Source: Trichinella spiralis (lineage: Eukaryota; Nematoda; Enoplea; Trichinellida; Trichinellidae). Taken from it: 64,000 nucleotides of DNA. Under the pieces are notes generated by a model. That model made no database searches and had not been told where the DNA came from. It saw only the letters and a list, made by a program, of their open reading frames with translations. Location: assembly GCA_000181795.3 (NCBI GenBank), contig CM012954.1:17207660-17271659 (forward strand). Direction: 5' to 3'. How positions within the stretch are numbered: the stretch's first letter is position 1; every line of letters begins with the position of its first letter. This document shows positions 1 to 64,000 of the stretch, in pieces. Made by a program: the position numbers and the translations under genes.

Positions 1-395
1 GGAAGGTTCCAGGGGGGGCGTGAGAAGTAGGAATTTTTATTCCTGCAGAGGTGTTTGAAATTCAGCTTGGTCCACTTCAGCTAAATTTTAACCGCCTATT
101 GTTTCTGGTCATTTTAGTTTTAGCGTAACCGCGTCAGCTGTGCGCAATTTATAATTTCCCTTTGCACTAAAATCGCCTTTCGAAATTCACCTGATGTGAC
201 GAGAGACGTGAATAATTTTTGACAGAGGCATATGCACGATATTTATCAAACTCATAGAACAAAGCCGTATTTTGTCTAATGGTGGAAACAAGCAATGCGG
301 TGAAAATTTCGCCTGAAGTCGACCATCACACTTTATTTTCTCATTCTTTCCTTCATTCGACATCGCGGCAACACCAACTTTTGTCTCATGTGTGC
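1..395 (+). mobile_element. hAT transposon fragment, truncated at both ends
   Basis: This stretch is the near-exact reverse complement of 18535-18925, inside the hAT element at 17501-18969. It begins inside the element, just within its GGGGGGCG-rich subterminal part, and breaks off at a 10-base gap. Judged from the better copy, the transposase would read on the plus strand here and this is its 5' side, but the transposase domain itself is not present. Beyond the gap the sequence no longer matches. Seen directly by comparing the two stretches; the family name comes from the other copy. Confidence 0.85.
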
Positions 396-405
396 NNNNN
401 NNNNN
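396..405. other. assembly gap (10 N)
   Basis: Ten N of arbitrary length. The hAT match stops here, so the junction with the following retroelement sequence is not proven. Confidence 0.99.
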
Positions 406-628
406 AGACGTACGGTGTACAATGTTCCATCAGAGGGTAAGGAAAGTTCAAAGCTTGTGCTGATCAGGCGGGGACCCCTGTACCGTACTCATGTCGTCTG
501 ATGTTCCAAGTGCATTATCTCCCGAATCTTTTATTAAGGGTGGCGTGCGCTGACACCAGTTTCGAGCAACACTGGCTTAACAGATGTTGCAGATTCCATT
601 TTCTCGTTTACTATCAGGCCGCACACAA

Positions 629-1146
629 TCATCCTAAGGTCGAATGGATGTCTATGGGCTCCCTTCTTTTTCCGCGATTTATTTTCTGATCTATCAACTC
701 ATAGTAATGTCCAAGCCAATGAAAACGTTTAAAGCTTTGGAACTTCATCTGATGTCGTCGACAAACTGCAACGTTTCCAATCGTTTCGACTGATAACGTT
801 GTGCTTTTTGACACTTGTTGTGATCTCCACACAGTGATTCGACGAGAATTCTTTCAGTCAGATTGCTTAGACTGAGTACTTCCACAATGCTTTTCTTGAC
901 GAATGAACAAACGCTGGTGGCAATGTCAAACACGACATTACACGTGAAGAAATTAACTTTTAGACTAACTTTCCACTCCACGGCAAACGCTTCGTTACAC
1001 CATTCATACTTTCGCATCATGAGAAAGGAAAGAAATCTAAGCAATTTATAAATGCATTGAGTCACTATAAAAAGCTTTAAACTGATCTTGAAATACTTAA
1101 CCATCATTTTAAAGGAAAAAAATGACCATAATTGAGTGGCATGCAT
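629..1146 (-). pseudogene. BEL/Pao-type retroelement, decayed aspartic protease region
   Basis: On the minus strand two overlapping broken frames read like the retropepsin region of BEL/Pao elements. The frame at 745-1146 has VVFDIATSVCSFVKKSIVEV followed by a short stretch ending in CGDHNKCQK, matching the family layout of an active-site block, a leucine-rich stretch and a later Gly. The frame at 629-832 continues with HYYELIDQKINRG and PIDIHSTLG, which corresponds to the family's 'GxDYYxxLI...G.I..StLGW' block. The usual D-S/T-G triad reads D-I-A, and stops and frameshifts interrupt it, so it is inactive. Family assignment is from memory of the domain pattern and is moderate. Confidence 0.5.
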
Positions 1147-1927
1147 TTTGCATTTATTTTTCTAGCAGTTGAAATATTCATAACATGTAATCATAATGCT
1201 AAAAAATATTGTGCCTGATTTTACGACTTAATTGCAAAAAATCATTATCTTTCAAGTATCAGTACAATCAAACTTGAGGACAATCATTATTTGTAAAAAA
1301 CATACCGCATGCAATTTCATTTCGATTGAGTTTAACACTTGAAGAGAACTTTGTTTGCACATATTTGTTTCATATTGAAATTTGTCGTAGATAATAATTA
1401 TGTTTTTAATATATCAGAAGTGATAAAGTTTTATTATTTTGTCATATGTGAACAATCAAAATGAAAAGTGTTATCAGATACTAACGTCATTCACATGTGC
1501 AAGGGAATGAAAATTGCATTCCATCAAAAAAGGCTCCTGGAATCTCTTTCAAAAATCAGTATTTTATTCCTGAAACCTGGAATAGGCAACTATCTGCAAA
1601 AAATATGAATTAAAATTAAATATTTTTATTTCATTCGATTAATTAAACTTTTTACGGCAAGTATAATGATAGGTATAAAATACATTTTATTTAAAATACG
1701 CTTTACGTAATTAATAATTGTTTCGATAATTTCAGTTATAATTGAAAAGACTTTACAATTGAAATAAAGTGATTTTCACAATTTTCAATTAATTTAAAAA
1801 TATCAATTTTATTACAAAAATATTAATGGTATAATGCATCCTTTATCATCAATTACAACTGCATGACGTTGTCTAATAAACATTGATTTCATTTGCGACC
1901 GGGTGGTTATATGAACGCAAAGTGAAA
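1147..1927. other. AT-rich intergenic stretch
   Basis: Very AT-rich DNA with no supported gene, no clear tandem repeat and no RNA gene. It probably holds the upstream region of the membrane-protein gene that follows. Confidence 0.5.
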
Positions 1928-1977
1928 ATGAATATTTTGCTGCACTTTATGCTTGCAGCAGCACTTTATTGCCATCA
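1928..1977 (+). CDS. possible signal-peptide exon upstream of membrane-protein gene
   Basis: An ATG opens a short frame, MNILLHFMLAAALYCH, hydrophobic like a signal peptide and followed directly by a good donor (GTAAGT). It could be the first coding exon of the gene at 2237-2788. I could not find an acceptor that joins it in frame, and the duplicate gene at 8447 has no counterpart of it, so this is only a candidate. Confidence 0.25.
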
Positions 1978-2069
1978 GTAAGTACAGTTTCTGCCTATTG
2001 GATAATAATTCTAATGGATTAGGAACTTATGCTATTTCCTTATGTGTAGAGCAGTGATTTCTATGTATT

Positions 2070-3165
2070 ATCATTAGTCACAAAAATTCCCTAAGTTAGT
2101 ACACAAATCCAAAAATGATTATTTTCTATAACTTTCTCAGTACCAGTTAATTCTCAGCTTCGACAGAATACAGCATATTTTAAAGTATCAGCATTTAAAC
2201 CATTTTGATGTCATGTGTCTGTGCTGTTTAAAGTGAATGTTGTTTAAATTTACAATCTTTGGGCAAAATATTCATTTGAATTCAGCTTTATCAGATATTT
2301 CATATTGTTCTACCGGGACACTAAGCTTCTCTGAGTTAGCGATGGCATTTCTGAATGTACCTGTAGTTACTTCTACCTTAGAGGTCCAAATTCTTATGCT
2401 GTTGATTGCTTTCGCTGCAATGATTGCATTTTTGGTTCTTTGCGGATGGTGTAGCAAAGGAGAAAGAGATGGAAATGAACAAGCACCTCCTCTAAGACAA
2501 CCACAACCATTATATCCTTGCTATCCACCTGGGCAGGTGTATCAACAGCAAATGGGAGCACCGGGATTCATGCCTATGCCTGTTCCTAATTACACTGCAG
2601 GACCTCCTCCGACAATTCTGACACAATTTCCAGCTGCTGCACCAGCACCACCGCCTGCATCTGTGGAACCTGAAGGTGGAGTCGATCCTGAGTTAGAAAG
2701 CATGGCTAAAGGTCAGTCTGCTAGAGATACAATGGCGGACGTTCCATCTATCAAAGACCATTTACCACCAAAGCGAAAACCGTACTGAACGTTAGTCAGT
2801 TATTCTTTTTTCTGTGACGTTCACTTTTCTACTCACGTAAATTTCATTTCATTCTTTCACTATCACATGTGTGCTTATTTTTATTTTGTTATGCAAGTTC
2901 AAAGTATCATTATTTTATAATGCATTAAAGTAAAATTAATTTTTATATGTGCAAGCCTTCTACTGCAATGTAATTTTTTCAATGAATTAAATGATGTGAT
3001 AGATTTTGTATTTCCAACAAGGCTTAAATATTTCGTAATCAAATTTTCCAAATGAATGCTTGTTAATTAATAACCTGAGAGTACAATGGAATTTATACAA
3101 TTTCATTTTATTACTTTTCAAGGCCTACTGCAGATCTACATAAAATTGCATAACACAGGCTTGGT
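2070..3165 (+). repeat. segmental duplication, copy 1 (partner 8290-9345)
   Basis: Direct repeat of 8290-9345. Identity is very high from about 2092 to 2965 (roughly 97% by eye) and lower with indels up to about 3165. It contains a complete small gene and its 3' flank. Confidence 0.85.
2237..2788 (+). CDS. small single-pass membrane protein with Pro-rich tail (copy 1)
   Basis: Open frame of 183 codons; an internal Met at codon 36 (base 2342, MAFLNVPVV) may be the true start, because it sits directly before the membrane span. One hydrophobic segment (about residues 50-70, ILMLLIAFAAMIAFLVLCGW) is followed by a Cys-Ser-Lys stop-transfer and a long Pro/Gln/Ala-rich tail with PCYPPG, several PPP runs, and an acidic then basic end (DHLPPKRKP). 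The layout is that of a type III-like single-pass protein with a cytoplasmic Pro-rich tail able to bind SH3 or WW domains. I do not recognise the family. A second copy at 8447-8998 differs at about ten residues. Function unknown. Confidence 0.7.
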   Translation: MLFKFTIFGQNIHLNSALSDISYCSTGTLSFSELAMAFLNVPVVTSTLEVQILMLLIAFAAMIAFLVLCGWCSKGERDGNEQAPPLRQPQPLYPCYPPGQVYQQQMGAPGFMPMPVPNYTAGPPPTILTQFPAAAPAPPPASVEPEGGVDPELESMAKGQSARDTMADVPSIKDHLPPKRKPY

Positions 3166-3194
3166 TGCGTTTCATTTACAACATTTAGTTTTGC

Positions 3195-3482
3195 TGCAGC
3201 TGTAATGGAATTTATGCTAAAAGTTAATTTATCTTTTTTGTCATATCTTTTTCATTATGTCAGTCTGTACGTGTGTTTTGATAAGTAGTGATGAGAATTG
3301 AATTTTTTTCTGCACAATTAATGGACATGATACTTTTCTCAGACGTGAGCATCGTGTGCACATCATCTTTTGTATCTCTTATTATTATTATATTTTTTAA
3401 TTCTACTTATTTACTTATTCTGCGGATGTAGTTGGTCTTTCATTTAGATGATGTAAAATGGATATTTATTTATAATAGCATC
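3195..3482. repeat. ectopic copy of the region upstream of the EFA6-type gene
   Basis: Aligns with 47545-47690 and then 48030-48180, directly upstream of the Arf-GEF gene. The intervening 340 bases (about 47690-48030) are missing here. Shared landmarks include TGGAATTTATGCTAAAAG, GTAGTGATGAGAATTGAAT and CATCATCTTTTGTATCT. Identity is about 85% by eye. Confidence 0.7.
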
Positions 3483-4308
3483 TGACTGGTCGAATCCGTG
3501 CTTGAAAACCATTACATTCCTATAAATAGTTGTGCACGTCACGAGAGTAAGTTTATGAAAATATGATTATAAACTTGCCTACGGCAGTTTGATGCAAGCA
3601 CTTTGCAGTATTCAGACCCAGAAGTGATTTCTGTACATAAATCTCTGTTTTTCCAACAGTTGCCTATTATTATGCAAATATTCGCAGAAGAACAGCGCTA
3701 TCATTACTGCAATGCGTTCAATTTCAGTGCTGCACTTGAAAAATACGCTGTGAGTGATGGCCCTTAATGCGTAGTTGCTTTGATCAGTTTGGTATGTGGT
3801 TTATGGTCCTCTGACCCGGATTGGTAGTACTAGTGGAGTGGCTATCATCGTTCTAATGGATCAAGTCATACTGAGTGCGCAATATTCTGCTGGAACGCTT
3901 GTATGGTAGTTTTTCCATGAGTACGTTTTAATTGAAGGCATGGGAAAGTTGCAAGGTGAGCCAAGCTTTGAATTTCAGCAAAGTGGCCATTAAGAAGTTA
4001 CCAAAATTTGTCAAATAGGACGCATTACAATGATAACCAGTGGAAGGTTTGCGACAACGAATATAATTCATTGCAACGACAGCCATTGATATTTTCCTTG
4101 CTTTTAAGCTAGTTAAATTTGGTGACATGTCGAGCGGCGGTTTTTGTGTTGAACGTGAGCAGACAATTTTAACATATTTGGTACTGAGTCTTAAAATTAT
4201 AGTTATAATAGCATGTTTATTTCATGTTGCTTGCTTTCAGCTTTCTGATTACAAAAGAACCCATAAAGTCTTGGATCAGTAGAAGAAACAGCGCTTGTAA
4301 TGCAGGAT
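3483..4308. other. intergenic stretch, nothing recognised
   Basis: No supported gene; open frames here are short and lack family signatures. Confidence 0.5.
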
Positions 4309-4425
4309 AACTATGCTTTTATTTGAACAAAAATGACATACTGGTACCTAAGGCACGCGCACACACGCCTTCCCTCATTAACTGACTATCCGCCGTTTTG
4401 ACTGTACTCCCAGTGTCTTCGAACA
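4309..4425 (-). repeat. LTR (3' LTR of the Mag-type element)
   Basis: Shares with 7467-7557 the segment CTATGCTTTTATTTGAACAA, a CACGC-rich part and GTACTCCCAGTGTCTTCGAAC. On the minus strand it begins TGTTCGAAGAC and contains AATAAAAG, a likely poly(A) signal. The two LTRs are clearly diverged, so the insertion is old. The outer edges are approximate. Confidence 0.65.
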
Positions 4426-4439
4426 TAATTATCTGATAC

Positions 4440-5130
4440 ATCTCATGATCTTAAGATTAATCTTAATATAAGATCATCCACATATTTCTGCTTCCTATGC
4501 GTTCTTGTCGATCGTCTTAATGGTGGAATCCAATGTTCAATCGTTCCATTTTTTATTTGTGGTCTCCGTGGTTTTCCAGGTTCGTGTTCTTCCATCTTCA
4601 GCACTTACTGACTCAAGAGTAGAAATGGACTCAGCGTCCTTGGTCGGTATTTTGGCATTCTTAGATGGTCACTCTTGCTTTCTGTTTTGTAGCCATAGCT
4701 TGTCAGTGTAGCGCATTTTCCCCCTTGCTCTACTGACACCACATAATTTCGAGGAATTCACTAATTGTGTAAGGGAGCCATCTCGCTCCAGTTCCACAAC
4801 TTTTCCAAACAACGTGCCACGGACAGCCAGCCCCCTGTCTTTCCTTCATTCTCTTTTGATTGCATCTTTTCTCTTACATCTCAGTAAGTCACGCATATTC
4901 TTTTGTGCGTACATCTGATAATTGTTTACCATGTATTCAACTTTTGATTCTATTCTTGACCAACAAACAACTTTTTGCCAATGATTTTGTTTGTACAATT
5001 CCTCTATTCGCTGCGCGTAACAATGGCAGTACTTTGTTTTTGAGACTTGGAATTATTATGCTGTTCCCCACAAGAAACAGCCTCTCTGAACAGACATTTC
5101 ATTCTTTTTGTTCACGAAAGGTTTAAATTC
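4440..5130 (-). pseudogene. integrase remnant: zinc-binding region and C-terminal tail, core deleted
   Basis: Minus-strand conceptual translation gives VQRGCFLWGTA then WQKVVCWSRIESKVEYM and NYQMY, the pattern of the gypsy integrase H2C2 region with one Cys replaced by Tyr. Nearer 4440-4560 it reads LRRSTRTHRKQKY, typical of the basic end of gypsy polyproteins. No D,D35E core is visible between them. Several stops. Confidence 0.5.
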
Positions 5131-5289
5131 TTGTGTTTATTCATTGGTATTGTAGCCATGTTGCATCCCTCTCAACATTATTGCAAGAATGGGATCTCTC
5201 ACCGTTGCATCTGCAATTGACTTTGAATCCAGTGGCTGTCCCTAAGTGTAGATTTCAAAAATAGCACTTCTTTAGGTTGTGGGATCTGC

Positions 5290-6077
5290 GTTTTACAACT
5301 TTCATTTAATGATGTCAGTCTGCTCATGGAGTGGGCGTTTGCATTTATTTTGCTTTCCCGTTCTATATTCAACATAATTGTATGAGCTTAGCATGAGCGT
5401 CCATCTCAAAATTCAAGATGGGAACATGTTTGGAATTTGTCAATTTGGGTGGAAAAGACCTAGAAGCGGTTTGTGGTCTGTTGTTATTTTAAACGATCAG
5501 TCTGCCAGGTACTGATAGAATTTTTTGATTCCAAAACTGATCGCCCGTGCCTCCCTGTCTAACTGTGAGTAGATTTTTCACTTTTCTGCAAGATTCGCGA
5601 TCCATATGCTATCGGTGCTTTTATTTCATCTGACAGTTTATGTGCCAACACTGCAGTAACACAGAAAGCTAAAACAACACCAGCTAGTATCAATGGTAGG
5701 TCTGTTGAATAGCGTGTTAACACATTGTGTGACATGAGTAATTTCTCTGCCACCTCGAAAGATTTTACATGTTTCCCTCTCAATTCCCAGGGTACCTCTT
5801 TTTTCAACAGTTGGAATAGTGGTTTCAGCACTGCTGATTTGTTTGGTAAAAATCGTTCGTAAAAATCCAGCATTACAAGAAAAACCTCTAACTCTTTTCT
5901 GTTTCCTGGGGTTCTAAAATTCTTCATCCGCCTGATCTTCTCATTCGTTGGGTGTATTCCCTTTGAATCAATTTTAAATCCCAAAAATGACAGTTTCAAG
6001 TGTGAACTGCATTTTTCTTTGTTTAACCGCAGTCTGGTTTCCCTCAGTCGTTGCACAACTGCTCTCACTTGTTCCAA
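5290..6077 (-). pseudogene. reverse transcriptase thumb and RNase H remnant
   Basis: The frame at 5559-6077 contains LNKEKCSSHLKLSFLGFKID and FYERFLPNKSAVLKPLFQLL, the RT palm-to-thumb block, then the start of RNase H (APIAYGSRIL). After a break the minus strand continues with TTDHKPLLGLFHP and YNYVEYRTGKQNK (about 5290-5480), the end of RNase H. Frameshifts separate these pieces. Confidence 0.8.
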
Positions 6078-6089
6078 TGATAAGCCTCA

Positions 6090-6707
6090 TTTTTCTCCGC
6101 TATCAACATGTCGTCTAAATACACTATCGTGTCCCTTATTTGACATGATTGACTGCATTAGTCTTTAAAAAGATAATTAGTGCTCATCACTAGATCATCA
6201 AAGGGGAGCCTTTACACTTTACATAATCCACGTTGAGTATATAAGGTAAGCAATAGGGGCGACGATTCATTCACTAAGACTTTTGTATAAGCTCTGTCCA
6301 AATCCAATTTTGTGAACAGTTTTTCTTCTGCTAGTTCTGCGAAAACGTCATTGATTGTTGGTAAGGAGTACACATCTGTTTTTATTGCTGGGTTCACTGT
6401 TCCTTTATAGTTCCCGCATAGATGAATTTTACTATTTGCTTTTACTACAGATACAATGAGTGACGCCCACTTAGAGTAGCTGATAGCAACCAACACTTTT
6501 TCTTCCACCAGCCTATCTACCTCCTTCCACTTTGTTTTTCAAAGCAAATGGGACTTGTCTATGGTGCAAAAATGTTGGTTTTGCATCTTTATCAACAATT
6601 ACTTCTAGTGGTCGATCTGTATACTTGCCCACTCCTTCACTGACGACATCCAGAAATCTTCCATGAGTGCTCCAGCTAAATTCTTTGTCAACATGTTTGC
6701 CTTGCAA
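6090..6707 (-). pseudogene. reverse transcriptase remnant with YLDD motif
   Basis: Frames at 6513-6707 and 6212-6508 read VDKDAKPTFLHHRQVPFALK, KWASLIVSVVK, YSLPTINDVFAEL and FTKLDLDRAYTKVLV, the successive RT blocks of Ty3/gypsy. The catalytic YLDD is seen at about 6105-6120 (IVYLDDMLIAEKN) in a third frame. The breaks between frames show loss of function. Confidence 0.85.
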
Positions 6708-7154
6708 CTTTTATGTTGAGTGCATCGAACCAATTTCTGCCTATTAAACTTGGACCTCTGCCTTTTATTACCATTAAGGGTAATATCTGCTTCCTCATTT
6801 TATATTCAACTACTATGTCCATCTCTCTTAGCATTTCTAGCCGTTGCTGCGTCCACTTATGAAAAAAAAACTTCTGACTTCCTTATTTGTTCTAAAGATT
6901 GTCTGATACGGGCGTTCACTTATGAGTGAATAGTCAGTCTATCTTATGCGTCAGTCTATCTCGATTTGTAGATTTTCTCTGTCCAATTCTACTTTTAGTT
7001 GGAATTTCTGCTTGCTCGCTCCATCCATATTCAAAATCTATTCATCAGGCTGTTCAGGCCCATCCACCATGAAGTGTGTGCTATGTCTCTTGCCTTTTTG
7101 CCATAGATTATTTGTGGCCCTATTATTCTGATTTTTATTTTTGTGAAAACATGC

Positions 7155-7337
7155 CTATTCCAGGTCACCTTTTCTCTTACAGAATCTGCATACGGCATTT
7201 ACATATGGACATTCTAGCGGCCCATTTTCCCTGAGGCAATGAGAACAACGAGCGTTTGCATTCTCTTTATCCAATTTGCTCGCCTTGCCCTTTCCGTTTG
7301 CATTGCTCAGCATATGATACTGATCCATTTGGAACAA
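7155..7337 (-). pseudogene. gag nucleocapsid zinc-knuckle remnant
   Basis: The frame ends with CSHCLRENGPLECPYVNAVC followed by RFCKRKGD. The paired Cys-x2-Cys spacing with a CPY-NAVC-FCKRKG core is that of the tandem knuckles of Mag-type gag; the expected His of the second knuckle is replaced by Asp. It lies between the 5' LTR and the RT on the same strand, as expected. Confidence 0.7.
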
Positions 7338-7466
7338 ATTCTTTTAGCGTACCACATAACAGTCCACTTTATAGATATGACGAATCCACTGTCCGTGGAA
7401 TCTCATCTTCGTCACCATTTTAATAATGTCATAGATCGGTAAAAGGAACAACACATATTGAACGTG

Positions 7467-7557
7467 AACTATACTTTTATTTGAACAAAAGTAACACACG
7501 CTAGAAATTAAAGCACGCACGCACGCACGCTTACAGTATTCCCAGCGTCTTTCAACA
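7467..7557 (-). repeat. LTR (5' LTR of the Mag-type element)
   Basis: Partner of 4309-4425. It holds a CACG tetranucleotide run (about 7513-7530) where the other LTR has CACGCGCACACACGC. Confidence 0.65.
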
Positions 7558-7603
7558 TGATGATTGCACCGATATTGATGATTTTTTACTGTTTTTAAAT
7601 TAG

Positions 7604-8285
7604 TTGGATTCTACGAAACGAGTTCAAATTGATTTTGATTCGATGAAATTTGAATTGGAAAAACTGTACGAAGATATGCAAGTGTTGCGCTTTCAAAGTG
7701 ACGAAGCTTCAGAATTGAAAGAGATCGCCGAACGTCAAGTTGAAGAGGCGCTACGTTCGTTGCAGCAAGAACGTGAACAAAGGTTGGCTTTGAAAAAAGA
7801 AGTTGACCAGTTGAAAAATGCCGAATTGTTCAATTCGAATATGAGCAATTTGGCGCAAAGCGTTTTTGGTATGCAAATTCTCGTGGACGACAAAGTGTCC
7901 AGTCCGGCTATGTTCAAGCAGTTGCAAGCGTCAATGGAAGAAGACGGTGAAAGCGATCATTACCAACCGATGGATTTGTTCAGTGAAATGCATGGCGCGC
8001 AAGTGAAAAAACTCGAATTGGAACTCAGTTCAGCTAATCGACAAAGAGAAGAAATGCAAAAACAGCTTGATGTATGCATGCGTCTGCTAAATTGTATTCT
8101 GTTTGAAGTTTGTTTTTTAGATTAATTAATTTTTTTTGTGTTTGTTTTTGTTTCAGGAAGCGAATCGATTGGTGGATCAAATCGTGGATGTCGTGAATAG
8201 CAGTGTAGCGGAGATGATGTGCCCCATTTGCGGCAATTCTCCGGGAAGTTTCAAAGCTTCATTCAAAGATGACAACAGTAATTGA
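7604..8285 (+). CDS. Bicaudal-D-like coiled-coil protein, internal fragment (two exons)
   Basis: Two exons join in phase: 7604-8071 (acceptor AAATTAG, donor GTATGC) and 8157-8285 (acceptor GTTTCAG), giving 198 residues to a TGA. The protein is almost wholly coiled coil. SELKEIAERQVEEALRSLQQ followed by EREQRLALKKEVDQ is the hallmark block of the BICD family, dynein-dynactin cargo adaptors. The end carries a CPICG motif. Only the middle of a BICD protein is present: no N-terminal dynein-binding part and no C-terminal cargo domain. Upstream exons may lie beyond the retrotransposon that sits directly before it. The stop falls at the edge of the duplicated segment starting near 8290, so the frame may be cut by that rearrangement. 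Probably a truncated gene copy; family call is firm, completeness is not. Confidence 0.7.
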
Positions 8286-8289
8286 CATT

Positions 8290-9345
8290 CACGAAAATGC
8301 CCTAAGTTAGTACGCAAATCCAAAAATGATTATTTTCTATATCTTTCACAGTACCAGTTAATTTTCAGCTTCAACAGAATACAGCATATTTTAAAGTTTC
8401 AGCATTTAAACCATTTTAATGCATGTGTCTGTGCTGTTTAAAGTGAATGTTGTTTAAATTTACAATCTTTAGGCAAAATATTCATTTCAATTCAGCTTTA
8501 TCAGATATTTCATGTTGTTCTACCGGGACACTAAGCTTCTCTGAGTTAGCGATGGCATTTCTGAATGTACCTGTAGTTACTTCTACCTTAGAGGTCCAAA
8601 TTCTTATGCTGTTGATTGCTTTCGCTGCAATGATTGCATTTTTGGTTCTTTGCGGATGGTGTAGCAAACGAGAAAGAGATGGAAATGAACAAGCAGCTCC
8701 TCTAAGACAACCACAACCATTATATCCTTGCTATCCACCTGGGCAGGTGTATCAACAGCAAATGGGAGCACCGGGATTCATGCCTATGCCTGTTCCTAAT
8801 TACACTGCAGGACCACCTCCGACAATTCCGACACAATTTCCAGCTGCTGCACCAGCACCACCGCCTGCATCTGTAGAATCTGAAGATGGAGTTGATCCTG
8901 AGCTAGAAGGCATGGCTAAAGGTCAGTCTGCTAGAGATACAATGGCGGACGTCCCATCTATCAAAGACCATTTACCACCAAAGCGAAAACCATTCTGAAC
9001 GTTAGTCAGTTATTCTTTTTTCAGTGACGTTCACTTTTCTACTCACGTAAATTTCATTTCATTCTTTCACTATCACATGTGTGCTTATTTTGATTTTGTT
9101 ATGCAAGTTCAAAGTATCATTATTTTATAATGCATAAAAGTAAAATTAATTTTTATATGTGCAAGCGTTCTACTGCCATGTAATTTTTTATATGTTAATT
9201 GATGTTTTTTTATTTTCAAAAATTCTCTGATTTCATGTGAATCCTAGTAGATTATAACCTCACAGTACAATGGAACTAAATTTCATTTTCTTTCTTTTTA
9301 AAGCCTACTTATGATCTGCATATGATTGCATAACACAAGCCGATT
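8290..9345 (+). repeat. segmental duplication, copy 2 (partner 2070-3165)
   Basis: Direct copy of 2070-3165, placed immediately behind the Bicaudal-D fragment. It lacks the candidate signal-peptide exon found at 1928 before the first copy. Confidence 0.85.
8447..8998 (+). CDS. small single-pass membrane protein with Pro-rich tail (copy 2)
   Basis: Same 183-codon frame as 2237-2788, fully open, with about ten amino-acid changes: a Gly-to-Arg and an early Tyr-to-Cys change, changes in the tail, and Tyr-to-Phe at the last residue. The membrane span and the Pro-rich repeats are kept, and a few changes are silent. An intact frame with an intact span suggests either recent duplication or continued use. 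An internal start at 8552 (MAFLNV) is equally possible. Function unknown. Confidence 0.65.
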   Translation: MLFKFTIFRQNIHFNSALSDISCCSTGTLSFSELAMAFLNVPVVTSTLEVQILMLLIAFAAMIAFLVLCGWCSKRERDGNEQAAPLRQPQPLYPCYPPGQVYQQQMGAPGFMPMPVPNYTAGPPPTIPTQFPAAAPAPPPASVESEDGVDPELEGMAKGQSARDTMADVPSIKDHLPPKRKPF

Positions 9346-10340
9346 ACGTATATTGAAATTCTTTTCTTCTATTTTTAAATAATTATGATCATAAAAGTAC
9401 ATTTTTGTTTTTGATGAAACATATTCATCAAACAACTGTAAATAAATGAAACTACAATGTCGAAATGTTTGAAAACAAAATTACTGTACGCGTTTCTGAC
9501 TAATGTATTGTTTTAAATTTAAAAAAATTGTATTAGGAAAAATCTACACAAAAGGAAAATATTCTTTTCTCCATATTAGATCTTACTTTGACTACATTAT
9601 GAGATTTTCAGTGGTGGATTGAATAAATATATCCTATTAAAATGTTATTTCATAGCTCAGTTTAACTCTTCTATTTTCCCTGATTTAAATACTAATGAAT
9701 TATATTAATTTGCAACCATTGAATGTCACTTAATCTATTTTCCCTTACACTACTTTACACAGTTCATTGATTTCTAAATTTCTCCCATTGTTTCTTTTGA
9801 TTCTTGCTTATTTTAACTTTTTTCTCTCTTATATTGTACACTTTATTGCTTTTTCCCAATTTGTTTCTCAAAATATTTTTTTCTAATTCTTTTATTTTTA
9901 CTTCAACTTTATAAAAACTCTGACACATCAAAAGCACTGCATACAAATACGTAAACCCGTAATAAAGCGTAATGCACATGAAGAATCAAGAACAAAATTG
10001 GAGGAAGCCACGACCAGGTTAAGGATGCATAGGTTGTATCGAATCATTTGTTGGTCAAATGAGGTAAGTATATTCATGTTGCAGAAGATACGATTTAGCG
10101 ATGTCGAGTGAGGAAGGTTCTTCATTACAAAGACACAATGAATACAATATATTACCATGCTCACAGACGTAACAAAAGCTCAGTGGTGTGTTATTTTATA
10201 ACGATGATGTCTATGTAAGATTAGCTAATAGGGGGAATCATGTTTGTCATTACTGGATTCCAGCCAGCAATATTATGTAGTTTGTAAGAACAAAAACATA
10301 GCAGTTAAAATAGTAAAATTAAAAGAAAATGCAAACTCTT
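9346..10340. repeat. composite-repeat DNA, no gene recognised
   Basis: 9440-9760 matches 33640-33960 directly. 9760-10330 matches 25900-26460 directly (landmarks CTGACACATGAAAAGC-like, ACAAATAAGTAAAC-like, GTGAGGTAAGTAT-like). It is made only of modules of the window's repeat family. Confidence 0.7.
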
Positions 10341-10344
10341 TCTT

Positions 10345-10735
10345 TGCTATTTGGGCAGGCAGAGCGCACGCTCCCCTTCAGTGGAGCGGGAAAAGCCTAG
10401 GCTTTCCGCGCTGAAGAGGCGGGTGAGACTTAGTCGTTTCACCTGCCTCAGATGTGCGGGCAGTTTAGTGTTTAACCTCTCTCCCAGGAGAGGGAAGATT
10501 GTACGTTTTGCCTGCCATCCACAGGGGGGAGATTTTACATGTTTCCTTGCCTTCGGGAATGAGGTGATGCGACCCGGGTGCAACGGGATCGGTCAACTGA
10601 AATTTCATCCTCTATTGTCATGCTGAGAGTCCCCTGACTTGCGGCCCTTCTAAAATCAGCTACTCGTTACGAGGGACCTTTAATCCGGTGCCCCAACGCA
10701 TCTTCAGAGAGTGGCGTGCCCTGAGATCAATGACT
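10345..10735. mobile_element. GC-rich Ty3/gypsy-derived scrap (carries the 'empty site' for the solo LTR)
   Basis: 10356-10460 matches 26818-26935 at about 95%. 10565-10735 matches 36995-37075 plus 37307-37400, the gag-to-protease part of the GC-rich gypsy remnant at 36229-38340. Here the two halves are contiguous (GCGGCCCTTCTAAAATCAG), so the LTR found at 37076-37302 is absent. Composition is about 55% GC inside AT-rich DNA. Confidence 0.65.
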
Positions 10736-11971
10736 GAACGAAGAAACAAACGACCAAAGCGAAACAAATGCGAAACCCACGTTATATAAATTGCTTGCTA
10801 ACAGCAATATTTGTGATCACTGAACAGCAACCACATGACATGACAGTCATGTGCTTATCCATTTGACAGCGGATCACATACAACGAAAAGAATCACTGAC
10901 AGTCTTGTACTGAGACAACATGGATTTACTTCGATGTTCGAATGGATGCGTAATATGCAAATCAGAGTTGCTTAAAGCCCGCTTTCTTTCCTGGCACTTG
11001 TCATTCTTTTAACGTATAAGTAGTCTAACCGTTTTATATTGCATAGATTTTTTAAAAATCAAAATCACTTAATATTTCTGCACCGATTACGATTGTTGAT
11101 ATTCAAAAATTGAATAAATTAAGAGAAAAACAATTGTTGCACATTAATATTATTAATGATATGCATTGTAATCAGGGAAAGTAAAAGAGTTAAGGTGAGC
11201 TACGGAACTATGGAATAACATTTGAATAAAACGTATTTATCCATTGTTACGTTACAAATCTCATAATATAGTCAAAATATGGCCAAATATGGAGACAACA
11301 ATGTTTACCTTTTGTGCAGATTTTTCTTCGTATAACTTTTTTCTAAATTTAAAACAGTACATTAGTCTGAAACGCCTATATAAATTTTGTATTCAAACAT
11401 TTTGGCATTGTAGTTTTAATATCAAACATTTTTTTATAAAAAAGTTTCATCAAAAATAAAGCTGTGCTTTTTATGATATTAATCGCTTCAAATATAAAGG
11501 GTATTTAAATAAAAGTATTATGAAATTGTAAAAAATGGGTGAAAAATGAAAAATTAAATGAAAATAATAATTCGTACTTTAATTATAAATATAAAAATTG
11601 CTTTATTGAAATCAGCACTGGCGACGTCCGTTACATCAGAAGCGGAGTGGATAAAGCAGAACAAAAAAATACTCATGCAACCACTTGAATTCTGGAAGTA
11701 GAGTTCAAATGCAGCCACCCTACGCATCACAACTTTTCAAACAGAATTCATATATTAAATAGCAAAAATCACATATTAATTATAAAATGGAATGTATCTA
11801 TTTTGATGCTGCAGATAAACTTAAATATCCATAGAAAAATTAATTTTTTCATAGATATTTCTTTTTTAATATATTGTATTCAAACAAATTTATTAAAAAT
11901 CAATGATAAAAGCAAGAACAATAATATTTTGTTCTAATTATAAATATGAAAATTATTTCATAAAATTCGGC

Positions 11972-12002
11972 AGTGGAGACGTCCGCTTGTTCGTATTCCA
12001 CT
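11972..12002 (+). repeat. A-module hairpin, copy 1
   Basis: Stem AGTGGAG-ACG / CGT-A-TTCCACT round the loop TCCGCTTGTT; one G-T pair, tolerated as G-U in RNA of this sense. Followed by the conserved 40 bases ending CTCTTACAAAGTGAAC and then variable DNA. Confidence 0.75.
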
Positions 12003-13062
12003 GATGGTTGATATAGTGGTTTGTGCACTCTTACAAAGTGAACAAACTCGCTGCACCACAGAACAAAAAAGAAAGAGAACAGCGAAGTTTCTTATTGATT
12101 TACGTGGCAAGTAGTAGCCATATGAAGCATTCTCTGACTTTATTTACGGCCCTCAGTAACTAATAAAGTCCGTTTTAATTGCTGAAAACTATTCTCATTT
12201 TTCTAATTGTTACATTTTTTCAAAATGCTGTATTTTAATTTTGCAAATAATAATCTTTTAATTAAGAAGCAATTAAAGTGATTCACTTTAAGTGGGATGG
12301 TTCTAGATAAATTTTATTTGGTAATTTGAGTGCTAAGATATTGGAATGGTGTTTCCATTATTTTTTCCGCAATTTCTCGAACGTTAAACACTAAAACACG
12401 GTACGGATATGTTTGCAATAGTTGTATGATCCTTTCTGATAGATTCAAGTGATTTTTGTAAGGAAAAAATGTTCTCTGAAAATATTGAAATTTTGTGGGC
12501 TTTTCTGTTTTGTGAAAAGCTGCGAAAAGCCTTTTCAGCCGAAGCAAAGCCCATACAGAACATTATCCAAAACTGCTTTTTATTAATAAAGTTTGCACTT
12601 CTGTTCCAATGCTCATCATTTATATCAAAGGAAAAAAAAGATAATGTTGTAACTTCTTGTTGACTTTTATATACACGCTTTATTCATTTGCTTGTTATAT
12701 TTTCCAAAATTATTAAATCTGTTATGATTTACTTCATTCAACACCTTTTAATGATATGAAATCAATGCCAAGATCCCAATCATCCAGTAACAATGTCTTT
12801 CGATCAAAATGCGATCACACCCCGTTTTTACAACTTTTCAAATAGAATTCATCCAAAAAATAGCAAAAGAAAATCATATACATAAATAATGAAATATTTT
12901 TATTTTCATGTTGGGAGTAAATTTAAATTTTCATTATCAAATTAATTTTTTGATATGTGATTTCTTCTCTCATATGTTTCTAATAATTATCAACAGTAAA
13001 TATCATGAGCAATAATATTTTGCTTTAATTATGAATATGAAAATTATTTCACTCCACTTGGC

Positions 13063-13093
13063 AGTGGAAACGTCCGCTTGTTCGTATTCCACT
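13063..13093 (+). repeat. A-module hairpin, copy 2
   Basis: Consensus form: AGTGGAAACG, loop TCCGCTTGTT, CGTATTCCACT. Preceded by C module (12815-13062), followed by the hypervariable segment 13134-13287. Confidence 0.8.
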
Positions 13094-16000
13094 GGTGGTT
13101 GACTTGTTGGTTGGTGCGCTCTTACAAGGTGTACCGAACGTTGCCAAGATCACGTGTATGCATTGTCCCCAATGCATACTTTCTGAAATTTGTTAAGCAA
13201 CTGAATATCTCCCGCTTGAAAATCGAGGGATATTTCCCGCCACAGATCAGGCAGATGGCTCACTAGTGTTTCATCACTTTGATCAATTTTTTTTTTATTT
13301 TGCATCAACAAAGAGATTATGTAAATTACATTTTTATGGTCTGGTAAATTTTCTTTGTCAAAAGGAGAAGCCAGAGTCTTTAGATTTTTGTGAAAAGCTT
13401 TTCGATATAAATTCCATTTATGTGGGACATTTTTGAATTTTCAAATCTGAAATTCAGACATTCGAGGGCGTGTTTTGTCTGGGTCATTTTGTTGTTGTGG
13501 CGTTCAGCGAGACAGCGCTTTTAAATTGTCCTCATTGGGTGAATTTAATAATGCTTCTCAATTCTTCTTTCAAAGCATTTGAAATTATTCTATTCCAATA
13601 ATGCGATGCATACGCCGGATTATCCGTTCATTGCACGTGAATTTTTATTGTTTATATTGCATCAGCATTCCATTGGAATTCATAGTCAAAAATAATTTCC
13701 AATGCTATTTTCTAGCGCTCCATTATGCAAATAAGGGTCGATTGAAAATTGTCTTATCATCATTAATGGTGCGCAGGTATGTTCGATTTAGGTGGCAACT
13801 GGTAGCGTCGTAAAAAGTTCTCTGAATTTATTCACTGCGTTTAGTAACTAATGAACTCGGTATTTTTATTGTTGTAAATAATACATTTTTCTGAAAGCTA
13901 CTTGAAACTCTCTATATATAATCTTTATGCTAACGTTCATTAAGACAAGCAGAACAAGTGAAGATAAGAAGAATATGCGGTTCCGCCGTGGGTCCCCCAT
14001 TCTGTAAGTCTGGGCTTGGGATACTTCAAAAGAGTGATGTTATCCCATAGTTTAATTTAGTTAACGACAAACCTGCATAACTGAGTTTTGAATTATTGCA
14101 GTACTTGGTCATTCACGCAGCAAAATTTATGTATCCAACTTTTCATTTTCGTTCATTTTCTAATTTTTGATTTCCTTTTTTCACATTTTACATTTAGTTT
14201 TGTTTTCAATACTTTCCAAAGTAGATTGTTTTCATTTTAATTTTTCAAACCCATTCATTCAAACTTGACTTGTTCCAATCTATGTTGAGCAACACTGAGG
14301 GCTTGTCTGCTATATTAGGTCCCAAAAGGTGCATATAAATGGGCAGCAATTTATTCAGCTAACACCTATTTTGCAACATCTCAAATGGAAAATGCAGAAC
14401 AGCTAATATCATAAATTAATAATAAAAGGCAATCGTTTTATTTTTATGAAACGTACGAATTTAAATTATATTAAAATTCATTTTTTGGCAAATATTTGTT
14501 TATCAAAAATAATCTTTACTTCATTTGATTGTTTTTCTTTTGTTTCAGTGTTTTAAGAAAACAGTCATTCATAAATTGAAAGAATTTATAGGAATCACAG
14601 TCTTAAATTGTTCAAAATGCTAGAATGGTCAACATCCATTCATTTGATTTATTTCTTTCGTTACATCATCCACATCATTACGTTGCTATTTTATGTTTGC
14701 ATATGTGCATCATCAATTACAAACTGTGCAAAACTTTACCACAGTAATTATTACATTATTCGTAAACAATAAATATCATTGAATTGCTGAAAAAAAGTCA
14801 AATTAGATTATGTATTATGCATATATTAAAAGTTCAGGCTTGTGGTGAGCTATAGCTGCAATGTAAACGAACTTCAACTTCTTTACCAGAATTTTCATGC
14901 AAATTTTTGATCGTCGACTGGACGTTAGTTTAATAATCATAATCATCAGAAACTTTTCAATTATATGCAGTTGAAGGTTGAAATTATTAACATTTCAATT
15001 TTTTCATTTTCTGCAGTTATCCTGGTGTAACTGTAGAATACGTTCAATTTTTCAATTTACACTTTACACTTGCAAATGGCGTTGAATTTCCATGTGAACT
15101 CAACTGCTAGCATCACCAAGCCGAGTGATTTCTATTATGCATGTAAGAAAAATCATTGTTTTCTATACCATAAGTTATTTAACTTTATTATTACTTAATA
15201 TTAATTTTTTATTCTACATCATCAAAGACTTTTTCTCCGAATAATTTTGTTTGTCAGAATGCGCAGCCATATACTTTTTATTTTTTGCAATGTTTTATTT
15301 ATATAGGTCGTTTTTGAAATTTGAAATTCAAGTTAAGACATGCGGAGGCGTGTTTTGGCTAAGGCAATGTTTTTGTTATGGCGTATTTTTGTCAGATTGT
15401 TTATATTTTGACGTAATTTCAAATTTCAAGGTCATTTTTGAATTTTCAAATAAATGCCATTGATTGTTTAATTTGTCACTCAGTCTGAATTGCTTCTTCA
15501 AATTATTACTTTTTCTCTCTTCTTACAACAAGCCAGCATTTAATATAAAATTATTATGCATTTTATTTCTTGTATTTATATTATTTTTTAATATTTAAAA
15601 TATATTTCGTAATAAAGATGAAATTAGTGTTTCCGCAATGAGAATTGCTTTTACGTTTGGCAGTGCTACAATCAAATTTTCTTCTAAACAGAGTGTATCA
15701 ATGAAAAATATGCACTAGTGATATTTATCAGCAGAAATAAATCAAATAAAAATTTGCATGCTAAGTCGTTCGCTTTACTGACTTATTGGAAGTAATTTTA
15801 GTTTGAGACTGTCCGTGGAGGGAAGCACAGCGTTTCGATTGGCAAATTGACTGAAGAGCAACGTTGAACGCCAAACGCTAGATTTACTTTCTATTCATTC
15901 TTATTTTTTGGAATAATTTCTGAAAAATAATTTTTCAGTCAAAACCAAACAGCATGAACATCAACGATGAGAAGATGATGCATTTTGCGGTAAGTGGCAG

Positions 16001-16476
16001 TTTTTTCACTTTTATGTCATAATCACTTAACAATGCAATTGAGAATCGATATTGAGCATAATTTTTCAATATATTCTCCATGAATTCTCTATATGAAATG
16101 AAAGCTGATTTAATAAACGTCAAATTTCCTAATAATTAAGTTCGATTAAATTCACCCCGTACGCACTGTTTATCTATTATTAGAATGTGGTCTTTTGAAA
16201 ATCATCACTTCACTAGCTAACAAACATGCACGTTCAATTTTCCGTAAGATGTTGCAGTTTTATTATTTTCACACTTTTATTTATAAAAAAGGTTTTATCA
16301 AAAACAAAACTGTGCTTATATGATATTAATCATTTCAATATATATAAACGGTAAGTATTTAAATAAAAATATAATAAAATTCTAAACAAACATAATGTTT
16401 AAAATAAAAAAATGAATGGCAATAATAATTTGTATACTTCATTATAAATATAAAAAAAAGTTTTATTCCACTTGGC

Positions 16477-16507
16477 GATGGAGACGTCCGCTCGTTCGTA
16501 GTCCACT
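16477..16507 (+). repeat. A-module hairpin, copy 3 (degenerate)
   Basis: GATGGAGACG, loop TCCGCTCGTT, CGTAGTCCACT. The outer stem is weakened but the position between C module and variable DNA is kept. Confidence 0.6.
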
Positions 16508-16786
16508 GTGGTTGATGCGGTGATTCTTGTACCTTCATCAGTAATTGAAGAATCAAACAGCTCGAGCTTCTCCGCCTATCTATCCGTCTATCCGTAGTCA
16601 AAAATTAACCTAAAGAATACAAAGTAATGGAGGAAAGCAAGCAGCCCCTCACCGTTTTACAACTTTTTAAATAAACTACATACAGAAAATAGCTAACGTC
16701 CTATGCTAATAATAGAATGCAATTTTTTATTTTCATGCTGCACGAAAATTTAAATTTTGGTATTAAAAAAATATATATTTCCTTTT

Positions 16787-17134
16787 TCAAGATGTCGTAT
16801 TCACATAAATAAAATTAAAAATAAAACGTAAATAACAATAATAATAATAATGTTTAACTGCTATTATAAATATAATAATTATTTTATAATACTTGGCAGT
16901 GGAAACGTCCACTTGTTCGTATTCCACTGGAGGTTGATTTGGTGGTTTGTGCACTCTTACAAAGTGAACAATACGCGATGCCATGTGATATCTCTTTTGA
17001 TTCCATCTCATACGGATGACTTCTCCATTGATGGTCCAGTGCTTTTGCAACAAGTCGGATGAAACAACGTATGACCATCTGTAATATGCAAGGATGGTAA
17101 CATAATTGCTGTGAACGTCCAACACCAATGGCAT
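16787..17134 (-). CDS. 115-codon open frame across V and A modules (unassigned)
   Basis: A minus-strand frame from ATG at 17134 runs through the variable segment (MPLVLDVHSNYVTILAYYRW and more) into the conserved A module (VHKPPNQPPVEYEQVDVST) and on into C. Frames through the A module of other copies give the same ending, but their V parts are unrelated or carry stops. No family recognised. It may be a terminal exon of a repeat-borne gene or chance; listed because it is the longest open V-A frame. Confidence 0.25.
   Translation of the reverse strand: MPLVLDVHSNYVTILAYYRWSYVVSSDLLQKHWTINGEVIRMRWNQKRYHMASRIVHFVRVHKPPNQPPVEYEQVDVSTAKYYKIIIIFIIAVKHYYYYCYLRFIFNFIYVNTTS
16898..16928 (+). repeat. 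A-module hairpin, copy 4
   Basis: AGTGGAAACG, loop TCCACTTGTT (one loop change), CGTATTCCACT. Followed by about 190 bases of variable DNA. Confidence 0.8.
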
Positions 17135-17689
17135 TGAAATTTTTCAGAAAAGGTAATTATTTTTGCACTTAGATTTTAATATGCATTATTATATTTTTGT
17201 AATAGTTTTTTTCTGTTAAACAGTTTTTTCTCTCGAAAAGTATGAAATTTTGATTTATTTACTTTTTCGTCGATTGATAGACTAGTGTTATGGTCGATGA
17301 GAATTTTACTGATGCACAGTTATGGGTCTACTGTTATTGGATGTTTTTTTATTTGTTGTTTTTAGTTTTTAGTGATTCTACACCTGGTATAGGATGTATT
17401 GTTCAGTTAAATTAATAAGATTGAGTGTTAAGTGTATGATTAAGCGGTAGCGGGAAAATTCAAAAGTTATGTAAGCAAGCTAGTTGTCATCGTTGTAGAC
17501 CAGTGTTTCTCAACCTGTGTCAGCGCACGCCCCCCTTAATAAAAGTTCGGCAGTTAATGCCCCCCCTCTAATAAAAAGTAGTACGGTATGTATTCAGTGT
17601 ACGCAAAGCAACATTTTGCTTCATGGTTGCATCAAGCCAAGCTAGTTTCCACAGTAAAACATTCCTGAATGATTCACAATAAAATTTTA

Positions 17690-17863
17690 ATGAGAATATT
17701 GACAATGCTTATTTGCGACTAAGTTGTCTATTCTTGGTGGAGTGGGTGATAAGGTACATCGCAGGTCGCTCTCAACGTTTAGCCTGTTTCGATGTTGCGT
17801 ATTAAGCGTCATGAGAGCTGAGAATCCCGTTTCACAAAGGTACGTTGAGGAAAAAGGAACCAA
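17690..17863 (-). CDS. hAT transposase C-terminal dimerisation domain (partial)
   Basis: The minus strand reads LVPFSSTYLCETGFSALMTL, then a stretch with NRLNVESDLR, and ends with PRIDNLVANKHCQ. The 'YLCE-GFSAL...K-RNRL-VE-DLR-LS...PRI--LV--KQ--SH' pattern is that of hAT transposases related to the domesticated ZBED5/FAM200/GTF2IRD2 group. The rest of the enzyme is in the gap or missing. Confidence 0.85.
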
Positions 17864-18422
17864 NNNNNNNNNNNNNNNNNNNNNNNNNNNNNNNNNNNNN
17901 NNNNNNNNNNNNNNNNNNNNNNNNNNNNNNNNNNNNNNNNNNNNNNNNNNNNNNNNNNNNNNNNNNNNNNNNNNNNNNNNNNNNNNNNNNNNNNNNNNNN
18001 NNNNNNNNNNNNNNNNNNNNNNNNNNNNNNNNNNNNNNNNNNNNNNNNNNNNNNNNNNNNNNNNNNNNNNNNNNNNNNNNNNNNNNNNNNNNNNNNNNNN
18101 NNNNNNNNNNNNNNNNNNNNNNNNNNNNNNNNNNNNNNNNNNNNNNNNNNNNNNNNNNNNNNNNNNNNNNNNNNNNNNNNNNNNNNNNNNNNNNNNNNNN
18201 NNNNNNNNNNNNNNNNNNNNNNNNNNNNNNNNNNNNNNNNNNNNNNNNNNNNNNNNNNNNNNNNNNNNNNNNNNNNNNNNNNNNNNNNNNNNNNNNNNNN
18301 NNNNNNNNNNNNNNNNNNNNNNNNNNNNNNNNNNNNNNNNNNNNNNNNNNNNNNNNNNNNNNNNNNNNNNNNNNNNNNNNNNNNNNNNNNNNNNNNNNNN
18401 NNNNNNNNNNNNNNNNNNNNNN
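17864..18422. other. assembly gap (559 N) inside the hAT element
   Basis: Open frames that appear to cross this region are created by the N run and are not real evidence. Confidence 0.99.
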
Positions 18423-18977
18423 CTTAGGAGCGGAAAAACCAAACCTGAATGATGTGATTTCAGACAATCTAAAGCACTGATATACAAAATCTCTTGAAAA
18501 CTGAAACAAAATAAAAACAGCAAATATATGCACACATGAGACAAAAGTTGGTGTTGCCGCGATGGTCGAATGAAGGAAAGAATGAGAAAATAAAGTGTGA
18601 TGGTCGACTTCAGGCGAAATTTTCACCGCATTGCTTGTTTCCACCATTAGACAAAATACGGCTTTGTTCTATGAGTTTGATAAATATCGTGCATATGCCT
18701 CTGTCAAAAATTATTCACGTCTCTCGTCACATCAGGTGAATTTCGAAAGGCGATTTTAGTGCAAAGGGAAATTATAAATTGCGCACAGCTGACGCGGTTA
18801 CGCTAAAACTAAAATGACCAGAAACAATAGGCGGTTAAAATTTAGCTGAAGTGGACCAAGCTGAATTTCAAACACCTCTGCAGGAATAAAAATTCCTACT
18901 TCTCACGCCCCCCCTGGAACCTTCCTACGCCCCCCTAGGGGGGCGCGCCCCCCTGGTTGAGAAACACTGTTGTAGAC

Positions 18978-20125
18978 GTTCTAATTGGGCTGGAACAGAA
19001 ATTGATTATGTAGCAAATGACCGGAGAAAATTGTAAAAAATAAAAGTATATTTAACTTTTTAAACTTATCCTTTATTATATGTTCAAAATATGACCAAAA
19101 TATTGTTGATCCATTTTGAATCTATGTTCTTATATACAGATATATAAAAATAATATGCTGGCTGTATTATTGCTGCTCACTTTACTATTTGATCATTGAA
19201 TTCAGCAATCAGCACTCATTAAAACTTTCAACATTTTATGTTTCGTTGTCAATAATGAAAATAATAAAAAAACAAGACGGTAATAATGATCTCTAAATTT
19301 CGACGATTCATTAACCTTCCGATAACCAAAGCCGAGTCAATTTTGATCTGGGTTACAGTTTTTACTTAATGTCTCCTTTGAACGCTGTCCAGCAGTTCTG
19401 ATTTTTTCTCAAATTTTTTTCTCAAAATGAGGAGTTTATTTTTCCTTTTTTTGAACCACAATTTTGTGATTGGCGTGATAGAGGTAAATGAGAGAATATT
19501 TTCCAATTTTAAAACGAATTATGTTTTCCATTTTAAAGCACATAGGCAAGGTTGAATAACACTACGTTATGGTTGTTTTACAATTATGCAAATTAGTTTT
19601 CTTGTAAACGTTAGTGTTACCAGTAGCAGGGCGCTTTGTTCGCTTCGCTGACGTGGCTGTGCAATAATATGATTAGGCTACTGTCAATCAGTGAGTTTCA
19701 TTTGAATGAATTGTAGGTTAGCGATATGCGCTGACTGAACAAATACGAGAAATCACTGGAAAGCGGAATGAGCATCCATTATGCAGATAATTTTTTTTGT
19801 TTATTCTTTATTTCAATTATCTGAAAATAATTCTTTATCATTTAGAAATGCACTGGAAGAACGAGATGGAGTTGATAGATGAGGAGGCGCCTATTCAGAA
19901 AAACGGCATTCTTTTTCATGTTATCGTTATATCTTCACGTTAAGAATGAAATATTGATGTTGAGTCTGTAATGATTTTATTTTATGAAATTTCTGTTTAA
20001 TTGAAAAGCACTGATACGTTACTTTTGAGGATATGATTTTAATATTAACATAATATTTACAATTTTTACTGCTTAAGAAGGTGAGCATTTGATTTTATGT
20101 TTCGTATTTTAATCGATTCGAAAAA
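18978..20125. other. AT-rich stretch between repeats
   Basis: No gene recognised. Related in texture to the repeat modules but I see no strong match elsewhere in the window. Confidence 0.4.
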
Positions 20126-20301
20126 TAATGAAGATGCGGGCGACATGAAGCAGAAATGGAAAACAAAAGGTATACAGGGTCTCCCGTGGGTCCCTATTTT
20201 GTAGGTCTGGTATGAGGATACTTCGAAACGATGAAGTGATCCACCAGTTGAATTAAGCTAAGGACAAACCTGTATGGTTGAGATTTGAAATAATGCAGTG
20301 T

Positions 20302-20450
20302 GAAATTGCGAAACATGGCCTGCCAGAGATCATTGTCACAGACGATGCAATATTTTTTGTTTCTCAGGAATTTTAAGAGATTATTCGTAGATAGATTTGG
20401 AATTCGACACATCCGAACAGCTATTCATCATCCGGAAAGAGTAATTCAGC
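20302..20450 (+). pseudogene. Ty3/gypsy integrase core scrap
   Basis: Plus-strand translation gives IAKHGLPEIIVTDDAIFFVS, then after one frameshift RLFVDRFGIRHIRTAIHHPE and RVIQ. This is the second half of the D,D35E integrase core: 'HGLPE-IVTDNG--F-S--F...GI-H-...YHP-SNG--ER'. The SNG part is deleted. It sits alone within repeat E-module DNA. Confidence 0.75.
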
Positions 20451-21480
20451 TTTTTGACTTAAAATTCATTCGAATGTAAAAATGTGCATATCCAGTAAAC
20501 TGGCAGACATTTTTTTGCCACGATAATTACTGCTAGGGCGATGGATTGTTTGAATCCATATTTCGAAGTAACTGACAAACAAATATGTAAACTGTTCATA
20601 TTGAAATGAAGAAATTAACAGGACAATATTATTTAATTAAAAATTTATATAATATTCAATTACAATCAATCGAATTGGTAGAAATGTTCTTTAACATCCC
20701 ATTGCCATGTTTCTCACATTCAAAGGGTATGCATATTAAAAAACGAAGCATAAGCACATTGCAAAATTGCTCAATCATTCAATCATATTTTACTGATATT
20801 AAGCAAGTGTCAATTTTAATTAATTCTTTTTTTTTATTATTCGACGCAGCAGTTTTGTAGATGAACTTTTAATATAATTTATAACAATGTAAATGAATAA
20901 TTTTCAATGACATATCAAAAGAATTAAATTAACAATGCATATTCGGTTTCATTTTATAATAAATTGTTCAGTTTGAATCAAAGTTGTAAAACAAAAATTT
21001 TCAACTGTAGGGAGTCTGTATTACAAAATCAATTTTTAAGAACAATAATTATTTGAATATTTGATGTTGTTAATAGCGAATTTGAAAATTTACATTTGTG
21101 AAATTAAAAAATAATCTCCTATGCCACTTTCTCGATTTTATTATATGCACATTGTTGAAAGATTTATATCAAACGATGGAAATTTAATTAACATAATCTC
21201 AACGAATATGTCGTCATCAATGGTTCGGATGTATTTGAACTTCATTTCTGAATGTATTCAGGTAAAGTAATACAATTTTGAGAAAACTTTATTTTTTAAT
21301 ATTGCTGAAAAATACATGAACAGAACTATAAATTTTGCTGTTCTTTGAACTGAAACCATTGAAACTAAAGTCTAATGATCTAAATGGTAATTATTTAAAT
21401 AAAAATGCAAAATTTTAAACAAAGAGGTTGAAAATAAAAGATAAAATTGCAACAGTAATTTGCATACTCTTAATTATAAA
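20451..21480. other. AT-rich stretch, no gene recognised
   Basis: Only short frames without family signatures. Confidence 0.4.
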
Positions 21481-21507
21481 TAGAAAAAATGTTTTATTTC
21501 AATCGGC

Positions 21508-21538
21508 AGTGGAGACGTCCGCATGTTCGTACTCCACT
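21508..21538 (+). repeat. A-module hairpin, copy 5 (compensatory change)
   Basis: AGTGGAGACG, loop TCCGCATGTT, CGTACTCCACT. The usual A-T pair of the stem is here G-C, with both sides changed. Confidence 0.8.
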
Positions 21539-22041
21539 GATGGTTGATGTGTTGGTTAGGGTATCGCCAGTACCAAGAAGGGCGTGTAATGGCAGGGGAA
21601 CGTTTGCAAACAATGGTGCCACCGCCCTTCGACTGGTATGGTTCATTTGGAAAGCTACACTAACAGTGACGATCAATGGGCACTCCACCTTTTTACAATT
21701 TTTCAGATAAAGTTCATACAGAAAATTGCAAAAATCATATTTGTAAATGATAAAGTGAAATATTTTTATTTTCATGCTGCAGTCCAGCGGGCGCTTTACG
21801 TTTTTTAACTTTTCAGAAAAGCTCACACAGAACAACAAAAATCCTATGCTAATAATAATAGAATGCAGTATTTTTATTTTATACTGCACGTAAATTTAAA
21901 TTTTGATAACAAAATTCATTTTTTGATAAATATTTCATTTTTCAAAACGCTATATTCAAACAAAGAGATTTAAAATAAAAATATGAATGGCAGTAATAAT
22001 AGTATTTTGGCTTCATATTAAATATAAAAATCACAAATTGC

Positions 22042-22085
22042 AGTGGAAACTTTTGCTTGTTCTTTATTATTTTATCGGTGGTTGA
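22042..22085 (+). repeat. degenerate A module
   Basis: Keeps the left arm AGTGGAAAC and the following GGTTGATTTG but has lost the right arm. Confidence 0.5.
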
Positions 22086-22810
22086 TTTGCTGGCATGCGC
22101 CCACTCGTATGCAGAGCAATACCAAATTGCCAACATATTTGGTACTGATGCACCAAAGTGTAAAGGCTTGTCTGCTTTGCTACGTGAACATGGGCCAGAA
22201 AAGCCAAATGCATCATCACAATGATGGCATTTTTCACAACATCCCAAATAGGTGAATTCCATCAGACGGATTGTATCGATGGTAAATGCGAATTTAAATT
22301 TTGATTTTTTTTATAAAATTCATTTTTTGACATATATTTGCTTTTTAAAGTTATATTTCACTTTACTTGATTGTTTTTCTTTTTGTTTCAGTGTACTGAG
22401 AAAGGGATCGTCCATAAACTGAAAGAATCCAAAAAATTTCCGGTCCAGATTTGTTGAAAATGCCAAAATACTCAGCATCCACTGTTTTCATTTATTATAT
22501 CTATATTTCGTCTACTTTGTTACATTGCTATTTTCAAATTTGCATATGTTGTATGGCATTTTCATCAATAGTTGCGCATATAAATCAGGTTTGAACAGCA
22601 AATGTTACAACTGCTGCCAGCATTCAGAAGCTTTGAAATGCTCAAATTATCATCAGTTTCCTCCTGTCGTTTTCATTTCGATTATAAAATTGATTTTTTG
22701 ATAAACATTTCTCTTCAAAATCTGTTGTATTCAAAAATATGGATTCAAATATAATAGTAATAATGTGCATCGGTTATTATAAATAGAATAATTATTTCAT
22801 ATTAATTGGC

Positions 22811-22841
22811 AGTGGAAACGTCCGTTTGTTCGTATTCCACT
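22811..22841 (+). repeat. A-module hairpin, copy 6
   Basis: AGTGGAAACG, loop TCCGTTTGTT, CGTATTCCACT. The trailing part reads GCACTCTTGCATG and then becomes variable; a B module follows at 23040-23250. Confidence 0.8.
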
Positions 22842-23039
22842 GAAGGTTGTAATGCTCGATTGCGCACTCTTGCATGTTTAGGCTTGTTAAGTCTAACAAA
22901 TTGCAGTTGTGTTGTTGTGATGAACTGTTTGTTTTGTCAATACAAAGGGACTGCTGCTTTACCAATTGCCAGTGGAAAAGCTGTGCATATTCCTACGAAA
23001 AGTTTTCATACAAGAAGTTTGCTTACCTTCATTATCGTT

Positions 23040-24540
23040 TTGCTGTATTATTTTTTTAATTTTGTATCATCAGAGAAATTTGGTAAATTACATTTTTTGT
23101 CCGAGTAATTCTGTTTTCAGCACAGGAAAGCAGTGTGCTTATATATTTTGGTGAAAAACTTTTTTCGATGAGTTCCATTTTTGTAGGTCATTTTTGAATA
23201 TTCAAATCCAAACTTAAGACATGCGGAGGCCTGTTTTGGCTAAGACAATGGTTTTATTATGGCGTTTTTTGTCAGATTGTTTATATTTTGACTTTATTTT
23301 AAATGTCACTGTCATTTTCGAATTTTGAAATAACTGTCATTAAATTAATTTGTTTCAAAATTTTCTCCTCAAACAGAGTGCATTAGTTAAGTAAATGATG
23401 GGCAATGAAAAATATACAGTAGCCATATTTATCAGCAGAAACGAATGGAATAAAAATTTGCATGCTAGGACGTTCGCTTTGTTGACATATTGGAAATAAT
23501 TTTAGTTTGAGGTCGTCCGCGTATAGAAGCACTGCGTTTGGATTGGAAAATTAACTGAAGACCAATATCAAATGACATACAATGAATTTGCTTTTTATTC
23601 ATTATTATTTTTTGGAATAATTTCTGAAAAATAATTTTTTAATCAACATCCAAAGTGCATGAGCATCATCATTGAGAAGATAACGCATTTTGCGGTAAGT
23701 GGCAGTTTTTTTCATTTATAATTCGTAATCACTTGACAATGCAATTGAGAATCGATATTGAGCATATTTTCTCAGTATATTTTCTCTGAATTCTCAACAT
23801 GAGATGATAAGTGACTTAATAAACGCCAAATTTCCGTACACTTGAGTTTGATTTAATACACCCTGTATGCTTTGTTTGTCTATTATTAGAATATGGTCTT
23901 TCAAATATCACTTTTGCACTTGCTAACATGGAGGTTCAACTGACTCGAGCAAGCTTTTGCATACAAATTGTTCACCTAAAATTAGCTTTGAATGAAAAAT
24001 TATGAAAATTTTCAGACATACGTAGGTGTGTTTTGTCTAAGTGAATTTTGTTTTGTTATGGCGTTATTTGTCAAATAGTTTATATACTGACTGAATTTGA
24101 AATGTCAAGGTCATTTTTGAATTTCCAAATAGTCGTTTTATTATTGGTAGAATTTAGCAGGGCATTTATTCTGCAGATATTGTAACTCGGCTTGGGTTAG
24201 CTTTTATCTTCAGCCAAAAGTTTTAACGCACTAAAAACCGGTTTCTAACGCTACACTATGCAAATAAGGATCGCTATAACGCTGCCTTATTATCAGTAAG
24301 GTTGCATTTGTTTGTTTAATTTACGTGGCAATTGGTAGCTTCGTTGAACGTTCTCTTAGTTCATTACGGGCGTTAAGTAGCTGCTGAAGGCCGTTTCAGA
24401 CTTACAGACAAGTATTCCACTTTTCTGCTTGTTATTTTTAAAACTTTGTGTACTCATTTTGTGAACAATTACTTTTTAATTAGATGGCACTTAATTATTA
24501 TATTTTTTGTATTTCACTTTATGATAAAGTGAGCACAGTT
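23040..24540 (+). repeat. composite-repeat modules B, D and P
   Basis: 23050-23340 is a B module (ATTTGGTAAATTACATTTTT, GTGAAAAAC, GACATGCGGAGGC). 23400-23900 matches 15700-16200 and 62400-62940. 24190-24440 is a P module with the octamer-like TATGCAAATAAGG core. No gene recognised apart from the following E exon. Confidence 0.7.
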
Positions 24541-24572
24541 TTAATTTAATATCATTATTGCATGTTTAAAGA

Positions 24573-24632
24573 ATGGAGCAAAGAAAATGTGAAAACACGG
24601 ACGGCACGAAGCAGAACAAGAGAAGGCAAGAG
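24573..24632 (+). CDS. E-module mini-exon, copy 1
   Basis: Twenty codons from ATG (MEQRKCENTDGTKQNKRRQE) to a donor GTAAAT. Upstream lies the conserved TTTAATATCATTATTGCATG, where the sister copy at 63607 has an acceptor ending ATTACAG. The P module lies 130-300 bases upstream. The peptide is basic and hydrophilic. Copies at 63607-63666 and, inverted, 30913-30971 keep the ATG, an open frame and the donor. It may be a first coding exon of a repeat-borne gene; product unknown. Confidence 0.35.
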
Positions 24633-25458
24633 GTAAATGCGATTTCTTGTGGATCTGTAAAGCAAGGCTAAGGATACTTCGAAAGGGTGAAGTTATTCCT
24701 TAGTTTAATGAAATTATTCAAGTTTGTAGTATGTAGTATATGAGTGAGATATTTTTCACTGTAAAACTGTTCTTTTTAATTTTCATATTAAGATTAGATA
24801 TGACTTCATCTTTAGAAAGATTGAAAATCAATAGACGTTATTTTCAGTTTAAATTATTTTTTCAAATTTCACAGCATCAGAGCCATTTGGTAAATTACAT
24901 CTTTTGTTCGGTTAACTTTGTTTGTCAGCATACGCAGCGAGTGTGCTTATATTTTAGTGAAAACATTTTGCGATGAGTTCCATTTATGTAGGTCATTCGC
25001 TGTGCTTGAGGCTTCAATTTTCCTAATTTCATAGCGTTCGGTTAGAATTAATTCTTCGTCCAGAAAATTTTCCAAATTTAACTCAAACCGGTTTCTATTA
25101 CTACAGTATGCAAATGAGGATCGCTTGAAAATTGCTTTATCATCAATCAGTAATGGTGCGCTTGTTTGTTTGACTTGCGTGGCAAGTAACAGCATCGTCA
25201 AACGTTGGCGTTAAGTAACTACTGAAGTCGGTTTTTAATTGTTGAAAGTATTCAAATTTTTCTCGTTGTTACTTTTTTTCGAAACTCTCTATGTATAATA
25301 ATTTTGTTATCTTTAATTGAAAATCAGTTACTTCTTTTATTTGAAAATTCTTTGTTCAATTTTTTAATTCCACTGTGTAATAAAGTGCGAAAAGTTTTGA
25401 TTCAACATTTACCATTCTTACAGATATGACGAATGAAGAAAAGAAAATGTGAAAACGG

Positions 25459-25542
25459 GGACAACACGAATTAGATCGCGGACGACACGAAGCAGATCGC
25501 GGACGGCACGAAGCAGATCGAGGACGACACGAAGCAGTACAA
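25459..25542 (+). repeat. 21-bp tandem repeat x4 within an E module
   Basis: Four units of GGACGACACGAAGCAGATCG(C) with few changes. Sister E modules have a single unit (GGACGGCACGAAGCAGAACA). The unit is a multiple of three, so it would add seven codons per copy. This copy reads into a stop (TAG) in the E frame. Confidence 0.85.
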
Positions 25543-25549
25543 GAGAAGA

Positions 25550-26750
25550 CAAAGTTCCCGGGACCCCAATTCTGTAGGTCTGGGATTGGGATACTTCGAA
25601 AGGGTGAAGTTATCCCATAGCTGTAATTAAGTTAACGACCAACTTACATGGCTGAGTTTTGAATTAATGCAGTACTTGGTCTTTCACGCAGCAAAATTTA
25701 TGTATGCAACTGCTTTCATGTGTCGAAATAATTTTTGGTTTCTGTTTATTTTGTAATTTTTATCTTTTCTTACATGGTTTTATTTTGAACACTTTTTGAA
25801 GCAAATTCCTTTCATTTTATTTTTATTTTTCAAACTGTTAAACTTCAAACGTTCATTCAATCTTTATTTTCCCCTACTTTACTTTATACATTTTATTCAT
25901 TTTTCAATTTCTCCTATTATTTCTATTTCTTTCTTTGATTTCCACTTTTTTTCTTCTTATATTGTACATTTTGTTTTTTTTCAATTTATGTCTCCAAATA
26001 TTTTTTCTCTGATTCTTTTATTTTGAGTATGACTTTGTAAAACCTCTGACACATGAAAAGCATTGCATACAAATAAGTAAACACGTAATAAACCATGGAA
26101 GAATAATGCACATGGAAAAGAAAGAAGACAAGTGGAGAAAGCCAAGATCGGTGAAAGGTTGTGGATAGGTTGGATCGAATCGTTTGTTGGTCAGTTGCGT
26201 TCGTTGGTCAATTCCGTCCTTGGTCAAGTGAGGTAAGTATTGGCACGTTGGAGAAGATAGATACGATTTGGCAAAGTCGAGTGTGGAAAGCTTCTTCATT
26301 ACAAAGATACAATACACAGACGTAACAAAAGACCAATACTGCGTTATTTCTTAACGATGATGCTCATGTAGGATTAGTTAAAAAGGGAAAAATCATGTTT
26401 GCCATTACTAGTTGCCTGCCAGCAATATTAATCAGTTTATAGGAACAAAAACAAAACAGTTAAAATGGGGAAAAATGAAATAATGCACGTAATACATGTA
26501 AATTATTAATCTATTTAAAAGTAAGAAAAAAAATTTTTTTCTTTTAATATAAACCAAGAACAATGCAACAACAACAACAACATTTCTTTATTAATGAAAA
26601 AGTTTATTTTTCTAAAAAAAGATAAATGTGCAATGTAATACAAACAAACAGATAAAGTCTGGCATAAATGAGTTCTGCGAAATGGCAAACATGCCGGAAA
26701 TGGGACTTGAAATATTTAATGCAGGCGGAGGATGGAGAGACCAAAAATGG
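25550..26750. repeat. composite-repeat DNA
   Basis: 25560-25700 repeats 13985-14130 and 60710-60850. 25900-26460 repeats 9760-10310. 26565-26583 is a short CAA run. No gene recognised. Confidence 0.7.
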
Positions 26751-26759
26751 GCCCCATCC

Positions 26760-27130
26760 TGGAGCGTGAAGCTCCCTTCCCTTAGACAAGGGAGAGTGCA
26801 AACTCTTCCTTGCTCTTTGGGCAGGCAGAGCGCACGCTCCTCTTCCCTGGAGCGGGGAAAGCCTAGGCTTTCCGCGCTGAAGAGGCGGGTGAGACTTAGT
26901 TGTTTCACCTGCCTCAGATGTGCGGGGAGTTTAGTGCTTTTCCCCGCTCCAAGGGGAGGGGAGATTGTGCGTTTTGTCTGCCCAACAGAGTGGGGGAGAT
27001 TTTGCATTTTTCCTTGTCTACAGGGGAGAGGAGATTTGCGCTTTCCATGAAAAAATCGTGAGGGTGGGGGAGATTTCGCGTTTTCGTCGATTCAGCGGGG
27101 GGGAAGGTTGCTTTTTTTTGTGAATTTTTT
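26760..27130. repeat. GC-rich scrap with degenerate G-run tandem repeat
   Basis: 26818-26935 is the partner of 10356-10460. From about 26940 to 27115 a degenerate repeat of 40-55 bases recurs four or five times, each beginning with a run of G and continuing GAGATT-T-GC-TTTT (GGGGGAGATTTTGCATTTTT, GGGAGAGGAGATTTGCGCTT, GGGGGAGATTTCGCGTTTTC). Shorter relatives are at 10490-10545. Confidence 0.65.
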
Positions 27131-27569
27131 TTAAAAAAAAGTTTTCGGTTGCGGTGGAGGCCTGCCTTTCGGTCAGCCCGACCGCCCCCGCGCCGCCCCC
27201 CGCCCTCCTGCCCCGGGGACCCCCACGGCATCATCGCCTCCTAGCCCACGTGCTGGCCTCACGATTTTGGCCGAGATGACCTTGGGTGGATCCATCTGAT
27301 CCACCCTCGACGGACCAGATGGCCATTCTGATCCGCCGAAGACGTAGCTTCCGCACCAGATGGCGTGCGTTGCCAGGCAGATGTGAACCGTTACGCCTAC
27401 AAAGCCTTGCCGCCTCATGCACATCAAATTGCCGTCACACCTGATACTCAATATTAATGTACTGTCCTGCAGAACCAACTCATGTTTGCATACTTACCGT
27501 ATGATTTACAACTCATCATTATTGATTTAATGTATTATGCCTACTTATCTTTTCAAATAAAACTCACTA

Positions 27570-27850
27570 CTGTAAGTTGCTGTTTTTTGCATTCCATTTA
27601 AAACATTCTAATTAACTATTAAAAACCCTGCTGAAATATGTAGTTACGAGTGATGTTATTATACCTAATTAGAAAATATTATGACCCACTTTTGGGTTTA
27701 CATTGTATGTTAATCATTTATTAAAAAACTCTCACTGCTAAAATATGTTGTTTCGAGTGACGTTATTTAACCTAATTAAAAATTAAAATACTCAGTGCTG
27801 AATTTACGTTGCATTTTAAACATTCTAATTAGCATATTAAAATTAATCTC
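27570..27850 (+). repeat. imperfect tandem repeat of about 100 bp
   Basis: The motif AAATATGT-GTT-CGAGTGA-GTTAT followed by ACCTAATTA occurs at about 27630 and 27740. TGCATT-TAAACATTCTAATTA occurs at about 27587 and 27810. Lies in the AT-rich core of the inverted-end element. Confidence 0.6.
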
Positions 27851-28130
27851 ATATTTAATACATTGTTTTCCTAGATATTACGGATTAATAACATTCTATT
27901 TATAGAAGATTACTTCCTATTTATAAAAAGATTATACTCGTTGCACCTTGTCTAAGCTAATTGTTTATTTCATTTATACGAAGTTTACTTTTGCCAGTAC
28001 CTAATTGAAGGAGACCCCGATTAACATTTTTATAAGTAAAAAATTTATATTCAAACAATAGCTAATTCACCAATAATTAATACATAAAATTATGCTAATT
28101 TAATGTTTACCATATTACATCCCTTTAAAC

Positions 28131-28330
28131 TGTTTACATTACACTGTTTTAAAGTAGAAATATACTTTGACATTACATTCTTTATAGTAAAAAAGTGCTT
28201 TAAACTATAAAAATTATATTATTATCAGTATTAAATTAAGGAATAATTAGAATCTTTTATATGATGAAATGTAAATGAAGAGCTGATAAACTTTTCTACT
28301 TTGAAGCAGTGTAATGTAAACAAAAACTGA
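28131..28330. repeat. inverted repeat within the element core
   Basis: GTTTACATTACACTGTTTTA with AAGTAGAAA at 28133 on is mirrored by CTACTTTGAAGCAGTGTAAT with GTAAAC at about 28298-28324. The roughly 130-base spacer is AT-rich. Confidence 0.65.
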
Positions 28331-28911
28331 ATTTGCCCAATTATTAGATAAATGAACATTAGATTTTATATGTCATTTAAGTTCCTAAATGAATAAATTA
28401 ATGTATAACATTTTAAAAAATTTAAACTGTTTAGCATGATTATAAGGGGAAACTCTCGATGGAGATTAATTTCAAATGTTTGATGCCTAAACTGATGAAA
28501 GGTGCAACGCCAAATGAACTAGTTAAAGGTGTGACGGCAAATCTGATGTCAATCATTGGCCAAGTGTCAGAGCCGGCGTAACAATAACACAAACGCATAG
28601 CGACGCTTACCGTTTCTCTTGGGGAGTAACGATCACCACTAGATTGGCACCGAAACAGAGTCTCGGCACTACGTCAATTGCGAATTTGCATAACTGCCTC
28701 TAGGACAGATACGTCTTACGAATTCACATAGATGTTGAAATCCCATTGCACAAGATTTTCAAACAACGTCCATTTTCCACACAAATGGACAGGGTCATCT
28801 CTTTAAAACCGGGTCTCCTGGCCAGCACGGGACTAGGAGACTCCGCCGAGGGAAGTCCCCGTTAACGGGCAAGTGGCGGGGGCCGCGCCGGGGTCGGTCG
28901 GCCTGAAAAAA

Positions 28912-28970
28912 NNNNNNNNNNNNNNNNNNNNNNNNNNNNNNNNNNNNNNNNNNNNNNNNNNNNNNNNNNN
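28912..28970. other. assembly gap (59 N)
   Basis: Abuts the right end of the inverted-end element, hiding its flank. Confidence 0.99.
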
Positions 28971-30912
28971 AACAATTACTTATTCTTAATACTCAAACTA
29001 TAGGCAGTGCTAAAAACTCACTATGCTCAAAAATTGTCCTTGAAATGATCGACAAATTATGCAACCATTTCCCTTTCCGCAAATGAACCCTAAACTCAAC
29101 TCGAAAGGCATGGGACATGAAAACGTTCAAATGCGGAAAGCCACTCAAATTTATTATAATAATACTCATGATCTACATCCAGTTACTCTAATTAACAAAC
29201 GTTTGAATTAAATGCTCGATAACTTACAGCTCGAGTTTATATAAATTACAGACTCAAGAACTCCTCAGTGAAGTTTAACTAATTAGCCTAACTCAAAGAA
29301 TTATACTTACCAAACTTACCCCTTGTCTTTGGGATGTCTTCTTTTATCTTCTATTCTTCTGTATCTAAATGTTGGAGAATTAATTTAATGAAGTAATGTT
29401 TTAATAAATAAAAAAACAAAGCCGTTAGTATTGTTCTTCTTCGTCTGTCATTGCATTGAAAGCGCCATTGTTCATTCGCCGCACATCGTTCGCCTACAAT
29501 CATTTGAAATGAGTTTCTAGAGCAACTAATAGTAGCCACAGGAAAATTTACATAAAGTTCATTTCTACTGATTAACAAGTATGAAACGTATTTCATTTCG
29601 TTGGACAAACATTATTTGGGCCACGCATAAGCTCAAAAGCAAACAAATTGAAAATGTACTCAAATTTGCATACAAACTAGACAACGCACATACTTGAAGA
29701 GATAACATTCTATCATATCTTAAAGCATATCTTGCTTTACATTTAACGCGAAAGTGAATTGATCAGATGCCGTTCAACCCTGCTATAAGTCAACAGTCTG
29801 TTTGACTGGCGCTCTGCTAATCTGATGGCAATTTTCAAATGGCCCAATTTGCATAAAAGTCAGGCAATGCGCATGCAGCCGAATAAACCGGCGTAAGTAA
29901 GTTGAATGTGCTACACAGAGATGAATTAGGACATAATCTCAACATAATATAAACAATGTGCCCACGTTGGCTGCGCCCCTTGATCAACAAAATTAACTGG
30001 ATGAAAATTTTGATTCATTTATTTTCTTGATGATGTAAAATTTTAAAAACAATATTAAATGATAATGAAATTAAATAATTTATGTATGAAAACAGTATTT
30101 TTCTGACCTGCATAATAGAGAACACCATCCGCTTAGTGATATTCCACCTGTTCAGTTCAGAATGAAATTGAATGCTATAAGCAAGTGAAAATTGAAAAAT
30201 TTATCGTCTTTTACAGTTAAATCTAGATTATTACGCAAAGTAATAAATTGAAAAATGAATTTGATCAGAGCCTACAATGTATAGATTTATGTACTTCAGA
30301 ATTCTGTATAAAATTGTTGTGCATATTTATTCAAAACCTACGTAAATACAGAAAAATACTGACGCTGAAATATACAAAGCACAAAAAGCATGAGTACAAA
30401 AAGTTTTGACATTGAATTTTTTTCTGAATACAGCTTTTTTCCCTTGCAGTTAAGTTACGCACTGCCTCCGCTAATCACACACCAGTGAAATGAGATATTA
30501 ACTATGGATGCAATGTTCGCTCTTCTCTGATGAGGTCGTTTCTTTCAAACCTTCTTATCAGTAATTTGGCAATTAGTATACTGTATAGAACTGTATTTAT
30601 AATTATTAATTATATTTCCATGCTTTCATTTTTGAAATATACTTCAACTTAATGATGTGCATAATAGATCGACACTTTGCACGCAGAATTAAAAATTCTT
30701 TAAGTGAGATAGAAATTCTTATAAAGATAAATTTTCACCTCACTTCAACATGAAAAGAAAACAAAAATACAGTTTTACTTTGAAAAATATCTTACTTACA
30801 TCTAACATATTACAAACTTCACTAACTTAATTAAACAAAGGAATAACTTCTGTTTATAGAATCATCCCAAGCCAAACGTTACAGAATCAGCATAGAAAAA
30901 AATCGCATTTAC
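28971..30912. other. AT-rich DNA, nothing recognised
   Basis: No gene, RNA gene or strong repeat found apart from the start of the inverted composite repeat near 30850. Confidence 0.4.
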
Positions 30913-30971
30913 CCTTTGTGTTCACATGTTTTACTTCGTGTTGTCTGCGTTTTCACTTTTTCTTTATCCAT
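30913..30971 (-). CDS. E-module mini-exon, inverted copy
   Basis: Minus strand: ATG at 30971 opens MDKEKVKTQTTRSKTCEHK up to GTAAATGCG, the same donor as in the other E modules, and is preceded by AATATCACTTTTACAG, a good acceptor. Sequence is more diverged but codon structure is kept. Product unknown. Confidence 0.3.
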
Positions 30972-31911
30972 TTTTATTCCTGTAAAAGTGATATTAAATG
31001 AAAAATTTTGATGCTTCAAACACATAGTAAAAGATGCAACAAATATGAAATTGAATTTTCAATTATATCCAATTAATTATTTTCAATTAAATGATAGTTA
31101 TTTACAAAATAAGTATCGAATGCTTTGAAAAAAACGAAACCAAAATAGAAAAATATGATGCCTTTCAGCAATTGAAAACTGACTTCAGTAGTTACTTAAC
31201 GCCACTAATAAAATCAGAGAATCTTCATATGGCTGCCACTTGCCAGAAACCAATACAAGATTACTGAGAGTAAGGAAATTTTTAAAGGACCCTGATTTGC
31301 ATATTGTAGCGTTAGAAATGGGTTTTAGTGCATTTGAAATTATTCTCAAAGATGAATGCTAACCTGGCGCTGACGTTATGGAAATTATAGACATTCATGT
31401 ACAAAAACTTACTGATCCAGCAGGTAGGGACGGTTACATTAAACTTATCTGAATCTGATTTCAGATGTCTTGTTAAATTTATCCAATGAAGACTTTTAGG
31501 AAATTCAGAAATGAACTTGACTGGCGGAGGTCACCAATTAAAGATTCGGTTAAAACATAAATTGTGGGACTGAACGCTAACACAAATAATTAACTTAGAC
31601 AAAACCCGCCCCTGCACGTCTGAATTTGAGATTTGAAAATTCAAAAATGACCCACATAAATGGAACTCATGGCGAGAAGCTTTTCACGAAAATGTAAAGA
31701 CTCTGATTTTTCGCTTTGACAAACAAAATTAGCCAAATCAAAAATGCAATTTACAAAGTGTTTCTAATTACGTAAAATAAAAACAATATAATAAGTAAAA
31801 GTGCAAATAACTTTTGGGAAAAGGAGAAGCAGTTCTAGATGGTGCTGCATACCTCAGAGTGCCTACATCTGCGCACATTGTAAGAGTGCACAAATGGCCA
31901 CAACAACCACC

Positions 31912-31942
31912 AGTGGAATACGAACGAGCGAACGTTTCCACT
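31912..31942 (-). repeat. A-module hairpin, copy 7
   Basis: Minus strand: AGTGGAAACG, loop TTCGCTCGTT, CGTATTCCACT. Stem intact. Confidence 0.8.
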
Positions 31943-32439
31943 GCCAAGTAGAATGAAATAATTTTCGTATTTATAATAAGAGCAAAATATTATTATTCGT
32001 TACATTCATCTTGATTTTTAATAAATTTGTTAGAATACAGCATTTTGAAAAAACAAACATCATGTCAAGAAGTTAATCTCATAATGAAAATTTCAATTTA
32101 CGTCTAGCGTGAAAAGAAGAATATTTTATTCTATCTTTTATGTATATATATATAATTTTTGCTATTTTCTCTATGAAATTTATTTGAAATGTTGCAAAGC
32201 GTAGATTTCCTGCAGCCTTCAGTGCTTTTCGTGTCTACGGATGACTGGTCCTCAAATCTTAATGCCATGGATGAATGCACGTCATATGGAAGCAAATTGT
32301 CATATGGCGATTACCAGTCAAAAATTGTCTTCAAAATATGTGCGAGAGCATGTTAGGGAGGAATTTGACGATGATAATGGACAGGCATTAGATGAGTAAC
32401 CGGTGACAAATAAAGCGGGTATCAAAGGAAAGGAAATTT

Positions 32440-32850
32440 TTGTTACGAAACATTAAGGAGCAAAGCAGTTGCATTTCCAAGCAAAGCGTTTGCTCATCAA
32501 GTTCAAGTTGTATACTAATCTGGCTGAATAAACGAGGCACGAATGTTACTGCGAAAGATCTGTCTGATAGGATGCTCAAAATCCAGGTCAAAATAAACAT
32601 TGACGGCAATGATAATGATAGCGAAAAAAGGGATCATGATATAAGTGAAAGTACCGCGGAGCAATTTGATACACTGATCAGAAGAGGAAAGTATTTTAAA
32701 TGTGACGCGATGGATAGTTGTCTTGGTAAAGACATTATGCAAATTATCATGAACGAAATGGCTTCCTTCGAGCCGATAGCAACGTCCAAGGACAATACAA
32801 ATATCATACGATGCACTGATAACAGTACCAACGACATCCTGTCAAGCTGA
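32440..32850 (+). CDS. 136-codon orphan open frame
   Basis: Open frame in a unique insert (about 32200-32930) flanked by repeat modules. It reads mixed, soluble-protein-like sequence with a Ser/Cys-rich start and NVTAKDLSDRMLKIQVKINI, and then an acidic stretch. Upstream bases 32205-32370 give another open piece (FVSTDDWSSNLNAMDECTSY). The composition looks coding rather than random AT-rich DNA, so this may be a decayed transposase or captured gene. Not recognised. Confidence 0.3.
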   Translation: MLRNIKEQSSCISKQSVCSSSSSCILIWLNKRGTNVTAKDLSDRMLKIQVKINIDGNDNDSEKRDHDISESTAEQFDTLIRRGKYFKCDAMDSCLGKDIMQIIMNEMASFEPIATSKDNTNIIRCTDNSTNDILSS

Positions 32851-33530
32851 GGGAAGCTTCAGGGGAGCTGGACGTTTCGTTACAATATTACGATCGTCTT
32901 TGAAAGACAAAACGATTGATACGCTTTGGTCACTACGTTCATATCTTATGCAAAGCAGAAATAAAAGGAGCAACTCACTTAGCAATTAAATGAATTTAAT
33001 AAATGGAAATATTCAATTAATTGGATCAATTAAAAAAATGGAATGCCTTCCAGCAATTTAAAATAGACTTCAGAGGGCAAAAGTCACCAATTAAAAATTC
33101 AGGTAAAATGCAAACTACCGGGCTGTAAGCCAACACAAAAAAATTTGTTCAGACAAAACGAGCCTACAGATGTCAAAATTTGAAAATTCAAAATTAAAAA
33201 ATAACGCACATAAATGGAACTCAGGAAAAAAGCTTTTCACATAAATGTAAAGACTTTTGCTTATCGCTTTCACAAACAAAAGTAAACAAACAAAAAATGT
33301 AATATATCAAATATTTCAGATGATGTAAAATTTCAAAAATAATAATGCGGTGATAAAATAAACTTAAATAACATGCTGTATAGAATATTTTGGTTGGAAT
33401 CCAATGCGATTCAGTGATGAAAAAAACTTTGGAGGATATCACATTACAGCATTGCAGCAACGCAAATGCATACTTCAGAATTCTGGTTGGTTCACTTTGT
33501 AAGAGTGTACAAACCACCATATCAACCATC

Positions 33531-33561
33531 AGTGGAATACGAACAAGCGGACGTTTCCACT
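33531..33561 (-). repeat. A-module hairpin, copy 8
   Basis: Minus strand: AGTGGAAACG, loop TCCGCTTGTT, CGTATTCCACT, the exact consensus. Confidence 0.8.
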
Positions 33562-34712
33562 GCCAATTGAAAAAAAATAATTTCCATATTTATAATTAAA
33601 GTAAAGTTTTGTTTTTCATAAAAGATTTTCATGGAAAAATAGTATAAATAATAAAATTAAAGGGTAGAATTGTTCATAAACAAAATTACTATACGCGTTC
33701 CTGACTAATGTATTGCTTTAAATTAAATGCAAATTGTGTGAAAAAATATTAACAAAAAAAGAAAATACTGTTTTCTCCATATCAGATCTTACTTTGACTA
33801 TATTATGAAATTTGCAACATGAAAATGAATAAATACATTTTATTCAAATACTATTCAGTAGTTTCTTAGCTCAGCTTAACTCTCTTATTTTCGCGCATTA
33901 CTCTACATGTAATGAATAATATTAATTTGCGACAATTAAATTTCACTTAATTTATTCAATTTTTGAATATAAAAAAATGTAAATGGTGCAGAAATATTAA
34001 TTGATTTCAGTAATTCGCTTTTAATAATAATTGGTTTATAAGATATTTGTCTTCTTTTTAAAAATATAAATACATGAACAAACTGCTGTTGATCTTCAAC
34101 AAAAAATTTTACACAGAACAGATCTATTCTTAATAATGCTTAATATAATCATGTTCAATGATTATAAATTAGTGGACATAATTGAAATAATAGCAGTTCA
34201 TGTAAAGTAACCGGATGATCTAGCGAGTGCATTGCATTAAAAAAGAATAATGACGTGTAAAAAATTGAGATACCGTGCCAAATTCAACCAATGAAAACAA
34301 TTTGAAAATTCAAAAATGACCTTGATATTTAAAATTCAGTCAAAATATAAATTACCGGGCAGAAAACGCCATAACAAAAAATTCACTTAGACAAAACACG
34401 CCCCCGCATGTCTGAATTTGAGATTTGAAAATTCAAAAATGACCCACATAAATGGAACTCATGACAAAAACTTTTCACAAAAATGTAAAGACTCTGGTTT
34501 TTCGCTTTGACAAACAAAATTAGCAAATCAAAAATGTAATTTATGAACTTCTTTTAATTATGTAAAATTTAAAAAAATGCAAATGCCAAGTGTGAAACGA
34601 AAGCACTTATCAGAAGTATGTGCTTTTTGGCGTACTAGGAATTCTGCTAGCATTCCTCTTTGGCTACATCTGCGCGCATTGTAAGAGTGCACAAATGGCC
34701 ACATCAACCACC

Positions 34713-34743
34713 AGTGGAATACGAACAAGCGGACGTTTCCACC
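34713..34743 (-). repeat. A-module hairpin, copy 9
   Basis: Minus strand: GGTGGAAACG, loop TCCGCTTGTT, CGTATTCCACT. The outermost A-T pair is G-T, a wobble if transcribed in this sense. Confidence 0.75.
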
Positions 34744-34949
34744 CTCGAGTGAAATGAACTAAGTTCCATATTTATAATTAAAGCAAAGTATTATTATTCT
34801 TGATTTTATTTTTGATTTTTAATAAATTTATCAGAATACAGCATATTAAAAAAACTAATATCATGTCAAGAAATTTTGTAATGAAAATTTCAATTTACGT
34901 CTAGCATGAAAATAAAAATATTTCATTTTATCTTTTATGTATGTTACGC

Positions 34950-36228
34950 ATAATGTTGAAAATTGTCTATTATTGATAATAGGCAAGCGTTTTGCCTATT
35001 ATTAGAAAATAAATGATTTTTTAACAAAGATGATTTGCATGGTACGCGCGTAGCATTCTTGGCTAAAAATCAACCCTTATTAGATTTCCTCTTAAATAAT
35101 AAATCATAATAGCATCTCAACCAAATATGCGATATAAAAAATTCAACTTTTAGCAGAAGTCCATTTCCATGCTTAAACTATTTCACTTTTAATAATAATT
35201 TGTTTATCTTATATTTGTTTTCTTTTTCAAAATTTAAATACCTTTACAAACTGCAGTTGAACTTAAACAAAAAATTATGCGCAAAACAGATCTATTCTTA
35301 CTAATGCTTAATGTAATTATGCTCAGTGACTGTAAATTCATAAAAATGCATGTATTTTCTTCATGTATGTTCTACAGTACTCTGATGTAATGAAATGCAA
35401 CGTACAGAAAAATAGTCAAACTCACCTCATTTAGATAACTAAATTTGTTTGTACTGTTGTAGAAATTGAATGACGTATTCGAATTAAACTTTTGATGCTT
35501 TCTTCCTTTTGAAAACGTCTTCAATTGTGCTTTATCTCTAAAGCATCAGCCTACAATTATTTGAAATCAAGGTAAAAAAAGAGCAAAACTGAATTAGTAT
35601 GCAAATTTTTAGGCTTTTTGTTTCTGTTGGTAATAAAAAACAGAGGCAATAAAGCAATCTAATGAATGGCAACAAATAATTGAAAATCATATTACACGGA
35701 ACATGCAAATTCATGAGTTATACTTTACGATAAATATTGATTTTCGTCCGTTAATAAAAATGAGTGTCAACAGTAAGAAAAATACCACTCTACGGCATAT
35801 GCTTTTTACGAAGATATATTAATTGCTGTTGGTGATCCATATAGATATTTGACATCAGAATTGTCCAAAATTCCAAATTAATGTCACATCAAATAAAAAT
35901 CTTTTTAGGAGATATTCTTCTGAGTAACGTTTTACACGTTGGTAAAAAATTAAATGTTGCTTCCTATGTCTGGCTAATAATCGATGGCAGATGATAATTT
36001 TGGATGGTTATTATCTTATATAATTTACAAATTGACCGTGAAAAATTTTCCAAATGCTGAAATAAAACATAAAATAGTGCAAATTCGCATGAAAACAAAA
36101 ATAATTCTCTTTCTTAGTCTGCACTCAAAAATATCCGTCAAAGTTCAAAAATGCAGGAAGCCACAAATTCAAAAATTAAAAATAATTATTGATTCTAAAT
36201 TGAATTGCGTGACGCAGAACTGAAAGAG
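34950..36228. other. AT-rich DNA, nothing recognised
   Basis: Short frames only; ends at the sharp jump to GC-rich retroelement sequence near 36229. Confidence 0.4.
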
Positions 36229-36560
36229 TCAAAGGGGTGTGGAAAACGCGGTCTTTTCGCGATCACGCTCTGCCATTTCCACCTGCCAATACCCGGACGC
36301 CAGGTCAAGTGTGCTGAACCACTGGGCCCCTGCCAGCGCGTCCAAGGTATCATCTATACGCGGGATTGGCTGCACGTCACCGCATTTAGCTTGCAATAAT
36401 CGACGCAGAACCGGTGCGAGCCATCCCTCTTGCGCACCAGGACCACCGGCGAGCTCCATGGCCCTGACGCCGGTTCGATTACTCTTGATCGCAACATCTC
36501 ACCAATCAGTTCGTCCATCACGGCCCTTTGCGATTGCGGGAGGCGGCTGTTTCACTGGTC
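36229..36560 (-). pseudogene. reverse transcriptase fragment, Ty3/gypsy
   Basis: The frame at 36229-36459 ends in PRIDDTLDALAGAQWFSTLD followed by LASGYWQVEMAERDREKTAF, the standard gypsy RT blocks. Upstream, in another frame, VLVRKRDGSHRF gives the preceding block. The frame runs into AT-rich DNA where YxDD would follow, so the element is truncated. Confidence 0.9.
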
Positions 36561-36773
36561 GGGCCCCTACCAATTCGATGTGGTGTTGGACGGGATTGTT
36601 CGCCCCAGGTGAGTCTCACCACGTGAGATGCCCTTCCCACACCGCCAAAGTACGCTGCTGAGGGCCCGCTTACTCGCCCCCCAGGCAGCGTCCCCACTCT
36701 TCCAGGTCGCCATCGCCCATGTGTGGTTTCCCCTCAGTGGTCTTCTCAGCTCCTGCTTCCCAGGAATTCAGTG

Positions 36774-37022
36774 TCACCAATGCCCACCCATGCCGTCGTT
36801 TATTTGGGGCTGGGCTGTCGGCAGGATTCCTGGGACGACTAAGCTCTTCACTACCATCACAGTCACACGTCCCATCCAACGGCACCACCCCATTCCGCTG
36901 ATGCTCATTCGTCGACCGTCCACAAGCAGTATTGCCCCCTCCTCACTCTTCAAGGGCTCTTCACCGGAGGCGACATGCCAGAGTAGGGGCTTTCGCCGCA
37001 GGGGGGCACCGGGATGCGTCAA
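36774..37022 (-). pseudogene. retropepsin-like fragment
   Basis: Minus frame with VDGRRMSISG, RVTVMVVKSLVVPGIL, resembling the part of gypsy proteases after the active site (flap, then 'G...V.V...V.d.IlG'). The D-S/T-G is not visible. Weak match, supported by its place upstream of the RT. Confidence 0.4.
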
Positions 37023-37075
37023 CTGAAATTTGATCCCCTACTGTCTTGCTGACAGACCCCGGCTTGCGGCCCTTC

Positions 37076-37302
37076 TGTAAAGTGATTACGATCTCAACAA
37101 CCTGAACATCGATAACCCACAGTAGGAGAGGTAATTTTTGGCATAAAGTGACATGGAGTCGACGTGCTAAAGAGTTCGGTATTGCTGTGAGTGTACCCCT
37201 TGCGTGTGTGTTATCGCTTTATATAGTTATTCCCAACTGAATAAAAGTGTTGTTTCGTTAAATAAAAAGATTGGCTTGTTGTTAAAAGGCGAAAACGTTA
37301 CA
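37076..37302. mobile_element. solo LTR, 227 bp, with proven empty site
   Basis: Starts TGTAA and ends TTACA, with TATATAG (about 37219) and AATAAAA (about 37239) inside. It splits gypsy sequence that is contiguous at 10652-10660. Flanks are CTTC (37072-37075) and CTGC (37303-37306), a possible 4-bp target duplication with one change. The copy at 41723-41949 is the same insertion carried along by the tandem duplication. Confidence 0.75.
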
Positions 37303-38340
37303 CTGCTATAAATCAGCGGCTCGTTACGCGGGGGTTTGATCCGCTGCCCCAACGGATCATTAGAGAGCGGCGTGCCCTCGGATCAATGCCGTACAATGGT
37401 TAATTGGGTACAGACGTGTCCGGTCATGAAGGTCTGTCGACAGAAGCCACCCGCGGTCCGCGCCAGCGGCTTCGCGTCTTCCTCAGTCGGATCAGCAATG
37501 AGCAACGCCGCCGTATAGCAAAGGCTGTTACATCAGGTACAATTCTGCCAGCCGTTCGCTGGTCAGATAATCAACAGTGGACTGTATGACCGGTGCCTGA
37601 CTTCGATCCTCTCTGGACGACGTCGTCAGGATTCTCGGGTTGTTCTTCACGATGCGCCTTCACGATACGCACGACGGGTACTGCTACTGCTCTCGCTTTC
37701 TACACACACACGTCCCAACTCCTCTTCTTGATCTCGTTCTCCTGTTGTATCAGCGGCGCTCCACATGGCTCTAGATAGAGTCCGGGGGTCAGCGGGCCGG
37801 CGGGTAGTTCAACAGAACTGCCAATGGGTAACTTGCTCGCCGCGGGGGCACTCGATATCTGAGGCGCCGATCTAAATCACCGTCGGCTTCCAGTAAGCCG
37901 CCCGGGTTCAGATCCTTTCATCTTCGATTGGTCCGCAGCGCCGGTGGCCAATTGACGATTCCGTTACGACGGCTGCTCCTACAAGGTCATCGGTTAACCT
38001 GCCGCCGGCGTTGATTGCACAAGCAGCCACTGTCCCGCGAACAATGGCTGATCCAGGGCACCGTATGGGGTCTCATCTGACCCCGATCCCGTGTCGCCAG
38101 ACGCGGCGATAGCGATCTATCCGACGTTGCGCGTGCATTGTTCTCGCCCAAGTGCGCATTTCATGAGCCCCGGCTCATGGGTGTGTCACCGACGAGGTCG
38201 GTGCCGTTACCTCCGGAACAGTTTAAAGTGATTCGTTTTATTTTAAATGTAACGGACTTTCCGTCACATCAAGCGGGTCGGCCTCCGCCTTGCTGTTCTC
38301 GACCGGGTCATCACCGTCCGAGTTGACCTTACGGCGCCTG

Positions 38341-40131
38341 CACTTTTGGAACAAGACATGTGGGGTGATTTATTTATAAAACAAACACCAAACAATCATT
38401 TCAAATGTTTATTACACCGACAACCACCATAATAAATGACAACGCGATCGATCGCTAACCAAAACCGCACATCACCAACGATCAATGATTGCCACGTGCC
38501 ACCGTACTACAGTACACTTTCAACGATGGTCAGGTCCAAATGTGCCTGCAGGGGTAGCCGAGTGCAATGGTTTGGTGCTTACAAGATCAGCTCAGTTTTT
38601 CTTCCTCTTCTTCCTTTAACTCTGGAATACAGCAGGCGTCATGGGCTAGCCGGTACTACCGCATAACCATTTGAAAGATGCGTGGTGGAATGAATATTTC
38701 TTTTGAAATTGCAAAATTATTTTATTTGCTTTTGATATATTTACGCTGATTTCATTTTTTAAATGATTCATCGCTTTTTCATAGAATGTTGGAAGTCCTT
38801 AATGCATTAAAAGTGGGAATAAAAAAGGTATGGCTGTATTTGTGATATCTTTTACATTTATTTTAATTAAACGTGATTTTTAATTCCGTTCGTAAATAAG
38901 AATTTCTTTTACATTACCTTCTTTGTGCATTAATTGTCTGATTTTACTGCTTGAATATCACAAATTTCATACAGTATACGATTGGTTAATTGTAATATTG
39001 AGGAGGTGCAGTTATGAACGTTGCTGCCAACTTCTAGTGATATGTGTTTCTTATGTTTTTGATTTATAATTTTTGCAAAACATATTGTTTTGGGAGCTTT
39101 TGTATTTAACTGCTGAAACATATATTTTTCCTTGATGTGCCTATTTGTGATCATTTTGCATGTTTGTTGTTTTTATTGATCATTTTCTGTGCTTGCTCTA
39201 ACTAGCTGTCGGTAATATCAATCTTCGACCGGCAAGTAAATACGCTCTTTTGGCAGTCATTGTTTGCCAAGGCGATTTGTCGCCTTTGGTTCACATTCAG
39301 CATTGATTTATTTGTTAATCACTTCCGCCCGGCGATCCTGTTCTGGACTTTTTGAATAATTGATAAAGGTGAGAAGCTTTATTTTATTGTATTTTATTTC
39401 ACTTTTTGAATTTTTATTTTGTATTAGTTTGAACGGATTAGAAAATAAGCTAGGACGGCAGACAGTCGTCGCTTTGTCAAAATAATTGAATTAGGTTTGA
39501 TCTGTTTAATTAAGTATGGTAATCTTTAATTTTTTGAAGCGTTCAAGCTGTTGATTTGTGTATAGATAAAAATTCTTATATTATTATATAAATTACGTTA
39601 CAGAAAGGTGTTTTTAAGTGCATGGTGAGGTGGTGTTTGAAAAGATGCTTTTTTAATTTCAAAATTTTCCTGACATGTAATGTAATGTCGCTTTTGAAAT
39701 GATTGGAACGTCAGAACCGACGTATGTCGTGATGCGAGAAAATTTTTTAATCCATCATTGTCTGCATTTTTAATACGCACGAGCGGAAATGCTGCGCATA
39801 TTTTTCATTTCGCTTTATTGAAAAGCCGGTTGGTTATACTACCTATTTGCCGGAGGAAGTTCCTCTTTTGTGTCTTTTATTCCATGTTGCATGAAAATTG
39901 TTTTTTGATTGGTAAAATTGATCGTTTGGGTATTGTTATTAGGAGTGTAATTTTGAATTAAAAAATAGCATTTGATGTGGTAAATATTTTTCTTTCTTTT
40001 TTTTGCAAACAATATTTATTCGATGCGGATAATAGCAAGTAGTAGTATGTTTTTTGCGTTTTATGTATAATTTTATTATTGCAAAAATAGATGGATGTAT
40101 TTGTGTTTGAAAAGGACCCAATTTTAGATTG

Positions 40132-40171
<40 letters not shown>

Positions 40172-41343
40172 TGCAAGAATTAAGTGATTTTAAACAGCAA
40201 TACGGAGTGTGATTGATCATTTTGTTGACCTATTTTATGCGATGGAGAAATTTACATTAAGCTGTAAATTTTAGTGCATAATTTTCATCGCTATAGTGGA
40301 AAGTAATTGTCGATAAATTCTGGGTGGGCGAAAACTTTTGCCGAAAATTTGCAGATCTTATGAAGAAACAAGTTTGATGATCTCGTTTTGTTTGAAATAA
40401 AATATGATTTATTGAAAGCAAAATTTTTTTCATTTAGTACAAATTGATACTGTTTATGCTTGTATGAATTTCGAATTGCACAATTTCAATTTTGTTGTTG
40501 AAAAATGCTTTTTTTTTAATTAAGTGATCATCAATTAAATCACGTATATCAAAATGAATGAAGAATAGTATCAATTGTAAGTTATTTTTATTTTTTAATA
40601 TATATATATATATATCTTTTTTTTGAAATTAATTATTATCGACAGAGGCATCGTTTTGAAAGCATCAGTTAGTGGATGATTGGAATGCATGAATGGCGAT
40701 TGTTTCGTATTGATGAATGAACAACTGAGCTGACGATTTACGTTTTTATGCTCTTAAATAATATTCTTCTTATGCTATTCCAATTCGTTTAATTGATTGC
40801 CGATGCTTTGGTGAACAGTTTTCAGAGTAGTGGCGTGTGCGGTTGCCTGGCTGTTTGTGTCGTTGAAGTGATGATGTTTTTGTTCTTGTGGTTGCAATTT
40901 GCTTTCTCATGCTTGCTCTTCTTTTCCCCAACGATTTCCTTAGCTGGCAACCTATCTCTCTATAATTATGCTTACTATCCTGCCTGCTAGTGAGATTGGT
41001 TATTTGGATGCTTTTTTCCTACGAAACTGACTCCTGTGCTATGTTTTACTACTCCTCATCCCTGATCGCTCCTATTCAGAAAATTTATGATCTTAAATTA
41101 TCTATAATTCATTGAAGAATATGACTATTATTTTGCATAATTACAACTGAACATAGAATTCACCTATTAATATTAATATTGTTGTGACTTAATCGACTCC
41201 AGATTAGGATAATGTAAGATATTTGCAAAAATGATAGCATAACTTATTTAAACTGTTTGCTTTTGTCGTTCATATTCGTTTGTTGTTTTCATCTCCAACT
41301 GAATTTCTGTGACGATTTTCACTTGCATTATCCATGAGAGAAA
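38341..41343. other. AT-rich DNA, mostly within duplication Y
   Basis: No gene recognised. At about 39240-39370 a more GC-balanced stretch contains the hairpin CCAAGGCGATTTGTCGCCTTT and ends AATTGATAAAG before GTGAGAAG, a good splice donor; it could be a non-coding first exon. AT dinucleotide runs lie at 40134-40169 and near 40600. Confidence 0.4.
40134..40169 (+). repeat. (AT)18 microsatellite
   Basis: The duplicate copy at 44793-44810 has (AT)9. Confidence 0.95.
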
Positions 41344-41353
41344 NNNNNNNNNN
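41344..41353. other. assembly gap (10 N)
   Basis: Directly before the second copy of duplication Y. Confidence 0.99.
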
Positions 41354-44300
41354 CCAGGTCGCCATCGCCCCATGTGTGGTTTCCCCTCAGTGGTCTCTCA
41401 GCTCCTGCTTCCCAGATTCAGTGTCACATGACCACCCATGCCGTCGTTTATTTGGGCTGGGCTGTCGGCAGGATTCCTGGGACGACTAAGCTCTTCACTA
41501 CCATCACAGTCACACGTCCCATCCAACGGCACCACCCCATTCCGCTGATGCTCATTCGTCGACCGTCCACAAGCAGTATTGCCCCCTCCTCACTCTTCAA
41601 GGGCTCTTCACCGGAGGCGACATGCCAGAGTAGGGGCTTTCGCCGCAGGGGGGCACCGGGATGCGTCAACTGAAATTTGATCCCCTACTGTCTTGCTGAC
41701 AGACCCCGGCTTGCGGCCCTTCTGTAAAGTGATTACGATCTCAACAACCTGAACATCGATAACCCACAGTAGGAGAGGTAATTTTTGGCATAAAGTGACA
41801 TGGAGTCGACGTGCTAAAGAGTTCGGTATTGCTGTGAGTGTACCCCTTGCGTGTGTGTTATCGCTTTATATAGTTATTCCCAACTGAATAAAAGTGTTGT
41901 TTCGTTAAATAAAAAGATTGGCTTGTTGTTAAAAGGCGAAAACGTTACACTGCTATAAATCAGCGGCTCGTTACGCGGGGGTTTGATCCGCTGCCCCAAC
42001 GGATCATTAGAGAGCGGCGTGCCCTCGGATCAATGCCGTACAATGGCTAATTGGGTATAGACGTGTCGGGTCATGAGGGTCTGTCGACAGAAGCCACCCG
42101 CGGTCCGCGCCGGTGGCTTCGCGTCTTCCTCAGCCGGATCAGCAATGAGCAACGCCGCCGTATAGCAAAGGCTGTTACATCAGGTACAATTCTGCCAGCC
42201 GTTCGCTGGTCAAATAATCAACAGTGGACTGTATGACCGGTGCCTGACTTCGATCCTCTCTGGATGAAGTCGTCAGGATGCTCGGGTTGTTCTTCACGAT
42301 GCGCCACCACGATACGCACGACGGGTACTGCTACAGCTCTCGCTTTCTACACGCACACGTCCCAACTCCTCTTCTTGTTCTCGTTTTCCTGTTGTATCAG
42401 CGGCGCTCCACATGGCTCTAGATATAGAGTCCCGGGGTCAGCGGGCCGGCGGGTAGTTCAACAGAACTGCCAATGGGTAACTTGCTCGCCGCGGGGGCAC
42501 TCGATATCTGAGGCGCCGATCTAAATCACCGTCGGCTTCCAGTAAGCCGCCCGGGTTCAGATCCTTTCATCTTCGATTGGTCCGCAGCGCCGGTGGCCAA
42601 TTGACGATTCTGTTACGACGGCTGCTCCTACAAGGTCATCGGTTAACCTGCCGCCGGCGTTGATTGCACAAGCAGCCACTGTCCCGCGAACAATGGCTGA
42701 TCCAGGGCACCGTGTGGGGTCTCATCTGACCCCGATCCCGTGTCGCCAGACGCGGCGATAGCGATCTATCCGACGTTGCGCGTGCATTGTTCTCGCCCAA
42801 GTGCGCATTTCATGAGCCCCGGCTCATGGGTGTGTCACCGACGAGGTCGGTGCCGTTACCTCCGGAACAGTTTAAAGTGATTCGTTTTATTTTAAATGTA
42901 ACGTACTTTCCGTCACATCAAGCGGGTCGGCCTCCGCCTTGCTGTTCTCGACCGGGTCATCACCGTCCGAGTTGACCTTACGGCGCCTGCACTTTTGGAA
43001 CAAGACATGTGGGGTGATTTATTTATAAAACGAACACCAAACAATCATTTCAGAGGTTTATTACACCGACAACCACCATAATAAATGACAACGCGATCGA
43101 TCGCTAACCAAAACCGCACATCACCAACGATCAATGATTGCCACGTGCCACCGTACTACAGTACACTTTCAACGATGGTCAGGTCCAAATGTACCTGCAG
43201 GGGTAGCCGAGTGCAATGGTTTGGTGCTTACAAGATCAGCTCAGTTTTTCTTCCTCTTCTTCCTTTAACTCTGGAATACAGCAGGCGTCATGGGCTAGCC
43301 GGTACTGCCGCATAACCATTTGAAAGATGCGTGGTGGAATGAATATTTCTTTTGAAATTGCAAAATTATTTTATTTGCCTTTGATATATTTACGCTGATT
43401 TCATTTTTTAAATGATTCATCGCTTTTTCATAGAATGTTGGAAGTCCTTAATGCATTAAAAGTGGGAATAAAAAAGGTATGGCTGTATTTGTGATATCTT
43501 TTACATTTATTTTAATTAAACGTGATTTTTAATTCCGTTCTTAAATAAGAATTTCTTTTACATTACCTTCTTTGTGCATTAATTGTTTGATTTTACTGCT
43601 TGAATATCACAAATTTCATACAGTATACGATTGGTTAATTGTAATATTGAGGAGGTGCTAATTTGAGCAGTTATGAACGTTGCTGCCAACTTCTAGTGAT
43701 ATGTGTTTCTTATGTTTTTGATTTATAATTTTTGCAAAACATATTGTTTTGGGAGCTTTTGTATTTAACTGCTGAAACATATATTTTTCCTTGATGTGCC
43801 TATTTGTGATCATTTTGCATGTTTGTTGTTTTTATTGATCATTTTCTGTGCTTGCTCTAACTAGCTGTCGGTAATATCAATCTTCGACCGGCAAGTAAAT
43901 ACGCTCTTTTGGCAGTCATTGTTTGCCAAGGCGATTTGTCGCCTTTGGTTCACATTCAGCATTGATTTATTTGTTTGTCACTTCCGCCCGGCGATCCTGT
44001 TCTGGACTTTTTGAATAATTGATAAAGGTGAGAAGCTTTATTTTATTGTATTTTATTTCACTTTTTGAATTTTTATTTTGTATTAGTTTGAACGGCTTAG
44101 AAAATAAGCTAGGACGGCAGACAGTCGTCGCTTTGTCAAAATAATTGAATTAGGTTTGATCTGTTTAATTAAGTATGGTAATCTTTAATTTTTTGAAGCG
44201 TTCAAGCTGTTGATTTGTATATAGATAAAAATTCTTATATTATTATATAAATTATGTTACAGAAAGGTGTTTTTAAGTGCATGGTGAGGTGGTGTTTGAA

Positions 44301-45535
44301 AAGATGCTTTTTTAATTTCAAAATTTTCCTGACATGTAATGTAATGTCGCTTTTGAAATGATTGGAACGTCAGAACCGACGTATGTCGTGATGCGAGAAA
44401 ATTTTTTAATCCATCATTGTCTGCATTTTTAATACGCACGAGCGGAAATGCTGCGCATATTTTTCATTTCGCTTTATTGAAAAGCCGGTTGGTTATACTA
44501 CCTATTTGCCGGAGGAAGTTCCTCTTTTGTGTCTTTTATTTCATGTTGCATGAAAATTGTTTTTTGATTGGTAAAATTGATCGTTTGGGTATTGTTATTA
44601 GGAGTGTAATTTTGAATTAAAAAATAGCATTTGATGTGGTAAATATTTTTCTTTCTTTTTTTTGCAAACAATATTTATTCGATGCGGATAATAGCAAGTA
44701 GTAGTATGTTTTTTGCGTTTGATGTATAATTTTATTATTGCAAAAATAGATGGATGTATTTGTGTTTGAAAAGGACCCAATTTTAGATTGTCATATATAT
44801 ATATATATATCCTGCAAGAATTAAGTGATTTTAAACAGCAATACGGAGTGTGATTGATCATTTTGTTGACCTATTTTATGCGATGGAGAAATTTACATTA
44901 AGCTGTAAATTTTAGTACATAATTTTCATCGCTATAGTGGAAAGTAATTGTCGATAAATTCTGGGTGGGCGAAAACTTTTGCCGAAAATTTGCAGATCTT
45001 ATGAAGAAACAAGTTTGATGATCTCGTTTTGTTTGAAATAAAATATGATTTATTGAAAACAAAATTTTTTTTCATTTAGTACAAATTGATACTGTTTATG
45101 CTTGTATGAATTTCGAATTGCACAATTTCAATTTTGTTGTTGAAAAATGCTTTTTTTTAAATTAAGTGATCATCAATTAAATCACGTATATCAAAATGAA
45201 TGAAGAATAGTATCAATTGTAAGTTATTTTTATTTTTTAATATATATATATCTTTTTTTTGAAATTAATTATTATCGACAGAGGCATCGTTTTGAAAGCA
45301 TCAGTTAGTGGACGATTGGAATGCATGAATGGCGATTGTTTCGTATTGATGAATGAACAACTGAGCTGACGATTTACGTTTTTATGCTCTTAAATAATAT
45401 TCTTCTTATGCTATTCCAATTCGTTTAATTGATTGCCGATGCTTTGGTGAACAGTTTTCAGAGTAGTGGCGTGTGCGGTTGCCTGGCTGTTTGTGTCGTT
45501 GAAGTGATGATGTTTTTGTTCTTGTGGTTGCAAAA
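41354..45535 (+). repeat. tandem duplication Y, copy 2 (partner 36702-40900)
   Basis: Begins right after the gap at the base equivalent to 36702, so it lacks the RT fragment. Its far end (45532-45640) degrades into GCTA and GGTT short tandem repeats. Confidence 0.93.
41723..41949. mobile_element. solo LTR, duplicate copy
   Basis: Identical by eye to 37076-37302; duplicated with block Y rather than independently inserted. Confidence 0.75.
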
Positions 45536-48256
45536 TGCTTTCAGTTGCTTGCTCTTCAACGAGCGAGCAATTTCGTTAGCTGGCTAGCTAGCTAGCTATT
45601 ATTATGCTTACTAGCCTGCTTGCTTGGTTGGTTGGTTGGTTGGTTGCTTGACGAGAGCGAGAACTTTTCCACATAATAAGTAATAGGTCTCCTTATAATT
45701 TCATGCAGTTCATCAGAGATTTTTTGTTCAAAATTTTGCATTTATACAATTATGCAAATGACAAATATTTTTTTGGAAGAAAAAAAATGGTAATTTTCTT
45801 CAATTTTTATTATTTTGTGGTGACAAAATTGACACGAGACGATGATGATATTTGTTGACCCAGGCAATGTTTGCTGAGCGACGTTGTTTGTTTGTTTGTT
45901 TGTTGTTGTTGTTGTTGTTGTTGTTTAAAATTAGCTTCAGGCTTGGATGGATGGTGATTTTGCAAAGAGGAAGAAAATTATTCTCGTCTGCTTCTTTTAG
46001 CTTATCAAAAATTTTGAAGCAGTTGTTGCTTTGATTTTCTCCATTATTCTTGCTAAGGTCAGAAACCACGACAGCTGTGGTGCATGCCAATCGCAGTTTG
46101 GCGCTCCCTTTTTGATTCGCTTGCGATTTTAATTAAAAGCGGCTTCTTTTGTTTAAACTCATTTTCAAATTTCTCACATCCAATTTTCATCATTACTATT
46201 ACACTGCAGTTTGTTGTTTTAATTTTTGAATATAATTTTAGATTTTTTCAATTGAATGTGGCCACCGTATTTCCACTTGGTTGGAAAATCTCCATTTTGG
46301 GTAAGCGCAATTGTTGTATTATTTTATTCATTTGAATTTCATTGTAAAATTGCTGTTTTTGTTCGTTGATTCGGAAGAAGAATTTATTTTATTTAAATGA
46401 ATAAATTAAAATTAAACTGCCCTATTAAAATTTTCATCACCAACGCTTCTTCCATTTTGCAAGTTGAAATAGAAGCTTTGAACTTTTTTTACAAATAAAC
46501 AAAGTTGAATTTTTATTTTTTGAAAGAAAATAAGAAAAGTGCAATTTTTTACAAGTTAACAGCGATTTGTTTTTGTATTGTAACAAATTGGGTAGATATT
46601 ATAACAGATGTCTGAATTTGAAGATGTTTCCCACAGTTTTTATAAAGGATACGAATATTAATATTTAAAATCAAGAGGACGAATGTTGCTTCTTGATTGA
46701 TAAATTCACGTTTATTAATTTTGCTCAGCCTTTATCATTTGTAAACATTAAAAATTGTGAATAGGAAATCCGAACGATTAACTGGAACATTGAACACTAG
46801 TATATTATATTATATGGACATTTTCTATTGATAGCTGGTGCAAATATTAGAAGAACAGGCTTGTCGACGTCATTGTTGAACTAAATTGTTTTTCTCAATC
46901 AAATCTTGTTCAAATTACGATTTTAATCATTTAAGAAATTCTGTGAAATTTATATGCTATTCATTTGGTAAACTTTGAGAATTTCAACAATGTTTGGCAC
47001 ATTAGTACTAGTCGATATATATATATATATTTGATGCTGTTAATATTATAATTGTAAAAGGACAGTTTTTTTTTCAAGAAAATTTGTACTGTTCTTTTGG
47101 TTCTCACAATTTTTATTCTTTCTCCTCGAAAAGACTTTAATCTTTTAATCTTAACTTTCTTTTTAACTGATCATGTTATGCGATTAATGTGCAGACAAAA
47201 GAATTTTATTGTACTGGCATTGTTGATTTTGACACTTGAATCATTGAAATGTGTTTGTGAAAATTGAATTTTGTTTGTTCAATAAGAAGCTCGTTTGAAC
47301 GAGTTTTATTTTACTTTTACATTACGTGGAAGAAATTCAGTTTTTATCATGTGTCATATGAAAAGCATTTTCACCAGCGGATGTGAGCGTAATTTCTAAT
47401 TTTCTAATTTAATGCTTTTTTATAAGTTCTATGAACTTCATTGTCAATTTGTATACGGTAAGATTAAATGAATAACTGATCGATGAATATTTCTGTTCGG
47501 ATGAATTTTTTTTAATTTATTGAAGAAGTTCATTCATAGCAGCTTCAATGGAATTTATGCTAAAAGATAATTTATCTTTTTATTCTCATTATGTCAGCCT
47601 CTGCGTGTGTGTGTGTGTTGATGTGTAGTGATGAGAATTGAATTGTTCTCTGCACAATTGATGGACATGAAATTTTCATTGATGTTGCATAGTGATAGAA
47701 TAGCGTGATTATTCTTTGATTTTAGATTTTTAATCCATAGCGGAATCCATGGTATGATGATCTTTTAAATCTGTTAACTGTGGGAAAGATATATATTTTT
47801 TTCAGACTGGTCAATTCACTATTGGCCTTTTTCTTCATACATTTATTTTTTTATTTTAATTGATGAATCTGCATGAGCGAGGTCGTCGTTTGTCATTTCT
47901 GACCATCTTTGCATCCCTGTCCTCGTCGTCTAGCCTGAGCAAGTCTGATCATTTGTATTTATTTCATTTTCTTGCTCAGTTTTGGTCAAGGCAATCGAAC
48001 TGCTTTCTGGAAAAATAGATTCACTTACTTTTCTCAGACGCGAGCGTCGTCGTGTGCCCATCATCTTTTGTATCTATTATTATTATTTTCTTTTTTAATT
48101 CTACTGATTTGCTGTAGTTGGTATTTTATTTAAATTATGTACAATTCGATATTTCTTTTTTTATAATAGCATGAATTTGCAATGCTATTTGCATTGTTTC
48201 GGTTTGGTTTTGTGATTTGTTTATTTTTGAAAATTGCTGTATAATATATATATATA

Positions 48257-48288
<32 letters not shown>

Positions 48289-48310
48289 GAATATTTGGTT
48301 GTTTTCTTAG
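45536..48310. other. AT-rich region upstream of the Arf-GEF gene
   Basis: Contains short tandem repeats (GCTA about 45590, GGTT about 45630-45650, GTTT then GTT at about 45888-45925, AT at 47026, TG at 48260-48288). 47545-48180 has the ectopic copy at 3195-3482. It probably holds promoter and 5' UTR introns of the gene; a good acceptor (TTTTCTTAG) ends it at 48310. Confidence 0.55.
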
Positions 48311-48327
48311 GATTCTGTGCGGCGAGT

Positions 48328-51300
48328 ATGATGCACGTCGCATCGCAGTCGCCATTGATTCACTACGCATCTGCAGAAGGGAAAGAATCAGTGGGACGAA
48401 AGGTGGAGGAGAAGAAAGATGGGTCTGAAGCGTTTTCGAGTGTTGTGAAGAAGCAGAAGGGGGCGGAGACGGTGACAATGGCCGAACAGACCGCTTGCAG
48501 AAGAACCCCTCGTTTCGAGTCGTTTGTGATGACCGGTGACAAGATACTTTGCCTCACCCCGAAAATATCCGAGAGCTATGCCAAGCTGAAACGATTGGAA
48601 TTGCCGGAACACATGGAAATTGCTACATCCGGTGTGGCCACGATGCCGCAGTCGTTTCAACTGGTCGAACCTTCTACCTCTGGTTCGTCGGCTGAGCCGG
48701 ATTCATTGAACGAATCTGGTCAGAAAATCTCGTCCATGGTTGTTGCAGGTAATGCATTGCATCAGGAGGAGGAGAATTTTACCCCAACAAGTGGCAACAA
48801 CAAACAAATCGTCGACGGGCATGTCGCTGCTGCTGCAATTGGAGACAAAGAAAAATATGATAATTTTAATTCTGTTTCGGACAGCGATACTGACAGTGAT
48901 GGTGATGGTGATGATGACGATGATGATCGTGCGTGCAAGGTGCAAGGTAATTTTGGAGTTGAAAATGTTGAACAAGTGGAACAAGAAGAAGAGGAAGAAA
49001 AAGTGCCAATCATCAAAGCGTCGGATACAAAGGATGTAGACGAATTGATAATAGCCGAAGCGTCGTCGATTGCCAACGTTGAACAATCACCGCCGTGCAG
49101 CAGCAGATACGACGGTATGAAAAATGGTTCCACAACGTTGGACAAGTTGGCTCAGTTGACCAGACTGCACGACAGCGACGATGCATGCAGCTTGAACAGT
49201 ACAGTATTACGAGCCGGCGGTTTGGAAACCGCCCGTCGTTTGGCCAGACGCTTGTACCAGTTGGATGGTTTCAAACCATCCGACGTTTATGCGCACATTT
49301 CAAAAAGGTAATAATAATAATAATAAAACAATTTTTGTTCTGATGCAATTATGTTTATATGATATAATTTGCCAGAATATATATAAATATGGCATGTACT
49401 TGAGTAGCGAATTTGTTATTAAAGTAATTGATTTTGAGTTTTTTTTCCATTTTAAACAAATCGAAGTGAAATTTACATTCATATTTCAATTCCGTGAATT
49501 CATATCGCTTATGAATTTTATAAATATTGGAAATGTGCATGGATAAGATTGTTTCATTAATAATAATTTTTTTTCTTATAATTCTTTGCATTATCGGCTG
49601 TTGTTCGAAACATTGTCTTAGTTGGAGAGGGGTAGGACGGCGCTGGGGGTATACTGCTTGTTATCTTTGGAAATTTGTGATCACGGTGTAAAACACGTGG
49701 ACAGCTGCCGATTGTGTACTGCATGTTAGATGTTCCAGTGGTTAGTTTCCTCTTTGATGATATTTCGAACATTTGTTCCAACCATGTGCATGTTGGTGTT
49801 GTTAATTTTGATTGATTAATTAGAATTAAATTATAACACTGGAATGACCAAAACATCTGTGTTAGTATTGCTTTTCGATGTAAAAAAATTTCATGTAAAA
49901 AATGAGTTTTGAAGAAGAATAAAAAAATTTCAAGGCTGGATAAATAGCATTGTGTTGGATTTTTTCTACTTTTTTTTATTCTATCATAATTTAATCATAT
50001 TGAAGGTGGAAAATTTGAAAATATATGGATAATTCATGGAAAATTAACTGAATTATAAATTTTTCCAATAGAACTTGCATGTGTAAAAATTTTATTGCTC
50101 TCTACTGGTGCTTACATTTTTTCCTTGTGTTGTTCATTTGTTGGAATACAGAATATGTTCTTTCAAATGAAAAAGTACTTTTATTATTAAAATCGATAAT
50201 ATTATTAAAAAAGCAGTTTATTAATTTGATTTCTTGAAGTGATATTATCAGTAATATAGTAGTAGAGTATTGGTGTAATTTCAAAATGGAGTAAATGTGG
50301 AAAAGGAAATTTTGAATAATTTGAAGAAATGAAAAGTTTATTTAAAAAAATTATCATTCATTTTTTTCTGTTGCCCTTTCAGTGATGACTTTTCCATGCT
50401 GGTTAGTCAAGAGTACATGAAGATGTTCAATTTTTCTGGTTTTCGTATTGATGCTGCTTTACGTTGCTTTCTTACGTATGTGCTATTGTCGCCTGATCAA
50501 ATGGTCTTATCTGATTGTGTACCGCTGGCTCTGTTTTCCCAACGTTACCACAAATGTAACCCATGTTTGTTCAACTCTGAAGGTAAGTTTTGTGTTTTAA
50601 AAAATAATAAATAAATTATTGGACATAAATTTTGTTTTTGAATTTCAGATGAAATTTTAAGCTTAGTTTGTTCTCTTCTTGCTCTGGATTTGAAATTGCA
50701 CGCAGGCAATGTAAGAATGATGATAGTAGATGTAGAGTTCAATAATGGAGACAATTTGAAAAATTGATAACTCATTTTCTTAGTCTAAATCTTGCCGAAT
50801 CACGTGCCATGATTTTATTGAAAGCACCTCACAGGCCGGTTATGTCTATTCCAGAGATTTATTGAAAAAGTTGTACAGTTCATTGAAAAGAAATCCGCTC
50901 CGAGATTTTGCGTACGTGTATTTATTTTATTTCATGATTCGTGATATTAATAATAATGTATTTTTAGCCAAGTTGAAAATGGTGAACGGTGTTCCGGTTA
51001 TGGAAACTCAATTTTACGTCCCAACCCACGAATGGTGATGAATCAATAGTTATTATTGTTGGTGATGTGATTTTTAACAGTTTTTATCGTTTGCAATTCT
51101 CAGATGCCAGATTCAGATTCTCAGGTTGAATATAAAAAAGGTTGGGTAATGCGAAAATGCGTTGTCGACAAAGGAGGCAAAAAAGGTAAATTTCATTTAA
51201 ACAGTCCAAGCAAGAGTTGTCAGTCATGCAAATTTACGTTCCAGTTCCATTCGGTCGTCGAACTTGGAGAATGTTTTACGCAATTTTGAAAGGTACCATA

Positions 51301-52183
51301 CTGTACTTGCAAAAAGTGAGAGGAAAAAATTGTTTTTTTTCTTGCTTTTTTTAATTGAATTCCTCTTTATTTTTAATGTATGATTAAGGATGAAGGCAGT
51401 GCAAAAAGTGGCGCTTACATAACGTACCGCAATGCTATTGGCTTGCACCATTCATTTGCCGAACGTGCTGTGGACTATACGAAAAAGCAGCATGTATTTA
51501 AGCTGCAAACATACACATACGCCGAATATTTGTTTCAGACCAGGTGATAATTTGTAATTTCAATGAACGATGGTGGATATGTGGTCTTTATTTTTTTTTG
51601 CTGTTTAATCCAGTGATCCGAACGAAGTGGCATCGTGGATTCACGCCATCAATTTTATTGCCGCCTGCTTTTCGGCTCCCAAACCGATCGTTGTTGACGA
51701 ATCGGTCAGCAATTGGTCATTGTTCGGCCGACCGGCCATGTCGACGACCATGTCGACCAAATTGTCCATGACTGACCAGTTGAAAGCGCACGGTGATCGG
51801 GTTATGGAAATTGAACGTCTTCTGGAAGCCCACCGAGATCATCCTCCTTGCCGCAATTGCAAGCCGAATCTTTTGTTGGAATTTGCTGAAAAGGAAGTGA
51901 ATCTGTTGTATGAGGTATGCATGAATTTAAATGAATCTCAATGATTTAGTGATCGATCTGTATTGTTCGATATTAATTTTTCCAGTTGAAGCGTTACAAA
52001 AAATATGTAGAAATGTTGCAAGATAAAGTGGACGAATATGCTTCAGAAGAGGAGAACATGTGCGAGTCGGCTTATGTTTATTCGGTGCCAACGATCGCTT
52101 CACCGGGGGGTCGAAGTGGTCAAAGCGATAGACTTAGCTATTGTGCCGCCATAGATAATTGCATGTCTGCCGACATTGCTTAG
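48328..52183 (+). CDS. efa-6: EFA6/PSD-type Arf guanine-nucleotide exchange factor (Sec7-PH)
   Basis: Ten exons join in one frame of 747 codons: 48328-49307, 50383-50582, 50649-50710, 50784-50911, 50968-51034, 51104-51185, 51245-51315, 51389-51543, 51614-51914 and 51986-52183. The family activates Arf6 at the plasma membrane and, in worms, limits cortical microtubules. Residues 62-76 (RFESFVMTGDKILCL) resemble the conserved N-terminal microtubule-regulating motif as I remember it. An acidic run follows near 190-210. The Sec7 domain covers about 300-479 (ETARRLARRLYQLDGF, YMKMFNFSGF, FSQRYHKCNP). The PH domain covers about 490-605 (YKKGWVMRKC, GRRTWRMFYAILKGTILYLQ, WIHAINFIAACFSAP). A C-terminal helical tail follows. 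The Sec7 catalytic glutamate is not evident (see findings). The start follows an acceptor at 48310; the donor GTGATG of exon 5 is the weakest junction. Confidence 0.92.
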
Positions 52184-53359
52184 TGATTGAACAAAATAAT
52201 TCTATTTTTCTGCATCGAAACCCAGTTTTAGCTCTGCCAAAAGTTATGTGTTTGCAATGAGATTAATTTCAAATTTTTATTAAATTTACTTTTTTCGCAA
52301 ATTGTTGGCAATATTTCTATTATTCGACTTGTTTTGTCGATGATGATTTTCAACGGGCTTCTGGGTTTTGTTTTTTTTCTCTATAATTATTTTTTATCCA
52401 TTCATCTTCTTCAAAACGGTGTTCTTCTGTATGCTCATATCTACGTTGAAAAACTAAAATATGATGAATACGTTTGTTGTTTAGCCATGTTTGTTTTTTG
52501 AAAAATTAATAAAAGGAAATATGAAAATACATTTGTGCCTAATTAAAATAATTGTCGTTGTTAAATTTAAAAATCCATTTCTAGCCCAATTTGCAACTAA
52601 CTACTTGTAAAAATAATCATTAATGAGCTGTGTTGAAGCTCTTCGGCTTCATGTAAATTTATGCTGCACACTTTTCTTTTTAAAATCAATACACTATTTC
52701 AACAACATACGTATATCTCTTAAATTGTTTGCAATTTGAAATATTAACAACAATAATTTCCATTTTTTATTTTATGAGCAATTGATTTGATTTAATTCAA
52801 AAATTAGCTTAAAGGATGTTTATAAAATTCACTGATTTATGCATTTCTGTTCGACAAGTCAATAATTTTCTGATTGGAATGGGAAAAACAGACCAATTGT
52901 TTAAATACCGCTGATTTTATTTCTTATTTAACTTTTTCAAATGTCAATGAATATATGTTATGCTGCTTCTTCTTCATCGCGAAACTTTCTTGTGTGCTGT
53001 TGTCTATACCCCCTTCCCCCCTCTTGCTTCTTCAAGACAGTGACGTTTACTTTCACTTTTCCACTGATCAATAAGTGGAATGATGCATCATCAAAGAAAT
53101 CACAATATTCTTGTCAAAGTTATGAAGTAACAGTAAGCGAGGAAGTAAGTAATTGGAGAAGCGGAAAATTTTGCTTAACTGGTATAATGAAATTTGATTT
53201 CTGAAGCGGAAAGCATAGTGGCTGACGGACGCATGATAATCCCAAAACTGTCTCGTGCAGTTGGAAATGCACTTTGCTGTTGCAAGCTGAAATTTGAAAA
53301 TTTCTGTATTCTAGATTATAGATATTAAAGATGAAGAAAGAAATTTTGCTTTCTATTTA
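52184..53359. other. intergenic region
   Basis: 3' end of the Arf-GEF gene (AATAAAAGG at about 52510 could be its poly(A) signal) and upstream region of the receptor gene. No other gene recognised. Confidence 0.5.
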
Positions 53360-54545
53360 ATGAATCAGACAATTCTCATCTCTTCTTCCCCCTCCTCCGT
53401 TACCCAGTCCAAACACATAAGCGAGATCATTTTGATTGTACAAGCCAATGCGGCATTTCTTGCCTTCTTGCTCGACTGGTTCATCTTTTCCATTTTCCAC
53501 AAGCATACATACCGCAAATTGGACGTCTGTGCTATTACAAGTAAGATTTTAACAAAAAGAAAAAATATACAGTCTACTTTTGCTATGTTGCTCGTTGGAG
53601 ATTATTATTATTTAAGCAAAAAAGAATTTTCTTCTTTCCCTATGTACATACATATAATCTGTGCTTTTTTTTGTTAAAAATTTTCTCCGTCCCACAAAGC
53701 TTGCTCACTGTAAGCAGGAATTTGTTCTTGTTGCAGATTTTGCAATTGGTAACATGCTATGCGCTGTTGGCACGTTTTTGTCGACTTGTCATCGATTTTA
53801 CGTCATTAAACACTTTTTCAATGTAGAAATATGGAAATGCATATTTTTGTTCATCTATTTTCCGGTGATTCAATTCGGTCGCGATTCCGCAGCCTTGTCG
53901 TTGCTTTTCTGTGCTTTCGAACGTCTGGCATTTTTCACCCACCCAAAGTTGCATCGTCGTATGGTCGAACAGTTGGCATCGAATTCGATATTATTATTAG
54001 GCACCACTGCTGTTGCAGTGTTGGATTTGGTGGCCATTTCCATCGTCGCTAGTCCTCGATTCGACCAACCAATAGCAGCTTTTTGTTTACGCAGCGAAGT
54101 GATATCACAACAGTACATGAAAATCTATTCGATAATTCGAATCGCACTTGGGGTTTTCGAAGCTCTACAGTATGGTATTTCATTTTTTGCTCTGATACAC
54201 AACAGTCGTGTGCTCAGCGCCACCTGCCTGAATGTGATGCGACGCCAACGAGACCGCTACACGTTGCGCTGTTTGATGATGGTTTTCGCGTGCAGTTTTG
54301 CAACGCAAATTATTCCCTGGACGGTCAGCTTGAATTTGACGCAAAATTCTTGGCACGTTTCAGCATTCTTCAAATTGCTCGCAAAACTCGAAACGTGCAT
54401 TCTACCACTGCCACCGTTGCTTTTCTTGCTGGTGCATCCTGATCTACGTCACGATGCTCGTCGAGTGTTGGCTAAAAAGAGCTGCTTCAATTGCAAAAGC
54501 AAAATCGAAAAACAACATGCCGTATACATTGGATCCGTCCTCTGA
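53360..54545 (+). CDS. seven-transmembrane receptor, nematode chemoreceptor-like
   Basis: Two exons, 53360-53540 (donor GTAAGA) and 53737-54545 (acceptor TTGTTGCAG), join in frame for 329 residues. There are seven hydrophobic stretches: IILIVQANAAFLAFLLDWFI, FAIGNMLCAVGTFLSTC, then WKCIFLFIYFPVI, a span round ALSLLFCAFERLAFF, SILLLGTTAVAVLDLVAI, IIRIALGVFEALQYGISFFA, CLMMVFACSFATQIIPW, and CILPLPPLLFLL. FERLAFFTHP after the third or fourth span is placed like the (D/E)R motif of serpentine receptors, and LLVHPDLRHDARR after the last span like the start of the cytoplasmic tail. The layout fits nematode Sr-type chemoreceptors; the exact family is not clear. Ligand unknown. Confidence 0.75.
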
Positions 54546-55829
54546 TGCGACTTTATTTGTCTTTATTATCATATAATTTAATATTAATAATAATATCAAT
54601 AATCGAATCAAAAAATCCCAATTTAAACTATTTCACATCAATATATTATTATTTGTCAAGGGAACTGCAAAATTTTCTGCTTCAGTTACCGTATATACTG
54701 AAAATAAAACAAAAGTAACAAAAAATACGATAATAAGGACAATACAAAATGTATTGGAATAGTGTTTGCGTGTTCTTTCTTGTTGCTTAGAATAAATTTT
54801 ACCTATTCTGCATTTTGTTGCATTTCCTACTTGTATATTCTGCACAAAGGTAAAAAACATGACTAATGGTGATAGTGAAGGGATCCATCCGCGTTTCGAC
54901 ATCTATCCTCAAATATGTCTTCAGATGTAATGCATGAACGGCTCTGTAATTTATAGAGTTATTGACAAAAATCCCGTTCCCCATCGTCAGTATTGAAGCC
55001 ATAATAAAAACAACAGTCCTTTTGTCTCCCTTCAGGGAATTTTGCTCCAAAATGGTGGAACGATATTTCGTGGAACAAAACTGAAAACACTCTTTTAGAG
55101 CTATATGCATAGAATTAAGTCAAATAAAACAATTTCTGATTTTTCTGTGACGCTGCAATCGATCAAGCATATTCTGAGATTCGACGACGCTTCTTGATAA
55201 TTTTATTATCAAAACCGCATTATCGATGTTCAAAAATATCAGTATCTGCTTAGCATTCCAGCACGTCATTAACAGTCGTAATGACATCAGGATCAGTGAT
55301 CTCCGAGCCCGGACTCGACCAAGCTCAGGAACCCAAGAAAGAACCTCTGTAAAGAGCGGGTCGTCTCTGGATAGTCTTAGTTAAGTAAACAGGCCGCTGA
55401 CATCCTGTTTATATATACAATTCCATATTAGTCATGTTTTTGACTTCTGTGCAGGATATACTATGTTTGTTGTTTTTGTAAGTTGCTAATTACACATCAC
55501 TAAAGTTTTTCGTTTTTATTCAAACAAAATACTCGTGTACAGCATAGCAACTTCTCATATATGACAATTACTTAATAGTGCATCTGCTCGTCCGCATACT
55601 GCAGTAAAATGCTGATACAGTGTGTTTGTGGCTTTTCGTAATTTCTGAAACGTTTGATTATTAACATATACAAATATTAATAATAAAACGGCTAACCTGG
55701 CTGTTTAGAAATCGGCAGTTTCCACTTCAGTTTCAAGCTGCTTTATTAAATGTTGAAATTTCTGATGATTAAGTTTCCTGAAACGAACAATTCTGTTCTA
55801 TCCCACTGATGATAAAGTGTGGCAAAATT
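54546..55829. other. intergenic region with unassigned minus-strand frames
   Basis: Two minus-strand frames (54633-54902 with the hydrophobic run TFCIVLIIVFFVTFVLFSVY, and 54799-55110) overlap and have no family I recognise. They could be exons of a small membrane protein gene. 55260-55400 is more GC-rich with GAGCTTGGTCGAGTCCGGGC on the minus strand, which forms a small stem but is not a tRNA. Confidence 0.35.
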
Positions 55830-56469
55830 TTACTCTTTCTCGAAATGAAGCAAAGCTATGAAAGCAAACGTTGTGAAAAAAAAGGTACCAATTGTTAATC
55901 TTCTTTTCCATAAATCTCTTTCGCTCATCTCTTTTACAGGATTGATTTTGTTTAGGTCCGTTAATGCAGGATGCTTGTTAAAAATGTCATAAACAGAAGA
56001 CGTAGAATAGCTGAAGCGATATAAGAAAATGCAGCATATAAATATAAAAATAAAATTTTCACCTTTTTCCCTTAGAATCAACAGCTGGAAGCGTTTGATT
56101 TAAACTAAAATCATATGTATTCTTTGATTCTGCTTTCCCAAGAACTGAGTATGCTTCGGCAATACGTTTAAAATGGTTACCAGAAGGCTGGTCAATTTTA
56201 TTCAAATCTGGGTGATACTAAATAAAAATAGTTTATTTTTTGCTTTCCCAAATAAAATTATGATGCGGACGTTTGAATTGAATAAATTAACAATAATAAT
56301 GCTGCAGATGCCAAAAACATACAGATATACAGAAAAATATGCTTTCTCTTTATACTTATCAGCACGGATACACACTTGTTTGGATAACGAAAAATATGCC
56401 TCCTTGATTTCTTGCATCGATGCATCTTTAGATACTCCCAAAACATCATAATATGTTTCCGTCGTAGAG
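55830..56469 (-). CDS. J-domain (DnaJ) protein with C-terminal membrane span, DNAJC4-like (5' end unresolved)
   Basis: Three minus-strand exons fit together: 56469-56376 (donor GTGTGT), 56217-56063 (acceptor TTTTTATTTAG, donor GTGAAA) and 56010-55830 (acceptor ATCGCTTCAG), ending in TAA. They give 142 visible residues. The J domain reads TYYDVLGVSKDASMQEIKEA, then FSLSKQ joined to YHPDLNK, with the essential HPD formed exactly across the first splice; helix IV reads RIAEAYSVLG. After the domain comes a linker and one membrane span (LTIGTFFFTTFAFIALL) preceded by WKRR. J proteins stimulate Hsp70 ATPase activity; short J proteins with a single C-terminal anchor, such as DNAJC4 or DNAJC30, act at a membrane. 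Upstream coding, perhaps a targeting sequence, was not resolved. Confidence 0.85.
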
Positions 56470-57347
56470 CTATAAAAATCAAGAACATATGAACAATTCT
56501 TACTATTTTAAAAAATATTACACGTAACATGATCTACTTTTACTTTCACCTTCAGCGTATAGAAGCAAAGTGATTAAGACGAACACTTAAATAATAATTT
56601 AATGAAAAAAATGAATATTCAAGAAAATATATAAAATAAAAATATATAAAAATATATAAACATATTATTATTATTATATCACTAAAATAGTTCCAATTAG
56701 TTTACAACTGGGCTTACAAATAAGCATAAACTCCATACCCTTTTATGGAAGCAAAACATCGATAAGTCAACAGAAATTTTGAAGAATTTTGTAGAAAAAC
56801 TGAACAAATGCACATCAAACAAAATGAAAAAAATCAGCAGAATTTTCTTTTATCTCTTCGCACTTTGATTTATAATACATGCATACTGTATTTAAAGTAA
56901 TGCAAGTCCTACTAGACAAATCAAGTTGCAGTCATATTTTGTAAAATAAACAAATTGCAAAGAAAATATGTAATAATGACATGTTCATATACAAAAATAA
57001 ATTTTAAATAATATTGCTTTTTATAATTCAAAAAATTTAATTTTTGAAAAATTTTGCAATGCGACCGTGCAATTCATTAGCGAATAGAAAAAAACTAACC
57101 GACGAGAAAATTCACAAGCTAAATGCGCCATTTGATTCCTCAATGCTGAGTTCTACTTTCGTCTCAAAATCTGCGAAGAGGCTATATCATCATTCTTCTG
57201 TGTGGCATTTTCTGTTTTCTGTCATACTCTGCTGATACTGACAGCGCATGCCATATTCTAGACACTTCTATACACATTCAAAAGATAATATTTTGCAATT
57301 ATAATTATAGCGTGATATTAAATGAATACTTGCCTAAGGGGTGGTTT
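56470..57347. other. AT-rich upstream region
   Basis: Would contain the missing 5' part of the J-protein gene. An ATG at 56530 on the minus strand opens a short hydrophobic frame but cannot be joined in phase by a normal-sized intron. Confidence 0.4.
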
Positions 57348-57614
57348 TACTCGGTCCCGCTTTTCTCTCATTGGTCTTTGCACACGCTATTTTATTAGAC
57401 CGTCAAATCTTTGTCGTATTGGTTTTCATTTTATTTGGCCGTGAAGTCTTTGTCATATTGGTTTTCCTTGTCTAATTGCTCAGTGAAGTCTTTGTCGCAT
57501 TGGTTTTTTTTGTCTAATTGCTCATTGATTCAAACTCTTCAGTTGTGATTAAGATTTGACGGTCCAATAAAATAGCGTGGGTAATGACCAATGAGAGAAA
57601 AGCGGGACCGAGTA
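57348..57614. mobile_element. MITE/foldback element with 64-bp inverted ends
   Basis: 57348-57411 (TACTCGGTCCCGCTTTTCTC onward, to GACCGTCAAATCTT) is mirrored by 57551-57614 with few mismatches. The spacer has a tandem repeat of about 45 bases (GTGAAGTCTTTGTC-ATTGG x2-3). No coding capacity. Target duplication not clear. Confidence 0.85.
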
Positions 57615-58717
57615 GTACCAAACCGATTTATCGTTTTTACGTAAAAATATGGTCGAATTACCGCCAGATCTCAATCTTACAAGCTCTAAGAATTTATTCA
57701 GAAGGAAAACGAATTCAGCGATGAGTTTTAGCCAAGGACGCTACACGTGTACTATTCATTTGACGTATAACAAGTCCAACGGCATTATATTTCATTATTT
57801 TTCGGAAAATCCAAATCACCTAATATTTCTGCATCGATTGCGATTTTTGATATTCAAAAATTGAATAAATTAAGAGAAATTCAATTGTTGCAAATTAATA
57901 TTATTAATGATATGCTATGTAATCAGGGAAAATAGAACAGTCATACTGAGCTATAAAATAACATTTGAATAAAATGTATTTATCCATTGTCACGTTACAA
58001 ATCTCATAATATAGTCAAAATATGGCCAAATATGGAGACAACAATGTTTCCCTTTTGTGCAGATTTTTCTTCGTATAACTTTTTTCTAAATTTAAAACTG
58101 TACATTAGTCTGAAACGCCTATATAAATTTTGTATTCAAACATTTTAACATTGTAGTTTTAACATTTCACACTTATTTTCATAAAAAAGTTTCATCAAAA
58201 ATAAAGCTGTGCTTTTTATGATATTAATCATTTCAAATATAAAGGGCATTTAAATAAAAGTTTAATAAAATTGTAAAAAATGGGTGAAAAATGAAAAATT
58301 AAATGAAAATAATAATTCGAACTCTTAATTATAAATGTAAAAATTGTTTTATTGGAATCAGCGCTGGCGACGTCCGTTACATCAGAAGCGAAGTGGATAA
58401 AGCAGAACAAAAAAATACTCATGCAACTACTTGAATTCTGGAAGTAGAGTTCAAATGCAGCCTCCCTACGCATTACAACTTTTCAAACAGAATACATATA
58501 ATAAATAGCAAAAATCACATATTAATTATAAAATGGAATGTACCTATTTTGATGCTGCAGATAAACTTAAATATCCATAGAAAAATTAATTCTTTCATAG
58601 ATATTTCTTTTTTAATATATTGTATTCAAACAAATTTATTAAAAATCAATGATAAAAGCAAGAACAATAATATTTTGTTCTAATTATAAATATGAAAATT
58701 ATTTCATAAAATTCGGC

Positions 58718-58748
58718 AGTGGAAACGTCCGCTTGTTCGTATTCCACT
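58718..58748 (+). repeat. A-module hairpin, copy 10
   Basis: AGTGGAAACG, loop TCCGCTTGTT, CGTATTCCACT. Equivalent by position to 11972-12002 but with the A-T form of the variable pair. Confidence 0.8.
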
Positions 58749-59788
58749 GATGGTTGATATAGTGGTTTGTGCACTCTTACAAAGTGAACAAACTGGCTGG
58801 CACTCCAGAATTAGCATATGATGGAATGAATACTCTTTTTATTGATTTATGTGGCAAGTAGTAGCCATATGAAGCATTCTCTGACTTTATTTACGGCCCT
58901 CAGTAACTAATAAAGTCCGTTTTAATTGCTGAAAACTATTCTCATTTTTCTAATTGTTACATTTTTTCAAAATGCTGTATTTTAATTTTGCAAATAATAA
59001 TCTTTTAATTAAGAAGCAATTAAAGTGATTCAATTTAAGCGGGATGGTTCTAGATAAATTTTACTTGGTAATTTGAGTGCTAAGATATTGGAATGGTGTT
59101 TCCATTATTTTTTCCGCAATTTCTCGAACGTTAAACACTAAAACACGGTACGGATATGTTTGCAATAGTTGTATGATCCTTTCTGATAGATTCAAGTGAT
59201 TTTTGTAAGGAAAAAATGTTCTCTAAAAATATTGAAATTTTGTGGGATTTTCTGTTTTGTGAAAAGCTGCGAAAAGCCTTTTCAGCCGAAGCAAAGCCCA
59301 TGCAGAACATTATCCAAAACTGCTTTTTATTAATAAAGTTTGCTCTTCTGTTCCAATGCTCATCATTTATATCAAAGGAAAAAAAAGATAATGTTGTAAC
59401 TTCTTGTTGACTTTTACATACACGCTTTATTCATTTAATATAAATCTGTTATGATTTACTTCATTCAACACCTTTTAATGATATGAAATCAATGCCAAGA
59501 TCCCAATCATCTAGTGACAATGTCTTTCGATCAAAATGCGATCACTCCCCGTTTTTACAACTTTTCAAATAGAATTCATCCAAAAAATAGCAAAGAAAAT
59601 CATATACATAAATAATGAAATATTTTTATTTTCATGTTGCGAGTAAATTTAAATTTTCATTATCAAATTAATTTTTTGATACGTGATTTCTTCTTTCATA
59701 TGTTTCTAATAATTATCAACAGTAAATATCATGAGCAATAATATTTTGCTTTAATTGTGAATATGAAAATTATTTCACTCCACTTGGC

Positions 59789-59819
59789 AGTGGAAACGTC
59801 CGCATGTTCGTATTCCACT
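59789..59819 (+). repeat. A-module hairpin, copy 11
   Basis: AGTGGAAACG, loop TCCGCATGTT, CGTATTCCACT. Equivalent by position to 13063-13093. Confidence 0.8.
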
Positions 59820-62800
59820 GGTGGTTGATTTGATGGTTGGTGCACTCTTACAAGGTGTACTGAACGTTGCAGCGAGCATGTTTATGAATTGCCATCGATG
59901 CATATCTTCCGAATTTTTGAAAGCAGTTGAATGTCTCTCGCTTGAAAATCGAGGGATATTTCCTGCCACATTTCATGCAGATGCCTCACTCCTATTTTAT
60001 CACCTTGATCAAATTTTTTTTAATTTTGCATCAACAAGGAGATTAGGTAAATTACATTTTTATGGGCTGGTAAATTTTCTTTGTCAAAAGGAGAAGCCAG
60101 AGTTTTTAGATTTTTGTGAAAAGCTTTTCGATATAAATTCCATTTATGTGGGACATTTTTGAATTTTCAAATCTGAAATTCAGACATTCGAGGGCGTGTT
60201 TTGTCTGGGTCATTTTGTTGTTGTGGCGTTCAGCGAGACAGCGCTTTTAAATTGTCCTCATTGGGTGAATTTAATAATGCTTCTCAATTCTTCTTTCAAA
60301 GCATTTGAAATTATTCTATTCCAATAATGCGATGCATACGCCGGATTATCCGTTCATTGCACGTGAATTTTTATTGTTTATATTGCATCAGCATTCCATT
60401 GGAATTCATAGTCAAAAATAATTTCCAATGCTATTTTCTAGCGCTCCATTATGCAAATAAGGGTCGATTGAAAATTGCCTTATCATCATTAATGGTGCGC
60501 AGGTATGTTCGATTTAGGTGGCAACTGGTAGCGTCGTAAAAAGTTCTCTGAATTTATTCACTGCGTTTAGTAACTAATGAACTCGGTATTTTTATTGTTG
60601 AAAATAATACATTTTTGAGAAAGCTACTGGAAACTCTCTATACATAATCTTTATGCTAACGTTCATTAAGACAAGCAGAACAAGTGAAGACAAGAAGAAT
60701 ATGCGGTTCCGCCGTGGGTCCCCCATTCTGTAAGTCTGGGCTTGGGATACTTCAAAAGAGTGATGTTATCCCATAGTTTAATTTAGTTAACGACAAACCT
60801 GCATAACTGAGTTTTGAATTATTGCAGTACTTGGTCATTCACGCAGCAAAATTTATGTATCCAACTTTTCATTTTCGTTCATTTTCTAATTTTTGATTTC
60901 CTTTTTTCACATTTTACATTTAGTTTTGTTTTCAATACTTTCCAAAGTAGATTCTTTTCATTTTTATTTTTCAAACCCATTCATTCAAACTTGACTTGTT
61001 CCAATCTATGTTGAGCAACACTGAGGGCTTGTCTGCTATATTAGGTCCCAAAAGGTGCATATAAATGGGTAGCAATTTATTCAGCTAACACCTATTTTGC
61101 AACATCCCAAATGGAAAATGCAGAACAGCTAATATCATAAATTAATAATAAAAGGCAATCGTTTTATTTTTATGAAACGTACGAATTTAAATTATATTAA
61201 AATTCATTTTTTGGCAAATATTTGTTTATCAAAAATAATCTTTACTTCATTTGATTGTTTTTCTTTTGTTTCAGTGTTTTAAGAAAACTGTCATTCATAA
61301 ATTGAAAGAATTTATAGGAATCACAGTCTTAAATTGTTCAAAATGCTAGAATGGTCAACATCCATTCATTTGATTTATTTCTTTCGTTACATCATCCACA
61401 TCATTACGTTGCTATTTTATGTTTGCATATGTGCATCATCAATTAGAAACTGTGCAAAACTTTACCACAGTAATTATTACATTATTTGTAAACAATAAAT
61501 ATCATTGAATTGCTGAAAAAAAGTCAAATTAGATTATGTATTATGCATATATTAAAAGTTCAGGCTTGTGGTGAGCTATAGCTGCAAAGCAAACGAACAT
61601 CAACTTCTTTACCAGAATTTTTATGCAAATTTTTGATCGTCGACTGGACGTTAGTTTAATAATCATAATCATCAGAAACTTTTCAATTATATGCAGTTGA
61701 AGGTTGAAATTATTAACATTTCAATTTTTTCATTTTCTGCAGTTATCCTGGTGTAACTGTAGAATACGTTCAATTTTTCAATGTACACTTTACACTTGCA
61801 AATGGCGTTGAATTTCCATGTGAACTAAACTGATCTAGCATCACCAAGCCGAGTGATTTCTATTATGCATGTAAGAAAAATCATTGTTTTCTATACCATA
61901 AATTATTAAACTTTATTATCACTTAATATTAGAGAATTTTTTTCCGGATAATTTTGTTTGTCAGAATGCGCAGCCATATACTTTTTATTTTTTGCAGTAA
62001 ATTTTATTTATGTAGGTCATTTTTGAAATTTCGAATCCCAAGTTAAGACATGCGGAGGCGTGTTTTGGCTAAGGCAATGTTTTTGTTATGGCGTTTTTTT
62101 GTCAGATAGTTTATATTTTGACGTAATTTCAAATTTCAAGGTCATTTTTGAATTTTCAAATAACTGTCATTCGTATAATTTGACATTTTATTTGAATTCT
62201 TTCCCCAAAGCATCACTTTTTCTGACCTTTTGACAGTCAGCATATAATATTAAATGAGCATGCATTTTATTTCTTATATTCACATTATTTCTAGTATTTA
62301 GAATATGCTTGGTAATAAAGATCAAATGATAGTTTCTGTAATAAGAAGTATTTATATGTTCGGCAAAGCTACAATTAAATTTTCTTTTCAAACAGAATGC
62401 ATTAGTTAAGTAAATAAACGCAATGAAAACTATGTACTAGCCACATTTATCAGCAGAAATGAATAAAATAAAAATTTGCATGCGACGTCGTTCGCTTTAT
62501 TGACATATTGGAAATAATCTTAGTTTGAGGCCGTCCGTGGATACAAGCACTGCGTTTGGATTGGAAAATTAACTGAAGACCAATATCAAATGCCAAATAC
62601 TAGATTTGATTTTTATTCATTATTATTTTTTGGAATAATTTCTGAAAAATAATATTTCAATGAACATCCAAACAGTATGAACATCAACAATGAGAAGATG
62701 ATGCATTTTGCGGTAAGTAGCAGTTTTTCATTTTTAAGTCGTAATCACTTAACAGTGCAATTCAGAATCGATATCGCGCATAATTTCTCAATATATTCTC

Positions 62801-62940
62801 TCTGAATTCTCAGCTTGAGATGATATGTGACTTAATAAACGCAAAATTTCCGTACAATTAAATTTGATTAAAACAACGTGTACTCATTGATTATCTATTA
62901 TTGAAATATGTTCTTTTGAAAATCACCATTGCAGTAGCTA

Positions 62941-63606
62941 ACACACACTTTCAATTGACCATAAGCAAGCTTTTGCCCAAAAATTGTTCACTTAAAATTA
63001 GCTTCATTTTAGCTACTGGGTTTTCCGATTTAAGAAAATTTTCAGACATACGTAGGTGTGTTTTGTCTAAGTCAATTTTGTTTTGTTATTTCGTTTTTTG
63101 TCAGATAGTTGATATTTTGACTGAAATGTAAATGTCAAGGTCATTTTTGAATTTTCAAGTAGTCGTTTTCTTTATTGGTAGAATTTTACAGTGCATTTCT
63201 TCCGTTCATATTGTAACGCAACTTAGGTTAGATTTGATCTTCAGCCAAAAGTTCTAACGCACGAAAAACCGGTTTCTAACGCTGCATTATGCAAATAACT
63301 ATCGCTATAACGCTGCCTTATCATCAGTAAGGTTGCGTTTGTTTGTTTAATTTACGTGGTAATTGGTAGCATCGCTGAACGTTCTTTGAGTTCATTAAAG
63401 CGTTAAGTAGCTGCTGAGATCCGTTTCAGAATTTCTGACAGGTATTCCACTTTTCTGCATGTTATTTTTTTAAAACTTTGTATACTTATTTTGGAAACAA
63501 TTACTTTTTAATTAGATAGCACTTAATTATTATATTTGTTGTAATCTCTATTTTGTGGTAAAGTGAGAACACTTTTGATTTAATATCATTATTACAGGTT
63601 TAAAGA
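62941..63606 (+). repeat. composite-repeat modules B and P
   Basis: Matches 23900-24572 directly, including the P module with TATGCAAATAACTATCGC and the ATTACAG acceptor-like site before the E exon. Confidence 0.75.
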
Positions 63607-63666
63607 ATGGAGCAAAGAAAATGTGAAAACACGGACGACATGAAGCAGAACAAGAGAAGAGAAGAG
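63607..63666 (+). CDS. E-module mini-exon, copy 2
   Basis: MEQRKCENTDDMKQNKRREE, twenty codons, with acceptor-like ATTACAG upstream and donor GTAAAT, as at 24573-24632. The few changes keep the frame. Product unknown. Confidence 0.35.
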
Positions 63667-64000
63667 GTAAATGCGATTTCTTGTGGATCTGTAAAGCAAG
63701 GCTAAGGATACTTCGTAAGGGTGATGTTAATCCTTAATTTAAGGAAATTATCCAAGTTTGTAATATGTAATATATGAGTAAGGTATTCTCAGAGTAAAAC
63801 TGTACTTTTCGTTTTTCATATTAAGATTAGATATGACTTCATCTTTAGAAAGATTGAATATCAATAGACTTTATTTCCCTTTAAATTATTTTTTCAATTC
63901 ACAGCATCAGAGCCATTTGGTAAATTACATCTTTTGTTCGTAACTTTGTTTGTCAGCATACGCAGCGAGTGTGCCTTTATATTTTTAGTGAAAACATTTT

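Follow-up and report, generated by a model that had tools for sequence, protein, structure and literature searches.

The divergent segment V, which interrupts an otherwise well-preserved duplication in this Trichinella spiralis DNA, is best explained as the copy-specific part of a multicopy gene family resembling structured RNA genes, a part that would be spared when duplication and gene conversion even out its flanks (probability roughly 0.55). The window, that is the whole 64-kb stretch analyzed here, corresponds to C2:17207660-17271659 in a genome of 53.1 Mb on 14 contigs.

To compare the two copies of block X within the window, we aligned X1 (11059-16200) with X2 (57812-62940) and scored identity per 50 columns. 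Nearly all bins across 12.1-15.2 kb contained 46-50 identical columns out of 50, and within 13105-13304 the score dropped to 42, 35, 44 and 42. Further low bins were found at the first V of the block (12055, 28/50) and at gapped places (11159, 12655-12754 and 15203), and the copies became broadly less alike from 15450 onward. The dip that the original prediction had placed at 13134-13287 is therefore real in the identity plot: 34 of 154 sites differ from the X2 partner (22%), with zero gaps, versus 35 of 1839 sites (1.9%) in the flanks, which were counted over 11600-12045, 12097-13102 and 13313-13720. The divergence was rightly called high, the figure of about a quarter of the positions being slightly above the measured one. 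Its limits, drawn from just behind a hairpin module to the B module, enclose a segment that lies inside the dip, and the dip itself is slightly wider (13103-13312). A second dip, absent from the original prediction, covers the other hairpin module of block X, with 22 of 51 sites differing between X1 and X2 at 12046-12096. The divergent blocks are as follows.

13103..13312, forward strand: divergent block V2 of X1, V type A, with 34 sites grouping X2 and X5 against X1, X3 and X4; contains 13134-13287
59829..60038, forward strand: the same block in X2, V type B, its V identical to that of X5; coordinates obtained through the X1/X2 alignment offset
12046..12096, forward strand: V1 of X1, unlike the other four copies, with 15 sites setting X1 against the rest

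A genome search for further copies, as originally suggested, found the block part around V five times. The window contains X1 and X2; X3 lies at C2:17.078 Mb, X4 lies at 17.396 Mb and X5, which matches mainly in the left half of block X, at 16.832 Mb. The 34 sites within 13103-13312 divide these copies into V type A (X1, X3 and X4) and V type B (X2 and X5). X2 and X5 show 0 differences over the 154 sites of V and are identical along 181 bases, compared with 52 differing sites among 1833 (2.8%) in their flanks, and each pair among X1, X3 and X4 differs at 2 sites over V. The description of V as hypervariable is thus wrong for block X, where V exists as two types only. An assembly error is also an unlikely source of the V-A/V-B difference, judging from the contig, because each type recurs at separate places, V-A at three and V-B at two.

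V1 (12046-12096) groups the copies otherwise, separating X1 from the other four at 15 of 21 two-state sites. The flanks of block X display conflicting two-versus-three groupings (X1X4, X2X3, X3X5, X1X2, X1X5, X2X5, X3X4 and X1X3), some of them at single sites, and therefore imply that copies have recombined or undergone gene conversion, or that single sites have mutated repeatedly. Gene conversion from other copies, one of the causes originally suggested for the dip, is accordingly supported as a process that evens the flanks up to V. It found no support as an import into V: the genome search, which short or diverged donors can escape, returned no outside donor for V-A or V-B, and searches with five V queries returned only block copies, sister copies or the query itself. 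We rejected the import of a whole V from another locus on these five queries, with the proviso that diverged donors are missed by such a search, as was the sister V of the unit at 21504. A partial import into V1 of X1 is possible, since its right half aligns at 83.7% over 49 bases to a unit at C2:16936976.

The hairpin module belongs to a family that is confined to a single contig. Allowing up to 3 mismatches, the genome contains its core 78 times, of which 42 are forward and 36 reverse, and a control pattern 0 times. All 78 cores are on C2, in local clusters between 10.86 and 17.40 Mb. We examined 60 unit copies with a core of up to 6 mismatches, comprising 50 of the 78 and 10 more diverged ones. 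Full flanks were available for 55 of the 60, which entered the pair comparisons; 36 of these 55, with V less than 85% alike, served as representatives for folding and for the TATA, T-run and GC counts, and 35 of the 55, with a CTCTTACAA-like loop and including a few near relatives, were used for the covariation alignment and for a covariance model, R1. In the window, R1 identified 12 members in their own orientation and four weaker opposite-strand matches lying over units, as expected for an inverted repeat. Apart from one member found by the covariance model only, the units below were identified by both core search and covariance model.

11968..12061, forward strand: unit 1 of X1 (hairpins 1 and 2)
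13059..13152, forward strand: unit 2 of X1 (hairpins 1 and 2)
58714..58807, forward strand: unit 1 of X2
59785..59878, forward strand: unit 2 of X2
16473..16566, forward strand: family unit
16894..16987, forward strand: family unit
21504..21597, forward strand: family unit with the other hairpin-2 type
22038..22125, forward strand: diverged family unit, covariance model only, 24.9 bits
22807..22900, forward strand: family unit
31854..31946, reverse strand: family unit
33473..33565, reverse strand: family unit
34655..34747, reverse strand: family unit

The window holds several other features beside these units. Inverted arms of 361 bases, 100% complementary, are situated about 18 kb apart at 1-361 and 18565-18925, and a run of N at 17.7-18.5 kb, marking absent or withheld sequence, falls between their inner side and the second unit cluster. 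Two equal-length, near-identical frames of 183 residues (2237-2788 and 8447-8998) probably represent a duplicated membrane protein gene, and a 175-residue frame on the reverse strand (5559-6086) resembles, by eye, a piece of a retroelement reverse transcriptase. At 36804-45523 lies a recent tandem duplication of about 4.65 kb, with copies 96-100% alike in the stretches listed; it is adjoined by a GC-rich stretch (52% at 36-38 kb). A 295-residue frame matches one Trichinella nativa protein with 97% identity over 94% of the query.

The dip is a property of the family and recurs in other members. We compared V with its flanks in 20 recent-duplicate pairs, which were picked after viewing the pair table and are non-independent, some copies appearing in two pairs. 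V divergence reached 15-31% versus 1.5-8.5% in the flanks in eight of them (ratios of 3.4 to 17, each p <= 1.1e-4), and one pair was intermediate (8.0% versus 4.9%, p 0.30). The remaining 11 pairs share nearly the same V, which pooled to 5 of 967 differing sites versus 67 of 4449 in the flanks (p 0.012). Pooling the eight divergent pairs gave a mismatch of 1-11% up to +60, 20-32% at +79 to +138, 5-16% further on to +208, and 0-9% thereafter. V is thus either very different or conserved like its surroundings, and therefore a steady high mutation rate cannot explain both.

Flank sharing across the family locates a junction at V. Among all 1485 pairs of the 55 copies, which are non-independent, we called a flank shared at 93% identity or more over at least 130 bases. 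Both flanks were shared in 32 pairs, with V the same in 14, related in 14 and unaligned or partial in 4. The 3' flank alone was shared in 30 pairs, with V unaligned or partial in 27 (the 5' flank being still 86-92% alike in 4 of these). Of the other three, two had a related V and one had the same V, with a 5' flank of 92.5%, just under the cut. The 5' flank alone was shared in 9 pairs; V was related in 3 of them and unaligned or partial in the other 6, and the 3' flank was partly alike in 5. Apart from the 92.5% pair, the same V was always accompanied by both shared flanks, and V moving without its flanks was not seen among the 1485 pairs. This pattern indicates that the 5' and 3' parts assort with a junction at V. 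A telling example is the unit at C2:16936976, whose 3' flank matches that of the 58.7-kb unit in the window without a difference over 185 bases, while V is alignable over 22 bases only and the 5' flank over 24 only.

Individual units share a common architecture, shown here for the second unit of X1.

13031..13037, forward strand: TATA-like box, 29 nt before GGCAG
13062..13094, forward strand: constant hairpin 1, paired in 98.9% of the cells of 34 distinct rows
13110..13138, forward strand: hairpin 2, its 3' arm extending into the variable part, with 7 of 11 pairs changed on both sides
13287..13296, forward strand: ten-T run at the end of V, as seen in the sequence
13286..13504, forward strand: 3' flank (the B module), a dispersed repeat that genome matches also place outside hairpin units

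In 31 of the 36 representatives the constant GGCAG follows the start of the TATA-like box by 29 nt; the distance is 30 nt in 2, and 3 have no such box. Across the same 36, GC rises from 16% in the 20 bases before GGCAG to 60% in the 20 after, stays at 37-45% through +60 to +140 and is about 24% at +220, and V has a mean GC of 0.43 versus 0.21 upstream and 0.27 downstream. Only 4 runs of at least four T lie in the first 120 nt of these units. Such runs are common afterwards, the first one having a median position of +149; their scarcity inside V (+60 to +120; 4 observed versus about 7 expected) is not significant, and V type B carries five T inside V. In the V-A copy at 17077897, the ten-T run is the first run of at least four T behind the hairpin. 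The 3' flank repeat matches three places on contig C3 as well as loci L019 and L020, both of which are without a hairpin unit.

Covariation supports the pairing of hairpin 2, for which 7 of 11 pairs have changes on both sides; this holds for the 35 of the 55 copies whose hairpin-2 region was aligned. Both helices together contain 20 cells with double-sided changes, versus 7.4 (sd 2.4) in shuffles, which lose relatedness and of which 0 of 500 reach 20, and versus 0-7 cells in slid controls, which keep it. Helix 2 is paired in 85.6% of cells in the 35 copies, and the cells of both helices include 55 G-U, 10 A-C and 48 other mispairs. The excess of G-U over A-C points to the unit's own strand as that of the RNA, as far as base pairing can tell. 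The fold does not extend as a strong domain into V: mean z is about -0.4 to -0.9, which is mild, and the 3' flank at +250 to +290 folds at least as well; we rejected V as a strongly folded domain. We also rejected a protein-coding V, since the V-A/V-B changes fall by position modulo 3 as 13, 12 and 9 with no codon signature, and V-A has stops in all three forward frames.

None of the known RNA families we searched accounts for the unit. Rfam 15 covariance models gave 0 matches at gathering score in the 64-kb window, and 11700-14000 gave two weak matches only, both below the cut-off, so that a known Rfam RNA was rejected as the identity of the unit. A spliced leader RNA of a known kind was likewise rejected for want of a match to known spliced leader models, a set that does not include Trichinella's own and that a lineage-specific spliced leader could escape. 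Inspection by eye revealed nothing clear as a promoter element in common with U2. A literature search returned no title describing the hairpin unit family, and it is in the sense of that search only that we call the family undescribed. Twelve Trichinella assemblies are listed as annotated with Rfam (PMC13334664), an annotation that would miss this family because no Rfam family matches here.

Small-RNA production is our best lead for a function of the units. Table 2 of PMC3212509 lists 20 novel miRNAs of T. spiralis, out of 213 reported, and one of them, tsp-novel-103 (22 nt), occurs exactly in V of two sister units, C2:17091624 and C2:17369355; the genome has no other match to it, even allowing 2 mismatches. 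The table gives its abundance as 821 TPM in adults, 12 in newborn larvae and 623 in muscle larvae. By simple arithmetic, 78 V of about 100 bases make up 0.015% of the genome, and the chance of one in 20 miRNAs falling in V is therefore about 0.3%. Both sites (L007:1446-1467, reverse strand, and L070:3539-3560, forward strand) are antisense to the unit. Folding the antisense strand of the locus places the small RNA in the 5' arm, the arm given for it in PMC3212509, with a z of -2.19 and 28 of 1000 shuffles as good; the sense strand has a z of -2.01. The modelled precursor fold is thus not exceptional, and no common precursor fold was seen among 19 units folded on both strands. The other 19 miRNAs of Table 2 have no match in sequence covering 50 of the 78 cores, and the 15 exosomal novel miRNAs listed in Table 7 of PMC10304724 have 0 matches in the same sequence.

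We propose that a unit runs from a TATA-like box through a constant 5' hairpin and a second hairpin to V and an AT-rich 3' flank, and that segmental duplication and gene conversion between units would hold the 5' and 3' parts alike. Conversion tracts would end at V for lack of alignable sequence between the V of different units, and perhaps also through selection against change in V. Left out of conversion, V would therefore retain older and larger differences among units, while units with the same V type remain alike. The constant part may act as promoter and common 5' domain, with V giving each RNA its identity; we predict that the units are transcribed and that the RNA ends near a T-run. 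Several findings count against this reading: the sole small RNA found is antisense to the unit, V folds only mildly, helix 2 is paired in only 85.6% of cells, T-runs are not significantly scarce inside V, and the unshared flank is still partly alike in the 4 and 5 pairs named above. Extending the proposal, we tentatively suggest, as a possibility short of an even chance, that these units, at least 78 in number, make up a constant-variable RNA gene family so far undescribed, in which promoter and 5' hairpins are common to all and each V is private and spared by concerted evolution, a clustered specificity repertoire of small-RNA precursors or guide-like RNAs in a lineage reported to be without piRNAs. 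V may be only spared or may also be driven apart by selection; the data fit either, and diversifying selection on a product of V, as originally suggested, is compatible with them.

A rather unlikely alternative gives selection the leading role: bursts of positive selection, through an arms race or a division of labour, would have shaped V after recent block duplications, with the flanks alike simply because of recency. It draws on the little-diverged kilobases around V, with 46-50 of 50 identical columns in nearly all bins of 13.3-15.2 kb, on the gap-free substitutions that make up the X1/X2 changes in V, and on V of the same type diverging less than the flanks (5/967 versus 67/4449), which therefore indicates constraint on V in some copies. 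The conflicting flank groupings of block X would nevertheless need recombination or conversion anyway, as would near-identical 3' flanks beside an unalignable V and unlike 5' flanks. An improbable reading takes the units for a non-autonomous mobile element or satellite whose copies are decaying, and V for a functionless, unconstrained filler. The many locally clustered copies and the dispersed 3' flank repeat, present also on contig C3, would suit such decay, but the location of all 78 hairpin cores on one contig speaks against it, as do the covariation, the strand bias and the GC of V, and a V that is far more or no more divergent than its flanks, unlike the outcome of neutral decay. A dispersed mobile element, with copies over the chromosomes, was rejected on the same distribution, only the 3' flank repeat being dispersed. 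Steady mutation driven by the hairpin in the DNA behind it, the simple form of the targeted mutation once suggested, would fit a dip whose start, in all 8 divergent pairs pooled, lies directly behind the hairpins, but it is very improbable, and steady hypermutation of V is contradicted by the 11 of 20 pairs in which V is no more divergent than the flanks and by X2 and X5, identical over V (0/154) despite 2.8% flank divergence (52/1833).

Viewed as a family of copy-specific RNA-like genes, the units recall several known systems. The system in PMC11031087, in the features drawn from that account, is similar in its many related units in local clusters and in a sequence that varies in the possibly processed part, and the published 22-nt small RNA maps to V of two units here. 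It differs in that the small RNA here is antisense to the unit with a fold z of -2.2, and other V are without a common precursor fold.

The units have in common with RNA polymerase III type 3 genes of the U6 kind a TATA-like box placed about 29 nt ahead of their GC-rich start, and the only U6 match in this genome carries TATATA 28 nt upstream of its model start. A TATA box at a fixed distance is present in the units as in that class and fits polymerase II too. The first run of at least four T, at a median of +149, may be a further likeness, though T-runs are common in the AT-rich flank anyway. The units differ from this class in that no proximal sequence element was identified in them and in that V-B has five T inside V.

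Some gene families have conserved ends and a variable middle, set apart by limits to gene conversion. The mosaic, alike flanks and private middle of our units resemble them, with the difference that the middle here is RNA-like and not protein. If the units are RNA genes, they would offer a clear natural case in which both gene ends are evened between copies and the middle is spared. Nematode 21U/piRNA loci have an upstream motif in common, a variable product and many clustered loci. The units share with them the common upstream element and the variable product at clustered loci, and differ in being much longer, GC-rich and equipped with hairpins. PMC4323106 reports that clade I nematodes, to which T. 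spiralis belongs, have no PRG-1/PIWI, and a large private RNA repertoire is therefore worth testing there. If the units are RNA genes, they would constitute a large copy-specific RNA repertoire in an animal lineage reported to be without piRNAs.
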